A DNA stretch of 64,000 bases from Lentisphaera araneosa HTCC2155. GTDB lineage: Bacteria; Verrucomicrobiota; Lentisphaeria; Lentisphaerales; Lentisphaeraceae. The translations under genes and the position numbers were made by a program. Below the pieces are notes generated by a model that saw only the letters and a program-made list of their open reading frames with translations, had not been told where the DNA came from and made no database searches. The stretch spans positions 1-64,000 of the forward strand of contig NZ_ABCK01000017.1 in NCBI RefSeq assembly GCF_000170755.1, given 5' to 3'. This document shows positions 1 to 64,000 of this stretch, one piece after another. Position 1 is the stretch's first letter; each line of letters starts with the position of its first letter.

Positions 1-32
1 GGTCGGCGGTTCAAATCCGCTCGAAGGCTCCA
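1..32 (+). tRNA. 3' end of a tRNA (partial), probably tRNA-Thr
   Basis: The window opens inside a tRNA. A T-arm is visible: stem GGCGG at 5-9, loop TTCAAAT at 10-16, stem CCGCT at 17-21. It is followed by the acceptor 3' strand at 22-28, discriminator T29 and an encoded CCA at 30-32. The anticodon lies outside the window, so the identity is inferred. A tRNA-Thr precedes tuf in Chlamydiae and many other bacteria; tRNA-Gly is the main alternative given the U discriminator. Confidence 0.8.
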
Positions 33-65
33 CTTGAAAAAAACATTAGGTAAGGAAAACTTATA

Positions 66-1262
66 ATGGCTAAAGAAACATTCGAAAGAACAAAGCCACA
101 CCTTAATATTGGTACAATTGGTCACGTTGACCATGGTAAAACAACTTTAACTGCTGCTATCTGCACTATCCTTGCTCACGCAGGTGGTGGTGAAGCTAAG
201 GATTACGCTGCAATCGATAACGCTCCAGAAGAGAAAGCACGTGGTATCACTATCAACACTTCTCACGTAGAGTACGAAACTGCTAACCGTCACTATGCAC
301 ACGTTGACTGCCCAGGTCATGCTGACTATGTTAAAAACATGATCACTGGTGCTGCACAAATGGACGGCGCTATCCTCGTAATCGCTGCGACTGATGGTCC
401 TATGGCTCAGACTCGTGAGCACATCCTTCTTGCACGTCAGGTTGGTGTACCTTACATCGTAGTATTCGTGAACAAAGCTGACCAAGTTGACTACGACGAA
501 GAGATGCTTGAACTCGTTGAAATGGAAGTTCGTGAACTTCTTTCTGAGTACAAATTCCCTGGTGATGATCTCCCAGTAATTCCTGGTTCTGCTCTTAAAG
601 CACTTGAGTCTGCTGACTCATCTTCTGATGACGCAAAATGCATCATGGACCTAATGGCTGCTGTTGATGAATACATCCAAGAGCCTGAGCGCGCTGCTGA
701 CAAGCCTTTCCTTATGCCAATTGAAGACGTGTTCTCAATTGAAGGTCGTGGTACTGTTGTTACTGGTCGTGTTGAGCGTGGTATCATTAAAGTGAATGAC
801 ACAGCTGACATTGTTGGTCTTGCTGACACTACACAAACTACTATCACTGGTATTGAAATGTTCCGTAAGCTTCTCGACGAAGGTCGTGCAGGTGAAAACG
901 TTGGTGCACTTCTCCGTGGTGTTAAAAAAGAAGACGTACAGCGTGGTCAGATCCTTTGTAAGCCTGGTTCTGTAACTCCTCACACAAAATTCGAAGGTCA
1001 AGTCTACATCCTCTCTAAAGATGAAGGTGGACGTCACAAGCCTTTCTTCGCTGGTTACCGTCCTCAGTTCTACTTCAGAACGACTGACGTAACAGGTGTT
1101 ATCAACCTCGAAGAAGGTCGCGACATGGTTATGCCTGGTGATGACCTAACAATTACAGCCGAGCTCATTCAGCCTATCGCTATGGAAGAGCAACTTCGTT
1201 TCGCTATCCGTGAGGGTGGTAGAACTGTAGGTGCAGGCGCTGTTACAAAAATCATCGCATAG
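66..1262 (+). CDS. tuf: Elongation factor Tu
   Basis: EF-Tu is the GTPase that carries aminoacyl-tRNA to the ribosomal A site. The 398-residue product shows the P-loop GHVDHGKT (19-26), the switch II motif DCPGHADY and NKAD for guanine recognition, then the two beta-barrel domains ending in VTKIIA. E. coli EF-Tu has 394 residues. The extra residues lie in a small Ser/Asp-rich insertion (ADSSSDD) at about 181-187, near the end of the G domain. AAGGAA lies just upstream of the ATG. It heads the cluster after a tRNA and is followed 9 bp later by rpmG. No second tuf copy follows fusA, unlike the E. coli str operon. Confidence 0.98.
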
Positions 1263-1271
1263 GTCGTTACA

Positions 1272-1424
1272 ATGGCACGCGAAATTGTAACTCTACAGTG
1301 TACTGAAACTGGCGAAAGAACTTACTCTACTACTAAGAATAAGACCAACACTCCTGGTCGTCTTGAGAAGAAGAAGTACAATCCCAAAGTTCGTAGACAC
1401 ACACTGTATAGAGAGACCAAGTAA
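1272..1424 (+). CDS. rpmG: 50S ribosomal protein L33
   Basis: This 50-residue protein begins [18 protein letters not shown] and ends [10 protein letters not shown], the typical bL33 pattern. It has only one cysteine (C10), so the paired CxxC zinc ligands of the zinc-binding L33 form are absent. This makes it a zinc-independent (C-minus) type. It lies between tuf and tRNA-Trp and is short enough to be missed by length-filtered gene callers. The start is the first ATG after the tuf stop and gives the full family length. Confidence 0.95.
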
Positions 1425-1437
1425 AATTCAAAACTGC

Positions 1438-1513
1438 AGGAGAGTAGCTCAGCTGGTAGAGCATCGGTCTCCAAAACCGAGGGTCGCAGGTTCGAACCCT
1501 GTCTCTCTTGCCA
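1438..1513 (+). tRNA. trnW: tRNA-Trp (CCA anticodon)
   Basis: A complete 76-nt cloverleaf is visible. The acceptor strands at 1438-1444 and the CTCTCTT before the discriminator pair with one G-U. The D-arm carries AGCTCAGCTGGTAGAGC. The anticodon stem TCGGT/ACCGA encloses loop CTCCAAA with anticodon CCA at 1471-1473. The T-arm has TTCGAAC, the discriminator is G and the CCA tail is encoded. Placement between tuf and secE matches the Chlamydiae-type gene order. Confidence 0.97.
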
Positions 1514-1540
1514 GTTTTTTAAGTTAATCTGAGGAATAAA

Positions 1541-1729
1541 ATGTCTAATCCAATTAGAAAAGTTAGTAAGTATACAATCGATGTCGTTGAAGAGCTTAAA
1601 CGCTGTTCATGGCCAGGTAAATCAGAGTTGGTTCAGTCCAGTATTTTGGTTCTGATCACCTGTATTTTACTTGCAATATTTGTACAGTTTGCTGATGGCA
1701 TTCTTCAGAAGCTTATTGAAGCAATCTAA
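1541..1729 (+). CDS. secE: Preprotein translocase subunit SecE
   Basis: This is a 62-residue single-span protein of the short SecE type. A basic amphipathic N-terminus carries the SecE signature around VVEELKRCSWPGKSEL (residues about 15-30), followed by one membrane helix at about 33-52. It clamps SecY in the inner-membrane translocon. It follows tRNA-Trp and precedes nusG, the near-universal secE-nusG pair. GAGGAA just before the ATG serves as ribosome-binding site. Confidence 0.95.
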   Translation: MSNPIRKVSKYTIDVVEELKRCSWPGKSELVQSSILVLITCILLAIFVQFADGILQKLIEAI

Positions 1730-1778
1730 ACCGTCTTTTTCATCGGTAACTTAAGGTAATAAAGGAATCATATAAAAA

Positions 1779-2341
1779 ATGGAAAAGCTCGGTCAATGGT
1801 ACACGCTACAAGCTCTCTCCGGAAAAGAAAATAAAGCTCGTCAGGACTTAGAACGTCGCATTGAACAAGATTCAATGCAAGATTCAGTCCTCGAGGTTTT
1901 GCTTCCTACGGAGAAGGTGACTACTGTGCGCCAGGGTAAGAAAATTACCCAAAACAGAAAGTTCTATCCCGGTTACCTATTTGTCAATGTTGACCTGATT
2001 GACGAGAACGGGACTATGAAAGAAGATGTCTGGCATTTTGTCAAAAATACATACGGCATTATCAACTTCCTCGGTGGAGATAAACCTGTGCCTCTCTCAG
2101 ATGATGAGATTCAGATATTAAGCGTCAGCTTGAGAAAACCGAAGATGTTGCTAAGCCAAAAGTTGAATACACTGTTGGTGAGATTATCAAAATCAAAGAA
2201 GGTCCGTTCGAAAGTTTCGAAGGGACTGTAACTGAGGTTGATATCGATCGCGGCAAGCTTCAGGTATCTGTTGTAATATTTGGCCGTTCAACTCCAGTAG
2301 AAGTTGAATACGATCAAGTAGAAAAAAATGACTTCGACTAG
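1779..2341 (+). CDS. nusG: Transcription termination/antitermination factor NusG, frame broken near 2131
   Basis: NusG binds RNA polymerase and couples it to Rho or to the ribosome. The NGN domain is read from 1779 (GQWYTLQALSGKENKARQ near the start). The frame then runs into a premature stop at 2229-2231. Homology continues in another frame from about 2132 (RQLEKTEDVAKPKVEYTVG...) through the KOW domain, with EGPFESFEGTVTEVD, to the stop at 2339-2341. One base appears to be missing around 2129-2132 (ATATTAAGCGTC). With one base restored the protein has 187 residues, normal for the family. NusG is usually essential, so a sequencing or assembly error is more likely than a true null allele. No slippery heptamer is present. 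Confidence 0.9.
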
Positions 2342-2378
2342 GTCCATTAGTCAAATTATTATCTGTTAAGGGAAGGAT

Positions 2379-2804
2379 ATGGCTAAAAAAGTAAAAGGTT
2401 ATATAAGACTTCAAATTCCAGCTGGCAAGGCGAACCCGGCTCCTCCAGTGGGACCTGCGCTTGGTGCACAGGGTGTGAATATTATGGAATTCTGTAAAGC
2501 GTTCAACGCTCAAACTCAGAGCGAAGCGGGAATGATTATTCCTGTTGTGATTACAGTTTTTCAAGATCGCTCATTCACATTCATCACCAAATCGCCTCCC
2601 GCTCCTGTACTTATTAAAAAGTACGCTGGTTTAGCTTCCGGTTCACAAAAACCCGGTTCTGGATTTGTAGGTAAAATCTCTGTAGATCAACTCAAAGAAA
2701 TCTATGAGATTAAAAAGAAAGATATGAAAGCAAACACAGAAGAAGCAGCCGTTAGAATGCTCGAAGGCACTTGCCGTAGCATGGGTGTGGAGGTTGTATC
2801 ATGA
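2379..2804 (+). CDS. rplK: 50S ribosomal protein L11
   Basis: The 141-residue uL11 part of the GTPase-associated centre has the Pro-rich N-terminal motif [18 protein letters not shown]. The C-terminal rRNA-binding domain ends near [11 protein letters not shown]. The ribosome-binding site GGAAGG lies 6-12 bp before the ATG. Its 3' end overlaps the start of rplA by the ATGA junction, indicating translational coupling. Confidence 0.98.
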
Positions 2805-3490
2805 AGCGTTCAAAACTTTATAATGCAAGACTCGAAAAAGTCGATATGAACAAAGCTTATGGCATCAAAGAAGCATTTGAGACTCTCAAATCACTTCCAG
2901 CTGTAAAGTTTGATGAATCTGTTGATATCGCTTTTAAATTGGGTATTGATACTAGACAGCCAGAACAAAACGTTCGTGGAGCTCTTTCGCTTCCAAACGG
3001 TACTGGTAAAAATGTCACAGTTGTGGTAATCGCAGACGGAAACAGTGCAGACGAAGCAAAAGCTGCTGGTGCTGACTATGCTGGTTTCGATGAGCTGATT
3101 GCAAAAATTAAAGATGGCTGGCTTGATTTCGACGTTCTTATTGCTACTCCGGCAGCAATGAGTAAAGTACGTACTCTTGGTCGCGCTTTAGGTCCACGCG
3201 GTTTAATGCCAAATCCGAAGACTGGTACTGTTACAGATGATGTAGCTGGTGCTGTTAAAGCTTCTAAGGGTGGTCGTGTTGAATATCGTGCAGACAAAGG
3301 TGGAGCAACTCACGTTCTCGTTGGAAAACTTTCCTTCGACGCTGACAAACTCACTGAAAACGCGCAAGCAATTGTTGAAGCAATTGTTAAAGCTCGTCCA
3401 TCAGCTACAAAAGGCACTTACGTAGTAAGCTGCACTGTAAGTAGCACAATGAGCCCTGGTCTAAAAATTGATCTTAAGGACTTAGTGTAA
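2801..3490 (+). CDS. rplA: 50S ribosomal protein L1
   Basis: This 229-residue uL1 forms the L1 stalk and probably represses its own operon, as in other bacteria. The conserved block [18 protein letters not shown] lies near residues 127-144. A matching mRNA operator was not identified here. The ATG overlaps the rplK stop (ATGA), and rplJ starts 2 bp after its stop. Confidence 0.98.
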
Positions 3491-3492
3491 TT

Positions 3493-4008
3493 ATGAGACA
3501 AGAAAAAACTATTCTCGTTGACCATATCCAAACGATTTTGGATGAGTCTAATAATTTCTTTCTTATCTCGTATATGGGACTGAATGTTTCACAGCTCGAA
3601 GAACTCAAAACTGAGTTGAAAGCTAATGAAGCTACACTACAGGTTCATAAAAATACGCTCATTAAGAAAGCCGCTGAAGGCAAGCCTTACAGTGACCTAT
3701 CAAATTTAGAACTTACTGGCGGCACAGCAATTGTATGTGGTTCAGGCGAACCCGCTGATGTAGCCAAAACTATCAAGAAGTTTGCTAAAGCTAACGAAGT
3801 AGTTTCGTTTAAAGCAGCATTTGTTGATGGTGAAGTATTAGATGCAGAAACATCCGTTACCGTTGCGGATATGCTCACGAAAGATCAAGCCCGTGCTCAG
3901 TTGCTCGGTCTTCTCAATCAAGTGCCTACAAGCCTTGTTAGAGTTCTTAATGAGAAAGCAGCTACTATTGTTTACGTTCTTAACGCAATTGTCGAAAAAA
4001 ATAAATAA
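3493..4008 (+). CDS. rplJ: 50S ribosomal protein L10
   Basis: This is uL10, the base of the L7/L12 stalk. It is 171 residues long with the typical N-terminus (RQEKTILVDHIQTILDES), the RNA-binding motif HKNTLIKKA at about 52-60 and a C-terminal helix that docks L7/L12 dimers. It lies directly between rplA and rplL with 2-bp and 12-bp gaps, so it is co-transcribed with them. Confidence 0.97.
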   Translation: MRQEKTILVDHIQTILDESNNFFLISYMGLNVSQLEELKTELKANEATLQVHKNTLIKKAAEGKPYSDLSNLELTGGTAIVCGSGEPADVAKTIKKFAKANEVVSFKAAFVDGEVLDAETSVTVADMLTKDQARAQLLGLLNQVPTSLVRVLNEKAATIVYVLNAIVEKNK

Positions 4009-4020
4009 AGGATTAATAAA

Positions 4021-4419
4021 ATGTCTGAAGTTGTATTATCAGAAGCACACGAAGCACTCGTCAAATCTATCGAAGAAATGTCAGTACTTGAACTCACTAC
4101 ACTCGTTAAAGCTCTCGAAGACCGTCTCGGCGTATCTGCTGCTGCTCCAGTAGCTGTTGCTGCTGCTGGTGGCGCTGCTGCTCCTGCAGAAGCTGCAGAA
4201 GAGCAAACTGAGTTTGATGTAGTACTTGCAGCATACCCTGCTGACAAGAAAATCGCTGTAATTAAAGTTGTACGTTCTGCAACTGGTCTTGGTCTTAAGG
4301 ACGCAAAAGATCTCGTTGAAGGCGCGCCTAAAACTGTTAAAGAAGCGGCTGCAAAAGACGAAGCTGACAAAATCAAGAAAGATCTTGAAGAAGCTGGTGC
4401 AACTGTTGAACTTAAGTAA
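4021..4419 (+). CDS. rplL: 50S ribosomal protein L7/L12
   Basis: The 132-residue bL12 recruits translational GTPases. An N-terminal dimerisation domain is followed by an Ala/Pro-rich hinge at about 41-60, then the C-terminal domain with [11 protein letters not shown] and [27 protein letters not shown] before the ATG provides the Shine-Dalgarno. It is followed by a strong hairpin before rpoB that would allow excess stalk protein over polymerase subunits. Confidence 0.98.
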
Positions 4420-4451
4420 TTTAAGTTTAAACATAGCATAAAAAAACTCAC

Positions 4452-4486
4452 AGTAGGGACCGGATTATTTCCGGTTCCTACTTTTC
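4452..4486 (+). terminator. rplL-rpoB intergenic attenuator/terminator hairpin
   Basis: A 13-bp stem (4452-4464 with 4470-4482; one G-U pair) encloses a 5-nt loop and is followed by TTTC and a T-rich stretch. It lies 32 bp after rplL and 42 bp before rpoB, the position of the well-known E. coli rplL-rpoB attenuator. Partial read-through into rpoBC is inferred, since no clear promoter is seen after it. Confidence 0.8.
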
Positions 4487-4524
4487 TTATTTTAATCCTT
4501 TAAGCCCGTGCAAGGTTACAACTT

Positions 4525-7500
4525 ATGGCAATTCGTCAAAACTTTGGAAAACTTGAAGAAGTTATCGATACACCTGACTTGATTTCTGTTCAGCTTGAAT
4601 CATTCAGAGAATTTTTACAGGAAACTACCAATCCTGATAGTCGTGAAAAAAAAGGTCTTCAAGAGGCTTTCAACGAAATTTTCCCGATTAAGAGCTTCGA
4701 TGAAAACTGTATTTTAAATTTTGTCAAATATGAAATTGGCACCCCAAATGTGAACATGTATGATTGCCTAAAGGATGGCGAAAGCTACCAAGCTGGACTT
4801 CACGTTACATTCGAATTAGAAATTAAAGATGAAAACGGCAAATCCGAATTATTTGAAGAGCGCGTATTTATGGGTGATATCCCCGTAATGACCCCCCGTG
4901 CCACTTTCATCATTAATGGCGCAGAACGTGTAATTATCTCCCAGCTTCATAGAACGCCTGGTATCTGCTTTGAAGCAGGCAAATCTACAAGTAACAAAAC
5001 ACTTTATTCTTTCAGAATTATTCCAGATCGTGGTTCTTGGATGGAAGTCCAATATGACAACCATGACCTCATTTATATTTTCATGGATCGTCGTCGTAGA
5101 CGTCGCAAATTCCTAATTAGTACTTTCCTCCGCGCTGTATATAGCGAAAGCAATTACGATCTTCTCGATTGTGTGTACGGTGTACAAAACGTCACTGTTG
5201 CGTCACTCGCAAAAGACGAAAGTACTCTTGCAGAAAAGATTCTCGTTGACGATATCACAGATGAAAATGGTACGCTCATTGCTAAGACTTTAGAGCCACT
5301 TTCATCTTCAATTCTTGACCTTGTTAAAGATGCAGGCGTTAAAAAGCTCGATATCGTTGATACTCACGAGCTCGGTACGACTTTCATCACTAACCTCGAA
5401 AAAGATCCTACGACTAATCGCGAAGATGCACTTAAGTACATCTACAAGAAAATGCGTCCTGGTGATCCAGCTAATATCGAGAATGCACAAGGTTTACTCA
5501 ACCGTCTTTTCTTTGACCTCAAATCTTATGACTTGGGCAAAGTTGGTCGTTATAAGATTCAGCAGCGTTTACGCAATGCTTTTGATGGCGATCAGTTCAA
5601 ATCTAAAGATTTACCTTTACCGACTGAGGAGCGTACATTAACGCCTTCCGACATGGTTGCAGCTACAATTACTCTGATGAAAATCAAAAATACTCACGGG
5701 CGAGTTGATGATATTGATCACTTGGGTAGCCGTCGTGTTCGTAGTGTTGGTGAACTCGTACAAAATCAATTCCGTTCAGGACTTAGCCGCACAGAGCGCC
5801 TTATTCGTGAGCGTATGACTCTTTATGATAAGAATAGCACGGCCATTATGCCTTCTAAGCTTATCAATCCTAAAGCACTTCAGAGTGTTGTTCGCGACTT
5901 TTTTGGTCGTTCACAACTTTCTCAGTTCATGGATCAAACTAACCCACTCTCAGAACTTACTGCAAAGCGTCGTCTTTCTGCATTAGGTCCAGGTGGATTA
6001 AGTCGTGAACGTGCTGGCTTCGAAGTTCGAGATGTTCACTCTTCTCACTACGGTAGAATTTGTCCTATTGAGACTCCAGAGGGACCAAATATTGGTCTTA
6101 TTTCTTCACTTGCGTGTTACGCAAAAATCAACCCTTACGGTTTCCTAGAAACTCCTTACCGCAAATTCGTTGACGGTAAAGTGACTGAAGAGATCGAATA
6201 CGTAACGGGCGATATTGAAGAAGATTTCGTAGTTGCTCAGGCAAATACAGTACTCAATGATGACAACACAGTTGCCGAAGCATACGTACTCGCTCGTACA
6301 GATGGTGACTCAGTCGAAGTTGAGAAAGATAAAATTACTCACATGGACGTTAGTCCAAAGCAGTTGATCTCTCCTGCTACAGGTTGTATCCCCTTCATTG
6401 AACACGATGATGCGAACCGCGCACTCATGGGGTCAAACATGCAACGTCAAGCCGTGCCACTCCTCAAGCCAGATTCACCACTCGTTGGTACAGGCATGGA
6501 AGCATTGGTTGCTAAAGGTTCTAGAGCCGTACTTACCGCTAAGGCTGATGGTATTGTTGCGAGTTCTGTGTCTGATAAAATCATCATCACTAAAGATGGC
6601 GTTTTAAAAGACGAAGAAGACCTTAAGCCTGAAAATATTTATAACCTCTACAAGTTCATGAGATCAAACTCTTCAACTTGTATGAACCAAAAGCCACTTG
6701 TTAAAGCTGGCGACGTCGTTAAAGCTGGCGATGTAATTGCTGATGGTTTCGGTACTGATAACGGTGAGCTTGCTCTCGGTCAAAACGTACTCGTTGCCTT
6801 CATGCCTTGGTGTGGTTACAACTTTGAGGATGCGATCATTATCTCTGAACGTCTAGTTCAAGATGACGTGTTCACTTCTATTCACATTGCTGAAGCGAGT
6901 ATTCAAGCACGTGATACTAAGTTGGGCCCAGAAGAAATCACTCGCGACACACCAAATGTTGGTGAAGAAGCGCTCCGCAACCTCGGTCCAGAAGGTGTTA
7001 TCCGTCTTGGTTCTGAAGTTGGACCTGGTGATATCCTCGTAGGTAAAATTACTCCTAAGTCAGAAACTGAACTTGCTCCTGAAGAACGTCTTCTCCGTGC
7101 AATTTTCGGTGACAAAGCTGCCGATGTGAAAGATTCTTCACTCTATGTTGCTTCTAGTACTTCTGGTATCGTGATGGATATTCGCGTAGACCGCAAAATC
7201 GATCCAACTAAAGCGGCTGTAACTAAGAGTGATCTTAAGCGTAAGCGTAAAGAAATTGATGCTGAATACAAAGTTCAGTACAATGAGTTCCTCGAAGATC
7301 TCGCTGAGAAACTCGGTGCAATCCTCTTAGGTTCTAAGCTTTCAAACGACATCGTCTCTAAAGATGGCAAAGAAACAATTATTGTCCCAGCTAATCGTAA
7401 GATCACGAAAGTTCTTCTTAGAAAACTTTCTGCTCAGCATGACAACTACACAATGGTTGACTCACCTGCAAAAGCTCAGATCGACGAAGTTATGGGTAAC

Positions 7501-8316
7501 TTCAAACCACGTCTCAACGACATTCGTCTCCGTAACTCAGAGAAAATCGATCAACTCGCTGACGAAAACAGTCAAGAGCGCGGTGTTATAAAGTCAGTAA
7601 AAGTCTACATCGCTTCTAAGCGTAAGATCTCTGTAGGTGATAAAATGGCCGGTCGTCACGGTAACAAAGGTATTATTTCTAATATCGTACCAAAGTCTGA
7701 CCTACCATTTATGAAAGACGGTACAGTTGTTGACATCATACTTAACCCGCTCGGTGTACCATCACGTATGAACGTTGGTCAGATCCTCGAGACTCACTTA
7801 GGTATGGCTGCTAATCGTATGGGTATCAAAATTGCTACTCCAGTATTCGATGGTTGCCCAGAGTCTATAATCAACGACATGCTAGAAGAAGTTGGTTACG
7901 ATCGCGATGGTAAGGCACGTCTCTATGATGGTCGTACAGGTGATTCTTTCGACCAACGTATTACTGTCGGTATGATCTACATGCTTAAGCTTGATCACCT
8001 TGTGGTTAACAAAATTCACGCACGTGCGGTTGGTCCTTACTCGCTCGTTACACAACAGCCTCTTGGTGGTAAAGCACAGCACGGTGGTCAGCGTTTCGGT
8101 GAGATGGAAGTATGGGCACTCGAAGCTTACGGTGCCGCTTACACACTTCAGGAAATGCTCACAGTTAAATCCGATGACGTTGAAGGTAGAACTCGTATCT
8201 ATGAGTCAATTGTTCGCGGTGACAATAGTTTAGTAGCCGGCTTGCCGGAATCATTTAATGTATTGATGAAAGAGATGATGAGTCTCTGTCTTGATATTCG
8301 TCTTAGAAAGGAATAG
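4525..8316 (+). CDS. rpoB: DNA-directed RNA polymerase beta subunit
   Basis: The product has 1263 residues (E. coli 1342) and covers the whole beta subunit: [19 protein letters not shown] at the start, the fork/rifampicin region near 465-500 ([24 protein letters not shown]), the active-site region ([10 protein letters not shown]-like block), [10 protein letters not shown], and the C-terminal [24 protein letters not shown] that contacts beta'. The residue matching E. coli His526 is Ala480 (codon GCA at 5962-5964), within TAKRR where most bacteria have THKRR. It is followed 8 bp later by rpoC. Confidence 0.99.
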
Positions 8317-8324
8317 GAAATAAT

Positions 8325-11300
8325 ATGGAAAACGATATTCGTAGGAAATTATTCGCTGATGCCGGATCACGTGGTGGTACCAATTTCTCCCAGGTGACAA
8401 TCAACTTGGCTAATCCGGACACCATTACTTCCTGGAGTAAAGGCGAAGTAAAAAACCCTGAGACAATTAACTACAGAACATTCAAGCCTGAAAAGGGCGG
8501 TTTGTTCTGCGAAAAGATTTTTGGTCCAACTAAGGACTGGGAATGTTCATGCGGTAAATTTAAACGTATCAAACACAAGGGCATTATTTGTGACCGTTGT
8601 GGCGTTGAAGTCACTAAGGCTCGCGTTCGTCGTGAGCGTATGGGTCACATCGATCTCGCTGTGCCTGTAACACACATTTGGTTCTTCAAATGTATGCCTT
8701 CACGTCTTGGTATGGTTCTCGATATGACTGCACGTAACCTCGAGAAAATCATTTATTACGAGGATTACATTGTAACTAATCCTGGCGATACGCCACTTCT
8801 TCCAAAGCAAATTCTTACTGATGCGGAATACCGCGAAAGTAAAGAGCTTTACGGCGATGATTTCGAAGCTTCAATGGGTGCATCTGCAGTCAAAGAACTT
8901 CTTTCACAAATCGTTCCAGAAGATCTCCTCGAGCAACTTAAGGGTGAAATGGCTGCGACTCGCTCAAAAGCTAATCACAAAAAGATTGCTAAGCGTATGC
9001 GTCTCATGGAAGGTTTCATTGCAAACAACTCACGTCCTGAGTGGATGATCATTGAAACACTCCCAGTAATCCCACCAGATTTACGTCCTCTCGTGCCACT
9101 CGATGGTGGTCGTTTTGCGACATCTGACTTGAATGACCTTTACCGTCGTGTTATCAACCGTAATAACCGTTTGAAGAATCTTCTTCACTTGCGTACTCCG
9201 GACGTTATCGTTCGTAATGAGAAGCGCATGTTACAAGAAGCGGTTGACTCACTCCTTGATAATGGTCGTCATGGTCGTGCTGTAACAGGTGCTTCTAACC
9301 GTCAGCTTAAATCGCTTTCAGATATGCTTAAAGGTAAGCAAGGTCGTTTCCGTCAGAACTTACTTGGTAAGCGTGTTGACTACTCTGGCCGTTCTGTAAT
9401 TGTTGTTGGTCCTGAGCTTAAACTCCACCAGTGTGGTATTCCTAAGCAAATGGCTATGGTTCTTTTTGAGCCCTTCATTATCCGTAAGTTGAAAGACAAT
9501 GGCGTAGCACACACAGTACGTGCAGCGAAGAAAATGATTGAGCGCGGTGCTCCTGAAGTATGGGATGTACTTGAGTCAGTGACGAAAGGTCACCCAGTTA
9601 TGCTTAACCGTGCTCCTACTCTTCACAGACTTTCTATCCAGGCTTTTGACCCTGTGTTGATCGAAGGTAAAGCACTTCGTATTCACCCACTCGTTTGTAC
9701 TGCATATAATGCCGACTTCGATGGTGACCAGATGGCTGTACACGTACCGCTTTCAAACGAAGCTCAGCTCGAGTGTAAACTCTTGCTTCTTTCTCCTAAT
9801 AATATTCTTTCCCCTGCCAATGGTAAGCCACTCTGTACGCCAACTCAAGATATGACTCTTGGTTGCTACTACGTTTCTTACTTATCAAAAGCAGCAGAGA
9901 TGCGCGCCAATCACTTACGTGAGTTTGATGCAGCAGCTAAAGCTTATTACGCAGCGCCTAAGCACACTAAGAAAGAAAAGAGAATTTTTGACGAGTTCCT
10001 CGGTGACATGAGAACAGTTAAATACTTCGATAAATTTAGTGATGTTCTTTGGGCACTTGAAAAAGGTAGCGTCAAATTACATGAGATTATCAAGTACAAA
10101 AACCCTGATTTTGGTACTGAAACTACTTGGGGTGACAAGGATCTTAAATTCCTCGTTACAACTCCTGGTCGTTGTGTCTTCCACCAAATCTGGGATGACA
10201 AACTTGGTTTCCTCAATAAAACTGTTACTAAGAAAACTCTTTCCGACATGATTAACGACGCTTTCGAAATCATTGGTCGTGCAAAAACTGTAGAAGTTAT
10301 TGACGAGCTCAAAAAGAACGGTTTCGCTTACGCAACTAAATCTGGTTTCTCTGTAGCTACAGATGACATGATTATTCCTGATGAAAAGCAGGGCATGGTT
10401 GACGAAGCAATGGCTGAAGTTGAAGAAGTACGTCAGCAGTATAAAAAAGGTGTTATCACCAATAACGAACGCTACAACAAAATTATTGATATTTGGACGC
10501 ACTGTAACTCAATAGTTGCGAAAAAGCTTTTCCAAACTATCGAACTTAATAATGGTCAAGACGAGATTAACTCTGTATTCGCAATGATGGATTCAGGTGC
10601 TCGTGGTTCTAAAGACCAAATCCGTCAGCTCGCAGGTATGCGTGGTCTTATGGCTAAACCATCAGGTGAAATTATTGAACGTCCAATTCTTTCAAGTTTC
10701 CGTGAAGGTTTAACTGTACTCGAATACTTTATCTCATCTCACGGTGCTCGTAAAGGTCTTGCCGATACTGCACTTAAAACTGCGGACTCGGGTTACATGA
10801 CTCGTAAGCTTGTTGACGTATCTCAAGATGTTGTTATCTCCGAAGAAGACTGTGGTACTGCTAAAGGTATCCAAGTTGCTGCAATTCGCGTAGGTGATGA
10901 AGTGAAGATTTCTCTCATTGACCGTATCGTAGGTCGCGTATCTGTAGATGATATTCACGACCCACTCGCTGAAGGTGACAAAGACGCTTTCATAGTTAAA
11001 TCTGGTGAAGTTATTGATAAGCACATTGCTAAAGACCTCGAAGACCGCGGTATTGAAGAAGTTAGAATTCGTTCAGTACTGACTTGTGAATCTGATCGTG
11101 GTGTTTGCTCAAAATGTTATGGTATCCTTCTTGCTAGCACTAACATTGCTCAGAAAGGTGATGCAGTTGGTATTATCGCAGCGCAATCAATTGGTGAGCC
11201 TGGTACACAGCTTACTATGCGTACATTCCACGTTGGTGGTACAGCATCGACTGCCTATAAGCAACCCATGATTAAGCCTAAGTCTGCTGGTACTGTTACC

Positions 11301-12596
11301 TATATTGACGCGCGTTTGGTCGGCCAAGAAGATGGTAGCCACGTTGTCGTTAATAAAAATGGTAAACTTGCCATTGTTAATGCAAACGGCGTTTATGAAG
11401 AAGAGCACCAACTCGTCCCTGGTACACAAGTATTCAAGAAAGAGGGTGATTCGGTTAAAGTTGACGAAATGATCGCTCAGTGGGACCCGTACAATGTTCC
11501 GATTATCACTGAAACTAAAGGTCGCGTACACTTCATTGACCTCGTTGACGGTGTAACTTTGAAGCGCGAAATTAACGCGGCTTCTGGTGAAGAAGAAAAC
11601 GTTGTTCTTGAACACCGTGATGACCTTCACCCACAATTATCTATTGTTGACGCGGAAGGCAATATGCTCGCTCACTACTCAATGCCTAACGGTGCACACA
11701 TTATCGTTGAAGAAGGTTTTGATGTTGTAGCTGGTGAAGTACTTGCTAAAATCCCACGTCAATCAGCAAAAACGAAAGATATTACTGGTGGTTTACCACG
11801 TGTTGCTGAAATCTTTGAAGCTCGTCTTCCAAAGAATCCAGCTGTTATCGCACCAATCGATGGTTACATCGAGTTCGGTCGCGTTAGCAAAGGTAAGCAG
11901 CAGCTTACGCTTAACGATCCAGAAAATAATCTTTCAGAATCTATATTGATTCCAACTACTAAACGTATCATCGTTCACAATGGTGAATTTGTACGCAAAG
12001 GTTCAACTATCACTGATGGTTCTCCTGTGCTGCAAGATATGCTTGAAGTATGTGGTGCTCAAGAACTTCAGGAATACCTCGTTAACGAAGTTCAAGATGT
12101 ATACCGTACTCAAGGTGTTGAGATCAATGACAAACACGTTGAAATTGTCGTTCGTCAAATGCTTAGAAAAATCCGTATTGCCGATTCTGGTAGTACTGCT
12201 TTCCTCGCTGGTGAACAGGTTGATAAGAAAGCTTTCGAAAAAGAGAACGAGCGCGTTCTTGCCGAAGGTGGACAGCCTGCTGAAGGTGTACCGGTATTAC
12301 TCGGTGTTACCAAAGCATCTCTCGAAACCGATAGTTTCATTTCTGCAGCATCCTTCCAGGATACAACTCGTATCTTAACTGATGCAGCAACTCTCGGTAA
12401 AGTGGATACTCTCGAAGGCTTTAAAGAAAATGTAATCATGGGTCACCTCATTCCAGCTGGCACTGGTATTGAGCAAGCTCGCGACATTAAAGTTGTTAAA
12501 GTTGGTCATGTTGAAATCGTCGCTGATATTGACGAAGACGCCGACGACGAGTTCAGCCTTTTACAGTCAACAAACGAGATGCTCAGCCTCGACTAA
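8325..12596 (+). CDS. rpoC: DNA-directed RNA polymerase beta' subunit
   Basis: The product has 1423 residues (E. coli 1407). The N-terminal zinc ribbon [19 protein letters not shown] is intact, the catalytic Mg-binding loop NADFDGDQM lies at 462-470, and the second zinc site has [11 protein letters not shown]. The trigger-loop/bridge-helix block ([19 protein letters not shown]) and the C-terminal [15 protein letters not shown] are also present. It is translated just downstream of rpoB. A GNRA-loop hairpin and a T tract follow before rpsL. Confidence 0.99.
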
Positions 12597-12608
12597 TAAA
12601 TTATGGGA

Positions 12609-12628
12609 GTCGGCTTGCAAAAGCCGAC
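12609..12628 (+). terminator. rpoC-rpsL intergenic hairpin
   Basis: The perfect stem GTCGGCTT/AAGCCGAC with the GNRA tetraloop GCAA lies 12 bp after rpoC. The T8 tract (12650-12657) is 21 bp further on, so this is not a canonical intrinsic terminator. It could be a weak terminator, an RNA-processing site or a ribosomal-protein binding site for the rpsL-rpsG-fusA mRNA. The function is not determined. Confidence 0.45.
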
Positions 12629-12693
12629 ACCTACGCTAACCTATCGAACTTTTTTTTGAAAAATAAGTTTAAATACGAATTAAGGAATTGTTA

Positions 12694-13071
12694 ATGCCTA
12701 CTATTAACCAACTTGTAAGAAAAGGGCGTAAACGTAAAGTTACTAAAAGTACTTCACGCGCTCTTGACAACTGCCCTCAGCGTAGGGGAGTTTGCGTTCA
12801 GGTTATGACCAGAACGCCTAAGAAGCCAAACTCGGCTTTACGTAAAGTAGCTCGTGTACGTCTCACTAATGGTGAAGAAGTTTCAGCATACATCGGTGGC
12901 GAAGGCCACAACCTCCAAGAACACAGCGTTGTACTTGTTCGCGGTGGCCGTGTTCGTGACCTTCCAGGTGTACGTTATCACGTTGTTCGTGGTGCTCTTG
13001 ACTGCCTCGGTGTAGACAAGCGTGGCCAAGGTCGTTCTAAATACGGCGCTAAGAAGCCTAAGAAAGGATAA
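12694..13071 (+). CDS. rpsL: 30S ribosomal protein S12
   Basis: The 125-residue uS12 sits at the decoding centre. The start chosen is the ATG at 12694 ([12 protein letters not shown]), 7 bp after AAGGA; a TTG two codons earlier is not needed. The first streptomycin loop is wild type ([12 protein letters not shown], Lys43). The second reads [13 protein letters not shown], so position 88 is Arg (codon CGT at 12955-12957) instead of the common Lys. It starts the rpsL-rpsG-fusA part of the cluster. Confidence 0.98.
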
Positions 13072-13076
13072 GATTA

Positions 13077-13547
13077 ATGAGAAAAAATCGTGCACCTAAG
13101 CGTCCTGTAACTCCTGACGCAAAATACAATAGTGAGCTTCTTTCTCGCCTCATCAACATGGTGATGCAAGACGGTAAGAAATCAACGGCTCAAGCTGTTG
13201 TTTACAAAGCTTTAGCTACTGTAACTTCAAAAATCAAAGATTCTGATGCAATCGAAGTTTTCTTCGGCGCAGTAGAAAATATCAAGCCACAAGTAATGGT
13301 GAAAAGTCGCCGTGTCGGTGGTGCTAACTACCAAGTACCTGTAGAAGTTGCTCCTGATCGCCAAGTATCACTCGCTATGCGTTGGATGATCACGTTTGCC
13401 CAAAACAAAAAGGGTAAGCCAATGGATCAAGCACTTGCGTCTGAAATCATCGATGCTTTCAACAACACTGGTAGTGCTGTTAAGAAGAAAGATGAAGTTC
13501 ACCGCATGGCAGCAGCCAACAAGGCTTTTGCTCACTACCGCTGGTAG
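13077..13547 (+). CDS. rpsG: 30S ribosomal protein S7
   Basis: The 156-residue uS7 is the primary binder of the 16S 3' domain. It shows the basic N-terminus with KRPVTPDAKYNSELLSRLIN, the central block VKSRRVGGANYQVPVEV, and the C-terminal KKKDEVHRMAAANKAFAHYRW. It starts 5 bp after rpsL. It is often the translational repressor of its operon; no operator structure is claimed here. Confidence 0.98.
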   Translation: MRKNRAPKRPVTPDAKYNSELLSRLINMVMQDGKKSTAQAVVYKALATVTSKIKDSDAIEVFFGAVENIKPQVMVKSRRVGGANYQVPVEVAPDRQVSLAMRWMITFAQNKKGKPMDQALASEIIDAFNNTGSAVKKKDEVHRMAAANKAFAHYRW

Positions 13548-13588
13548 TCTGTAGACTATAGATCGAACCTTAGAACAGTGAGTTGCAT

Positions 13589-15644
13589 ATGAGCGGCACT
13601 AAGTCAAGTAGTATTAACTCTCTTTCCAAGGTTCGAAATATCGGCATCATGGCTCACATTGATGCTGGTAAAACAACCACCACAGAGAGAGTTCTATTTT
13701 ACACCGGTAAGAATTATAAAATCGGTGAAGTTCACGATGGTAATACCACGATGGACTGGATGCAGCAGGAACAAGAGCGCGGAATTACGATTACCTCGGC
13801 CGCCACGACCTGCTTTTGGAATGATCACAAGATCAATATTATCGACACCCCTGGGCACGTTGACTTCACAGTGGAAGTTGAACGTGCTCTTCGCGTTTTA
13901 GATGGCGCAGTTGCCGTCTACTGTGCCGTTGGCGCAGTTCAGCCCCAATCTGAGACTGTCTGGCGTCAAGCGCGTAAATATAACGTTCCCACAATTGCTT
14001 TTGTAAATAAAATGGACCGCATTGGTGCGGACTTCGCAAATGTTGTTAGCGAACTTCGCAGCAAACTAGAAGCCAATGCCGTTCCGATTCAGTTGCCAAT
14101 TGGCGCTGAAGCAGAATTTTCCGGGATTGTTGATTTAATCAAGATGAAAGCCTTCTCCTATAATGGTGAGAAAGGTGAAGAAGTTGTTGAATCAGAAATC
14201 CCCGCTGACTTAGCAGAAGATGCTGAGTTTGCACGTACTGAAATGATTGATTCTCTTTCCGAGTTTAGCGATGAGATTGCTGAGCTCTACCTCGAAGAAC
14301 AAGCGATCCCCGAAGAACTCATCATTTCAGTTTTACGTGAACATACAATTAAAAATGAAGTCGTTCCCGTTTTATGCGGTACGGCATTTAAGAACAAGGG
14401 TGTGCAAAGTCTTCTCGATGCGGTTCTCGCAATTTTGCCTGCGCCCAATGAGCTTCCCGATAAAGAAGGTCTCGATCCTAAAAAGGATGAAGCGGTCATT
14501 GTTTCAGCAAATCCTAAGGGCCCACTCGTAGCCCTCGTTTTTAAAATCATGACGGATCCCTATGTGGGTCGCATCACTTACGCACGAATTTATTCTGGTA
14601 CACTCTCAAAGGGTGACAAGGTAGAGAATTTCCGTAATAACAAAAATGAGAAAGTATCTCGTCTTCTACAAATGCACGCCAATTCACAAGAAGATATCAA
14701 GACGGCTCAAGCCGGTGATATCGTCGCTATTGTCGGAGCGCGTTTTTGTACAACGGGTGATACTCTTTCCACGAAAGACTTCCCTTGTGTGCTCGAAGAA
14801 ATGACTTTCCCTGATACGGTGATCTCCATGGTCATCGAGCCAAAATCGAGCTCTGAAAAAGATAAGCTCGAAGTCGCGCTTAAAGCTCTTTCAGACGAAG
14901 ATCCTACTTTCAATATTTCTTTCAATGAAGAGACCGCCCAAACTCTTATTTCTGGCATGGGTGAACTTCACTTAGAGATTATTGCGGATCGTCTCATCGA
15001 GAATTCAAAGTCAATGCAAATACTGGTAATCCACAAGTTCCTATCGTGAAGCCGTAGTGGATTCAGCCGACTATACCGAAACCTTCGTTCGTGAAACGCC
15101 TAATGGTAATCTATTTGCCGAAGTTTCACTCCGAGTCGAACCCCTCGAAAGAGGCAAAGGTTTTGTGCTTGACAACAGACTTTCTCCGGGAATTATTCCA
15201 GAAGAGCTTGAAAATTCTATAATTGAGGGTATAAACGAATCTTCTCGAACCGGTGTTGAACACGGTTACCCCTTGACGGATACGAAAGTTTCTGTAGTTG
15301 GAGCAGCTCATCATTCGACTGATTCCAGCGACATTGCATTCAAAGCCGCCGCTTCAATTGCTCTTCGCAATGCAGCTCTCAAGGCGAAACTTGTTAAACT
15401 CGAACCGATGATGAAACTGGAAATTGATACGCCCGAAGAAAATACTGGCGATGTCATTGGCGATATTTCATCTCGACGAGGTTCAGTACTCAACATGGAA
15501 AGTGTTGGTAACTTCTCGAAAGTTTCAGCTCACGTTCCGCTAGCAAAGCTTTTCCGTTACACCACGGACTTGCGTTCGCTCACTAAAGGTCGCGCTTCTG
15601 CGTCGATTGAGCTTTCGCACTTCACTGAGGTAGCAGAAAATTAA
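13589..15644 (+). CDS. fusA: Elongation factor G, frame broken twice (near 14998 and 15040)
   Basis: EF-G drives ribosomal translocation. The G domain is clear: [13 protein letters not shown] near the N-terminus, [12 protein letters not shown]. The first frame holds about 470 codons up to DRLI. Homology then moves to another frame ([13 protein letters not shown], domain III/IV boundary), and again after a second break ([15 protein letters not shown]...) to the stop at 15644. Each break needs one extra base, at about 14998 and 15040. With both restored the length is about 685 residues, against 704 in E. coli. The ATG at 13589 is preferred over an in-frame TTG at 13583. Two single-base losses 42 bp apart in an essential gene suggest a local patch of poor sequence. 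Confidence 0.9.
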
Positions 15645-15681
15645 TAATAATAACTTAACTTAATAAGTAAGGTAAAAACAT

Positions 15682-15990
15682 ATGGCTAAGCAAACCATTA
15701 GAATAAGATTGCAATCTTACGACCACGCCGTGCTTGATACATCTGCTTCAGATATCGTCAAGACTGTAAAACGTGCTGGTGCTCGTGTTGCCGGTCCTAT
15801 TCCTCTGCCCACAAGAGTTGAGCGTTTCACTGTAAACCGCTCTCCCCACGTGAACAAAAAGGCAATGGATCAATTCGAAATCAGAACTCACAAGCGTCTT
15901 CTTGACATTGTGGAGCCTACACCCAAATGCGTAGACGAGCTCAAGAAGCTCAACCTCCCCGCTGGTGTAGACATCGCAGTTAAGATATAA
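15682..15990 (+). CDS. rpsJ: 30S ribosomal protein S10
   Basis: This 102-residue uS10 begins [15 protein letters not shown] and has the conserved [35 protein letters not shown] block. S10 is part of the small-subunit head and of the NusB antitermination complex. It begins the S10 operon segment only 37 bp after fusA with no terminator between, so the str and S10 operons are joined. TAAGGT upstream of the ATG serves as ribosome-binding site. Confidence 0.98.
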
Positions 15991-16002
15991 TAGGAGTTTG
16001 TT

Positions 16003-16635
16003 ATGACTGGTATTATTGGTAAAAAATTGGGTATGACTCAGGTATACGACGATAAAGGTCGCCTCGTTCCTGTTACAGTTATTGAAGCTGGTCCTTGCCC
16101 AGTACTCGACGTTAAAACTAACGACAAAGATTCTTACTCAGCACTTCAAATCGGTTTCGGTTCTAAGCGCGCTAAGAATGTATCTAAAGCTGTTCTCGGA
16201 CATCTTGCTAAATCTAACAATCAAGAGAACCCTCCTGCTCTTATCAAAGAAATCCGCCTCGAAGCTGATTCTGATAAAGAAGTCGGTTCAGTTCTCACTG
16301 TCGAAGAATTCAGCGATATTGCATACGTTGATGTTATCGGTACGACTAAAGGTCGTGGTTTCCAGGGCGTTGTAAAACGTTGGAACTTCGGTGGCGGTCG
16401 TGCATCTCACGGTGGTGACTGGGAACGTAAAGGTGGTTCCATTGGTATGTGTAACTGGCCCGGACGTGTATTTAAAGGCAAAAAAATGCCTGGTCACATG
16501 GGTAGTGTTCAGCGTACTTCACAAGGTTTAAAAGTTATTCAGGTTCGTCCTGAAGAAAACATCCTTATGGTGAAAGGTGCTGTTCCTGGTTTTAATGGCG
16601 GCGTTGTCGTTGTTAAGAAAGCAATCAAGAAGTAA
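16003..16635 (+). CDS. rplC: 50S ribosomal protein L3
   Basis: This 210-residue uL3 starts MTGIIGKKLGMTQVYDDKG. Its extended loop with RWNFGGGRASHG reaches towards the peptidyl-transferase centre, and KMPGHMGSVQRT follows. The order S10-L3-L4-L23-L2-S19 is canonical. AGGAG lies 8 bp before the ATG. Confidence 0.98.
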   Translation: MTGIIGKKLGMTQVYDDKGRLVPVTVIEAGPCPVLDVKTNDKDSYSALQIGFGSKRAKNVSKAVLGHLAKSNNQENPPALIKEIRLEADSDKEVGSVLTVEEFSDIAYVDVIGTTKGRGFQGVVKRWNFGGGRASHGGDWERKGGSIGMCNWPGRVFKGKKMPGHMGSVQRTSQGLKVIQVRPEENILMVKGAVPGFNGGVVVVKKAIKK

Positions 16636-16650
16636 TCGGAGTATTGAATC

Positions 16651-17298
16651 ATGACTAAAGTAAATACTGTAGACTCAAAGGGTCAAGCTTCCGGTGAATT
16701 AGAAATCAATTCCAAGTGGCTTGAATTCGAAAAAGGTGAGCAAGCTGTACACGAATCTGTTGTAGCTTTCCTCGCAAGCCTTCGTTCAGGTAGTGCTAAT
16801 ACTAAAACTCGTTCTGAAAAGCGTGGTGGCGGAAGAAAGCCTTGGCGTCAAAAAGGTACGGGTAATGCTCGTGCTGGCTCAACACGCTCTCCTATTTGGA
16901 CTGGTGGTGGTGTAGCTTTCGGCCCTAAGCCTCGTTCTTATGCAAAAAATGTTAACAAGAAAGTTCGTCGTTTAGCTGTACGTCGCGCACTCGCTGAGCG
17001 TATCCAAGCTGAAGAACTTATCGTAGTTGACTCATTCGCATTTGAAAAACCTTCAACTAAAACTGCTATTGCTTTCCTCGAAAGCGTTAATGCTGCTGAT
17101 CGTCCAGTAATCATCCTTAGCGATGACCTTACTGAAAACATTGAGAATCTTGAAAATACTGCAAAGTCTTTCAACAACGTTTCTCTTGTTATGACGGCTT
17201 CAGAAGTTAATGCTTACGATATCCTTTCTGGTAAGAAAGTAATCATCACCAAAGCTGCTCTCGAGCAGGTTGGTCAACGTATTTCTGCGGAGGCTTAA
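16651..17298 (+). CDS. rplD: 50S ribosomal protein L4
   Basis: This 215-residue uL4 has the characteristic tunnel loop: TRSEKRGGGRKPWRQKGTGNARAGS is present as a continuous conserved block near residues 53-77. In E. coli L4 represses the S10 operon by attenuation; the leader here is not the same because rpsJ follows fusA directly. The 3' end carries the GCGGAGG ribosome-binding site of rplW. Confidence 0.98.
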   Translation: MTKVNTVDSKGQASGELEINSKWLEFEKGEQAVHESVVAFLASLRSGSANTKTRSEKRGGGRKPWRQKGTGNARAGSTRSPIWTGGGVAFGPKPRSYAKNVNKKVRRLAVRRALAERIQAEELIVVDSFAFEKPSTKTAIAFLESVNAADRPVIILSDDLTENIENLENTAKSFNNVSLVMTASEVNAYDILSGKKVIITKAALEQVGQRISAEA

Positions 17299-17299
17299 G

Positions 17300-17581
17300 A
17301 TGAGCAATTATAAAGTAATTAAAACTGTTGTTCTCACTGAGAAGTCTTCCGCTGCAATGGAAGATCAAAACAAGTACACTTTCAAAGTAGCTTCAAGCGC
17401 TAACAAGATCGAGATTGCTAACGCAGTTCAAAAGATCTTCAATGTGAAAGTACAATCTGTCAACACTATGAACTACACTGGTAAGAAGAAGCGTCAGCGC
17501 ACTGCCATGGCTGGTAAAAAAGCCAACTGGAAGAAAGCGATCGTTACTCTTAAGTCTGGTGAGATTATTAACCTCTACTAG
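17300..17581 (+). CDS. rplW: 50S ribosomal protein L23
   Basis: The 93-residue uL23 lies at the tunnel exit, where it docks trigger factor and SRP. It begins MSNYKVIKTVVLTEKSS; AANKIEIANAVQKIFNVKV and the NTMNYTGKKKR loop are typical. The start is the ATG at 17300, one base after the rplD stop and 6 bp after GCGGAGG. An upstream in-frame candidate at 17270 would overlap rplD and extend the protein beyond family length. Confidence 0.97.
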   Translation: MSNYKVIKTVVLTEKSSAAMEDQNKYTFKVASSANKIEIANAVQKIFNVKVQSVNTMNYTGKKKRQRTAMAGKKANWKKAIVTLKSGEIINLY

Positions 17582-17594
17582 GAGACAGTGAAAC

Positions 17595-18422
17595 ATGGCT
17601 ATTAAAACATATAAACCGACAACACCTTCTCTCCGTAATATGGTGACTGTAATTGACGAGACTATTACTCGCTCAAACTCAGAAAGATCACTTACTAAAG
17701 GTAAGAAGAGCACTGGTGGTCGTAATAACGCTGGTCGTATTACTACTCGTTTCCGTGGTGGTGGTGTTAAGCGTAAGTACCGTACTATCGACTTCAAACG
17801 TAACAAAGTTGGTGTCCCAGCTAAAGTTGCAGAGATCGAATACGATCCAAACCGTACTGCGAATATCGCACTTCTTCACTATGCAGATGGTGAAAAGCGC
17901 TACATCCTCGCTCCTGTTGGTCTTGAAAAAGGCGACACAGTAATGAGTGGTGAAAAAGCTGAATTTAAGCCTGGTAACGCGCTTAAAATCAAAGATATCC
18001 CAGTGGGTGTTGTTATTCACAATCTTGAGCTTGAGCCTGGTAAAGGTGCAGTAATGGTTCGTTCAGCTGGTCAAGAGGCCATCTTGCGTGCTAAAGAAAC
18101 TGACTTTGCTCAGATCAAACTTCCTTCTGGCGAAGTTCGTCTCGTTAACCTCAACTGCATGGCTACAATCGGCGTTGTTGGTAATGCGGATCATCGTAAA
18201 GCTAAAATTGGTAAAGCTGGTAAGAAGCGTTTCCAAGGTAAGCGTCCTCACGTTCGCGGTGTAGCGATGAACCCGGTCGATCACCCAATGGGTGGTGGTG
18301 AAGGTCGTACTTCTGGTGGTTCTCACCCAGTATCACCTTGGGGTCAACTTTCGAAGGGTTTCAAAACTCGTAACCCTCGTAAGAACTCTTCTAAATTCAT
18401 TATCGAAAAAAGGAAGAAATAA
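17595..18422 (+). CDS. rplB: 50S ribosomal protein L2
   Basis: The 275-residue uL2 is essential for subunit association and peptidyl transfer. It has the N-terminal [29 protein letters not shown], and the conserved C-terminal motif with [18 protein letters not shown] carrying the catalytic-centre histidine. AGGAGACAGTGAAAC precedes the ATG. rpsS follows 3 bp after the stop. Confidence 0.98.
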
Positions 18423-18425
18423 CTT

Positions 18426-18695
18426 ATGCCACGTTCAATTAAAAAAGGTCCATTTGTGGATGCACACCTCGCAGCAAAAGTTGAAAAAGCTACTGCTTCA
18501 GGTGACCACAAGGCCATTAAAACTTGGTCGCGCCGTTCTATGATTCTTCCTACTTTCGTAGGTTTGAATTTCGAAGTACACAACGGTAAAGAGTTTATTC
18601 CCGTTTTTGTAACTGACAATATGGTTGGTCACAAGCTCGGTGAATTCGCACTTACTCGTGCTTTCAGAACTCACGGTGTTATGTCCGGTAAATAA
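18426..18695 (+). CDS. rpsS: 30S ribosomal protein S19
   Basis: The 89-residue uS19 of the small-subunit head reads [15 protein letters not shown], the [10 protein letters not shown] block and [24 protein letters not shown]. It is the last gene of this operon: a strong terminator starts 25 bp after the stop. In most bacteria rplV and rpsC would follow here. Confidence 0.98.
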
Positions 18696-18719
18696 TCTGA
18701 TCTTTTTCAGTTATTTATA

Positions 18720-18753
18720 AAAAAAAGAGAGTCTTCGGACTCTCTTTTTTTTT
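18720..18753 (+). terminator. Intrinsic terminator after rpsS
   Basis: AAAAAAGAGAGTC (18721-18733), UUCG-type tetraloop TTCG (18734-18737) and the complementary GACTCTC followed by T9 form a near-perfect 13-bp stem with a poly-T tail. It can act in both directions. It ends the long ribosomal transcript. Confidence 0.95.
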
Positions 18754-18804
18754 GGTCTGATTTTCTAGAACTGACGTGCTTTGTAAAAGGCATGTAGTCC
18801 ACGC

Positions 18805-18826
18805 TTTAGAGGCTGTGTGAAAAACA
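18805..18826 (+). repeat. TTTA repeat plus left terminal inverted repeat of the IS1182-like remnant
   Basis: TTTA at 18805-18808 is followed by GAGGCTGTGTGAAAAACA at 18809-18826. The inverted partner lies at 22910-22927 and differs at one base (GAGACTG...). Confidence 0.75.
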
Positions 18827-18929
18827 AGCGTCGTACTCTATTTCCAGCTAAATTTTGTAAAGCAAATTAATTGTGTTTTACATTTATCAAAAATGACCTC
18901 CAAAGCGAAGGTAATGTATTTACGATTCA

Positions 18930-18982
18930 GTCATTTGTCCGGTAAGTATCGCTAGATACTAAAAAAGTGTAGTGTCCCCTTA
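18930..18982 (+). repeat. Left bipartite inverted repeat of the DUF1670 unit
   Basis: Outer arm GTCATTTGTCCG (18930-18941) and inner arm GTGTA-G-TGTCCCCTTA (18967-18982) are separated by a small hairpin, AGTATC-GCTA-GATACT (18945-18960). Both arms share the core TTGTCC/GTGTCC. Confidence 0.65.
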
Positions 18983-19025
18983 TAAATTGTTCTACCAAAA
19001 AGCAAAAAATAAGGAGCACTACACC

Positions 19026-19892
19026 ATGAGTATACAAATAGCGAACTCTCAAGAAAATCAAAGTCGTCGCTTATCTTTAAAAACAATGAACCAGCAAATG
19101 AGTCACTTGGCGGTTCATGGAGCGGGCCTAAGTCCCTGGGAAGCCAAAGAACTGGTTCGCATGATAGATGAGGTCTATTTTTCCTATAGCCAAAAGGAAC
19201 TTAAAGAAGGTCAACTCAAGTACAACTGCGTCTCGACCAAGGAAGGTGCAGGTAAGGCACTCAAAGACTGTGAAATGATAAGCGTCACTCTAAGTGTATT
19301 CAGTGATTTTGACGAAGAAGAGTTGCCCAATAGAAAAAATAAACAACGGCAAGTTGTTCGCCGTCAGCGTAGATTAATACGTTTGAGCGAAGAGGCTCGC
19401 GATCAAGGAGGTCTATTAAGCCAGGAGGATTTGGCCAAGCTGTTGATGTGCGATACAAAAACGATCCGATGTGATATCAAACACTTACAAGAGGAAGGTA
19501 TTGTCATTCCGACGCGTGGCCAACAAAAAGATATTGGTCCTGGAGTTACACACCGTGAATTGGTCATTCGTCATTGGGTGGAAGGCAAAGAAGAAGTTGA
19601 AGTTGCGAGTGCTACAAAACATTCGATGGGCGCCGTTGAGAGTTACCTTCAAAAGTTTAAAGTTGCGGTTTACTTACGGGTAGGGAAGAGCTTCACTGAC
19701 CATGAAATCGCGGTAGTTGCAGGAATCTCACAACGCGGCGTGAAGACATTCCTTAAGATTTACGACGAGTTTAAGAATAAAGATATGTTCAAACATCGTC
19801 TGGATGAAATCCTGCTTACAGGAGATGAATACTATAAGGAAGTTGGCGAAAAAAAAGACTCACTACTGTCGAATCTGTCCTGCCTCACTTAA
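19026..19892 (+). CDS. DUF1670-family protein A
   Basis: This 288-residue protein of unknown function has the DUF1670 pattern. A helix-turn-helix-like segment (LSQEDLAKLLMCDTKTIRCD) is followed by IPTRGQQKDIGPGVTHRELVI, a HSMGAVESYLQKF segment and a second HTH-like segment (DHEIAVVAGISQRGVKTF). No DDE, HUH or recombinase motif is visible. AAGGAG lies 9 bp before the ATG at 19026; an upstream GTG at 18972 lies inside the inverted repeat and is not preferred. The shared RG..D.GP..TH core makes it a paralogue of the gene at 21381. A DNA-binding role in mobility or its regulation is inferred only from architecture and context. Confidence 0.8.
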   Translation: MSIQIANSQENQSRRLSLKTMNQQMSHLAVHGAGLSPWEAKELVRMIDEVYFSYSQKELKEGQLKYNCVSTKEGAGKALKDCEMISVTLSVFSDFDEEELPNRKNKQRQVVRRQRRLIRLSEEARDQGGLLSQEDLAKLLMCDTKTIRCDIKHLQEEGIVIPTRGQQKDIGPGVTHRELVIRHWVEGKEEVEVASATKHSMGAVESYLQKFKVAVYLRVGKSFTDHEIAVVAGISQRGVKTFLKIYDEFKNKDMFKHRLDEILLTGDEYYKEVGEKKDSLLSNLSCLT

Positions 19893-19960
19893 AGGTTCGC
19901 AATTTTGGATGTCAGATTTTCAGCTTATAATAAAACAAGAAAATAAGCAAGGAATAAGCT

Positions 19961-20266
19961 ATGTCTGAAAAAGCAAGAAACCATATTAGCAGTGCAGAGA
20001 AAGTGTTAGCTGTTAAACGTCATTTACTCGAAGGAGTCGAGGTATCGGTAATTTGTGAAGAGTTAGATATCAACCCAAATCGTTTCTATGAATGGCAAAG
20101 TAAGCTCTTTAGCAATGGATCAGAAGCGTTAACACCGTCAAAGGAATCGCGAGCGGTCAAGAAAAAGATTGAAACTTTAGAGTCAAAAATTCGTCAAAAA
20201 GATCAAGTCGTCGTAGAACTTGCCAGCGAACTGATCGAAGCCAAAAAAAAAGCTGGGGAACTTTAA
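19961..20266 (+). CDS. IS3-family transposase OrfA
   Basis: The 101-residue OrfA has an N-terminal helix-turn-helix (EKVLAVKRHLLEGVEVSVICEEL ... NRFYEWQ) for terminal-repeat binding, then a C-terminal coiled coil or leucine zipper (IETLESKIRQKDQVVVELASEL). The A9G tract at 20243-20252 lies seven codons before its stop. AAGGAAT lies about 5 bp before the ATG. It functions alone as a regulator and, fused to OrfB, as the transposase. Confidence 0.9.
   Translation: MSEKARNHISSAEKVLAVKRHLLEGVEVSVICEELDINPNRFYEWQSKLFSNGSEALTPSKESRAVKKKIETLESKIRQKDQVVVELASELIEAKKKAGEL
20243..20252 (+). promoter_or_regulatory. Programmed -1 ribosomal frameshift site A9G
   Basis: Nine A followed by G includes the slippery heptamer A-AAA-AAA in the OrfA frame. 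Slipping back one base makes the next codon AGC (20251-20253) and opens the OrfB frame without a stop. A-rich heptamers at this place are the established mechanism for OrfAB fusion in IS3-family elements. Confidence 0.85.
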
Positions 20267-21282
20267 ATAAACTTTGGGTTGAGCCTGATTTACGCGATGA
20301 GATCGTTGATTTCGTAGCTGATAAGAAGGCTCAATGCAAAATAAGCGAAGAACGCCTACTAGTATATATCGGCATTAGCCGAAGGAGGTTTTATGACTGG
20401 AAACAAGCTCATGGAGAACCTCGGAAATACTCTGATAACTTTATACGGACGAATATGATTACGAATCAAGAGAAAGAGGCTATTATTGATTTCTATCTAT
20501 GCCACCCTTCGGATGGCTATCGTCGTTGTGCTTACATGATGATTGATCAGGATATTGCCTACGTTCAACCATCTTCCGTATACAGGGTCTTAAGCAAAGC
20601 TGGCGTTATGAGAAACCGTAACGCCAAAGAAAGTAAAAAAGGTACAGGCTTTGTACAGCCGCTAAAGGCTCATGAACAATGGCATTCCGATATTACTAAC
20701 ATCACTGCTGGTGATACGGTGTATTATCTAATCAGTATTCTCGATGGATATAGCCGCTCCATTATTGCCTGGGAATTAAGGGAAAGTATGAAAGTGCAAG
20801 ATGTTAATATCGTTTTTCAAAAAGCTAAGGAACTTTATCCTGAGGCTCGACCACGGTGCATCAGTGATAACGGCTCACAATACAAATGTAAGGAGTTTTC
20901 ACAATTCATTACCCGCAATGAATATTCACATACAAGCACATCGCCTTATTATCCGCAAAGTAATGGCAAGCAAGAGCGTTTTCACGGCTCTCTGAAAAAG
21001 GAATGTATCAGAGTTAATTGCCCTTTGAGTATGGCTGATGCTAAGCGTCTTATCGGCGAATATATTGAGTATTACAATACCCAGAGGCTTCACAGCTCTA
21101 TTTACTATATCGCTCCACATGACAGGCTTAATGGTCTCACGCAACAGATTCTTGACAAGAGAGATCAAAAATTAAAACTGGCTAAACAAAAGAGAATGGA
21201 AAGCAATTCCATAATCTCAATGCAGCCACACTTCTCAAAAAACACCTCAATGGAGGGGGAGGTTGGTGGAATGCGGGGATAA
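20251..21282 (+). CDS. IS3-family transposase OrfB, expressed as an OrfAB fusion
   Basis: In the -1 frame from 20251 the reading is open for 343 codons. It begins SWGTLNKLWVEPDLRDEIVD, continues through an HTH_21-like region (GYRRCAYMMIDQDI) and then the rve integrase core. The DDE triad is visible: D in WHSDITN, D in CISDNGSQY and E in GKQERFHG. Fusion with OrfA at the A9G site gives a transposase of about 440 residues. OrfB has no good start codon of its own near the beginning; an internal ATG at 20455 would lose the N-terminal part. The element appears intact and potentially active. Confidence 0.9.
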   Translation, partial: SWGTLNKLWVEPDLRDEIVDFVADKKAQCKISEERLLVYIGISRRRFYDWKQAHGEPRKYSDNFIRTNMITNQEKEAIIDFYLCHPSDGYRRCAYMMIDQDIAYVQPSSVYRVLSKAGVMRNRNAKESKKGTGFVQPLKAHEQWHSDITNITAGDTVYYLISILDGYSRSIIAWELRESMKVQDVNIVFQKAKELYPEARPRCISDNGSQYKCKEFSQFITRNEYSHTSTSPYYPQSNGKQERFHGSLKKECIRVNCPLSMADAKRLIGEYIEYYNTQRLHSSIYYIAPHDRLNGLTQQILDKRDQKLKLAKQKRMESNSIISMQPHFSKNTSMEGEVGGMRG

Positions 21283-21380
21283 ATGAATGATTAAGGACTT
21301 ATCGGTTATTGATTTTTTAATCGCCTATGATAGGTCTATACCACCCAGCTTAAAATCGATTTCATTTTGAGAAGTTTTAG

Positions 21381-22280
21381 ATGAACCAAGACAAATCTAT
21401 CAAATCCCGTATGGAGCAGAGCATGAAGACGCATATTTCAGCGAATGAAGCAACTTACGGACCACAACAATATAAAACTTTTGCTGGAGCTTTAACAGCT
21501 TTTTTCTCAGAGGAGTGTCCGCAACTGGGAGGAATGAGGACTCGGCAAGTTTTGAGCTCAACTATTATCTCTATGGTCAATAAATTCTATCCCGAAACTT
21601 CTCATTTAAAACAGGGTCAGACGCCATGGGTGACCACTGACAAAAATGCGACTAAATCATACGGAAAAAAGATCAATCAAACACCTTTAGTGAGTGTTAT
21701 CCTAGATTTAGTACGAGCAGAAGATATTCAAGAGCGCAAAGACGGTAAGAAGCTCAGAGACATAAAAAAGGAAGCTGTTGCAAGGGTGCTCAAACAAAGT
21801 TATAAGCAAGGTGGCTGTATGACCTCGGTTGAATTAGCCATTCTTTTAAAGATCTCTCCACCAACTGTGGGTAAGTATATTAAAGAATGGGAACTGGAAC
21901 ACAATGAGGTCTTACCTCGAAGAGGTTCAATACATGATATGGGGCCAACTCTCACGCACAAAAAAATTATAATTGAAAAACTTTTCATAAAGAAACTCAG
22001 CGTTCAACAAGTAAGTCGTGAGACTTATCATTCATTCCAGGCTATCCAGCGTTATATCAGCAAATTTAAACAGGTTCTTATCTGTTATAAGAAGGGCATG
22101 AATATCAATGAGATCGCCAAAGTTATTGGAAATACATCCCGGTTAATCAAAGAATATGAAGCTATCATCTTGGAGTACAAAGACCGAGGGTTTGTTTTAG
22201 AGCAAATCATCAATACGGACGCAAAGGTGGACTCACAATACGAAACCATCGTCAATGACTTGAACTCTCAGAAAAACTAA
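21381..22280 (+). CDS. DUF1670-family protein B
   Basis: This 299-residue paralogue of the protein at 19026 has an HTH-like segment (SVELAILLKISPPTVGKYI), then LPRRGSIHDMGPTLTHKKIII matching the PTRGQQKDIGPGVTH core of protein A, then SFQAIQRYISKF and a final HTH-like segment (NEIAKVIGNTSRLIKEY). Its N-terminal 100 residues differ from protein A, so the two may have separate roles in one unit. GAGAAG lies 7-12 bp before the ATG. No catalytic motif is recognised. The gene ends 11 bp before the inner inverted repeat. Confidence 0.8.
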   Translation: MNQDKSIKSRMEQSMKTHISANEATYGPQQYKTFAGALTAFFSEECPQLGGMRTRQVLSSTIISMVNKFYPETSHLKQGQTPWVTTDKNATKSYGKKINQTPLVSVILDLVRAEDIQERKDGKKLRDIKKEAVARVLKQSYKQGGCMTSVELAILLKISPPTVGKYIKEWELEHNEVLPRRGSIHDMGPTLTHKKIIIEKLFIKKLSVQQVSRETYHSFQAIQRYISKFKQVLICYKKGMNINEIAKVIGNTSRLIKEYEAIILEYKDRGFVLEQIINTDAKVDSQYETIVNDLNSQKN

Positions 22281-22290
22281 ATATCTGTAC

Positions 22291-22324
22291 GTAAGGGGAC
22301 AAATACACCTCACGGACAAATGAC
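22291..22324 (-). repeat. Right bipartite inverted repeat of the DUF1670 unit
   Basis: Read on the minus strand from 22324: GTCATTTGTCCG, a short spacer, GTGTA, TT, then TGTCCCCTTA ending at 22292. The spacer between arms is shorter than on the left side and lacks the hairpin. Confidence 0.65.
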
Positions 22325-22352
22325 CTTATTTATTATGCTTTGATAAGGCCAT

Positions 22353-22919
22353 TCATTTGCAATATGTACCCACCTTTTCGTCAAGGGCTTGCATTAAATC
22401 ATCAAATTTTATAATCTTTAAAACTCGTTTTAAATTATAAGCGAAATGTGCAAGTGAGCATTCAGCCAGGACCATTTCCTTACCGAGAACTAAAAAACCA
22501 TTGGTAAGAAACTGAGTTTTAATTGTCCCATATGGGTGCTCAACTGTTCCTTTACGTGTAGCCATCATCACTTTGTTTTCGAGAATCCTTGGTGTTGCTC
22601 GTTCTTGATATTGCTGATGCTCCCAACGTGATAAAATGCGTTTTTTTGCTGTCGTACAACGGTGCTTTATAGAACAAGTATCGCATGCATTTTTGTTAGC
22701 ATATTGATTAAATAATCGGCCCCTTTGAGAGGTAGTTCTAATTTTCTTTAAAGTACTTTTATGGGGGCACAGATAAGTATCTTTTTGTGGATCATAAATA
22801 ATGGCTTCTTTTCGATACATTCCTTGTTGTACATTTGATGACTTATTAACTATTGGTAAGTAGGGGATAATCCCCATAAGCGCTAAACAGAATAAATCAT
22901 TCTGTAGTGTGTTTTTCAC
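22353..22919 (-). pseudogene. C-terminal fragment of an IS1182-like transposase
   Basis: The 188-codon frame resembles the end of IS1182-type transposases. It has GIIPYLP, YLCPHKSTL, a Cys cluster CDTCSIKHRC, and VEHPYGTIK carrying the last acidic catalytic residue, then HFAYNLKRVLKI. The N-terminal half with the first two acidic residues is missing. The open frame starts right beside the terminal inverted repeat, so an internal deletion fused the IS end to the middle of the gene. The product should be inactive. Confidence 0.8.
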
Positions 22920-22931
22920 ACAGTCTCTTTA
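22910..22931 (-). repeat. Right terminal inverted repeat of the IS1182-like remnant plus TTTA repeat
   Basis: Read on the minus strand, GAGACTGTGTGAAAAACA begins at 22927. On the + strand TTTA follows at 22928-22931. It lies directly at the start of the truncated transposase frame, so the internal deletion has brought this end next to the middle of the gene. Confidence 0.75.
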
Positions 22932-22981
22932 GTATGTGGGGAACTCTAAACTAAAGTTTGAACTACGAGCCGCATTTTCAT

Positions 22982-23012
22982 TGCATCTAAGTTTTCTTAG
23001 ATGCATTTTTTT
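22982..23012 (+). terminator. Terminator-like hairpin at the island edge
   Basis: TGCATCTAAG (22982-22991), loop TTTT and CTTAGATGCA (22996-23005), then T7, form a 10-bp perfect stem with a poly-T tail read on the + strand. It lies outside the TTTA repeat and would stop transcripts leaving the island towards the convergent kinase-like gene. Confidence 0.65.
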
Positions 23013-23111
23013 GTTTGTACGGAATGCGTCGTGACTTATGGGACTGGCTTGAGTCCAGCAATTAAGGGGGCAGGGATGCCCGCGCTTCTAGGGGGAGGAG
23101 GGTGTTTAGTT

Positions 23112-26100
23112 TTAGCGTAAATCGTCTCTTAACTGTAGAACTTCGTTGAAGAAGGCACCCATGGATTTACTGTCGCTCGTAGCGTTAAAGCCAGGGGAGA
23201 AGTCTTTGATACGATAATCTTGGTTTTTGATATCTTTGAAGCCTGCTTTGTCCTTAAGGCAGTCCTTTAGATCTGAGATATGATCATCCAGTTCATCTAA
23301 TGAATAGATCTGAAGTTTATTGATGACAGCTAGTGGGCCTGTATTTGAGAGCAGTGACGATTTGATTTTCACGTTAGCTTTTTTTGTCGATGAGTTGATA
23401 ATTGGCCCTTTTTCAGAGTGTAAGATTGAGTCTTCAATAATCGCTTTATTGAGGTTGACGAGTATGGGGTCAGTTTTGTCTATTTTAGCAAAAATTGTTG
23501 AGTGATTGATGATTACTTTTTGTGTGGTGGTGTTTGATTTGAAGTATCTTATAAAAGAATTTTGAACAAGAATATCGGAAGATTTTCCAGTTGAATTCAC
23601 ACCGCCTTTATGGAAGAAGCAGTTGATAATATTGATTTTACTAGAGTCACTTTCAATATTAATGTCGCCATCATAAAAGGTGAGGTTTTTAACGGTAAGA
23701 TCGTCTCCACTAAGAACAATTGAGTTCTGTAGTTTGACGCCTAGGGCACCAATGAGTTTTACCTTCTTATTTTTTAAAATAATACTATCATTGTATGAAC
23801 CTGGGAGGAGGCGTATGGTACGATTATTTGCTATGACTAGGCTCTCGAAGTTTGGATATTTCGACTGAGAATTGGGGCCGACAAAAATATCATTTTTATA
23901 ATCAATTTTAATCAAGTTTTTTAATGTGTCGTAAACTGCCAAGATGATCGAGTCATCGCTATTTAGATAACGTGAGTTCTTAAAATCTTTAATTAAATTA
24001 GATAAGAGAAGGCGTAGGCATATAGCGTCATCTTCAGAAATGGTGTTGAGTGAAATAGTATCTAGACTTGTAATATTATATAGATTGAAAATGGCGAGAG
24101 ATTTTGCCTCAACTACTCGGTCAATTTCATTATGGCTTTGCTCTATTAATTCCTTATTTAGAGGGCCTTTATATGTTTCTAGTTGAGCAGCGGCAGCAAC
24201 TGTATTTTCATTAAGTAAAGAGTATAAAAAGCGTGCAAATTTTGTTTCTTGTTCCGAGTCGAAAGTCAGGTATTTAATTTGAGTTTCAAAATTAAAGTTG
24301 GATAAATCTACACTTTGCTTGAGCACCTTGCCTTGAAAGGAACTAGAGATTTGAATTGTTTTCTCATCTAAATCACAACTTAGAACTTTTGCTTTGATAT
24401 TTTTCCCGTTGATTAGTAAGTCATATACTTCATTATTGGAAAGCGCTAAATTATTTAAAATACTATTCTTCAAGAGATCATGATTAATGAGTTCAATAAG
24501 CTTTCTAATTTCAGCGATATTAGCTAATCCGGAAAGCCTCTGTAAATGGCCATCAATTTGAATGGTGTCAAGTTTATAAATAGCTTGAGCTAAGAATTCT
24601 TTCTGCTCAGTAAGTTCATGTTCTTTTAAATTTTCTACAGTCACAGTAGGAGGTAGGGCAGTGTCACCTGATGCAAGTTTATCTTTAATGATAGATTTTA
24701 AGTTTTCCATGAGACTGTTACGTGTTTCAAGGCTTTCTGTAGCCAAAGAGCCATCATAGTTTTTATAGACCTCAATTGCATCAGTGTATTGTTTTTTAAA
24801 CATTAGAGTGTTGACTTCACTTCTAAGTTCAATGATAATACGTCTAACGGCATTTTCTTTAGCTTCTTTAATGTCATTATCAATGGATTTTATGAGGTTT
24901 ATTTGATCGTCAGCAGCATTGTTTTTGTCATTGTTAAACTTTTCACCTATAGAGGCAAAATCTGGCTCTGCTTCTTTCAAGGCTTCTGAGTACCAAGTTC
25001 TGTCAATAATGACAGGCTCTTTTATTGTCTCTTCTTTTGTTTCTTCAGCTAAAGCTGTGTCAGTGCCTTCCTTCGCACCTGTGATTTTCAAGTCAGGCTT
25101 ATTAGTGTCATTTTCATTCTTAAGATCATTAGATTTATCGGTTACTGCCTCTTCTTTTGTGTCGGCCAACTTATCAGTGTTAGCCAATTTATCGTCAGCA
25201 GTGGGGGTATCTACAATTGGCTCTTGTTTTTTTGTTGAGTGTTTCGCATAAATGAATATACCACCTGAAATTATGGCTAGGAGAAAAATAATTGAACATA
25301 TGATGGCAGCTACAGGGCTATCTTTCTTTTTCTGTTGAGTGCGTCGTGCTCTATTGTTTGCTATTGGACGAGGAGTTGCTCGACGTATCTCGCTAGTCGA
25401 CTGAATAGATTGTTCAATGACCGGAGGTGCTTCATGTTTATTTTTACGTTTACTTCTTGATGGTTTTTCTCGAGAGGACTCTTTTTGAGTATTACTTGCT
25501 TGTGGATCTTTTTGAAGCCCGGTATTTGTTCTTTTGCGATGGACTCGCTTTGGATTGCTAAGTTTTTCATGAACATCTTTCGAGATACCAATATCAACAG
25601 AAGTTTTGATTCTGTCTTGTATTACTTCTTTGGATAAAGGTTTGAGGTTAAATGCAGTTGAAGCAGCGGAGCTGACATTTTTGAAATGTGGGCTGACTAG
25701 TTTTACAAAATCGTTTTTCTCATAGATTTCAGTTTTGGTGCCTGACATTTGTTTAGTCAAGGAGTGCCCGATGTTCTCATAATAAGTTTCAATCATTTTC
25801 ATGACTTGACGATATGAATTCATTCGCTGTATCGGTTCACGTTTTGACATATTCTTGAGAATAAATAGGAAGTCTTCATCAAGTTCGACTTCGACGCGTT
25901 TTGGGATGATTAATTCTGAAGGATTAAATTCTCCAGAAGGTGTGCTGTGCGGTGTGATACCCGTGATTAAGTAATAGAGAAGCATTCCTAAAGAATAGAT
26001 ATCACAAGCTTCGTTGGGAAATTTTGAGCTATAGGTTATCTCAGGGCTTATATAATATATATCAAAGATTTGCATCTGTGATTTTACAAACCTCACATCT

Positions 26101-26705
26101 TGGAGTAGATGAACTGCAATACCAAAATCGTTATATAAAAGGTTGCCTTTATCATCGATAAAGATGTTTCTAGGCGTTAAAGAAAAGTGTCCACTGCGCG
26201 TTGCAATATAGGCTTCATCTAAGGAGAGTAAGAGCTCATATATAAGATCTAATGCTTGAATAGGATCCCATATGTAGCCTGAATCGATGAGTTTTTCAAG
26301 GCTTTCAATTTTTGTAAAGGGCATGACTTGGTAAATAAAGTCGTCATCAATTGCCGATTTATGAATGGGGAGTTGACTACTACCTCCATGCGGACTTAAA
26401 TCTTGTGCAAGTTCGAGGAAAACTTCAGGTTGTTGAAGTGAGTATGTAAGGGTTTTGTCAAAAACTCGGAGTAGTTTAATTTTATTTGATTTTGTATCTA
26501 AACAAGCAAAGTACGAGCTAAAGCCATCATCGGATACTTTATATAATGCTTTATACCTCTTTTGAATGGTATTTCCTGCAGACATACGTCCACGTCTAAG
26601 CTGAATTGTATCATTACAATTAGGACAACGCAAGCTGTCAACAGATGCATTAGCATCTATGTTGACTTTGCTATTACAGCTTAAGCAGGTGAGAGAGAAG
26701 TTCAT
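23112..26705 (-). CDS. Zinc-ribbon pseudokinase with membrane span and C-terminal beta-helix (paralogue 1)
   Basis: This is a 1197-residue membrane protein. It has a zinc ribbon C7xxC10/C27xxC30, a Ser/Thr-kinase-like domain at about 50-310, a basic linker, one membrane helix at about 464-486 and an acidic, helical outer region. A right-handed beta-helix-like repeat follows at about 950-1130 (TIRLLPGSYNDSIILKN, LIGALGVKLQNSIVLSG). The kinase fold is recognisable (ALDLIYELLLSLDEAY, IYYISPE, DIYSLGMLLYYLITG). The catalytic Asp of HRD is Ser175 (HFS 173-175), the DxKPxN Lys is Thr, the VAIK Lys is Arg80 and no glycine loop is present. DFG (193-195) is kept. It is therefore predicted not to phosphorylate but to bind ligands or partners. 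It lies downstream of its paralogue, with 135 bp between them. Confidence 0.85.
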   Translation of the reverse strand: MNFSLTCLSCNSKVNIDANASVDSLRCPNCNDTIQLRRGRMSAGNTIQKRYKALYKVSDDGFSSYFACLDTKSNKIKLLRVFDKTLTYSLQQPEVFLELAQDLSPHGGSSQLPIHKSAIDDDFIYQVMPFTKIESLEKLIDSGYIWDPIQALDLIYELLLSLDEAYIATRSGHFSLTPRNIFIDDKGNLLYNDFGIAVHLLQDVRFVKSQMQIFDIYYISPEITYSSKFPNEACDIYSLGMLLYYLITGITPHSTPSGEFNPSELIIPKRVEVELDEDFLFILKNMSKREPIQRMNSYRQVMKMIETYYENIGHSLTKQMSGTKTEIYEKNDFVKLVSPHFKNVSSAASTAFNLKPLSKEVIQDRIKTSVDIGISKDVHEKLSNPKRVHRKRTNTGLQKDPQASNTQKESSREKPSRSKRKNKHEAPPVIEQSIQSTSEIRRATPRPIANNRARRTQQKKKDSPVAAIICSIIFLLAIISGGIFIYAKHSTKKQEPIVDTPTADDKLANTDKLADTKEEAVTDKSNDLKNENDTNKPDLKITGAKEGTDTALAEETKEETIKEPVIIDRTWYSEALKEAEPDFASIGEKFNNDKNNAADDQINLIKSIDNDIKEAKENAVRRIIIELRSEVNTLMFKKQYTDAIEVYKNYDGSLATESLETRNSLMENLKSIIKDKLASGDTALPPTVTVENLKEHELTEQKEFLAQAIYKLDTIQIDGHLQRLSGLANIAEIRKLIELINHDLLKNSILNNLALSNNEVYDLLINGKNIKAKVLSCDLDEKTIQISSSFQGKVLKQSVDLSNFNFETQIKYLTFDSEQETKFARFLYSLLNENTVAAAAQLETYKGPLNKELIEQSHNEIDRVVEAKSLAIFNLYNITSLDTISLNTISEDDAICLRLLLSNLIKDFKNSRYLNSDDSIILAVYDTLKNLIKIDYKNDIFVGPNSQSKYPNFESLVIANNRTIRLLPGSYNDSIILKNKKVKLIGALGVKLQNSIVLSGDDLTVKNLTFYDGDINIESDSSKINIINCFFHKGGVNSTGKSSDILVQNSFIRYFKSNTTTQKVIINHSTIFAKIDKTDPILVNLNKAIIEDSILHSEKGPIINSSTKKANVKIKSSLLSNTGPLAVINKLQIYSLDELDDHISDLKDCLKDKAGFKDIKNQDYRIKDFSPGFNATSDSKSMGAFFNEVLQLRDDLR

Positions 26706-26840
26706 GTGTGTATTTATTTAATATACAATGTATTTTTACTACAATTGTAAAATATTAGAATTGATAATGTATGTTTTAATTACATTAATATAGACGTTTT
26801 AATGATAACTTACCTCATATTTTTAGAATTAAGTTTGATA

Positions 26841-29800
26841 TCAGTATAATAAAATAAGCGTATCATTCATCTGAACACCAATAGAAAGTCTTTGGTAACC
26901 TTTTAAATATCCAGGAGATTTTGGACTTAACCTGAAGTCACCTTGTCTTTGATTCATAAATTTTGATTGATCTTTCAAGCAAAAATTTATTTGCGAGAAG
27001 ATTGGCTTTAATTCATTAAGTATAGCGATGTTATGGTGTTGGTCTTTAACTAAGTAGTAATCGCTAGAAAATAAGCAATAACGTAATTTAAAATCATTAT
27101 ATTTTTGAAGATTTGTAAAAATTGGAGTGTTATCTGCGATAAAGATACAATTCAAAAATTGAGTTCTTTTGGGTGAACCAGATACACTTGATTTTAGTTT
27201 GTTATTTGGGAAGATTAATGAATTCTGGATGTTAATTTTTTTTGCGGAATCAGCAATACTAATTCCATTGAAGATACAGTTGTTGATTTCGATATTTTCA
27301 GTATTAGGGGAGAGTTTAAAGCTACCATTTTTTAAATTTGTATTTAATATTTTTATTGATTGGATATTTTGGTCTATGATAATGTTACCGGAATGAAGAT
27401 TTAAGTTTTTGAGTTCACAGTTTGTTGCTTGGATTAGGATGTCAGTGTGGATTTGTACACCATTACACCCAATGAGCTGAATGTTGTTTTGCTTGATGAC
27501 TATTGGCGTTTTATATATGCCTGGAAGTAGCCTGATTGTCGTGTTTTTATTATTTAATGCGAGTGCTAATCGGGGGAGTTTGAACTGAGAGTCACTTCCG
27601 ACAATGATTTCATGTTGTATGGGAGGAAGTGTTTTTGATTCTAGCTCTGTAAGGTATTTGGCAATCAAATCCTTTTTTATTAGTGTGAAATCGGCTAGTT
27701 GATATTGTTTTTGAAGTTCTTTGATTAACTTTATTAAAGCTATTTGGTTATCAATGCTAAAGCCTGAAAAATTAATTTCAGAACCAAACTTTTGGTGAAA
27801 ATTCTTAAAAAGGATCTCATAGGCCATTTCGAGTTCAGAATTTAGCAGTTGTTGAACGAGAGGTTTTAGAGATTGTGCGAGAGGTCCTTGATACGGAGTT
27901 AGATAGCGATACGCTTCGGTATAATCGTCGTTTTGTAAAAGAAAGATGAACCTTAAGAAAGCTTGCTCGTCGGTATTATTTTGCTCAATCCATGTGACTA
28001 GATAGCGGGGATTAAGTTTTTTAAAGGGTATGTTTAGATTTAGATTGTTAGCTTCATGATAAACCTTTACGGAAATATGCTCAGCATCAAAATTATAGGA
28101 GTTGAATTCAGCGTCTATCATTCCCCCTTGGTAATTGATCGGGATGATGGGGTCATTCGAGCTTAGGATCGCAGTAAAAATTCTTTTCAATAAATGTGAC
28201 TTGTTTGACTCTTGAATTAATTTGTTTAGGCTTTGAAGAGTTTTTTCTTTGCCAGGTATCTTTAATTTGGCAGATGTCTTTATTGCACCTGCAATATCAT
28301 TATTGACTAATTGTAGGGCAAGAAGCTGAAGTTTATCTTCCTTTGGAGTTTCTAAATTGGGTTGTGCTTTTTGAATATTATTTGATATTTGTTGACGTTC
28401 CAAAGATGTTTTTTGAGCGAGATAATCGGAATAGTTGTCGACAATTTTTATAGCGGCTGATTTTTTGTTTTCCTTGATTAGGGGTAAAGTTTTAGATTCA
28501 AGTCGATTGAGGACTCTTTTTTTCTGTTCGTTCAATCTCTGGTGACTTGTTTTTTGTATGAGCATTAATTTTTGAGCGTCGTCTTCTGACGCCACCTGTA
28601 AATCATGGGTCATCTGTTGGAGGATTTTATCAAAGTTAGGGAGCTCTTTATTCAATTCTTCTTTGTAAAATGAAAAATTAACTGAGCTTTCTTTGGGTCG
28701 TACTTGTAGATTGGTGTTACCATTTTTAATATCATCAACTGACGCATTAGTTTTGGCTTGGTTTTCATTTGAGTTTTGAGAAATAATTATAGGTTTAGAA
28801 TTTAAAGGTGTGTAAGGGGGGATTTGCTTAGTTTCATGAATAAGTAAAAATGCACAGATGGTGAGTACTGCTGCCGCTACAATGATGTAAGTTAAAAGTG
28901 AGCGTCTCTTTTTTGCCTTACCGGCAGTTTTTGAGCGATTGAGCATTTGGCTATGAGGCCGTTGTTGCAGGCGTCTTTTTTTGGTTTGATGAGGGTGGAT
29001 TATTTTTGTTTTAAACTCTTTTGGTAAGTAAGCCTGGGTTGAGATTTTTTGCCTTATAATCTCAGAGTTGTAGTTCGCCTTACTTTTGATAGTTAGTGAT
29101 TTAGGCTTCTTTTTGACTTGTGGTAAAACGTGCTGAATAAAATGCTGTGATTGATAAAGAAGTGTTTTTTCGCCTTCCATTTGTTTGAGTCTTACATGGC
29201 CAATAGAGTTATAGTACTGGTCAATGGCATTAATGAGTTGCCGGTAGGACTGAAAGCGATGGTTTCGTTCTTTATGTGTGATGTTTTTGATGATTTGCAG
29301 GAATTCTTCATCTAACAACTCTAAGGTTGTATTTGGAAAGGTGAGTTCTTGTTTAAGGATTTCGCTTTTATCTTCAGCCGGCCCCAAAGGGGTGAGTCCC
29401 GTTACCATGTAGTAGATACAATGACCAAGGGAGTAGAGGTCGCTACTCTGGTCGGGGTAGTGTAGGCCTTGGACGAGTTCTGGACTAGTGTAGTAGATGT
29501 CAAAAATATTAAACCCGCATGAGGCAAATCTAGAGTCCTGTAGCAATTGCGGAGCTAAAGAGAAATCAAAGAATTTTACTAAACCATCATTATCAATGAA
29601 TATATTATGGGGAGTGAGGTTAAAGTGTCCGCTGCCAGTAATTGAATATGCGTGGTCTAAGGACTCTAAAATATCATAGCATAGGTCTAAAGATTGAAGG
29701 GGACTCCATAAAAAATCATTATCGATGATCTCTTCAATTGATTCGAGCTTCATGTAGGGCATGACTTGATAGAGGTATTGATCAAAATATGCAGAGTGTA

Positions 29801-30143
29801 AAATTGCTAAGTGATTATCTGAAGCATTAGTTGAACTGGCTTCCATAATGTCTTTTACATCATTTGGCGAACTTACTGCAGAGTAAAAACTTTTATCAAA
29901 CACTCGAGTTAAAAAGAGCTGACCTTCATTCTTGTCAAAACTAACGAAAAGTTTACTGAAACCATCATCGTTGATTTCATAAACAGTCGTTAGGTCTTCA
30001 TTTAAGTCAACACCCTCGGCCATGCTGTCGGGGCGTATTTGTATTTCACTTTGACAATTAAGGCATGGATACTGCTCGTTGATTTCAGCAGAATCTAATG
30101 TAATTTGATAAAGGCAATGTTTACAAGTTAGAATAAATTTCAC
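26841..30143 (-). CDS. Zinc-ribbon pseudokinase with membrane span and C-terminal beta-helix (paralogue 2)
   Basis: This 1100-residue paralogue of the previous gene aligns without gaps over the first 240 residues: zinc ribbon C7xxC10/C27xxC30, Arg80 in place of the VAIK Lys, and HFN (173-175) in place of HRD. DFG has become DFS (193-195), so it is even more degenerate. A membrane helix lies at about 416-436. The outer part has a helical region, then a beta-helix-like repeat (TIRLLPGIYKTPIVIKQN, LIGCNGVQIHTDILIQ). The two genes look like a tandem duplication with diverged outer regions. The kinase-like part would face the cytoplasm and the beta-helix the periplasm. Confidence 0.85.
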   Translation of the reverse strand: MKFILTCKHCLYQITLDSAEINEQYPCLNCQSEIQIRPDSMAEGVDLNEDLTTVYEINDDGFSKLFVSFDKNEGQLFLTRVFDKSFYSAVSSPNDVKDIMEASSTNASDNHLAILHSAYFDQYLYQVMPYMKLESIEEIIDNDFLWSPLQSLDLCYDILESLDHAYSITGSGHFNLTPHNIFIDNDGLVKFFDFSLAPQLLQDSRFASCGFNIFDIYYTSPELVQGLHYPDQSSDLYSLGHCIYYMVTGLTPLGPAEDKSEILKQELTFPNTTLELLDEEFLQIIKNITHKERNHRFQSYRQLINAIDQYYNSIGHVRLKQMEGEKTLLYQSQHFIQHVLPQVKKKPKSLTIKSKANYNSEIIRQKISTQAYLPKEFKTKIIHPHQTKKRRLQQRPHSQMLNRSKTAGKAKKRRSLLTYIIVAAAVLTICAFLLIHETKQIPPYTPLNSKPIIISQNSNENQAKTNASVDDIKNGNTNLQVRPKESSVNFSFYKEELNKELPNFDKILQQMTHDLQVASEDDAQKLMLIQKTSHQRLNEQKKRVLNRLESKTLPLIKENKKSAAIKIVDNYSDYLAQKTSLERQQISNNIQKAQPNLETPKEDKLQLLALQLVNNDIAGAIKTSAKLKIPGKEKTLQSLNKLIQESNKSHLLKRIFTAILSSNDPIIPINYQGGMIDAEFNSYNFDAEHISVKVYHEANNLNLNIPFKKLNPRYLVTWIEQNNTDEQAFLRFIFLLQNDDYTEAYRYLTPYQGPLAQSLKPLVQQLLNSELEMAYEILFKNFHQKFGSEINFSGFSIDNQIALIKLIKELQKQYQLADFTLIKKDLIAKYLTELESKTLPPIQHEIIVGSDSQFKLPRLALALNNKNTTIRLLPGIYKTPIVIKQNNIQLIGCNGVQIHTDILIQATNCELKNLNLHSGNIIIDQNIQSIKILNTNLKNGSFKLSPNTENIEINNCIFNGISIADSAKKINIQNSLIFPNNKLKSSVSGSPKRTQFLNCIFIADNTPIFTNLQKYNDFKLRYCLFSSDYYLVKDQHHNIAILNELKPIFSQINFCLKDQSKFMNQRQGDFRLSPKSPGYLKGYQRLSIGVQMNDTLILLY

Positions 30144-30222
30144 GTTACTTTCCTACACTATTTCTATAAGCTATGAGCTAGAACGAAGGAAAAAAAGGTT
30201 TCGGGATTAAAATTTTATTAAT

Positions 30223-30888
30223 TCATCCACGAATAGAGGAGATCAGTTGAGTAAAATTCTCGTATGCTGAGCTTGCAGCGACGAAATAAGTGTTGATGTT
30301 CGTAAAGGAAGGAGTGAAAAATACAAAGATACAAAAGACGATAAAAGTATTTATGTAGGCCAATAAGGTGGCTGAGAAAAAATGGCCAGGTTTATCAAAA
30401 TCACTCTGCTTAGTTTTGATTATCAAACGAGCATTCATGTAGATGTGGTGTGCGAATGAACTTCCGATTATAAATGTAAAAACAATGCTGGCTTGATCTT
30501 GGTGTTTAAGAAGGGGTAAAAGAAAAAATAAAGGTAGAAGGGCCACTGTTAGCGTTGGGAAAAAATAAGGTGCTAACATGACAAAGGTATTTGGTTTTTC
30601 GACTTCAACAGAGCCTGACTTGAAACCAAAACTAAACTTACCCGTTTTCTTACGACAGATCTTGGCGGCTAACCAGTGAGCCATTTCATGGCCGAAGACA
30701 TAAATAACTTCGAATCGACAAAGAAATTTAAAAGTGATAAAACCAGCGATAAAACCAGCTAGAAACCACACAGAATCCGAAGATAAGCTTTTGTCTTTTA
30801 CAATAAGTACAATAGCAAAGAGATTTAAGCCTGTAGCGAGTATGAACAGTGGCGCTAAAAGTATGTTTTTAAAAAAAACCTTAAACAT
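30223..30888 (-). CDS. M50-like membrane zinc metalloprotease
   Basis: This 221-residue integral membrane protein has about six hydrophobic segments. The sequence FGHEMAHWLAAK gives an HExxH zinc motif (H67, E68, H71) next to a membrane helix, as in M50/site-2-protease-like families. The C-terminal DPG-type third ligand is not obvious; a KPGHF segment at about 177 might be related. It lies just upstream of the pseudokinase pair in the same direction, so it may act with them. It is divergent from the ftsB-hemW operon. The substrate is unknown. Confidence 0.65.
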   Translation of the reverse strand: MFKVFFKNILLAPLFILATGLNLFAIVLIVKDKSLSSDSVWFLAGFIAGFITFKFLCRFEVIYVFGHEMAHWLAAKICRKKTGKFSFGFKSGSVEVEKPNTFVMLAPYFFPTLTVALLPLFFLLPLLKHQDQASIVFTFIIGSSFAHHIYMNARLIIKTKQSDFDKPGHFFSATLLAYINTFIVFCIFVFFTPSFTNINTYFVAASSAYENFTQLISSIRG

Positions 30889-30999
30889 TGGGGGACTTTT
30901 TTCGTGATATTACGTAAATCGTAAGAAATGGGGGTTGTTAATAAATAGTTGTTAATTATAATATATTATCTTTATAAATAGTCAATTGGTTGTAGCCTC

Positions 31000-31302
31000 G
31001 TGGGATTTGCTAAAATTACAGGTGTATTGTTCTTTCTGATCATCGTTGTGAGCGGAACGTATGTCATGGTGCCCAAGTATATTAAATACAATCGTACTCA
31101 AACAGATTTAGAAAAAACTGAAAGAGAAGTGATTCGCCTAGAGTCTGATGTTCAAAAACATCGAGAAGAACTCCATGACTTAACCGTAAAGCCCTCAGCA
31201 ATTGAACGTGTTGCACGAGAAAAGTTCGGTTTGTGCCGCAAAGGTGAACGAGTTGTGATTTTTAAAGATGAAGATTTGTATCGTGAGAGATTGACCAACT
31301 AA
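31000..31302 (+). CDS. FtsB/DivIC-like septum formation initiator
   Basis: The 100-residue bitopic protein has a membrane helix at about 6-26, a coiled coil at about 34-66 (TDLEKTEREVIRLESDVQKHREEL) and the C-terminal FtsB/DivIC motif IERVAREKFGLCRKGERVVIF. Such proteins bridge FtsQ and FtsL in the divisome. The start is GTG at 31000, which gives the expected short cytoplasmic tail. hemW begins 1 bp after its stop, so the two are translated together. Confidence 0.9.
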   Translation: MGFAKITGVLFFLIIVVSGTYVMVPKYIKYNRTQTDLEKTEREVIRLESDVQKHREELHDLTVKPSAIERVAREKFGLCRKGERVVIFKDEDLYRERLTN

Positions 31303-31303
31303 A

Positions 31304-32431
31304 ATGTTTTCCGCAGTTGAGTTCGACTCACTTTATATCCACGTCCCTTTCTGTAAAAATATTTGCGATTACTGCACACTGTATTCTGTCGTAGAGAATT
31401 CAAAAGAAATTCGTCAGCAGTACTTATCAAAAATTCAGAATGAACTTAATGCTTCTCTTGAGCAATTAGATAATTTAAAAACTATCTTTATCGGTGGGGG
31501 GACTCCCAATGCCCTTAGTTCCGATGAGCTAGAGCAACTTTTGCATTCCATTCAGGCGCTCAAAATCCCATCTGAATTTACGGTGGAATGTAACCCCGCA
31601 AGCATTACGGAAGAGAAGTTGCAATTGATGCAAAATTATGGTGTCAATCGCTTGAGTTTTGGAGGACAATCTACCTCACGTAAAACGCGTAAGGCACTGG
31701 GGCGAAGAACGGGTGATGTTGAATTATTCAAAGCTATTGATTTGGCACAAAAATTCGGATTTAAAAGAATTAACGTAGATTTGATTTATGCGGTGCCAGG
31801 TCAAACGCTTGCAGATTGGCAGTATGATGTCCAACAAGTTTTGAGCCAAGGAATACGTCACTTTTCGGCTTACAGTCTCATCTTAGAAGAGGGTGCAGAG
31901 ATTACCAAGCGAATTAAAGAAACAGACGATGATTTAGCTGTGGAGATGTACCACCTTTGCGAAGACCTTTTAAAAGAGGCTGGTTTAGAGCGTTATGAAG
32001 TTTCGAATTATGCGGTGCCAGGCGAAGAATGTCGCCATAATTTAGGGATCTGGCATGGAGCCAAATATTTAGGTTTAGGTCCTGCCGCCGCCTCTTTTGA
32101 TGGGCTTTTGCGATGGACGCAAAAAGCCGATTTAAAAGCTTGGTTAAATGGCGAAAAAGCTAAGCTCGATGAAATTCCTTTAAAAGAGCGGGTCGCAGAG
32201 GTCTTAGCTTTTGGATTCCGTACCAAAATGGGGTGGCAAAAAGAGCTACTGCATTCATTATACGGTAGTGAAGTTTTAAATGAGTATAAAGATATATTGG
32301 ATAAGCTAGTGATTCAGGGATTATTAGAAGAGACAGCGAGCTACATTCGCGCAACTGAGCAGGGCCTGCTTTTTGCTGATGAAATTGCATCTGTTTTGAT
32401 TGATTATTCTCAGGAGACAATGAGCTCATGA
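31304..32431 (+). CDS. hemW: HemW-like radical SAM heme chaperone
   Basis: The 375-residue protein starts YIHVPFCKNICDYC, giving the CxxxCxxC cluster (C17, C21, C24), followed by IGGGTPNALS, RLSFGGQS and VDLIYAVPGQT, the HemW/HemN-type TIM-barrel motifs. HemW proteins were long annotated as oxygen-independent coproporphyrinogen oxidases but carry heme to target proteins. The extra N-terminal Cys typical of true HemN is absent, supporting HemW. Its stop overlaps the next gene by ATGA. Confidence 0.9.
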   Translation: MFSAVEFDSLYIHVPFCKNICDYCTLYSVVENSKEIRQQYLSKIQNELNASLEQLDNLKTIFIGGGTPNALSSDELEQLLHSIQALKIPSEFTVECNPASITEEKLQLMQNYGVNRLSFGGQSTSRKTRKALGRRTGDVELFKAIDLAQKFGFKRINVDLIYAVPGQTLADWQYDVQQVLSQGIRHFSAYSLILEEGAEITKRIKETDDDLAVEMYHLCEDLLKEAGLERYEVSNYAVPGEECRHNLGIWHGAKYLGLGPAAASFDGLLRWTQKADLKAWLNGEKAKLDEIPLKERVAEVLAFGFRTKMGWQKELLHSLYGSEVLNEYKDILDKLVIQGLLEETASYIRATEQGLLFADEIASVLIDYSQETMSS

Positions 32432-34758
32432 AGTTCCAGTGCGTATTATGTAAATCGACTTATCAAGCAGAAAGTTTGGAGCTAGGAACGAGTAAAAATT
32501 GTCCTACATGCTCTAAGAAAATTGTTGTACCACGTAAGATTTATGATCCAGGTAGAGTGATCGGTAACGATTTTGTTATTGAAAAAGTCGTTGGTATTGG
32601 TGGCATGGGTACAGTGTTTTTGGCTCGCCAAATTAGTTTAGATCGTCCAATAGCGCTTAAAGTCCTCCTACGTCGTTATTCTGCCGATAGTAAATTCCGC
32701 CAAGAGTTTTTGCGAGAAGCGCAATCAGTTGCCTCGATGATTCACGGTAATCTGGTTCAAGTTTTTGCCTTTGGTGTTGATGAGAGTGACTTATACTTAG
32801 CAATGGAATACGTAGAAGGTGATACTTTAGGGGATCGCATTGAGAAGAACGGCAAGATAGACGTAATCGATGCTCTAGGTGTTGTTCAACAGGTGACTGA
32901 AGGCTTGCATTACGCTTGGGAAAAAGATTCTCTTATTCACCGCGACATCAAACCTGATAATATAATGATCACTGCTGATGGTTGGGTGAAACTCACCGAC
33001 ATGGGACTGGCTCGTCAACAAAGAGATTTACAAGACGTGAAAGAAGTTTCTGGAACGCCAGCCTATATGAATCCCGAACAGTTTTTGAAAGACCCCATGG
33101 ATTGTCGTGCAGATATTTACAGTTTGGGCGTTGTTTTATATCATTCAATTACAGGTGCACTGCCTTTTGATTCGGAAAACGTTAGCGAATTAGCACGCCA
33201 GCATCTTCAAGACCCCGTTATCTTTAACAACCGTCGTGTGGACCTACCGATAGATGTGAGAAAACTCATCACTAAGATGATGGAGAAGTCCCCAGAGAAG
33301 CGTTTCCTCGATCATGAAGCCTTACTTAAAGAGCTGATTAAGGTAAGGAAAGCTTTAAGTAAAGATCCAAGCCTCGTCCCAGGTATTCATACAATCTCCT
33401 TTAGTCGTAAAGATATTGGCGAACTCAAAATTGGTAGTAAAAAGAAGAAAGAGGCTAATTCATTAGAATCTCTGCCTAGAAAGAAAGTCCGTAGCCTAAG
33501 TGCGAGTGATGATTATCAAGATGCGGAAGCTTTATTGATGAGTGACGGTCACACTTCTACATCAAATATTTTTTGGACAAACTTGGTGGCAATAACTGCC
33601 GTGGCTGCAGCACTTGTGGTGTCAGTCTTTTCGAGTCCGTCAAAGAAAGTTTATGAAGTTGAAGCAGAGAGTTTGCTACAAAGAATTATGCAAGGTGAGC
33701 TACAGCTCGAACGTAGTAAAGTCGAGCTTGGAAAAGTCTTACAGGAACTTCCCGAAGAAGGTAACGTAAGAGAAATGACTCTTAGAGCTAAAGTATTAAC
33801 GGTATTGAACTCAGTTGAGCTGAAGGAAAAACAAGCCTTGCAACTTCAGTTGGAGAAGAATTCAGAAAAATTAACCAGTGTCGTTCGTGAAAAAGCTCTC
33901 TTAATCAATACCATGAAGCAAAAGAAGAAAGAAGAAGGCCAGCAAGAAAGTCTTTTTGCTCGTACTTTGGAAGAGCTAACGCAATCTGAAGAAGCGATTG
34001 CAAAGACAGGACTTGAGGCGCAACAGAAAAACGAAGTACCTCAGCTGATTTTCAATGATGCTTTCATGTTAGATAAGCTTTGGTTGGATGCAAAAACAAA
34101 AATTTTGATGACGAGTTTTAAAGAAGTTTACCTTTGGAAGCCAAGTAATGCTTTAGAGGTTATTGCGGGACAGAAATCTGAACTTTATGGTTCGTACTTA
34201 GCAGAAGTTAATGATTTAGAAAAATTGATTGGCATTGCTCAAGAGTTTCAGCTTAAGTTTATCAAAGGTTTAGGAACACTTGAAGGTGAATCTTTGTTAT
34301 TGCCAGGCGGTGAACTGTCTGATATCTCGCTCACTGTTTATTCGGTAGATGAAGAAGAGATCGAAATAAAGGATAGTTATGGCAAGACGTATAAGGTTCC
34401 GCAACTGCCTATGGTTCAACAAAAGTATATTTATGACGAAATGTATCCAGGTAATACGGACAATGAGCTTTATGCAACTTATGCACTTTGCGCTTTAAAA
34501 TTCACCGAGGCGGTAGAGAACGGAGTTGATACTGATATGAGTGAAGTTGTTTTTGATCATTACGTTCATAATCGTTTTACACTAATTAATAACTATTTGA
34601 AAAGCAATCTTCAAAGTCGAGCACGTGAGAGTGGACTTAAACTCTTGCAAGGTGCAAAACTTTTTCCAAGTAAAATTAACATGATTCAACAAAAATTGGA
34701 TAGAACTTTAGGAGAAGGATGGAACTATGAGTCAAGAGCTACTGAGAACGGATTATAA
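32428..34758 (+). CDS. Zinc-ribbon Ser/Thr protein kinase with membrane span
   Basis: The protein has 776 residues: zinc ribbon C5xxC8/C25xxC28, then a complete Hanks-type kinase domain. The glycine loop GIGGMGTV is at 56-63, catalytic Lys78 in IALKVL, HRDIKPDN at 171-178, and DMG at 191-193 in place of DFG. GTPAYMNPEQ gives the activation segment. A membrane helix lies at about 381-402, then a coiled coil at about 405-520 and a novel periplasmic region. All catalytic residues are present. It overlaps hemW by 4 bp and glgE by 32 bp, so it is tightly coupled to glgE. Unlike the two kinase-like proteins at 23112 and 26841 it should be active. Confidence 0.92.
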   Translation: MKFQCVLCKSTYQAESLELGTSKNCPTCSKKIVVPRKIYDPGRVIGNDFVIEKVVGIGGMGTVFLARQISLDRPIALKVLLRRYSADSKFRQEFLREAQSVASMIHGNLVQVFAFGVDESDLYLAMEYVEGDTLGDRIEKNGKIDVIDALGVVQQVTEGLHYAWEKDSLIHRDIKPDNIMITADGWVKLTDMGLARQQRDLQDVKEVSGTPAYMNPEQFLKDPMDCRADIYSLGVVLYHSITGALPFDSENVSELARQHLQDPVIFNNRRVDLPIDVRKLITKMMEKSPEKRFLDHEALLKELIKVRKALSKDPSLVPGIHTISFSRKDIGELKIGSKKKKEANSLESLPRKKVRSLSASDDYQDAEALLMSDGHTSTSNIFWTNLVAITAVAAALVVSVFSSPSKKVYEVEAESLLQRIMQGELQLERSKVELGKVLQELPEEGNVREMTLRAKVLTVLNSVELKEKQALQLQLEKNSEKLTSVVREKALLINTMKQKKKEEGQQESLFARTLEELTQSEEAIAKTGLEAQQKNEVPQLIFNDAFMLDKLWLDAKTKILMTSFKEVYLWKPSNALEVIAGQKSELYGSYLAEVNDLEKLIGIAQEFQLKFIKGLGTLEGESLLLPGGELSDISLTVYSVDEEEIEIKDSYGKTYKVPQLPMVQQKYIYDEMYPGNTDNELYATYALCALKFTEAVENGVDTDMSEVVFDHYVHNRFTLINNYLKSNLQSRARESGLKLLQGAKLFPSKINMIQQKLDRTLGEGWNYESRATENGL

Positions 34759-36691
34759 TAGTCATTACGTTTATATTCAGAATGTAAAGCCGTCGATTGA
34801 TGGCGGTATATACCCCATTAAAAGACGCCAAGGCGACCAAGTGAACGTGAGTGCTGAAATCCTTCAGCAAGGTCATGATGGCTTATCGGCGGAGTTACAT
34901 TTTAAACATAAAAGTGAAAGACGTTGGCAAAGCATTCCTATGGATTGCGAAAATGCAGGTCTCGATCTGTATAAAGCTCAATTTACTGTCGAAAACATGG
35001 GCTTATATGAATTTAAGATTTTTGCTTACGCGGATTTTTATGATAACTGGGCCCATGGAGTAGAGAAGAAATTTAACGTTGGCGAAGATATTGCTTCTGA
35101 GCTCATCGAAGGTGTTGAACTACTCAAGGATTGTCAATCACGAGCAAACAAAACAGTCGCTAAGAACTTAGCTTCAATAGTTAAAGAACTTGAAGCTGAA
35201 AAAGACATGAGCCGTAAATTCTATCGTATGATGGAAGGTGAATTAAAAGATTTGGCTGCGTCGCTTCCCGATAAGGAGTCATTTAATACGGCGACGAGTA
35301 GTATTTATTCAGTTCGTTGTGATCGCCGTCGTGCAGAATTTGCTTCTTGGTATGAAGTTTTTCCACGTTCATGCTCAGGTAAAGAGGGCATGCACGGCAC
35401 TTTCCGTGATGTTGAAAAAATGTTGCCGTATATTGATGATTTGGGTTTTGATGTTCTTTACTTTACGCCTATTCACCCAATTGGCTTTTCAAAACGAAAA
35501 GGTAAAAATAACTCACTGACTTCGGCAAAAGGTGAGCCGGGTAGTCCTTATGCTATCGGTTCTGAAGCTGGCGGTCACTTTGCTGTGCACCCTGAATTAG
35601 GTACAATGGATGACTTTGATCACTTAGTTAAAGCCTGTGCGGAAAAAGATATTGAAATTGCTTTGGACTTTGCTTTAAACTGTTCGCCTGACCACCCTTA
35701 TTTAAAAGAACATCCCGATTGGTTCTACCGTCGCCCTGATGGCTCGATCAAGTATGCCGAAAATCCTCCAAAGAAATACGAAGATATTTATCCTCTCAAT
35801 TTTGAGTGCGAAGATCGCAAAAATTTATGGGCTGAAATTCGCGATATTTTCCTCTTCTGGGCGAGTCATGGCGTACGAACTTTCCGTGTTGATAATCCTC
35901 ACACAAAACCAATTAGTTTTTGGAACTGGTGTATTGCAGAAGTTCACAAAGAATACGAAGATGTGATCTTTTTGTCAGAGGCTTTTACACGTCCGCGACT
36001 CATGGAATTGCTCGCCAAAAATGGTTTCACTCAATCCTACAGCTACTTTACTTGGAGAGAGGGCAAAGAAGAATTGACTGAATACTTCAATTACCTGCAC
36101 AATTCTGAAGCAGTTGAATACATGACGGCAAATATTTTTGCAACGACTCCGGATATCTTACCTAAGCACTTACAGTTTTCTTCTGCGCAAATGTTCAGGA
36201 TTCGCCATGCCTTAGCCGTAACCCTTTCGCCAATGTATGGTATGTACACGGGCTATGAATTATGCGAAAATATCCCAGTAGGGCCACGTGATGAACTGAT
36301 GGATTCAGAGAAGTATGAACTCAAAGTTAGAAATTATGAAGACTCGGGAAGCATTGCTCCATTTGTCAAAAAATTAAATATGATTCGCCGCGAGAACCCA
36401 GCTTTACAGGTACAGAATAATCTAAAATTCTGTAGTGTGAATAATGAAAAGCTTATCGCATATATAAAGCGAGTTGAGGGCAATACACTACTGATCGTAG
36501 TCAGCCTTGATCCTCTGCACACTCAAAGTGGAATGGTGCACTTGCCACTTCATGAATTAGGTTTTGATCAGCATCATCAATATAAGATGCATGACCTCAT
36601 GACTGACCAAGTTTATGATTGGTCTGGGCCTGATAATTTTGTTGAACTCTCTGATCGTGCTGCACCAGTGCATGTCTTCAGAGTTTTCTAA
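34727..36691 (+). CDS. glgE: Alpha-1,4-glucan:maltose-1-phosphate maltosyltransferase
   Basis: GlgE (GH13_3) extends alpha-glucans using maltose 1-phosphate. The 654-residue protein has the N-terminal beta-sandwich (PSIDGGIYPIKRRQGD, NWAHGVEKKFNVGED) and a helical insert. The barrel follows with SWYEVFPRS, LGFDVLYFTPIHPIG, RTFRVDNPHTKP (nucleophile D389) and FLSEAFTRP (acid/base E418). The start overlaps the upstream kinase gene by 32 bp and follows GGAGAAGG within that gene. It ends the operon before a strong terminator. The partners treS and mak are not in the window. GlgE of actinobacteria is known to be controlled by Ser/Thr phosphorylation, which makes the kinase neighbour notable. Confidence 0.95.
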   Translation: MSQELLRTDYNSHYVYIQNVKPSIDGGIYPIKRRQGDQVNVSAEILQQGHDGLSAELHFKHKSERRWQSIPMDCENAGLDLYKAQFTVENMGLYEFKIFAYADFYDNWAHGVEKKFNVGEDIASELIEGVELLKDCQSRANKTVAKNLASIVKELEAEKDMSRKFYRMMEGELKDLAASLPDKESFNTATSSIYSVRCDRRRAEFASWYEVFPRSCSGKEGMHGTFRDVEKMLPYIDDLGFDVLYFTPIHPIGFSKRKGKNNSLTSAKGEPGSPYAIGSEAGGHFAVHPELGTMDDFDHLVKACAEKDIEIALDFALNCSPDHPYLKEHPDWFYRRPDGSIKYAENPPKKYEDIYPLNFECEDRKNLWAEIRDIFLFWASHGVRTFRVDNPHTKPISFWNWCIAEVHKEYEDVIFLSEAFTRPRLMELLAKNGFTQSYSYFTWREGKEELTEYFNYLHNSEAVEYMTANIFATTPDILPKHLQFSSAQMFRIRHALAVTLSPMYGMYTGYELCENIPVGPRDELMDSEKYELKVRNYEDSGSIAPFVKKLNMIRRENPALQVQNNLKFCSVNNEKLIAYIKRVEGNTLLIVVSLDPLHTQSGMVHLPLHELGFDQHHQYKMHDLMTDQVYDWSGPDNFVELSDRAAPVHVFRVF

Positions 36692-36708
36692 GACTTTCAG
36701 CCATCAAT

Positions 36709-36743
36709 AAAAAAGGCCGAGTTTTTAAACTCGGCCTTTTTTT
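36709..36743. terminator. Bidirectional terminator between convergent glgE and pheT
   Basis: A-rich 5' flank, stem GGCCGAGTTT/AAACTCGGCC with a 2-nt loop, and a T-rich 3' flank. It is symmetrical and serves both convergent transcripts. The core GGCCGAG is shared with the terminator at 45288. Confidence 0.93.
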
Positions 36744-36750
36744 ATGATGA

Positions 36751-39177
36751 TTACTTTAAATCATCTGGGAGATTTGGTATCTCGTATTTTCCTTTGAGGA
36801 TTGCTGCAACGACATTCTTTTGAAGTTGATGAATCTCGTCGTGAACCAAGGTATGATCCTTCGCAGCAAAGTGCATACGGAAAGAAACTGTTTTATCTTC
36901 TTCGCGCTCATAGACAGAGAAGACTTCCACATCGAGTAGGTTCTTACCTCCACCCTTGCGGATAAGGCCTTGAATATCGCCTGCTAGAGCCTTTTTAGGC
37001 GCTTGCACAGTAATATCGAAGGGGACAGCAGGGAATTTAGAGATCTGCTCGTATTTAAGCTTACGCTTGCTCTTAGCGAGTTCATCAAAGTTGATGCAGA
37101 AGAGGTAGGCGTTTGATTTGATCTTATTCTTTTCAGCCACGGCGGGATGAAGTTTAAAGATTTCAGCTAAAACGACACGTCCACGGCGGAATTGGCAGGA
37201 AATACCTGGGTGAACCCATTCCGGTGCATCTTTATATTCGCTGAGCTGCCAAGTTTTGATGCCTGCTACTTCGAGCAAGTTGGCAACGGTGGCTTTTAGT
37301 TCATAGAACGCTTCAGTTTGTAAGTTCTTCTTGCCCGCAGGAGCAGGGACAAGTGCACCACTAAATTGGAATCTCTCCGTGGGGAGAAGTTCCTGCACCA
37401 TTTGACTTGTATCGTAAATGCGGTTGAAGTCATAAAGCTTCACAGAGTTGAAGTGCTTCAAGTTTTCAGCCACGGCTTTGATGATCTTTGGCATGTTGTT
37501 TGGCTTCATGTAAGTCGCATCCTCACTGACAGGATTCTGCAATTTCATGAGTCCTTCAGAACTGAGGCCGAAAGCTTTGAGCTCGTCATCACCACACCAA
37601 GGGTAAGTCATGATTTCACTGTAGCTGTAACCATTAGAGAGAATGTCTTTAAATCGACGTTCCAGAGTACGAGCACTGTTAACAGCAGGAACTTTGTCTG
37701 CGGTATGAAGCACTTCTGGTGTGATGTTATCGAAACCATAGAGGCGGCCGATTTCTTCTACGATATCTTCTGGGATGGCCACGTCTTTGGTGTTTCTCCA
37801 AGAAGGAATACCGAGTTTTAAATCACCTTGGATTTCAAAGCCAAGACGTTCGAGGCGCTTGAGGATGAAGTCTTTGCCAATGTCGCAACCAAGAGCTTTT
37901 TCAATGAAGTCAATACTTGTGTCAATGTGAGCTGCTGGGTATGCTTGCGTGTATAAGTCACCCATACCACCTACTAGTTCAGCCTTGGGGCAAAGCTCTT
38001 TGATCAACTGCCAAATACGTGCGAGCGCAAGTGGTGTATTTTCTGGGTCGAGAGATTTTTCGAAACGACTCGAAGAATCAGTACGAATACCATGGCGCGT
38101 AGCTGAACGACGCACTGCAGAAGCGTTGAAGGATGCGCATTCAATGAGGATCTCAGTTGAGTTTTCATCAATCGCACTGGTGTCACCGCCAATTACGCCA
38201 GCGAGAGCTTCAGCTTGGGCACCAATGCTAATGACCATGTCTTCTTCTGTGAGTGTATAATCATTCTCGTCGAGAGCTTTAAACGTTTCGCCATTTTGAG
38301 CTGTGCGCACCACAATGTCTTGCCCTTTGAGCTTTTCAGTATCAAAGGCGTGCATGGGCTGACCGAGTTCGAGTAAGATGAAGTTAGTGAGGTCAACGAT
38401 GTTGTTGATGCAGTTGATGCCAGATTGAGTCAAACGGTCTTGGAGCCACTGAGGAGAGTCACCAACACTAATGTTTTTAACTCTTAGTGATGAGTAACGG
38501 CGGCAATCTCCTGCATCGATGGCAATAGCGAAACCATTGTCTGCTTGCTCAACTGCTGTACCTGGGTAAGTTTTGAGATCAAGGTCAAACATCGCACTGA
38601 ATTCACGTGCGAAGCCGTAATGGCCCCAAAGATCAGGGCGGTGAGTTAATGATTTGTTATCAATTTCAAAAATGATGTCTTCGATGCCAGAGTATTGCTC
38701 GAGCGTATTGAGGTAAGTTCCCGCAGCAATAGCATCGTCCATCTCGAGGATGCCTTCTGCGCTATCCGCAAGTCCGAGCTCAGCTTCAGAACAGAGCATG
38801 CCAGTACTTTCGAAACCGCGAATTTTAGCTTTCTTAATTTCGAGAATCGCCGGCTTACCTTCTTTGTCAGTAATGGGGAGTTTAGCGCCGAGATCAGCGA
38901 AAGGAACAGTGATGCCCGGGCGGCAATTGCTCGCTCCGCAAACGATCGTGCGTTCTTCAGAGCCCGTATTGATGGTGGCGAGTTGGAGGCGATCAGCTTC
39001 TGGGTGAGGCGCGCAAGAGAGAACTTTTACCGCTTTTACTTGGGCGAGTGCAGCACCAACTTGCTCAACTTCTTCTACTTCAGCTACAGAGAGTGAAATG
39101 AAGTCGCCGAGAGCTTGAGCGTCGCGATCGAGTTTGTAATCAACAAATTCTTGAATCCAATTAAGTGAAATTTTCAT
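36751..39177 (-). CDS. pheT: Phenylalanyl-tRNA synthetase beta subunit
   Basis: The product has 808 residues (E. coli 795). It shows the N-terminal EMAP-like tRNA-binding domain (LQLATINTGSEERTIVCGASN), the B3/B4 editing domain with SLTHRPDLWGHYG, the B5 domain, the core with EDIVEEIGRLYGF, and the C-terminal ferredoxin-fold anticodon-binding domain (SKFPAVPFDITVQ). It forms the alpha2-beta2 enzyme with PheS, whose gene lies 12 bp upstream. Confidence 0.98.
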   Translation of the reverse strand: MKISLNWIQEFVDYKLDRDAQALGDFISLSVAEVEEVEQVGAALAQVKAVKVLSCAPHPEADRLQLATINTGSEERTIVCGASNCRPGITVPFADLGAKLPITDKEGKPAILEIKKAKIRGFESTGMLCSEAELGLADSAEGILEMDDAIAAGTYLNTLEQYSGIEDIIFEIDNKSLTHRPDLWGHYGFAREFSAMFDLDLKTYPGTAVEQADNGFAIAIDAGDCRRYSSLRVKNISVGDSPQWLQDRLTQSGINCINNIVDLTNFILLELGQPMHAFDTEKLKGQDIVVRTAQNGETFKALDENDYTLTEEDMVISIGAQAEALAGVIGGDTSAIDENSTEILIECASFNASAVRRSATRHGIRTDSSSRFEKSLDPENTPLALARIWQLIKELCPKAELVGGMGDLYTQAYPAAHIDTSIDFIEKALGCDIGKDFILKRLERLGFEIQGDLKLGIPSWRNTKDVAIPEDIVEEIGRLYGFDNITPEVLHTADKVPAVNSARTLERRFKDILSNGYSYSEIMTYPWCGDDELKAFGLSSEGLMKLQNPVSEDATYMKPNNMPKIIKAVAENLKHFNSVKLYDFNRIYDTSQMVQELLPTERFQFSGALVPAPAGKKNLQTEAFYELKATVANLLEVAGIKTWQLSEYKDAPEWVHPGISCQFRRGRVVLAEIFKLHPAVAEKNKIKSNAYLFCINFDELAKSKRKLKYEQISKFPAVPFDITVQAPKKALAGDIQGLIRKGGGKNLLDVEVFSVYEREEDKTVSFRMHFAAKDHTLVHDEIHQLQKNVVAAILKGKYEIPNLPDDLK

Positions 39178-39189
39178 AGTCGAGGGTCC

Positions 39190-40212
39190 TTATTTGAACT
39201 GAGATGAGAAACGAAGATCACCGCTATGCAAGTGGCGAATATCTTCAATTTTATGGCGCATCATAACGAGGCGGTCGAGTCCAAGTCCAAAGGCAAAGCC
39301 CGTGAATTTTTCTGTGTCAATTCCGCCTGCCTTAAGAACGTTGGGGTGAACCATACCGCAAGGCATGAGCTCGAGCCAGCCAGTTTGCTTACAGACTGAA
39401 CAACCCTTGCCATTACAAATCTGACAATTGATGTCGAGTTCAAAGCCAGGCTCAACGAAGGGGAAATAACCAGGACGGAGGCGAACTTTAATATCTTTTT
39501 GGAAGATCTCAGAGAGTAGCGTTTTCATTGTGTGAATGAGGTTGGCAACGGAAATGTCTTCGTCTACCACCATGCCTTCGAGTTGGTGGAAAGCCGCTTC
39601 GTGTGAAGCATCTAAACGTTCAACTCGGAAAACTTTACCTGGGCCAATGATTTTGAAAGGAGGCTTGATGCGTTCCATAGCACGTGCCTGAATAGCAGAA
39701 GTATGTGTTCTGAGGATAGCGCCATTTTCAAAGTAAAATGTATCTTGCATATCACGAGCCGGGTGATCAGCAGGAATATTGAGTGCTTCGAAGTTGTAGA
39801 AGTCGAGTTCACAATGAGGGCCATCTTGAACTGTGAAGCCGAGGCCACTGAAGATGTCTTCAATTTCGTACTGCATTTGAGAAACGGGGTGAAGTGCACC
39901 AATTTTTTCTGCATCTTCATCAAGGGTGAAGTCCACCCATTCGCTCGCAACTTTCTCATCGATTTGTGCACGGATGATACCCTGGCGGCGATTTTCCATA
40001 ACTTCTTGCATGGCAGTTTTGGCTTTGTTTGCAGCTTGGCCAACTTCAGATTTTTCTTCAGGACTCAAGTTACGAAGGTTTTTGAGAATACCAGTAAGAG
40101 GGCCTTTTTTACCCATGTAGGCAGCCTTGATCTGCTCAAGTGCCTGCAAGTCACCTTCGGCATTCACTTTCTCGGTGAATTCGGCGACAATTTTATTGAT
40201 GTCTTCGATCAT
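39190..40212 (-). CDS. pheS: Phenylalanyl-tRNA synthetase alpha subunit
   Basis: The 340-residue class II catalytic subunit has an N-terminal coiled coil (about 1-90), motif 2 in KVFRVERLDASHEAAFHQLEG (one of the clearest blocks) and motif 3 in FAFGLGLDRLVMMRH. A cysteine group ICNGKGCSVC near residue 270 is an insert found in some bacterial PheS. It is the first gene of pheST. About 200 bp upstream is gene-free; no leader peptide or T-box was recognised. Confidence 0.98.
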   Translation of the reverse strand: MIEDINKIVAEFTEKVNAEGDLQALEQIKAAYMGKKGPLTGILKNLRNLSPEEKSEVGQAANKAKTAMQEVMENRRQGIIRAQIDEKVASEWVDFTLDEDAEKIGALHPVSQMQYEIEDIFSGLGFTVQDGPHCELDFYNFEALNIPADHPARDMQDTFYFENGAILRTHTSAIQARAMERIKPPFKIIGPGKVFRVERLDASHEAAFHQLEGMVVDEDISVANLIHTMKTLLSEIFQKDIKVRLRPGYFPFVEPGFELDINCQICNGKGCSVCKQTGWLELMPCGMVHPNVLKAGGIDTEKFTGFAFGLGLDRLVMMRHKIEDIRHLHSGDLRFSSQFK

Positions 40213-40414
40213 TAGTTTTGCTCAGATTAAATTATTTTTTATAAACGGCGGAATATAATGCGCTCTTCGTAAATAACTACAAATTAAGCCAGTAAAACTC
40301 AGCTTTATACACGTGAAATGAAAGCATCTAAGGCAAGTGATTTTAGCTCTGAAAAAATGATGGGAGAAATTTATGTTCAAATAGGGCTTAACTATCTGAT
40401 TACTAGGGCCAAAC

Positions 40415-40452
40415 AAAAAAGCCCTCCATTAGTAAATACTAAGTGAGGGCTT
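40415..40452 (-). terminator. Terminator of the TPR-protein operon
   Basis: On the minus strand AAGCCCTC pairs with GAGGGCTT, with inner pairing TTAGTA/TACTAA, and T6 follows. It lies 27 bp after the TPR gene stop, so it ends the rdgC-like/dtd/TPR transcript ahead of pheS. Confidence 0.85.
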
Positions 40453-40478
40453 ATGTCTGCTTTGCTTTTAAGCGAGGC

Positions 40479-42506
40479 TTATTTGAAGAGGTCTTTGATG
40501 CCTTCCATCCAATTGATGTAAGGAGCTGGAGCCTGATCTTTTGGGATCTGTTTAACAATCTCTTCGAGTTGATCGAGACGATTAAAGATTGGGAGGATGA
40601 CTGGAGCGGCTTGGTGGAAAGCAGTTCCCTGTGGTGCGGCTTGCGCAAGGGCGAAGGCGCGGGGAGCTTGTTCCATGAAAGCATTGCCAGCTAAGTAACG
40701 ATCGTAAGCTAAAGCAGCGAAGTAGAAAATCTTCGGCATTTCAGCAGGGCCAGAGTTCACTGCAAAAGCGTAGAGTGATTCGAGTAATTCACGACGATTA
40801 AAGAGGGCTTCCACAGGTAGGATACCTTTCCAAGTCATGAAGTAAGCGAGTTGGTGGCCAAGAGCTTGGATGTAGCCCTGAATGAGGGGAGCTTGGATAT
40901 CTTTTGGGAAGATAGCTTCATCATCATTGCCAGTCACTTCAACATAGAGGCGATTGAAAGCACGCGTAACAACTAAGTGTAAATCTTTAGCAGGTGCTTT
41001 TTCCGTGATCGTTTTGACCACATTACCTTCGAGGTCGTTGAGGTAGAGATTGAGTTGTGCAACTTTATCGACACCCTCAAATTTGATGCCACCCGTGATC
41101 AAGTAATCGGGGTTAACTTCGTCTAAGTTAGCAATCTTTTTCTTTTGCTCTTGGGGCCAATCACCACGTCTCATGACGGGGCCTTGATCCTTCATCACAG
41201 GAACAAAAGTTGCTGTACGAATATCTAGTCGCGAAGTTACGGCTTCTTTAAAGAAGAGGGGGACTGCAGTACAAAGACCTGCAACGACATTTTGTAACTC
41301 GGGTGGGAGCTGAACTTTGGGGTCATTTTCAATGTGCAAAGCAGAAAAGTAAACGCGTTTGGCATCTTCATTCTTCGCGGGTTCGAGCCAGTAGGGTTCG
41401 CCTAAAGGATAGAACCAAAGTGGCATGCTGATTTTCATGAACTCGACTTCAGGTGCACTCGTAGGAGCTTGTTCGGCGCGAGATTTGCCAAAAACCTTGC
41501 GATCAATATTTGCGATTTGCGCAGAGAGTTTAAGCACGTGCTGACGAATGTTGGCTTGGTCAAAGAGTGCAATGCGGTGGAGCAAGTCTTTGGCCACGTC
41601 AATTTGTCCCTCAACGATGAGAGATTGGACAAAGTTGAGGCCAGGAAGAGGTCCTTGGGCTTCGGGGTTGTAGCGAGGCATAAAGATACTGATGATTTCT
41701 TTGGTCATCTTTTTGTTGCCTAAGTCACCAGTAGCCGTCGCTAAAACTTGACCATTATTCTCAGACTTATCGAGCGCCTTTTCGAAGTAGCTAATCGCTT
41801 CTTGGGCTTTGTCAGCTTTAATTAAGCGTTGGCCGAGGATGAGTTGCGGGAACCAACTATCATCGTAGCCAGCTAGACGTTCAAGTTCTTTATCAATCGC
41901 TTCTTCGCCATCTTTTTGTTTGATGAGGTCGAGGTGCCAAGCCATGGCTTGTTCTTGGTTGGGATTGAGGTTGATACTTTTGTCGAGTAAGCCAGCAGCA
42001 GCTTCTTTATCTTCTGCCATCAACTGAATACGTGCGAGTGCGGTGAGAGCATCGGGTGAGTGTTCATCATCTTTGATATAGCTTTCGAGTGCAGCAACAG
42101 CATTTTTGTAATCGCCAGTGAGACTGAGTGCGGTTGAATAGACTACGGCGCCACGCTCGGGGTTGGTGTCAGTTTTTGAGAGGTGTTCTGCGGCTTCGAG
42201 TACTTCAGTGAAGCAAGCGGCGTCAATACCCATGCTGATGACTTTGTAGAGTGGTCCAGGTTGATCCCAAGCTTTTTTGAGCATTTCGGGAAGTGCACCC
42301 TCGGCCCATTTTTCACGATTTATTTCGATGCGACGGCCGAGTTTATCAAAAGTAGTGATTGTTTCGGGTATATTGCTTTTAAGTTTTTCTGCGTTCTCAA
42401 GAAGTTTATCGTTGAAAACTGGCTCAGGGATAAAATCGCTAGCTTCGGGATTGGTGCTTACCGGACTCTCTTCCGGGCGACCAAACATTTTTTTTAGAAA
42501 ATCCAT
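40479..42506 (-). CDS. Tetratricopeptide-repeat protein of unknown function
   Basis: This 675-residue soluble protein has no signal peptide. TPR-type helix pairs run from about 85 to 290 (GAVVYSTALSLTGDYKNAVAALESYI, SPDALTALARIQLMAEDKEAAAGLL, PQLILGQRLIKADKAQEAISYFEKAL). The region from about 350 to 675 is unrecognised and begins with LWFYPLGEPYWLEP. It lies 8 bp after dtd and looks co-transcribed with it and the rdgC-like gene. Partner binding through TPRs is inferred; no enzymatic motif was seen. Confidence 0.75.
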   Translation of the reverse strand: MDFLKKMFGRPEESPVSTNPEASDFIPEPVFNDKLLENAEKLKSNIPETITTFDKLGRRIEINREKWAEGALPEMLKKAWDQPGPLYKVISMGIDAACFTEVLEAAEHLSKTDTNPERGAVVYSTALSLTGDYKNAVAALESYIKDDEHSPDALTALARIQLMAEDKEAAAGLLDKSINLNPNQEQAMAWHLDLIKQKDGEEAIDKELERLAGYDDSWFPQLILGQRLIKADKAQEAISYFEKALDKSENNGQVLATATGDLGNKKMTKEIISIFMPRYNPEAQGPLPGLNFVQSLIVEGQIDVAKDLLHRIALFDQANIRQHVLKLSAQIANIDRKVFGKSRAEQAPTSAPEVEFMKISMPLWFYPLGEPYWLEPAKNEDAKRVYFSALHIENDPKVQLPPELQNVVAGLCTAVPLFFKEAVTSRLDIRTATFVPVMKDQGPVMRRGDWPQEQKKKIANLDEVNPDYLITGGIKFEGVDKVAQLNLYLNDLEGNVVKTITEKAPAKDLHLVVTRAFNRLYVEVTGNDDEAIFPKDIQAPLIQGYIQALGHQLAYFMTWKGILPVEALFNRRELLESLYAFAVNSGPAEMPKIFYFAALAYDRYLAGNAFMEQAPRAFALAQAAPQGTAFHQAAPVILPIFNRLDQLEEIVKQIPKDQAPAPYINWMEGIKDLFK

Positions 42507-42514
42507 TTGATGTC

Positions 42515-42970
42515 CTATTTAAGTTGTGCGCTGTCGAGTTGCATCGTGACAGGGCCGTTATTATTGATTGTGACTTGCATATCAGCGGCAAACCTTCCGG
42601 TGGCGACCTTGCTGATATCTGCATCGTTTTGAAAGAGTGTTATAAATTCTTCATAGAGTTCATTGGCTTTATCAGGCCTTGCTGCTTGCGTAAAGCTGGG
42701 ACGACGCCCTTTTTTGTATTCAGCGCAGAGAGTGAACTGTGAGATAACGAGTATCTCTCCTTTTACATCGCGGAGAGATAGATCAAATTTGCCTTCTTCA
42801 TTGGAGAAAATGCGAAGATCGCCAAGTTTTTTGGCAAGAATTTCGCCGTCAATTTTCTCGTCTTCTTGTTCGACACCCAAAAGTACCACGAGTCCTTGGT
42901 CGATTTCTCCCAAGGTCTCATTTTGACTTTTTACGGAAGCCGAACTCACACGCTGAATCAGAGCTTTCAT
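42515..42970 (-). CDS. dtd: D-aminoacyl-tRNA deacylase
   Basis: Dtd removes D-amino acids (and glycine from tRNA-Ala) from tRNA. The 151-residue protein starts MKALIQRVSSASV and carries the two active-site motifs: SQFTL at about 78-82 and NNGPVT at about 137-142. It starts right at the end of the rdgC-like gene (one base before its stop on the minus strand), so the two are translationally linked. Confidence 0.96.
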   Translation of the reverse strand: MKALIQRVSSASVKSQNETLGEIDQGLVVLLGVEQEDEKIDGEILAKKLGDLRIFSNEEGKFDLSLRDVKGEILVISQFTLCAEYKKGRRPSFTQAARPDKANELYEEFITLFQNDADISKVATGRFAADMQVTINNNGPVTMQLDSAQLK

Positions 42971-44089
42971 TTACTTGACGTCGAAAACCTCGGTTCTAAT
43001 GACATTAGCGTCACGTTCGCTGAGCCAAGCACGCATTTTTTCGATGTTCTCGTTTCTTTGATCACCTGTGAAACGATTGAGGAACTCTTTAAATAAAGAG
43101 AAGAAAGCTTCTTGAAAGATAAAGAGGGATTCGAGGCGTTCAATGAAACGTGCTTTGTATTGGAACTCAGTTCCGTCAGGTAGCTTCATGCTCTTGAAGC
43201 AGAAGAAGTCAGCATCGAGGGTGAAAGTCCAAGTATCATCGCCGCGAGCAATGGCAATTTTTGCCGTCTTAAGTTTTTTACCATCCTTGAGGGCTGAATC
43301 AGCTTCGGGACTAAGAGTCGGGATACCCTTTTTGACAACTGATTCACGAGCGCCATTGAGTTCAGTGATGAAGTTGAGCGGGCCGTCGACTGAAAAAGCG
43401 AAAACACCGAGATCAGGCACAGTGAACTCAGCTTCTTCGTATTCACTGAGGTACCATAACCAAGTAAGGAAATCTCTGCCAGGCCAAGTCTCGCCCGCAT
43501 CTTCTTGGCTATCTGTAAGTTTGATGGAATCGTAAGATGATGCCATTGAGCCGAGCTGCTCAGTCATGTAAGTCTGTGGAGTTAAAGGAATGGGGCTGAG
43601 GCCCGTGCTTTCCACTAATAATGCCAATGCGGAATCCGCACTCTTAGCAGACGAAGTGCCTACGTAGAGTAGTTTGTTAGTGGGGTCGAGAACGAGTGGG
43701 AAACCTTTGATTGTTGGCTGAGTTTCCGCGAGGAGTTCGTCAATGATATTTTCTTTGATCTCTTTTTTACGCTTGCGGTTAATGCCACTAAGGTTTTCTT
43801 CCTGCATAGTTTGGAATTCGACCTGAGCACATTTGGCCTTGAGGATGGGAGCCGAAACTTTGAGTTCAGAAGCACGAAAATGAACTTGGACATAATCCTC
43901 GATTAAGCAGGTTTCTTCAGTGAAGTTACGCTCGAGGAGGTGGCGTGCTGTCCAGCCATTAGAGCTTTCGTCTTTTACCTGATTGAGGGGGAGTGCTGCG
44001 TTTTCCGCAAAGAGTTCGAGGATGTTTTCGGGTAAATCTTCGTCAAGTCTGTAAACACAGAATGAAAGGGGGCCATTATCAAAAGCCAT
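42971..44089 (-). CDS. RdgC-like protein
   Basis: The 372-residue protein has the middle region typical of RdgC, a ring-shaped DNA-binding protein that modulates RecA: RKRKKEIKENIIDELL, then GFPLVLDPTNKLLYVGTSSAKSADSALALL. A C-terminal region (FIERLESLFIFQEAFFSLFKEFLNRF) resembles the helical tail. RdgC in proteobacteria has about 300 residues, so this is longer and divergent. The assignment is by motif pattern only. It is the first gene of the transcript with dtd and the TPR gene. Confidence 0.6.
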   Translation of the reverse strand: MAFDNGPLSFCVYRLDEDLPENILELFAENAALPLNQVKDESSNGWTARHLLERNFTEETCLIEDYVQVHFRASELKVSAPILKAKCAQVEFQTMQEENLSGINRKRKKEIKENIIDELLAETQPTIKGFPLVLDPTNKLLYVGTSSAKSADSALALLVESTGLSPIPLTPQTYMTEQLGSMASSYDSIKLTDSQEDAGETWPGRDFLTWLWYLSEYEEAEFTVPDLGVFAFSVDGPLNFITELNGARESVVKKGIPTLSPEADSALKDGKKLKTAKIAIARGDDTWTFTLDADFFCFKSMKLPDGTEFQYKARFIERLESLFIFQEAFFSLFKEFLNRFTGDQRNENIEKMRAWLSERDANVIRTEVFDVK

Positions 44090-44263
44090 AAATATATGTC
44101 CTATAGTTGAAATTAGAAAAAATTAATCTCGCTAAGGGACACTTTTTCGATTAAAGTTCAACTCTATTAAAGAGTATAGTAGACTTTTGGGGATGAAAAA
44201 AGCAGAGTGAAATAGATAGGTGGATTTGTTTGGCTTGACGGTACTCTAATGCGTTTAATAAAT

Positions 44264-45022
44264 TTATTTAGCTGTTAACACGGCTGCAGCGATTCCACCA
44301 CAAAAAGCTAATAAGATTGGTAGGATAAATACGAAAAAGACAATTTTTTTACCAGTTGAATCCAATTGCCTATGGTCTGCATATCCCGCAGGGCAGCAAC
44401 TCAGTCGATAGCCTAGCCAGATGTTGATGAGTGGGACAAAGGAGAGTAAGAATAACCATGCAGATGAACCAAGGTTGCGAAGACGTTTAATGATTGTGTA
44501 AATTAAGGCGCCTAGATAAACTATATACAGTCCCGATAAGAGTGCATTATTTATCTGGCCTTCAGTTACAAGCGCTAAGGCGATCACTATCCCGTAAAAT
44601 ACGAGGTTCGCTAAAAAAAGGTACAACCAATAACGGCCTCGGCCGATTCCACCACAGTCGATATCATCAGGTAGATCATTAGTGGAATCTTTGGGAGCGG
44701 CATAGGCATTGCGTCCCTTTTTAACTTTGCTCTTAAGTTTTTTCCCTGTTTGAACATTGATTTCACACGCCATACAGATGATTGCGCCTAAGCCTAAGTT
44801 TTCTTTACACGAAGGGCATTCCATGCCATTGGGGAAATCTATTTCGACTTGAGTCGGGGTGCGCGCTAAGCGTAGTTTGGCAGTTTCGCTTATTTCTTCT
44901 GAGACATCAGAGATTTCTCTAGCCTCGACTTCTTTTTCTTCAGGCGTTTCTGAGTCTAGGGTCTTCGTCGCTTTGGGTTCAAAACCCATTTTTTTAAGTC
45001 GTCCACTCGATGATTGTTCCAT
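44264..45022 (-). CDS. DUF805-like membrane protein with N-terminal zinc ribbon
   Basis: The 252-residue protein has a hydrophilic first 70 residues, then a short zinc ribbon CPSCKENLGLGAIICMAC (about 74-91) and four membrane helices from about 130 on. GRGRYWLYLFLANLVFY and the basic loop YTIIKRLRNLGSSAW are typical of DUF805. The function of this family is unknown. The gene stands alone between 174 bp of gene-free DNA and the small lipoprotein gene. Confidence 0.7.
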   Translation of the reverse strand: MEQSSSGRLKKMGFEPKATKTLDSETPEEKEVEAREISDVSEEISETAKLRLARTPTQVEIDFPNGMECPSCKENLGLGAIICMACEINVQTGKKLKSKVKKGRNAYAAPKDSTNDLPDDIDCGGIGRGRYWLYLFLANLVFYGIVIALALVTEGQINNALLSGLYIVYLGALIYTIIKRLRNLGSSAWLFLLSFVPLINIWLGYRLSCCPAGYADHRQLDSTGKKIVFFVFILPILLAFCGGIAAAVLTAK

Positions 45023-45061
45023 TCAGTCCTCCTCCGACTCAAAAATAAAATAATAATACAT

Positions 45062-45220
45062 TTAAAGGTCTAAGCCGCCATTTGACGGTTGCGTTTTAAT
45101 GTTGTCTGTCTCCGTATCAGCTTTCTTCTCAACTTTGTCTGGATCTGCACTGGTTTCGTTTGGGGCATGAGCGCATGAGATGAATGAGCCGATAAAGAGG
45201 CAAGCCATGATGAGTTTCAT
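45062..45220 (-). CDS. Small predicted lipoprotein
   Basis: The 52-residue frame starts MKLIMACLFIGSFISC, a short signal with a lipobox-like FISC (Cys16), then a hydrophilic, Asp/Lys-rich tail ending NGGLDL. AAGGA lies 8 bp before the ATG on the minus strand, supporting real translation. It is too short for most gene-calling cut-offs. The function is unknown; a small outer- or inner-membrane lipoprotein is inferred. Confidence 0.6.
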   Translation of the reverse strand: MKLIMACLFIGSFISCAHAPNETSADPDKVEKKADTETDNIKTQPSNGGLDL

Positions 45221-45287
45221 CAAAAAGTCCTTAAAATGGTAGATAATAAATGTTTGGGAAATTTATGTTTGATTTTGGGAGAATGCA

Positions 45288-45317
45288 AAAAGGCCGAGAT
45301 AAAAATCTCGGCCTTTT
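45288..45317 (-). terminator. Terminator after the sugar isomerase gene
   Basis: AAAAGGCCGAGAT (45288-45300), loop AAAA and ATCTCGGCCTTTT (45305-45317) form a 13-bp stem. On the minus strand it is followed by a further T. It lies 24 bp after the stop of the 45341 gene. Confidence 0.9.
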
Positions 45318-45340
45318 GTGAAACTTATGGAGTTCGCGAA

Positions 45341-46378
45341 TTAGTCTTCGGAACCCATGCCGTCTTCAAATGAGCCTTCAGCAACTGGGAATACCAAGTG
45401 ATTCGCAGCGTATTGAATAGCATTTGCGCTTGTTGCATCGAGGTCGCGGTAAGCCGATTCAGCTTCAGTTACGAGAGGAGCTGAGTCGGTACCCATGATC
45501 TTGTTGTAGCGCTCAACATAACCAAGGTCAATCATTAGCTCTGTGAAACGCATCATATTCATATCGCCTGTAGGGATATCGCAGAACTGCATAGCACGTT
45601 TGCGCCAGTCACCCGTCATAGAGCGGAGATTGATTCCTGGACGAACAAAGAAGTTTTTAATGGCTACAGCATAAATGCGGTCACCAACTTTACGGAAACG
45701 AGTTTCGAAGTCTTCGCCTTCCCAACAGTGAGACGGGTCAGCCGTTACGCCGAGGCATTTGTCGCCGTCACAAGCTTTTACAAGCTCGAGGAAGTCATCA
45801 GCGCAGAGTGCGGCTGAATTCGGGTGGATTTCGTGGCAGAGGTAAATGCCAAGCTCGTTAGCTTTAGCGCGGAGCTTAGCTGTTTTTTCAGCAAAGCGCT
45901 CGTTACCTTCTTTGATGAGGTCATACTCAGGGCCCGAGAAGAAGCCAAAGGGATAACCTGTTGCCATTTCGAAGCCGTGAGAAATACCCCAGAACATAGG
46001 GATGATTTTTACATTGAGTTCAGCCATAAGGTCAAGGAAACGGAGGATATAATCTTCACACCAAGCTTCGATTTCTTCAGGAGATTTTTCCCAAACGCTT
46101 TTAGGAAGGAAAGGACGAATAGTTTTTGAACCAGTCCAAGCGGTGGTGTGAACCCAAAAAGGGCAGTGGCAAGAAATACCGTCGAGCTTCATGCCGTGCT
46201 TATCAAATACAGCTTTAATTTCTGTAGCTGACATGAAACCATCACCGCTTTCGATGTGGTAGTTAGAAGGTTCTGCGCCTGCAGCACCTGATTCTTTAGC
46301 GAAAATGACGAATTCTTCGAGAGTTTTTGCTCCGTGTTGAGCACCCTCAATACTGGCGTGAAAAACAGTTTTAGCCAT
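45341..46378 (-). CDS. Sugar phosphate isomerase/epimerase-type TIM-barrel protein
   Basis: This 345-residue protein is of the xylose-isomerase-like/AP-endonuclease-2 family. Metal-binding residues are visible in CHEIHPNSA (Glu/His) and VTADPSHCWEGEDF (Asp/His). The N-terminus reads KTVFHASIEGAQHGAKTLEEFV. It lies 19 bp after a Gfo/Idh/MocA dehydrogenase gene, a frequent pair in catabolism of modified sugars or inositol-like compounds in PVC bacteria. The substrate cannot be told from sequence. Confidence 0.85.
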   Translation of the reverse strand: MAKTVFHASIEGAQHGAKTLEEFVIFAKESGAAGAEPSNYHIESGDGFMSATEIKAVFDKHGMKLDGISCHCPFWVHTTAWTGSKTIRPFLPKSVWEKSPEEIEAWCEDYILRFLDLMAELNVKIIPMFWGISHGFEMATGYPFGFFSGPEYDLIKEGNERFAEKTAKLRAKANELGIYLCHEIHPNSAALCADDFLELVKACDGDKCLGVTADPSHCWEGEDFETRFRKVGDRIYAVAIKNFFVRPGINLRSMTGDWRKRAMQFCDIPTGDMNMMRFTELMIDLGYVERYNKIMGTDSAPLVTEAESAYRDLDATSANAIQYAANHLVFPVAEGSFEDGMGSED

Positions 46379-46397
46379 GTTTATACTCCTATCTTAA

Positions 46398-47540
46398 TTA
46401 AAGTGCAGTCCATGCTGCGTTATTTTTAGAACTTCCTACTACGGCATCGATAAATTTCATGCCGCGAACACCATCTGAGATTGTCGGGTAGTCAAATTTG
46501 ATTTCTTTATTGCCTGCTTGGAATTCGCGAATTTGGCTAACGAAGTTTAGGTAAATATTGGCAAAAGCTTCTAGGTAACCTTCAGGGTGACCTGCCGGCG
46601 TGCGCGTGGCAGCAGCAGCTTCATCACAGAGGTAGCCCATTCCAGTGCGGTAAACTTGGACGGGATCTTCAAGCCATTTTACAATCATTGTGTTGGGCTC
46701 TTGTTGACGCCATTCTAAACCGCCTTTTTCGCCATAAATACGGATGTTGTGATTATTTTCCTCACCAACTGAAATTTGTGAAGCAGTCAAAACACCCTTG
46801 GCGCCATTATCAAATCGCAAGAGGACATTGGCATCGTCATCTAAAAGACGACCGTCGACAAAAGCAGTGATGTCTGCTGCCAGTTCTTGGATTTTTAGAC
46901 CTGTAATATATTCGGCAAGGTTTTCTGCGTGAGTGCCGATGTCGCCAACGCAACCTGCAGCACCACTTTTTGTGGGGTCTGTACGCCAAGCAGCTTGTTG
47001 CTGATCGGTGTCTTCAAGTTTCGTGGCTAACCAACCCTGTGGGTACTCGACAATGACTTTGCGGATTTTGCCAAGCTTACCTTCTTCAATCATTTTTTTA
47101 GCTTGCTTAACGAGTGGGTAGCCTGTGTAGTTGTGAGTGAGTCCGTAGAGGAGTCCTGTTTCAGCTACAATGCCTTCAAGCTCTTCGGCTTGCTCAGTAT
47201 TGAAGCATGCAGGCTTGTCAGAGAGAACGTGGAAACCATTTTCGAGAGCCATCTTTGCTGGTGCAAAGTGCATGTGATTAGGAGTGACAATAGCGACGAA
47301 ATCCATGCGCTCGCCTTCAGGGAGAGTTTTTTCCGTAAGGATCATCTCTTCATAGTTGGCATAACAACGTTCTTCAGGAAGGAAAAAATCTTGTCCAGAG
47401 AGTTTTGATTTTTCCGGTGTCGAGCTAAATGCCCCGCATACGAGTTCGATTTGTTGATCAATAGCCGCTGCAATTCTGTGTACGGCACCGATGAATGCAC
47501 CGCGGCCACCGCCGACCATGCCCATGCGAATTTTTCTCAT
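46398..47540 (-). CDS. Gfo/Idh/MocA-family oxidoreductase
   Basis: This 380-residue NAD(P)-dependent sugar dehydrogenase has a Rossmann N-terminus (RIRMGMVGGGRGAFIGAVH, a GxGGGRG-type loop), then VAIVTPNHMHFAPAKMALE and HVLSDKPACFN with the conserved Lys of the DKP motif. The C-terminal substrate domain has GAAGCVGDIGTHAEN. AGAGGAG lies 6 bp upstream of the start. It forms an operon with the downstream isomerase and is divergent from the PAS-AraC regulator gene, its likely controller. Confidence 0.93.
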   Translation of the reverse strand: MRKIRMGMVGGGRGAFIGAVHRIAAAIDQQIELVCGAFSSTPEKSKLSGQDFFLPEERCYANYEEMILTEKTLPEGERMDFVAIVTPNHMHFAPAKMALENGFHVLSDKPACFNTEQAEELEGIVAETGLLYGLTHNYTGYPLVKQAKKMIEEGKLGKIRKVIVEYPQGWLATKLEDTDQQQAAWRTDPTKSGAAGCVGDIGTHAENLAEYITGLKIQELAADITAFVDGRLLDDDANVLLRFDNGAKGVLTASQISVGEENNHNIRIYGEKGGLEWRQQEPNTMIVKWLEDPVQVYRTGMGYLCDEAAAATRTPAGHPEGYLEAFANIYLNFVSQIREFQAGNKEIKFDYPTISDGVRGMKFIDAVVGSSKNNAAWTAL

Positions 47541-47603
47541 GTATTTCTCCTCTAATTAAGGTTTTTGAATGTTAAGACTTTAAGCCATAAGTGAGTCATA
47601 AGA

Positions 47604-47633
47604 TTGTTTTAATGAGGCATTCTTTTGTAATAT
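47604..47633 (+). promoter_or_regulatory. Candidate promoter of the PAS-AraC gene
   Basis: TTGTTT (47604-47609) and TAATAT (47628-47633) with an 18-bp spacer lie in the 143-bp divergent region and about 50 bp before the chosen ATG. This is an eye-level consensus match only. Confidence 0.35.
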
Positions 47634-47683
47634 CTCGACAAAGTGTTAAGTTTTTTCTACATAAAAATTTAAAGCGAGCGAAA

Positions 47684-48406
47684 ATGAATAGTTTTTGGGA
47701 AGAAGTAAAGTTAGATGCGTCAATCCAAGTTTTACTCAATAATCTACCTGGCGTACAAGTTTTTGTTAAAGATTTAGAAGGGCGTTTCACTCATGTAAAT
47801 GACGAGGCTCTTCAGGCTTACGGTGCGTCAAAGATGGAAGATATACTCGGTAAGACGGATCATGAAGTTTTTGGGCCAAAATTAGCAGAAAATTATGTAA
47901 AATCTGATGCCGACCTCTTTCGTGAAAAAGTTCCTCAAACAAATATTATTGAGTTGGTTCGCAATCGTTTTGGTCGTGTGGAATGGGTTGTGACAACAAA
48001 AATTCCACTTTTTGATCACCAAGGCGAACTCATGGGTCTCATGGGGACGAGTCAAAACTTTGGCCGTGCACAAAAGAATTTACAGCCTTACTTGGATATA
48101 GCTCCAGGTGTTGAGTACATGGAGAATAACTACATGAAGAGTTTCTCAGTCGAGAAATGCGCTGACTTATCGCATCTTTCAGTGCGTCAATTTGAGCGTA
48201 AGTTCAAGAAGACTTTCCTCACGAGCCCACAGGACTATATAATGAAGACGCGTATTCAGCATGCTTGTAATTACCTATTAAAATCAAAAATGGGTATTTC
48301 TGAAATAGCTTTAAAAGTCGGTTTTTATGATCAAAGTGTTTTTACAAGACAGTTTAAGAAACAACAGGGCTTAACCCCAGGCGCGTATCGCAAAAAGTTC
48401 ACTTAG
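47684..48406 (+). CDS. AraC-family regulator with N-terminal PAS domain
   Basis: The 240-residue protein has an N-terminal PAS domain (LNNLPGVQVFVKDLEGRFTHVND, ILGKTDHEVFG) and two C-terminal AraC helix-turn-helix motifs (NYMKSFSVEKCADLSHLSVRQFERKFKKTF; SEIALKVGFYDQSVFTRQFKK). The ATG at 47684 (MNSFWEEVK) fits the PAS start; an in-frame GTG at 47591 would add 31 residues of non-domain sequence. It is divergent from the dehydrogenase/isomerase operon and is its probable activator. The PAS ligand is unknown. Confidence 0.88.
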   Translation: MNSFWEEVKLDASIQVLLNNLPGVQVFVKDLEGRFTHVNDEALQAYGASKMEDILGKTDHEVFGPKLAENYVKSDADLFREKVPQTNIIELVRNRFGRVEWVVTTKIPLFDHQGELMGLMGTSQNFGRAQKNLQPYLDIAPGVEYMENNYMKSFSVEKCADLSHLSVRQFERKFKKTFLTSPQDYIMKTRIQHACNYLLKSKMGISEIALKVGFYDQSVFTRQFKKQQGLTPGAYRKKFT

Positions 48407-48505
48407 GCGCGCTCCGTCTTTATTCGCCCTTTTGTGAAATGATGCTATTATACGCGACAAAATTTCAACTTTCGCGGACTCCGCAAAAATTTTAGGCACA
48501 GGATT

Positions 48506-50066
48506 ATGCACGACGTAAAAATATTTGACACCACTCTTAGAGATGGCCAGCAGGGGAAGGGGATTTCTTTCACTGTAGAAGACAAGATAAAGATCGCTAA
48601 ACTCTTGGATGAGAATGGCGTGAGCTACATTGAGGGTGGTTGGCCTGGTGCGAGTCCAAAAGTTGAAGCCTTTTTTAAAGAAATTAAAAATGTCGAACTC
48701 AAAAATGCCAAGATGGTCGCTTTTGGTTCGACACGCCGTGCAAGTAACTCTGCAGAAGATGATGTTTTTCTCAATAAGATTGTTCAGTCAGGTGCCCCCG
48801 TAGCCTGTATTTTTGGTAAGAGTTGGGACTTACACGTCCACGAAGCTTTAAAGATTAGTTTAGAAGAGAATTTAGATGTGATCGAAAGCTCAATTGCTTT
48901 CCTTAAGAAATCTGGGCTCGAAGTTTTTTTTGATGCGGAACACTTTTTTGACGGGTATAAACGCAACCCAGAATACGCCATAAAATGTCTACAAGCTGCC
49001 GAAGCAGGCGGTGCAGAAGTTCTCGTCTCTGTGATACAAATGGTGGCACGATGCCTTTCGAAGTCGCAGAGATAATCGAAAAATTAAGCCTCAGTTGAAA
49101 ACTCCTTTGGGTATACATGCTCATAATGATTGTGAGTTAGCGGTAGCCAATTCTTTGACGGCCGTAAAACATGGCGCGGTGCAGGTGCAAGGAACAATTA
49201 ATGGCTTTGGCGAGCGTTGTGGCAATGCAAACTTATGCTCGATCATACCTTCGCTCAAATTAAAAATGGGCTTAGATTTAGTCACTGACGAACAGCTTCA
49301 GGCAATGACGTCTCACTCGCATCATATTTATGAGATTGCCAATCTATCGCCAAGTGATAGCCAAGCTTATGTGGGTAAGAACGCGTTCGCTCACAAGGGT
49401 GGAGTTCACGTTTCAGCAATTTTGAAAAACCCAGAGACTTACGAACATATTCGTCCAGAGTTAGTGGGTAATAAGCAGGAAGTCACAGTTTCAGATCAAA
49501 GTGGTCTTTCTAACTTAATTTATAAAGCCGAGAAATTTGGCATCGAAATCGATCCCAAAGATCCCAATATTAAATCACTTGTACAGCGCACAAAAGAACT
49601 CGAAAAAATGGGTTTTACTTTCGAAGAAGGTGAGGCGAGCTTCGAATTGTTGATGCGCCGTAAACTTGGTTTATTTGATCGTTCTTTTGAGCTTTTAGGT
49701 TTTCGTGTGATTGACGAGAAACGCGGTCATGATGAAGAGGTGATTGTGGAAGCCACTGTGAAAGTTAATGTCAATGGGACGGTCTACCACACAGCTGCGG
49801 AAGGTGAAGGTCCTGTAGATGCTTTAAATAAAGCTCTGCGTAAAGTTTTGGAAGTTCATTTCCCTGGATTGAGTACCATGTTTCTTAGCGACTACAAAGT
49901 TCGTGTACTGAACTCAGAGAAGGGCACGTCATCTAACGTGCGCGTTTTAATTGAGACGACAGATGGTAAGAAAAGTTGGGGCACGGTTGGTGTATCAGCC
50001 AACTTGATTGAAGCCACTTGGAAAGCACTGATTGATGCAATCGAATATAAATTACTCAAAGGCTAA
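48506..50066 (+). CDS. cimA: (R)-citramalate synthase, frame broken twice (near 49026 and 49087)
   Basis: CimA condenses pyruvate and acetyl-CoA to citramalate for isoleucine synthesis. The N-terminal TIM barrel reads FDTTLRDGQQGKGISFTVEDK and YIEGGWPG, the CimA rather than LeuA pattern. The frame breaks after AGGAEVLV; CDTNGGTMPFEVAEIIEKL follows in another frame, then PQLKTPLGIHAHNDC in a third, to the end with the LeuA dimer domain. One base is missing near 49026 and one near 49087. Restored length is about 520 residues, normal for CimA. The strong conservation on all three segments argues for sequence errors or a very recent mutation. Confidence 0.9.
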
Positions 50067-50087
50067 AACTTATAGTTTCTAGCCAAT

Positions 50088-50119
50088 AAAAAAAGCAGGC
50101 CATACGGTCTGCTTTTTTT
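50088..50119. terminator. Bidirectional terminator after cimA
   Basis: AAAAAAGCAGGCC, loop ATAC and GGTCTGCTTTTTTT form a stem with one G-U pair and T7. It separates cimA from the convergent small-protein gene. Confidence 0.92.
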
Positions 50120-50141
50120 GTGCATGCTGTTGTTATCTAAC

Positions 50142-50576
50142 TTAGAACGGGCAATCCTCTGGATCGTTAATGTCGTCAAAGTTAGGCATATCGCTCACTG
50201 GTGGACGTGTGTTGTTGAGATCCGCCATATCGTTTGCAGGAGCTTGTTGAAATGGGGGTGGAGTGTTTTGTTGAAAGTTCTGAGCTTGCGGCGCGGCTTG
50301 AGGTGCAGCTTGTTGGAAGTTCTGAGCTTGTGGAGCGTTTTGCTGATAGCCACCCTGATTTTGATTCGGCTCCCAAGTGTCGATTGTGAGACTATGAGTC
50401 TGACCGTATTGGCTTGGCTGACGACGCTTATTCATGTTGAGGTTAACATAACCTTTGGCGTTGAGGTTATTCATTAAAGTTTCGAGGTCTTGCTTGTTAA
50501 AGGAAATGCGGTGAAAAGCACCGAAATTACCATTAACTTCCTTGGCACCACCAACGTAAATTTTTTCGTTAGACAT
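50142..50576 (-). CDS. Small protein with Gln/Pro-rich linker and SSB-like acidic tail
   Basis: The 144-residue protein has an N-terminal domain of about 68 residues (KIYVGGAKEVNGNFGAFHRISF, SQYGQTHSLTIDTWEPN). A low-complexity linker rich in Gln, Asn, Ala and Pro with a repeated PQAQNFQQ unit follows. The tail is acidic and ends NDPEDCPF. The layout of compact domain, flexible linker and acidic tip ending in Pro-Phe copies single-stranded DNA-binding proteins, whose tip recruits repair enzymes. The N-terminal domain was not recognised as an OB fold. GGGAGG lies about 9 bp before the ATG. Binding to DNA is inferred only. Confidence 0.6.
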   Translation of the reverse strand: MSNEKIYVGGAKEVNGNFGAFHRISFNKQDLETLMNNLNAKGYVNLNMNKRRQPSQYGQTHSLTIDTWEPNQNQGGYQQNAPQAQNFQQAAPQAAPQAQNFQQNTPPPFQQAPANDMADLNNTRPPVSDMPNFDDINDPEDCPF

Positions 50577-50623
50577 TTTGTGATCCTCCCAATAGGTTTT
50601 GATCGTTCTAGCTTATAAGTAGG

Positions 50624-50638
50624 GAATGAAATTCATTC
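50624..50638. promoter_or_regulatory. 15-bp palindrome upstream of the SSB-tail gene
   Basis: GAATGAA-A-TTCATTC is a perfect inverted repeat with one central base. It lies 48 bp upstream of the start and just upstream of a TTATAA that could be the -10 element on the minus strand. A repressor operator is inferred. Confidence 0.4.
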
Positions 50639-50778
50639 TAATTTGCTTATTATGATAAGGGTTGCACTTCGATGCTTCAAGTCGATCTGAGAGCTAGTTC
50701 AACATTTTGTGGGGATAGATAAAGTGAATCAGTGAGCTGAGCTTTAATGCCTGATTTCGTTTAGGAATTAGGAGAGAC

Positions 50779-51438
50779 TTATTTGCTCTTTAAACCTGAG
50801 TTTACTTGTGAAATGAGCTCGCTACAAAGATCCGTTTTTGTTGAGGCAGGGATTGACTCGCCTGCAGGATCTATGATATAAGTTTGGTGGGCTTCACCAT
50901 CCATTTCATCTAAATTATTGGCAACAATGAGTTCAGCACTTGACGCTTTTAATGAGTTTAAAGCAATGTCGTGAAGCTCTTCACGGGGAAGGCCTACTTG
51001 CAATTTGAATTTTACTAAGAAAGATTCTGGCGTTGCTAGGCGAATTTTGTCCACTAACTTTTCTGTAGGGATGAGGGGGATGTTGAATCCGTCTTTGGAA
51101 CTTTTTTTACCTTGGTAGACATCATCTGATTTAAAGTCAGAAACTGCAGAGGAGTGCAAGATAGCATCAAATTGCGTCAAGTCTGTGGTCTTGAGGAGTT
51201 GGTCTAGGTCATCATAGTAAAAAAACTGCTGGACATTCATTTCAGTCCAGTCAGAAGTTTGGAACTTAGCGCGGCCCGGTCCCATAAAGAGGGTGACTTT
51301 ACAGCCTTGCTCTTTAAAGGCGCGGGCAATGCGCAAGCCAGTTTCGCCGGAAAAAACAGAAGTGAGAACTCGTACACGATCAACGGCAGTCCAGGTTGGA
51401 CCTGCAGTAACGAGGATGTTTTTTCCGACTAAGCTCAT
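50779..51438 (-). CDS. coaB: Phosphopantothenate-cysteine ligase domain protein (stand-alone CoaB)
   Basis: The 219-residue protein corresponds to the CoaB half of bacterial CoaBC. It has KNILVTAGPTWTAVDRVRVLTSVFSGETGLRIARAF at the nucleotide-binding start, HSSAVSDFK for the catalytic Asn/Ala-Val-Ser-Asp region (AAVSDF in the family), and SSAELIVANNLDEM. The flavin-dependent CoaC half is not fused and not nearby. argG is immediately upstream on the same strand, with 1 bp between them. The altered VRVLTSVFSG in place of VRYITNxSSG is unusual. Confidence 0.8.
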   Translation of the reverse strand: MSLVGKNILVTAGPTWTAVDRVRVLTSVFSGETGLRIARAFKEQGCKVTLFMGPGRAKFQTSDWTEMNVQQFFYYDDLDQLLKTTDLTQFDAILHSSAVSDFKSDDVYQGKKSSKDGFNIPLIPTEKLVDKIRLATPESFLVKFKLQVGLPREELHDIALNSLKASSAELIVANNLDEMDGEAHQTYIIDPAGESIPASTKTDLCSELISQVNSGLKSK

Positions 51439-51439
51439 A

Positions 51440-52675
51440 TTAGCAGTCGTCGAATTGACCAGCTTTTGCGAGCGCCGCAGTTTCTACAGAAATGATATCT
51501 GCGTAACCTTGGCTAGAAGCAGGATTTAAACCATCGGAAGCTTCCATTGAACTATCTTCTTCGTTGTAGAGTGAAGCGTAAATATCTGTCATGCTCTGGA
51601 AGAATACGTTGCCTTTATAGAGGCCAAGTTTAACTTCGCCTTCGGCAGACTCAGTGAGTGTGTCGATAGCAGCACGCGCAGCTTGAACAGTTTTGTCGTA
51701 GTAGCGACCATCATAAACGAGGTTTGAGATGAGTTCCCCCATTTGCTTGTAGAGCTTAAATGAATTACGGTCAAGAGTGGCTTGTAAGATGTTTTCGAGG
51801 CCAGCGTGGAGGAGTTCCATGCCAGGTGCTTCGTAAACGCCACGAGATTTAGTTCCGATGATACGGTTCTCTAAAGCGTTCTTCATCCAAATGCCATTAC
51901 GACCAGCGATCTCGTTAGCTTTTTCCATAGCTTGGAGTGGTGATAATTTTTCGCCGTTGATTGATGTGCAGTAACCATGCTGGAAAGTAAGAGTGACATC
52001 TTCAATTTTGTCAGGCGCATCAGCAGGCCAAACACCCATAGTCGGCTCAACGATAAGGCAAGATGTTTCGAGTTCTTCGAGGTCTTCTGCTTCGTGAGAA
52101 AGACCTGCGAGGTTCGCATCAGTAGAGTATTTTTTCTTCATGCCAATAACAGCAGGGATATCGAATTGAGCGAGGTAGTCAGCCATTTCAGTACGACCAG
52201 GGAATTGCTCGAGGAGCTCAGGGTCACGCCAGGGAGCGTAAACGCCCATTTCAGGTGCAAGGGCACGCGTGTAGCGTTCGAAACGCATTTGGTCGTTACC
52301 ACGTCCAGTTGCACCGTGGCAAAGAACGTCAACGCCATGCTTTTGCATTTCGCGAATGATGCCGCGTACAGTTACTGCACGAGCGATACCAGTAGTGTTC
52401 CAGTAGCCGCCATCATATGTTGCAGAAGCTTTGATTGTTTCGAAGCAGATCTCTGCCATGTCGTCTTTAACGTCAACGATGTAAGTTGGCGCGCCACAAG
52501 GCTCCATTTTTTTAACGATGTCGTTGATGTCTTTCTCGTCAGGTTGACCGAGGTCAGCGCTGAAGCAGACTACGTCGAGGCCTTCTTCCATGAGTCTTTT
52601 TGTAACGGTTTTTGAATCGAGACCGCCTGAAACGCAGATGCCGATTTTTTTACCTTTTAAGTCTTTGAGTAACAT
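51440..52675 (-). CDS. argG: Argininosuccinate synthase
   Basis: ArgG joins citrulline and aspartate in arginine synthesis. The 411-residue protein has the ATP loop CVSGGLDSKTV (usual form SGGLDTS) near the N-terminus, GATGRGNDQMRFE, APWRDPELLEQFPGR and SRGVYEAPG. The start is the ATG at 52675 (MLLKDLKGKKIG), 9 bp after AAAGGA. A longer frame from 52732 would add 19 residues not found in the family. coaB follows directly. No other arg gene is in the window. Confidence 0.96.
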   Translation of the reverse strand: MLLKDLKGKKIGICVSGGLDSKTVTKRLMEEGLDVVCFSADLGQPDEKDINDIVKKMEPCGAPTYIVDVKDDMAEICFETIKASATYDGGYWNTTGIARAVTVRGIIREMQKHGVDVLCHGATGRGNDQMRFERYTRALAPEMGVYAPWRDPELLEQFPGRTEMADYLAQFDIPAVIGMKKKYSTDANLAGLSHEAEDLEELETSCLIVEPTMGVWPADAPDKIEDVTLTFQHGYCTSINGEKLSPLQAMEKANEIAGRNGIWMKNALENRIIGTKSRGVYEAPGMELLHAGLENILQATLDRNSFKLYKQMGELISNLVYDGRYYDKTVQAARAAIDTLTESAEGEVKLGLYKGNVFFQSMTDIYASLYNEEDSSMEASDGLNPASSQGYADIISVETAALAKAGQFDDC

Positions 52676-52808
52676 AATTTTTGTTCCTTTAAAGTATATC
52701 ATTTTGTATCCGCACAATGTAATGAAGAGCAAAGGATTATCAACACCAAATTTGCACTAAATATTCTAATGTGAAAATACGTAAAATATTGAGGGAAAAG
52801 AAAGCCTC

Positions 52809-53417
52809 TCAGGCTTTGGAGAAGTGGACTTTTGCAAGAGTTTGAAAGTCTTCAGGACATACAGGGACGCTGTTTTTTGGATGAGTCGAATAAGCCACGC
52901 AATCAAGTGAGCTTGGGTATAGAGTGATTTGAGGTATGGCAGACTCAAAGAAAGGTTTTAGCGCAGTAAAATTTTTAGATTGTAAGTAGTTTCCAAGTGT
53001 GATGTGGGGCGTGAAGTTTTTGTTTTCTGGATCGAGTAGTTTTTGCAAGTAGTTTGTTGTTTTGCTAGCATCGCTACAGCGGATGTAAGGACAGTGCGGA
53101 AAGGAATCTATGTTTTGTATGTAGATTTTGGGTGGGGCTAAGTCGAGTTTTTGGAGCTCTTTGGCGCGCTCATTTATTTGATGAAGAGTCGTTTCGTCGT
53201 TTAGTTCGATATTTTCAACTAAAAATCCTTGTGGAGCAATTGTAAGATGAAGGTTTTCTACTGGATGATATTTAATGAATTTTTTCAGCTGATCTTGATA
53301 TTCTTTAACGAGGGTTTTTAGGGGACTGTCTGAAAACTGGTACATCCAAACAGTGTAGGTGGGTCTGCCGCGGTGCCAAGCTAAAAAAGGCTGATGTTTT
53401 GCTGCTTGAGTTTTCAT
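52809..53417 (-). CDS. 2H phosphoesterase (2'-5' RNA ligase/ThpR-like)
   Basis: The 202-residue protein has two HxTx motifs, HLTI (57-60) and HITL (138-141), spaced as in LigT/ThpR-type 2H phosphoesterases that act on cyclic phosphates of RNA or nucleotides. Other family landmarks are weak, so the substrate is open. It is divergent from the stressosome operon. Confidence 0.75.
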   Translation of the reverse strand: MKTQAAKHQPFLAWHRGRPTYTVWMYQFSDSPLKTLVKEYQDQLKKFIKYHPVENLHLTIAPQGFLVENIELNDETTLHQINERAKELQKLDLAPPKIYIQNIDSFPHCPYIRCSDASKTTNYLQKLLDPENKNFTPHITLGNYLQSKNFTALKPFFESAIPQITLYPSSLDCVAYSTHPKNSVPVCPEDFQTLAKVHFSKA

Positions 53418-53524
53418 TTGAGTTTCTTATGGGGCTTAGGGTTTATAGAGCCACTGGCTCAGATTCTGATTTTTTGTTAAAAAAGAGTTTTATTCTTATG
53501 TAAATTAGCAATTATTTCTTTGTC

Positions 53525-53553
53525 TTGATGGCTAGGTCATATAGTTTTATAAA
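53525..53553 (+). promoter_or_regulatory. Candidate promoter of the stressosome operon
   Basis: TTGATG (53525-53530) and TATAAA (53548-53553) are 17 bp apart and end 21 bp before the first ATG. GAGGGA at 53563-53568 would be the ribosome-binding site. This is an eye-level consensus match. Confidence 0.45.
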
Positions 53554-53574
53554 TCTAATTGTTGAGGGATAAAA

Positions 53575-54367
53575 ATGAATTACAAAAATAATGAAACAAT
53601 CTGCAACTACAAAGCAGAAAAACTGCTCGATCTCTTTCAAATAAGTTCGGAAGATATTGAATTAATTCAAGCTGCTGGGGAAGAATATTCAGAAAGTCTA
53701 TTGGGAGGAGTTTCTTAAAGCTAGTATTGATGAAGATTATGTGCTGAGCCGAGAGACGGTTGGTTTAACTCATGCTCGCATTGGCTTGTCGCTTTCGGCT
53801 TACTTTGTAGCTGTTGACCACAGTTTATTTATTTGGATCAAAAGGATTTTATCCTCTAAATGCGAGCATGATTTAGATGCGATTTGTCGTGCTTTCACCA
53901 AGTTAGTTCATTTGGATACAATGATAGTGGTCGAAGCGTTTAGCTTCATGACTAACAAAACAATTTCAAAACAGAGTCAAGCGCTCATGGAAATGTCGAC
54001 TCCAGTGACGGAAATTTGGGATGACATTCTGATGTTGCCATTAGTTGGGATCATTGATTCCAAACGAAGCCAAGATGTAATGAATTCCATTTTGAGCAAG
54101 ATAGCTCAGACCCAAGCAAGGATTTGTATCTTAGATATTAGTGGTGTGGCAGTGGTTGATACAGCCGTGGCCAACCACTTGATAAAAATCAGTAAAGCCA
54201 CACGTCTTATGGGCTGTGAATGTAATTTCTCTGGGATTTCTCCAGCCATTGCTCAAACTATTGTAGAGCTTGGGATTGATGTGGGTTCTATTCGTACTAA
54301 CTCAAATTTGAAAGATGCATTAAATCACGCCTTTGTCAGTCAAGGCATTGGTATTGTGAAAGGTTAA
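53575..54367 (+). CDS. Globin-coupled RsbR-type stressosome protein, frame broken near 53703
   Basis: The N-terminal sensor-globin segment starts at 53575 (MNYKNNETICNYKAEKLLDLF) but hits a stop at 53716-53718. The downstream frame continues EEFLKASIDEDYVLSRETVGLTHARIGLS. One G too many in GGG at 53703-53705 explains it. The restored protein has about 263 residues (B. subtilis RsbR 274). The THARIGL motif (His66) is the conserved proximal heme ligand region of sensor globins. The C-terminal STAS domain has ILDISGVAVVDT and ISPAIAQTIVELGID, so both RsbR phospho-threonines (VVDT and AQT) are present. Heme-based sensing of oxygen, as for Vibrio vulnificus RsbR, is inferred. Confidence 0.88.
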
Positions 54368-54374
54368 TTTTTCT

Positions 54375-54734
54375 ATGAATCATGTACCCGGACATTTTAT
54401 AGAGAATTACTTACTCTATGCAATGCCAAGTGAATTGCCTGAGAAAGAGTTTTTAGACTTTAGCCAATTTCTTTTAAATGAAGTGACTAAGAAACATGTC
54501 GAGTATTTAATTTTAGATTACTCGGCTTATCGAATTATGGATAGAACTGATTATCTAAGGTGCTGTGGGCTCGTTAAAAAAGTTCAAATCATGGGGGTCG
54601 GAGTCATTAATCACGGTTTAAATGCAGGTTTAGTAAGTACGCTTGTCGATTTAGTTGATGATTTTCAAGGGATGGAATTTGCGGGGAGTTTAGAGGCGGC
54701 GTTGGCGCTTGTGGGTAAGAATGCAAGCACTTAA
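54375..54734 (+). CDS. RsbS-like STAS-domain protein
   Basis: The 119-residue single STAS domain is placed where rsbS lies between rsbR and rsbT. It keeps the fold pattern (VEYLILDYSAYRIMDR, then VGVINHGLNAGLVSTLVDL). The site that aligns with the phosphorylated Ser59 of B. subtilis RsbS (VDS) is Arg57, followed by Thr58. The family GMRPAVAIT segment reads GLNAGLVST. It is a divergent stressosome scaffold whose switch may use Thr58 or be lost. 7 bp separate it from rsbR. Confidence 0.8.
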   Translation: MNHVPGHFIENYLLYAMPSELPEKEFLDFSQFLLNEVTKKHVEYLILDYSAYRIMDRTDYLRCCGLVKKVQIMGVGVINHGLNAGLVSTLVDLVDDFQGMEFAGSLEAALALVGKNAST

Positions 54735-55116
54735 TTGCTATATCTATAATGACGTGTCAGTCTCAACGGGGATTATAGAAGCTCGCGAATGGTTGGACGA
54801 GTGTATGAGTGATAAACAAGTCAAAAGTCTGTTGCTGACAGTATTTGCGGAGTTAGCACAAAATATTATTAAATATGCTAACAGAGGGAAGATACTATTG
54901 GAGTGTACAAAGTTTGAGGGTAAGGACTGTGTGATGATTTGTTCAAAAGATAATGGACCCGGCATAGAGAAGATTGAAGATGCTTTGAGTGAGAATTTTA
55001 GTACATCGGGAACATTGGGCTTAGGTCTCCCAGGGATTAAGCGCATTATGGATGAGTTTCAGATTGAGTCGGAACTTGGTGTGGGGACCGTAGTAAGGAC
55101 GTTTAGATACTTATGA
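54721..55116 (+). CDS. RsbT-like switch kinase
   Basis: The 131-residue GHKL-type Ser/Thr kinase has the N-box AELAQNIIKYANRG, DNGPGI and the G2-box GTLGLGLPGIKRIMDEF. RsbT phosphorylates STAS proteins of the stressosome and is then released to act on its target. The start is set at the ATG 54721 (MQALNCYIYND); a GTG at 54709 is also possible. It overlaps the upstream STAS gene by 14 bp and the downstream gene by ATGA, so the four genes are translationally coupled. Confidence 0.9.
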   Translation: MQALNCYIYNDVSVSTGIIEAREWLDECMSDKQVKSLLLTVFAELAQNIIKYANRGKILLECTKFEGKDCVMICSKDNGPGIEKIEDALSENFSTSGTLGLGLPGIKRIMDEFQIESELGVGTVVRTFRYL

Positions 55117-55682
55117 ATGTGGCGATAAAAGTTCAGGCTTTATTAGGTGAGCGTCACTGTGGTGATATGGGGCTGTATAGAGAATTTAATAATGGAAGCC
55201 TTTTAGCCATTCTTGTGGATGTGACGGGGCATGGAGATGAAGCAGGCCGTTTAGCTAAGAAAATTGAATCTCGACTCGTTTTTCAAGAAGATCAGGAAGT
55301 TGAGTCCTATCTCGATGTCGTTAACGAAATTTGCCGTGGTGAAATTGGTTGTGCGGCTGGAGTCGTGAAAATTAGTACTGATAATCGCTTTACTTACGCG
55401 GGAGTCGGTAATGTGTTGTGCCACATTTATAGAAATAACGAAAGTAAAAGTTTAGTGTCTAAGGACGGTATGCTAGGTGTGAGAAAAGGGAGCTACTTCA
55501 AACAAGAATATCAATTGGAGCCAAAGAATTTGGTTTTGATGCACACTGATGGTTTAAGTGATTTTAGTAAAAAAGAGCTGTTTTTTTTAGAGCATGAGAA
55601 CATAAATTCAATAGTACATCGGCTCGTGCGCGATTGTGGAAAAATGACTGATGATATGGGATGTCTGGGGATAAAAATATGA
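55113..55682 (+). CDS. RsbX-like PP2C-type phosphatase
   Basis: The 189-residue minimal PPM/SpoIIE-type phosphatase carries LVDVTGHGDEAG (metal-binding Asp36), GVGNV, LMHTDGLSDF and the final DDMGCLGI. RsbX resets the stressosome by dephosphorylating RsbR and RsbS. It is the fourth gene of the R-S-T-X module. The next gene starts at an overlapping ATGA. Confidence 0.88.
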   Translation: MNVAIKVQALLGERHCGDMGLYREFNNGSLLAILVDVTGHGDEAGRLAKKIESRLVFQEDQEVESYLDVVNEICRGEIGCAAGVVKISTDNRFTYAGVGNVLCHIYRNNESKSLVSKDGMLGVRKGSYFKQEYQLEPKNLVLMHTDGLSDFSKKELFFLEHENINSIVHRLVRDCGKMTDDMGCLGIKI

Positions 55683-57160
55683 TTGAATTAGGCCATATAA
55701 AAGTAAAGTCCGAGATCTGTCTTTTGGCACTGCGTAAGAAGTTTTATGCTTTTTTTAAAATGCTCGAATTAGACGATGTCGTCTGCGTACGAAAAGTGAG
55801 TTTTTTGTCGGAGTTGTTGCGTTCCTTAAACTGTAATAGTGAAGTTGAAATCAAAATTGAAAAACAATTTGAAGGGACCTTTTTACGGTTGGAGTTGAGT
55901 CGAGATATGTCGCTTCCGTTAGTGTTAAAAGATTATTTCACGGAAGTTGCGGAACTAGATGGAAAGCTGATTCTCAAAGATTTCTTAGTGAATGAGTTCA
56001 ATTTTAGCAATCAAGATATTACTAATATGCGGCATAAATTTAGCGAGAAAACGGTTGAGCAACTCTTGCATGAGCTCGAATTAAAAAACGAAGAACTAGC
56101 CAATCACGGAACCTTGCTAGAGGAAAAAGTCATTCGACGTACACGAGATGCTGAACGCGCTCGGGAAGATGCCGAGAAAGCAAATGTGGCAAAAAGCCAA
56201 TTTTTATCAAACATGAGTCATGAATTGCGAACTCCGCTAAATGGGGTGCTTGGCTATACGCAAGTTCTTCAAAATGCTTCTGATCTTCAAGATAAATATA
56301 AGGGAAGTCTCAAGGGGATTATGAACTGCGGGGAGCACCTGCTTACGGTGATTAATGACATTTTGGATATATCTAAAATTGAAGCGGGAAAACTCGATTT
56401 AGTTTATGACGAAGTCGATGTGCTTAAAGTCGTGAGTGACACAGAAGATATTTTGCGATACAAAGCTTTGGAAAAGGGTTTGAGTTTAAATCATTCACTT
56501 GATCCAGAAATCCCTCAATCAATTAAATCAGACCCGACAAAGTTACGTCAAATCCTTGTAAATTTAGTGGGAAATGCGGTGAAGTATACGGCATCTGGTG
56601 GTGTGGAATTAAAGCTAAAGAAGTCTGGGGATATGATTAAATTCTCAATTATTGATACGGGGATTGGTATCCCTAAAGATAAGCAAAGTCACGTTTTCGA
56701 AGCTTTTCGTCAAGATGAAGGCGGTCGACAAGAAGGTGGGACGGGCTTAGGACTCGCCATTTGTGTAAAACTTGTTGAAGCTTTTGGTGGCGAGATTGGC
56801 TTGGAAAGTGAAGAGGGTAAAGGAAGTACTTTTTGGTTCACTCATCCCGCAAATTTTGATGGCGTGAAAGTGAAGCTTCAAGAAAAAGTGGAAACGGCAG
56901 AATCATCAGAGCCGGTATCTAGTGAGCAGTCGCTCGAGATAATATGGCAGGAATTAACTCTGGATGAAGAATGGCTGAAAGATTTGGCCGATGCAGCTGA
57001 CTTGGGCGATTTTAGTGAATTGGAAAGTTTAGCCAATGAGCTTGGTGGTAAAGCAGATGAATTGAAATTGAAAGATTTAATTTTGGATAAAGCGAACGCT
57101 TTTGATTTCTCTGGAGTTCAGCAATTAATCGAAAAATACAACGAGGTGCAAAGTGAGTGA
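55679..57160 (+). CDS. Histidine kinase linked to the stressosome
   Basis: The 493-residue soluble kinase has no membrane span. Its N-terminal 130 residues resemble a degenerate GHKL/RsbT-like module (LALRKKFYAFFKMLELDD, KVSFLSELLRSLN). A coiled coil follows, then HisKA with SHELRTPLNG (His181), and HATPase with NLVGNAVKYT, DTGIGIP and GGTGLGLAI. The acidic helical tail at about 410-493 resembles those of hybrid kinases. The ATG at 55679, overlapping the rsbX stop, is preferred over 55661. The last 8 bp overlap the receiver-kinase gene, its likely partner. Confidence 0.93.
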   Translation: MIELGHIKVKSEICLLALRKKFYAFFKMLELDDVVCVRKVSFLSELLRSLNCNSEVEIKIEKQFEGTFLRLELSRDMSLPLVLKDYFTEVAELDGKLILKDFLVNEFNFSNQDITNMRHKFSEKTVEQLLHELELKNEELANHGTLLEEKVIRRTRDAERAREDAEKANVAKSQFLSNMSHELRTPLNGVLGYTQVLQNASDLQDKYKGSLKGIMNCGEHLLTVINDILDISKIEAGKLDLVYDEVDVLKVVSDTEDILRYKALEKGLSLNHSLDPEIPQSIKSDPTKLRQILVNLVGNAVKYTASGGVELKLKKSGDMIKFSIIDTGIGIPKDKQSHVFEAFRQDEGGRQEGGTGLGLAICVKLVEAFGGEIGLESEEGKGSTFWFTHPANFDGVKVKLQEKVETAESSEPVSSEQSLEIIWQELTLDEEWLKDLADAADLGDFSELESLANELGGKADELKLKDLILDKANAFDFSGVQQLIEKYNEVQSE

Positions 57161-59267
57161 GCTCGGTGAAGACCTAATTTTAATTGTCGATGACAATGCG
57201 AATAATTTACAGGTTTTATTTAAAACTCTAGCGGTTTTAGATGCGAAAGTTTTGGTGGCAAAAGGTGGGCTTCAAGCCTTAGTCACAGTAGAAAAAAGAA
57301 AGCCTTCTTTGATTCTCTTGGATATTATGATGCCAGATAAAGATGGTTATGAAGTTTGTGCAGAGCTTAAGGAGAATGAAGAGACCAAAGATATTCCCAT
57401 TATATTTTTATCGGCCTTAGGGCAAGTACAGGATAAAGTTAAAGGCTTAGATCTAGGTGCAGTGGATTTTATTACTAAACCCTTCCAAGCAGAAGAGGTT
57501 GTTTCTAGGGTGAAAACTCAGCTTCGTTTAAAGCGCTTGAGTGAAAGCTTAAAAGACAAAAATGCATTGCTCGAAGCTGAACTTAAAAAAGTTCAGTATT
57601 TGGGAGAAGAAGCCAAGCGAGAAATGAGTGGACCACTGCTCGGTTCCAGTGATTCTTTAAATCTTTTGCAAGAAAAGATTGAACATTCAGGAGTGATGGC
57701 AAAACCTTTAATGTTGCTCAGTAAACCAGGTTGTGGTGAGGGAGCTGTGGCACGAGAGATACATCAAGCTTCAAGATTTAGTGAGCGCGCTTTCGTACAG
57801 GTGAATTGTGCACTTCTCTACCAAAATCACGCAGATGTTTTAAAGAGTGATAATGAATTGATTGAGAAGTTCGATTTAGCGCGAGGTGGTTGTCTTTATT
57901 TTGAGCAGCTTAATAAGTTGGCTTTAGATAAGCAAGAAACAATTGTTGATTATATTAAGGCACATTGGTCGACCGATGGTAAGGAAGATGGATTGGTCAT
58001 TTTTCACGCCAATAGAGACTATGGGAAAAATGAACTGCATGCTGGCCTCTTGGATTTTCTTTGTGAAAATGTTGTTCAAATTCCTCGCCTCCATGAACGC
58101 AGTGCAGATATAGGTGATATTGCGCATTATTATGCTCAGAAATACGCTCTTAAGCTCAGTAAAACCATTGATGGGATTAGCGAAGCGAGTGTCAAAAACC
58201 TTGAGCAGTATTCTTGGCCTGGAGATCTCAATGAGTTAGAGAACTTAATTGAACGAGAAGTTTTTAAAACGGATATTCAGATCCTTGAAATTAGCCGACA
58301 GAGCTTAGAAGGACAACAGACAATTGGAGCCTATCAACTAGATGGCATGCTCGGCGATGGAGGCATGGGTGAGGTTTGGTGCGGAATGCATCAGCTCTTA
58401 GCTCGTCCAGCAGCGATTAAATTGATAAAGAATTTGGATTCTAAACTTCTGAGTAAGGATAATTTGACTCAACGTTTCCATCGTGAAGCAAAATCCACGG
58501 CAAATCTGCAGTCTCCGCATACCGTGACGCTCTATGACTACGGCGTGACTGATTTAGGAGAGTTTTATTATGTGATGGAGCTTTTGGATGGTTTGAGTTT
58601 AGGCGAGCTTATTAAGCATTTTGGACCTCTGCAACCAAGTCGTGCGCTCTACCTCATGAAGCAAGCTTGTCGTAGTTTGGCCGAGGCACATGATTTAGGA
58701 ATGGTTCATCGGGATATTAAGCCAGATAATTTATTTATAGCGAAGTTAGGCGCTGAATACGACTTCTTAAAAATTCTTGATTTTGGTATCGTTTCAAATT
58801 CTCAGGCAGAAGATATAGACTTAACCAAGGGTCAGCCGATTGGTACGCCTAGTTTTATGGCTCCCGAAACGGCTATGGGTAAAGAACTGACTGGTTTGGC
58901 CGATATATACTCACTTGCTTGTACTTTTTATATGGCTTTGACTGGGGAGCATGTTTTTGATGCACCGACACCTATGGCGGTTATGCTAAAGCACATTCAA
59001 GATGAGGCGCCGAATATTCAAGAAGTAGCTAAGTTTGATACCCCTAAGGGCTTTGCAGATGTTTTGATGTCCTGTATGGACAAAGAGCCTGCTAATCGTC
59101 CGAGTTCAGCATTGGATTTGTATCAACGCTTAGATAAACTTGAGAATGAATGGGGTTGCCAAGAAGCGCAAGATTGGTGGGTGTCTCATGTCGATTTAGA
59201 TAAGAATGAGAAGTTTAGCAAGACGATGTCAGAAAACTTCAAAACTATGTTGATTGATTCTGAATAG
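57153..59267 (+). CDS. Receiver / degenerate AAA+ / Ser/Thr kinase fusion protein
   Basis: A 704-residue three-part protein. (1) Receiver domain 1-125 with acidic pair D13 D14, phospho-acceptor D57 and Lys109. (2) A sigma54-activator-like AAA+ domain at about 160-385. In its Walker A the Lys is replaced (SKPGCGEG, Glu196), the GAFTGA loop is missing and Walker B reads LYFEQL, while LHERSADI and WPGDLNELENLIERE remain. (3) A Hanks-type kinase at about 393-670 with GDGGMGEV, Lys423, HRDIKPDN (519-526), DFG (543-545) and GTPSFMAPE, all intact. The AAA+ part should not hydrolyse ATP or activate sigma54. It probably couples receiver phosphorylation to kinase activity. Confidence 0.92.
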   Translation: MSELGEDLILIVDDNANNLQVLFKTLAVLDAKVLVAKGGLQALVTVEKRKPSLILLDIMMPDKDGYEVCAELKENEETKDIPIIFLSALGQVQDKVKGLDLGAVDFITKPFQAEEVVSRVKTQLRLKRLSESLKDKNALLEAELKKVQYLGEEAKREMSGPLLGSSDSLNLLQEKIEHSGVMAKPLMLLSKPGCGEGAVAREIHQASRFSERAFVQVNCALLYQNHADVLKSDNELIEKFDLARGGCLYFEQLNKLALDKQETIVDYIKAHWSTDGKEDGLVIFHANRDYGKNELHAGLLDFLCENVVQIPRLHERSADIGDIAHYYAQKYALKLSKTIDGISEASVKNLEQYSWPGDLNELENLIEREVFKTDIQILEISRQSLEGQQTIGAYQLDGMLGDGGMGEVWCGMHQLLARPAAIKLIKNLDSKLLSKDNLTQRFHREAKSTANLQSPHTVTLYDYGVTDLGEFYYVMELLDGLSLGELIKHFGPLQPSRALYLMKQACRSLAEAHDLGMVHRDIKPDNLFIAKLGAEYDFLKILDFGIVSNSQAEDIDLTKGQPIGTPSFMAPETAMGKELTGLADIYSLACTFYMALTGEHVFDAPTPMAVMLKHIQDEAPNIQEVAKFDTPKGFADVLMSCMDKEPANRPSSALDLYQRLDKLENEWGCQEAQDWWVSHVDLDKNEKFSKTMSENFKTMLIDSE

Positions 59268-59272
59268 ACAAT

Positions 59273-59305
59273 AAAAAAGCCACTTCAAAATGAAGTGGCT
59301 TTTTT
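59273..59305. terminator. Bidirectional terminator between the stressosome operon and eno
   Basis: AAAAAAGCCACTTCA, loop AAA and TGAAGTGGCTTTTTT form a perfect 15-bp stem flanked by A and T tracts. It serves both convergent operons. Confidence 0.95.
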
Positions 59306-59327
59306 GTGGGCTTTAAGCTTCTAGCTC

Positions 59328-60929
<1,602 letters not shown>

Positions 60930-61703
60930 ATGTCTTTTATTGAAAGTTTAACAAGCACTGATTGGGCCTTGCTTTATATAAGTGCTTTAATTGTGGGCTT
61001 TGCCAAAACAGGGATTACTGGTATCGGGATCCTTGCAGTGCCACTCTTTGCGATGGTATTTCCCGCTGAAAAATCAGCTGGGATTTTGCTTCCTGTTTTG
61101 TGCGTCGCTGACTTGGTAGCGGTGTTTTATTATAGAAATCATGCCGACTGGAAGCAGATTTGGCGTTTAATGCCTTGGGTTGCCGTGGGCTTATTAAGTG
61201 CCACGCTAATTTATTATTTCGGCCGCCAAGAAGGAAGTATGATGGGCGATTTTATACGGACAAGCATGAAACCCACTATGGGTATTATTGTTTTGTTGGT
61301 ACAGGCTTTTGGCTTATGGAGAAGAAATCATAAAGAAGTTCCGAAGGGGAAGACCTCAGCTGGGATTGCTGGTGTGGCAGCGGGTTTTACCAGTATGTTA
61401 GCCAATGCTGCCGGACCGATTATGGCTATCTATTTACTTATGATGAAGTTGCCTAAGAAGACTTTTATAGGAACAAAAGCCTGGTTCTTTCTGATTATTA
61501 ACTATGTTAAAATCCCCTTGATGATTGTGGGTGCCAATTCAATTAATCAACAAACCTTAATGCTGAATGCTAAACTTATTCCCGCTATTTTGTTGGGGAG
61601 CTTTTTAGGTGTGCGCTTGGTGAATATTATCCCTGAAGATAAATTCCGTATCATGGTTCAAATACTTGTGTTTGCCTCTTGTTTAAAACTAATCTTTGCT
61701 TAG
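60930..61703 (+). CDS. TauE/SafE-family permease
   Basis: This 257-residue membrane protein has about eight hydrophobic segments. It carries the family pattern: the first repeat with VGFAKTGITGIGILAVPLFA and the second with AGVAAGFTSMLANAAGPIMAIYLL, both beginning with the typical Gly-rich helix. Members export or import sulfite, sulfoacetate and other organic anions. The substrate is unknown. It stands alone, 32 bp before the PhnA-family gene. Confidence 0.92.
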   Translation: MSFIESLTSTDWALLYISALIVGFAKTGITGIGILAVPLFAMVFPAEKSAGILLPVLCVADLVAVFYYRNHADWKQIWRLMPWVAVGLLSATLIYYFGRQEGSMMGDFIRTSMKPTMGIIVLLVQAFGLWRRNHKEVPKGKTSAGIAGVAAGFTSMLANAAGPIMAIYLLMMKLPKKTFIGTKAWFFLIINYVKIPLMIVGANSINQQTLMLNAKLIPAILLGSFLGVRLVNIIPEDKFRIMVQILVFASCLKLIFA

Positions 61704-61735
61704 ATTCAAAGAAAAATTATTAAAGGATAGTTCAC

Positions 61736-62347
61736 ATGGCTAAAGGAAAAGATGAGTTTGAAGCTCGTAAAGCAATTGTCAGTCAATTTGGGAAAGATTT
61801 GGCGCGTCGCTGTAAATCTCAATGTGAATTGTGCGGAGAGAGTACCAGCTTAGAGATTTTTGAAGTTCCTCCAGTTGCCGATCCCGAATTTGCGAAGTGC
61901 GCAATGATTTGCGAAGTATGCAAAAGTCAGCTCGAGAATCCTGAGTGCATCAATGTAAACTATTGGCACTGTCTCAACGAAACGGCTTGGACTGAAGAGC
62001 CAGCAGTGCAGGTTTTAGTGTGGCGCATGCTCAATCATTTAAAAGGGGAAGCTTGGGCACAGGATTTAAAAGATCAGCTCTACTTAGAAGAAGATGTGAT
62101 TGAATGGGCTGAAGATGACGGCACAAACAAAAAAGCCACGCACTTTGATAGTAATAAGGACCCTTTGTTTGAGGGGGACTCAGTTCATGTGATAAAAGAT
62201 CTTGATGTTCGCGGTGCAGGTTTTACTGCCAAGCGAGGAGCGGCAGTTAAAAATATTCATTTATGTAGTAATCCCGAGCATATAGAAGGTCGCGTGAATG
62301 GAACAAAGATTGTGTTGAAGACCTGCTTTTTAAAGAAAAGTAATTAA
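61736..62347 (+). CDS. PhnA/YjdM-family zinc-ribbon protein
   Basis: The 203-residue protein has an N-terminal zinc ribbon with Cys pairs (RCKSQCELCG near 25; MICEVCKS near 60), then a C-terminal SH3-like PhnA domain at about 142-200 (LFEGDSVHVIKDLDVRGAGFTAKRG, HIEGRVNGTKIVLKTCFLKK). PhnA was linked by name to phosphonate use, but its role is not established. AAAGGA lies about 10 bp before the ATG. The P450 gene starts 5 bp after its stop. Confidence 0.88.
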   Translation: MAKGKDEFEARKAIVSQFGKDLARRCKSQCELCGESTSLEIFEVPPVADPEFAKCAMICEVCKSQLENPECINVNYWHCLNETAWTEEPAVQVLVWRMLNHLKGEAWAQDLKDQLYLEEDVIEWAEDDGTNKKATHFDSNKDPLFEGDSVHVIKDLDVRGAGFTAKRGAAVKNIHLCSNPEHIEGRVNGTKIVLKTCFLKKSN

Positions 62348-62352
62348 TTGTT

Positions 62353-63558
62353 ATGATGAAACTGCAGAGTTTTAGCCCTTGGGAAGAGGGGTTCTTTGAT
62401 AATCCTTACCCTTTCTTTGATCGTCTGAGAGAAAATGAGCCGGTGCATTGGAGTGATGCTTTCGATGGTTGGGTCATCACTTCCTATGACTTAGTTAAAG
62501 AAGTGAGTATGTCGAATGTGTTTTCTTCGGATAAGCTTAATTTACTTTTTAATCGTTTGAGTGCTGAGCAGCAGGAGGCGATGTCGCCCATGCTGGAGAA
62601 TATGCGTTATTGGGCGATTATGTTGGATGGCGATGATCATAAACGTATTCGTACGGTTCTCAATAAAACGTTTACGGCGGCCTTTAGTGAAAGTATGCGT
62701 GGACGTATCGAAGAGATATGTGATGAGCTGATTACTGAGATGCAGAAAAAAGAAAGTTTTGATTTGGTAGAGGATTTTGGCTATCCATTGCCCGCTACAT
62801 TGATAGCTTGGGTTATAGGTGTTCCAGAGGATAAGATTGAGTGGTTTAAAGGTGTTTCGGGAGATATAAGCAAAGTCTTTAATCTAGCGAGTAACCCCGA
62901 TCCTGAATGTGCGAAAAAATGTTTGCTTGCCGTTTTGGAGATCACCGCGTTTTTAAAAGATATTTTATCTAAGCCAGAGGCATTAGCTGAGGGGACATTG
63001 GCTAAGAGTTTAGTGGTCAGTGATTTAAATGAAAAAGAAATCATATCAACTATGACTCTCATGCTTGTGGCAGGTCATGAAACAACGACACAGTTGATAG
63101 TCAATACGATCTATACTTTATTGCTTCACCCGCGCGAGAAGGAAAAATTAACAAGCGATTATTCCTTGATAGAAAGTGCCGTAGAAGAAGTCTTGCGCTA
63201 TGAGTCACCGGTACAGAATTTAGCCAGAGTTGCGACAAAGGATTATGTTTTAGGTGGTGTAAAAATTAAAAAAGGCCAAAAATTGGTGCCTTTTGTGAAT
63301 GCCGCCAATAGAGATGTGAAAGCTTTCGAAGAGCCAGATGAGTTTAGGATTGATCGAAGCCCCAATAAGCACCTTGCCTTTGGTTTCGGGAAGCACCTTT
63401 GTTCAGGGGCTTACTTAGCTCGCATGGAGGGCGCCGTATCGGTAAAGAAGCTCTTGCAGGCTTTTCCTGATTTACGTTTTGCCGATGAGAAGCAAGAGGT
63501 GGAATGGGTGCGCAATGTGGCTTTCCGACAAATGGAAAGCCTCATACTCAAAGCTTAA
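62353..63558 (+). CDS. Cytochrome P450
   Basis: This 401-residue soluble bacterial P450 has the I-helix oxygen-activation motif AGHETTT (240-246), the K-helix ExxR as E279-VL-R282, and the heme loop FGFGKHLCSG with Cys350 as the thiolate ligand. The N-terminal FDNPYPFFDRLRENEPVHW is typical of bacterial class I enzymes. No ferredoxin or reductase gene is next to it. Substrate unknown. Its stop abuts the convergent ABM-like gene with no gap. Confidence 0.97.
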   Translation: MMKLQSFSPWEEGFFDNPYPFFDRLRENEPVHWSDAFDGWVITSYDLVKEVSMSNVFSSDKLNLLFNRLSAEQQEAMSPMLENMRYWAIMLDGDDHKRIRTVLNKTFTAAFSESMRGRIEEICDELITEMQKKESFDLVEDFGYPLPATLIAWVIGVPEDKIEWFKGVSGDISKVFNLASNPDPECAKKCLLAVLEITAFLKDILSKPEALAEGTLAKSLVVSDLNEKEIISTMTLMLVAGHETTTQLIVNTIYTLLLHPREKEKLTSDYSLIESAVEEVLRYESPVQNLARVATKDYVLGGVKIKKGQKLVPFVNAANRDVKAFEEPDEFRIDRSPNKHLAFGFGKHLCSGAYLARMEGAVSVKKLLQAFPDLRFADEKQEVEWVRNVAFRQMESLILKA

Positions 63559-63921
63559 TTATTTCCTAAAACCGTATTCGAGCTCGAAATAGGTGATGTC
63601 GAGATCTTTAAGAGGTTCTTTGAGTTGATCTAGCTCTTCTTTGGGGCCATGGATTTCAAACTGAACGAGTTCCGATAGTGTGAGAGCTTTCTCGATAATG
63701 TCCCCTACGTTTGCGATATGTGCTAGAACGCCTTGGGCATTCGTGTAAGCTTCGCGGCAATGGGCAATATCCTTATTAAATACAAAGCCGTAGTAGAGGC
63801 ACTCAGATTCACTGCTGGTACGAGCAACGAACTCTTCGCAGACTTTTTTAAAGTCATTCATTTTTCCATCTTGGACTTTGAAGTAAGGGACGATTGAACA
63901 GCATTTATCAGTAGTGGCCAT
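63559..63921 (-). CDS. Small ABM-like (dimeric alpha-beta barrel) protein
   Basis: The 120-residue protein has the pattern of antibiotic-biosynthesis-monooxygenase-like ferredoxin folds: PYFKVQDGKMNDFKKVCEEFV, ECLYYGFVFN, REAYTNAQGVLAHIANV, then VQFEIHGP. Members are heme-degrading or quinol-type monooxygenases or have no known activity. GGAG lies about 9 bp before the ATG on the minus strand. It is convergent with the P450 gene, so no operon link is implied. The last 79 bp of the window upstream of it hold no recognised gene. Confidence 0.7.
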   Translation of the reverse strand: MATTDKCCSIVPYFKVQDGKMNDFKKVCEEFVARTSSESECLYYGFVFNKDIAHCREAYTNAQGVLAHIANVGDIIEKALTLSELVQFEIHGPKEELDQLKEPLKDLDITYFELEYGFRK

Positions 63922-64000
63922 GAGGATGACTCCATATTAGTTTTGTTTAGTAAGTCAACTAATGTATTAAACTTGAAAGTAATTTCAATCTCGCATAGGG

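Follow-up and report, generated by a model that had tools for sequence, protein, structure and literature searches.

Two adjacent genes of Lentisphaera araneosa HTCC2155 encode long proteins that each join a degenerate protein kinase domain to a β-helix through a single membrane-spanning segment. What might a kinase that appears unable to phosphorylate do at the membrane, and what might the β-helix contribute? The genes, here called A and B, lie on the minus strand of the window, the whole 64,000-nucleotide stretch that was analyzed (contig NZ_ABCK01000017.1, positions 1 to 64,000), and the genome (6.02 Mb in 81 contigs) has a third paralog, C, on contig 39. Bacterial pseudokinases have been little studied, and this family could make non-catalytic transmembrane kinase signaling in bacteria testable. 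It is suited to this because it has a defined architecture, forms one clan with a shared rewiring, and occurs as natural sets of paralogs in cultured Lentisphaera hosts.

Architecture and topology

Gene A (23112..26705) encodes 1197 amino acids and gene B (26841..30143), which begins with a GTG start codon, encodes 1100. A first-pass annotation of the sequence had taken them for paralogs without gaps over their first 240 residues. Both open reading frames are indeed real and homologous over their whole length, with an end-to-end BLASTP alignment (27% identity, 46% positives, E = 4e-125) that is ungapped through residue 240. The word giant that it applied to them was overstated, since about 1.1-1.2 thousand residues is usual for this architecture.

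Each protein begins with a zinc-ribbon-like CxxC...CxxC motif at residues 5-35 (26601..26693 in A and 30039..30131 in B, all coordinates in A and B being on the minus strand). The cysteines C7, C10, C27 and C30 are invariant in the Lentisphaeraceae family alignment, and the ribbon of A makes a weak match, below the cut-off, to Pfam Zn_ribbon_4. The kinase-like domain follows (residues about 45-311, 25773..26573 in A; about 45-313, 29205..30011 in B), and then a single transmembrane helix found by hydropathy in each protein (467-485, 25251..25307 in A; 417-435, 28839..28895 in B). Beyond it lie a helical stalk and a right-handed β-helix. In B the stalk (486-840, 27624..28688) and the parallel β-helix (845-1095, 26859..27611) were located in an AlphaFold2 model. 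In A the stalk (23901..24995) was placed by homology to the modeled stalk of B, and the β-helix (23121..23888), whose first coil is RLLPGxY, by the fold of the B model and a profile match of 3.9e-79, A itself being among the rows of that profile.

We infer from the sequence an N-in, C-out topology. With one transmembrane helix and an N-terminal cytoplasmic kinase-like domain the β-helix should lie in the periplasm, and the stalk is likewise predicted to be periplasmic. The arrangement proposed at first pass, a pseudokinase inside and a β-helix outside, is supported by sequence, predicted structure and conservation across the clan. Its further proposal of a surface sensor or cell-cell factor found no such support; the outer part is predicted to be periplasmic, and no gene for export, adhesion or cell contact was recognized nearby. 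A sensor role for A and B as such is plausible.

The kinase-like domain

The kinase-like domains of A and B match Pfam Pkinase with E-values of 3e-15 and 6.5e-21, respectively, both above the cut-off. Assignment to the bilobal protein kinase fold (PF00069 superfamily) follows from this match together with AlphaFold2, Foldseek and the conserved residues of the C-lobe, where such kinases have the HxxxxxxN and APE motifs, the αF aspartate and a late arginine. Yet the VAIK lysine, the αC glutamate, the HRD aspartate and the glycine loop are all replaced in A, B and C, and by sequence none of the three would be expected to be a catalytically competent Ser/Thr kinase. The VAIK position is Arg80 in both A and B, and this arginine is invariant across the Lentisphaeraceae set. 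At HRD, A reads HFS and B reads HFN, with HxN common to B and C. These losses had been noted at first pass, and that of the αC glutamate is now added to them. The position of DFG is occupied by DFG in A, DFS in B, GFT in the orthologs of B and GFG in C. The annotation had one protein lacking DFG, which is right for the motif of B as a whole, although DFS keeps the metal-binding aspartate.

The replacements follow a pattern. Among 24 pseudokinase domains the β3 lysine has become arginine in 20, and the HRD aspartate is asparagine in 21 and serine in 2. The catalytic-loop lysine of HRDxK is replaced by N, S or T in most of them, and the activation-loop GT has become [FW][DN] (22 and 23 of the 24 for the two positions). 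Other positions are retained, with H173, P221 and D235 kept in every domain and E222 and R296 in 23. In active kinases, as seen in PKA, the HRD aspartate, the HRDxK lysine and the activation-loop threonine contact one another. In the pseudokinase family all three have changed together.

Because the site has not eroded but shows a set pattern of rewiring, it might have acquired other chemistry. The domain would then have a different nucleotide-dependent transferase activity, employing Arg80, the retained asparagine, the DFG-type aspartate and the new Asp/Asn of the activation segment. Some bacterial pseudokinases do perform other chemistry (SelO, SidJ), and the ActPs2 and DYD families, which have a β3 arginine, are predicted to bind ATP (PMC12599244). 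Binding of metal or nucleotide may persist here too, since the DFG-type aspartate survives in many members. Nevertheless the glycine loop, αC glutamate, catalytic base and catalytic-loop lysine have all been lost, and in several members the DFG aspartate is itself replaced by Gly, Asn or Glu. We consider an alternative enzymatic activity quite improbable.

Predicted structures

Modeling of both parts by structure prediction had been suggested at first pass, and AlphaFold2 models based on B gave a kinase fold and a β-helix. Absence of either fold would have counted against the first-pass reading, and neither absence was observed. The model of residues 1-330, made from 10 input sequences of which two were active kinases, is predicted to have a kinase fold (pLDDT 84.4) with Arg80 lying within the β3 strand (residues 75-82). 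Compared with solved structures by Foldseek, the kinase domain of this model ranks Stk1, PknB and PknA first with a probability of 1.00. A PDB search used a profile that contained two active kinases, and its E-values are not counted for A and B alone.

The model of residues 480-1100, from 8 input sequences that are all family members, has a pLDDT of 86.9 and is predicted to comprise the helical stalk, a small β-barrel and the right-handed β-helix. The barrel (666-706, 28026..28148) lies inside the stalk; its strands in the model are SH3/Tudor-like, with weak Foldseek matches to Tudor/Sm barrels (E = 0.6-0.9). The predicted β-helix, with a pLDDT of about 92 over residues 845-1079, has the features of a right-handed parallel β-helix. 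Among solved structures the closest to it in fold are PL6 alginate lyase, pectin methylesterase and chondroitinase B; the best Foldseek E-value is 5e-4 and the resemblance is at the level of the fold, with no membership of these enzyme families in sequence. Foldseek gave no strong match to any characterized binding domain. In the alignment no conserved catalytic set was recognized on the β-helix, and the invariant sequences (RLLPGxY, GD..RL..SPG) look structural.

The length of the stalk and the structural character of these invariants would suit a protein of the envelope, in which β-helix and stalk anchor or organize the periplasm and the pseudokinase is a mere docking tether in the cytoplasm. 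We think this unlikely, in that a tether does not obviously need a cytoplasmic domain that is the best-conserved part of the protein.

Distribution and origin

The family was searched across the phylum and the class and the loci were read; relatives include Lentisphaera marina and Lentisphaerales MAGs. Of the 198 class genomes 15, spread over four families, have the full architecture of kinase-like domain, stalk and β-helix; a contig edge truncates the kinase part in one of them. The Lentisphaeraceae, to which the window belongs, contribute all six of their genomes. In every protein with stalk and β-helix whose catalytic loop is readable the HRD aspartate is absent, the motifs being HFN, HFS, HYN, HQN, HLN and HGA. 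A search for further copies with HFx in place of HRD had been suggested at first pass; HFN and HFS are among the motifs of these proteins.

We scored 47 kinase domains, which are related sequences and not independent trials. Of those with a β-helix 22 are pseudokinases and 2 are active, compared with 5 and 18 for the others. The two active β-helix kinases (L265 and L273, with HRD/HSD kept) have a related β-helix without the stalk and group with the active kinases. A β-helix alone does not therefore imply a dead kinase. The protein at L265:2709-5264 (+) is apparently active, with HSD, DLG and VAVK. Other combinations were seen. A second type of pseudokinase (L216, L221; YG[HI], Gln at β3, NTI) has a related stalk and no β-helix. 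In genomes G004 and G005 a shorter HYN pseudokinase and a separate stalk ORF lie beside a full-length member (L058:9148-11351, L060:12098-14254), and are possibly a split copy. A kinase-like protein of a Lachnospiraceae genome (L178:6821-7819 (+)) has HYN and a β3 arginine and is located among FHA, active kinase and PP2C-like genes; its resemblance is probably convergent.

A tree was calculated from 40 domains after masking 32 catalytic-motif columns and excluding seven long or doubtful rows, and a branch with support of 99/96 has all 22 pseudokinases on one side. This points to one clan. Long internal branches leave false attraction possible, but descent from a common ancestor is favored by the stalk and β-helix that the members share. 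The window and L. marina have 86% identity in the pseudokinase part of A and 74% in that of B, compared with 50-62% in the stalk and β-helix. That the pseudokinase is the best-conserved part argues that it is under selection and has a role.

A and B could also be regarded as duplicate kinases that are decaying without function. In genome G001 gene A is split by a one-base frameshift (a missing base) at a run of C (L054:11120-11320), which may be a sequencing error. Many genomes keep the frames at full length, derived motifs are shared, and no part is better conserved than the dead domain; we reject decay, which is contradicted by this pattern and has scarcely any likelihood. As an old conserved family with its catalytic site replaced in a fixed pattern, the dead kinase is probably a signaling switch or scaffold, and not an enzyme.

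Comparison with known systems

In active-site chemistry the nearest known systems are ActPs2 and the DYD kinases, and in layout the PASTA kinases and EssB. ActPs2 shares the β3 arginine, and the change of HRD aspartate to asparagine with B and C, but A has HFS. ActPs2 is actinobacterial, with a mostly deleted DFG and an activation-loop insertion of about 250 amino acids (PMC12599244). In the A/B/C family, by contrast, residues are present at the DFG position, there is no long insertion, GT is changed to [FW][DN], and there are an N-terminal ribbon and a predicted periplasmic β-helix. The DYD kinases of actinobacteria and firmicutes (PMC12599244) similarly have a β3 arginine, lack the αC glutamate and are membrane associated. 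However, in these DYD replaces DFG and HRD is retained, whereas the A/B/C family has no DYD (DFG/DFS/GFT/GFG) and has lost the HRD aspartate.

EssB/YukC resembles A and B in its N-terminal cytoplasmic pseudokinase, single transmembrane helix and non-catalytic scaffold role, the last being our proposal for A and B. It is part of type VII secretion and its outer domain is different; no type VII secretion genes were recognized in the neighborhoods that were read. The PASTA kinases PknB, Stk1 and StkP share the kinase fold and the order of kinase, transmembrane helix and extracytoplasmic sensor, but they are catalytically active and carry PASTA repeats where A and B have stalk and β-helix. No PASTA repeat was matched in A or B, and A, B and C score 64-89 against a cut-off of 450 for the NCBIfam PASTA kinase model.

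Because each of these systems fails at least one tested defining feature, we regard A, B and C as a new family within the known transmembrane bacterial pseudokinases. A review of bacterial pseudokinases names seven pseudokinase-rich families and does not mention Lentisphaerota, zinc ribbons or β-helices (PMC12599244). A full-text search of open-licence papers found no description of the ribbon-pseudokinase-stalk-β-helix architecture.

A possible mechanism

The computation itself gives the architecture, the predicted folds, the missing catalytic residues, the single clan and the strong conservation; the class of ligand and the direction of signaling we infer. A and B could well be non-catalytic receptors or scaffolds of the inner membrane with a polymer-binding β-helix in the periplasm, and this is the reading that we tentatively prefer. 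The β-helix on its helical stalk would bind a carbohydrate polymer, which might be exopolysaccharide made by the cell itself, material of its wall or a polysaccharide from algae. On binding, the single transmembrane helices would come to be spaced or dimerized differently, and the posture of the cytoplasmic ribbon and pseudokinase would alter with them. With no phosphotransfer involved, the pseudokinase would use its conserved C-lobe and rewired activation segment to dock a partner or control it allosterically, the simplest candidates being another paralog or an active ribbon kinase, of which there are many. More speculatively, and in our view doubtfully, this might hold for a receptor family of the whole class, in which N-x-D/N replaced, as one unit, the network of HRD aspartate, HRDxK lysine and activation-loop threonine. 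The outcome would be a signaling module that responds to ligand without phosphorylating, with a polysaccharide-binding β-helix to drive it.

Genomic neighborhood

Orthologs of A, B and C are present in all three Lentisphaera genomes. The order of an M50-like gene, B and A is kept in all of them, adjoining a HemW-like gene (assigned from sequence), an active kinase and GlgE; in L. marina a transposase-like ORF lies between B and A. In the window a canonical ribbon Ser/Thr kinase with all its catalytic residues (HRD, IALK) is encoded at 32428..34758 on the plus strand, and is a possible partner of A and B. The stalk is not shared with this neighboring active kinase (E = 0.78).

The M50-like membrane protein (HEMAH; 30223..30888, minus strand) is encoded just upstream of B. 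Its HExxH motif, common strand and synteny in three Lentisphaera genomes raise the possibility that it cuts the receptor, thereby releasing the ribbon and pseudokinase. Such cleavage is highly improbable, as the gene is single-copy in 52 of 198 class genomes, many of them without the pseudokinase family, does not share a contig with the pseudokinase genes in G003-G005 and was not found in the f17 members. Being widespread and unlinked to the family outside Lentisphaera, it was rejected as a conserved partner. No non-family gene is consistently linked to the pseudokinases across families in the neighborhoods of the loci. A flavoprotein-like gene immediately precedes three distant members (L211, L212, L260) but none of the others.

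Promoter-like sites were not above the shuffle background, and terminator-like sites are all on the plus strand, opposite to A and B. Directly beyond A are insertion-sequence genes (transposase ORFs, a DUF1670 protein and a DDE transposase; window 19961-22919).

Other kinases of the genome

The genome has 105 kinase-family places. Sixty-one aligned kinase stretches (for example L101, L110, L116 and L143) have alanine at the β3 lysine and lysine at the third glycine of the glycine loop (GGMK...VAxA), mostly with HLD and DWG. Judged by sequence, this lysine shift is WNK-like and affects more than half of the kinases of the genome. The eukaryotic WNK kinases have been called the only functional ePK family without the usual lysine (PMC1821047). 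Sequences that resemble these in a match to an N-lobe profile are widespread in the phylum. Elsewhere in the window (53741-59267, plus strand) genes for a STAS protein, a SpoIIE-type phosphatase and a histidine kinase are followed in a row by one for a fusion protein, in which a response regulator, an AAA-like (sigma-54 activator) domain and a canonical Ser/Thr kinase are combined.
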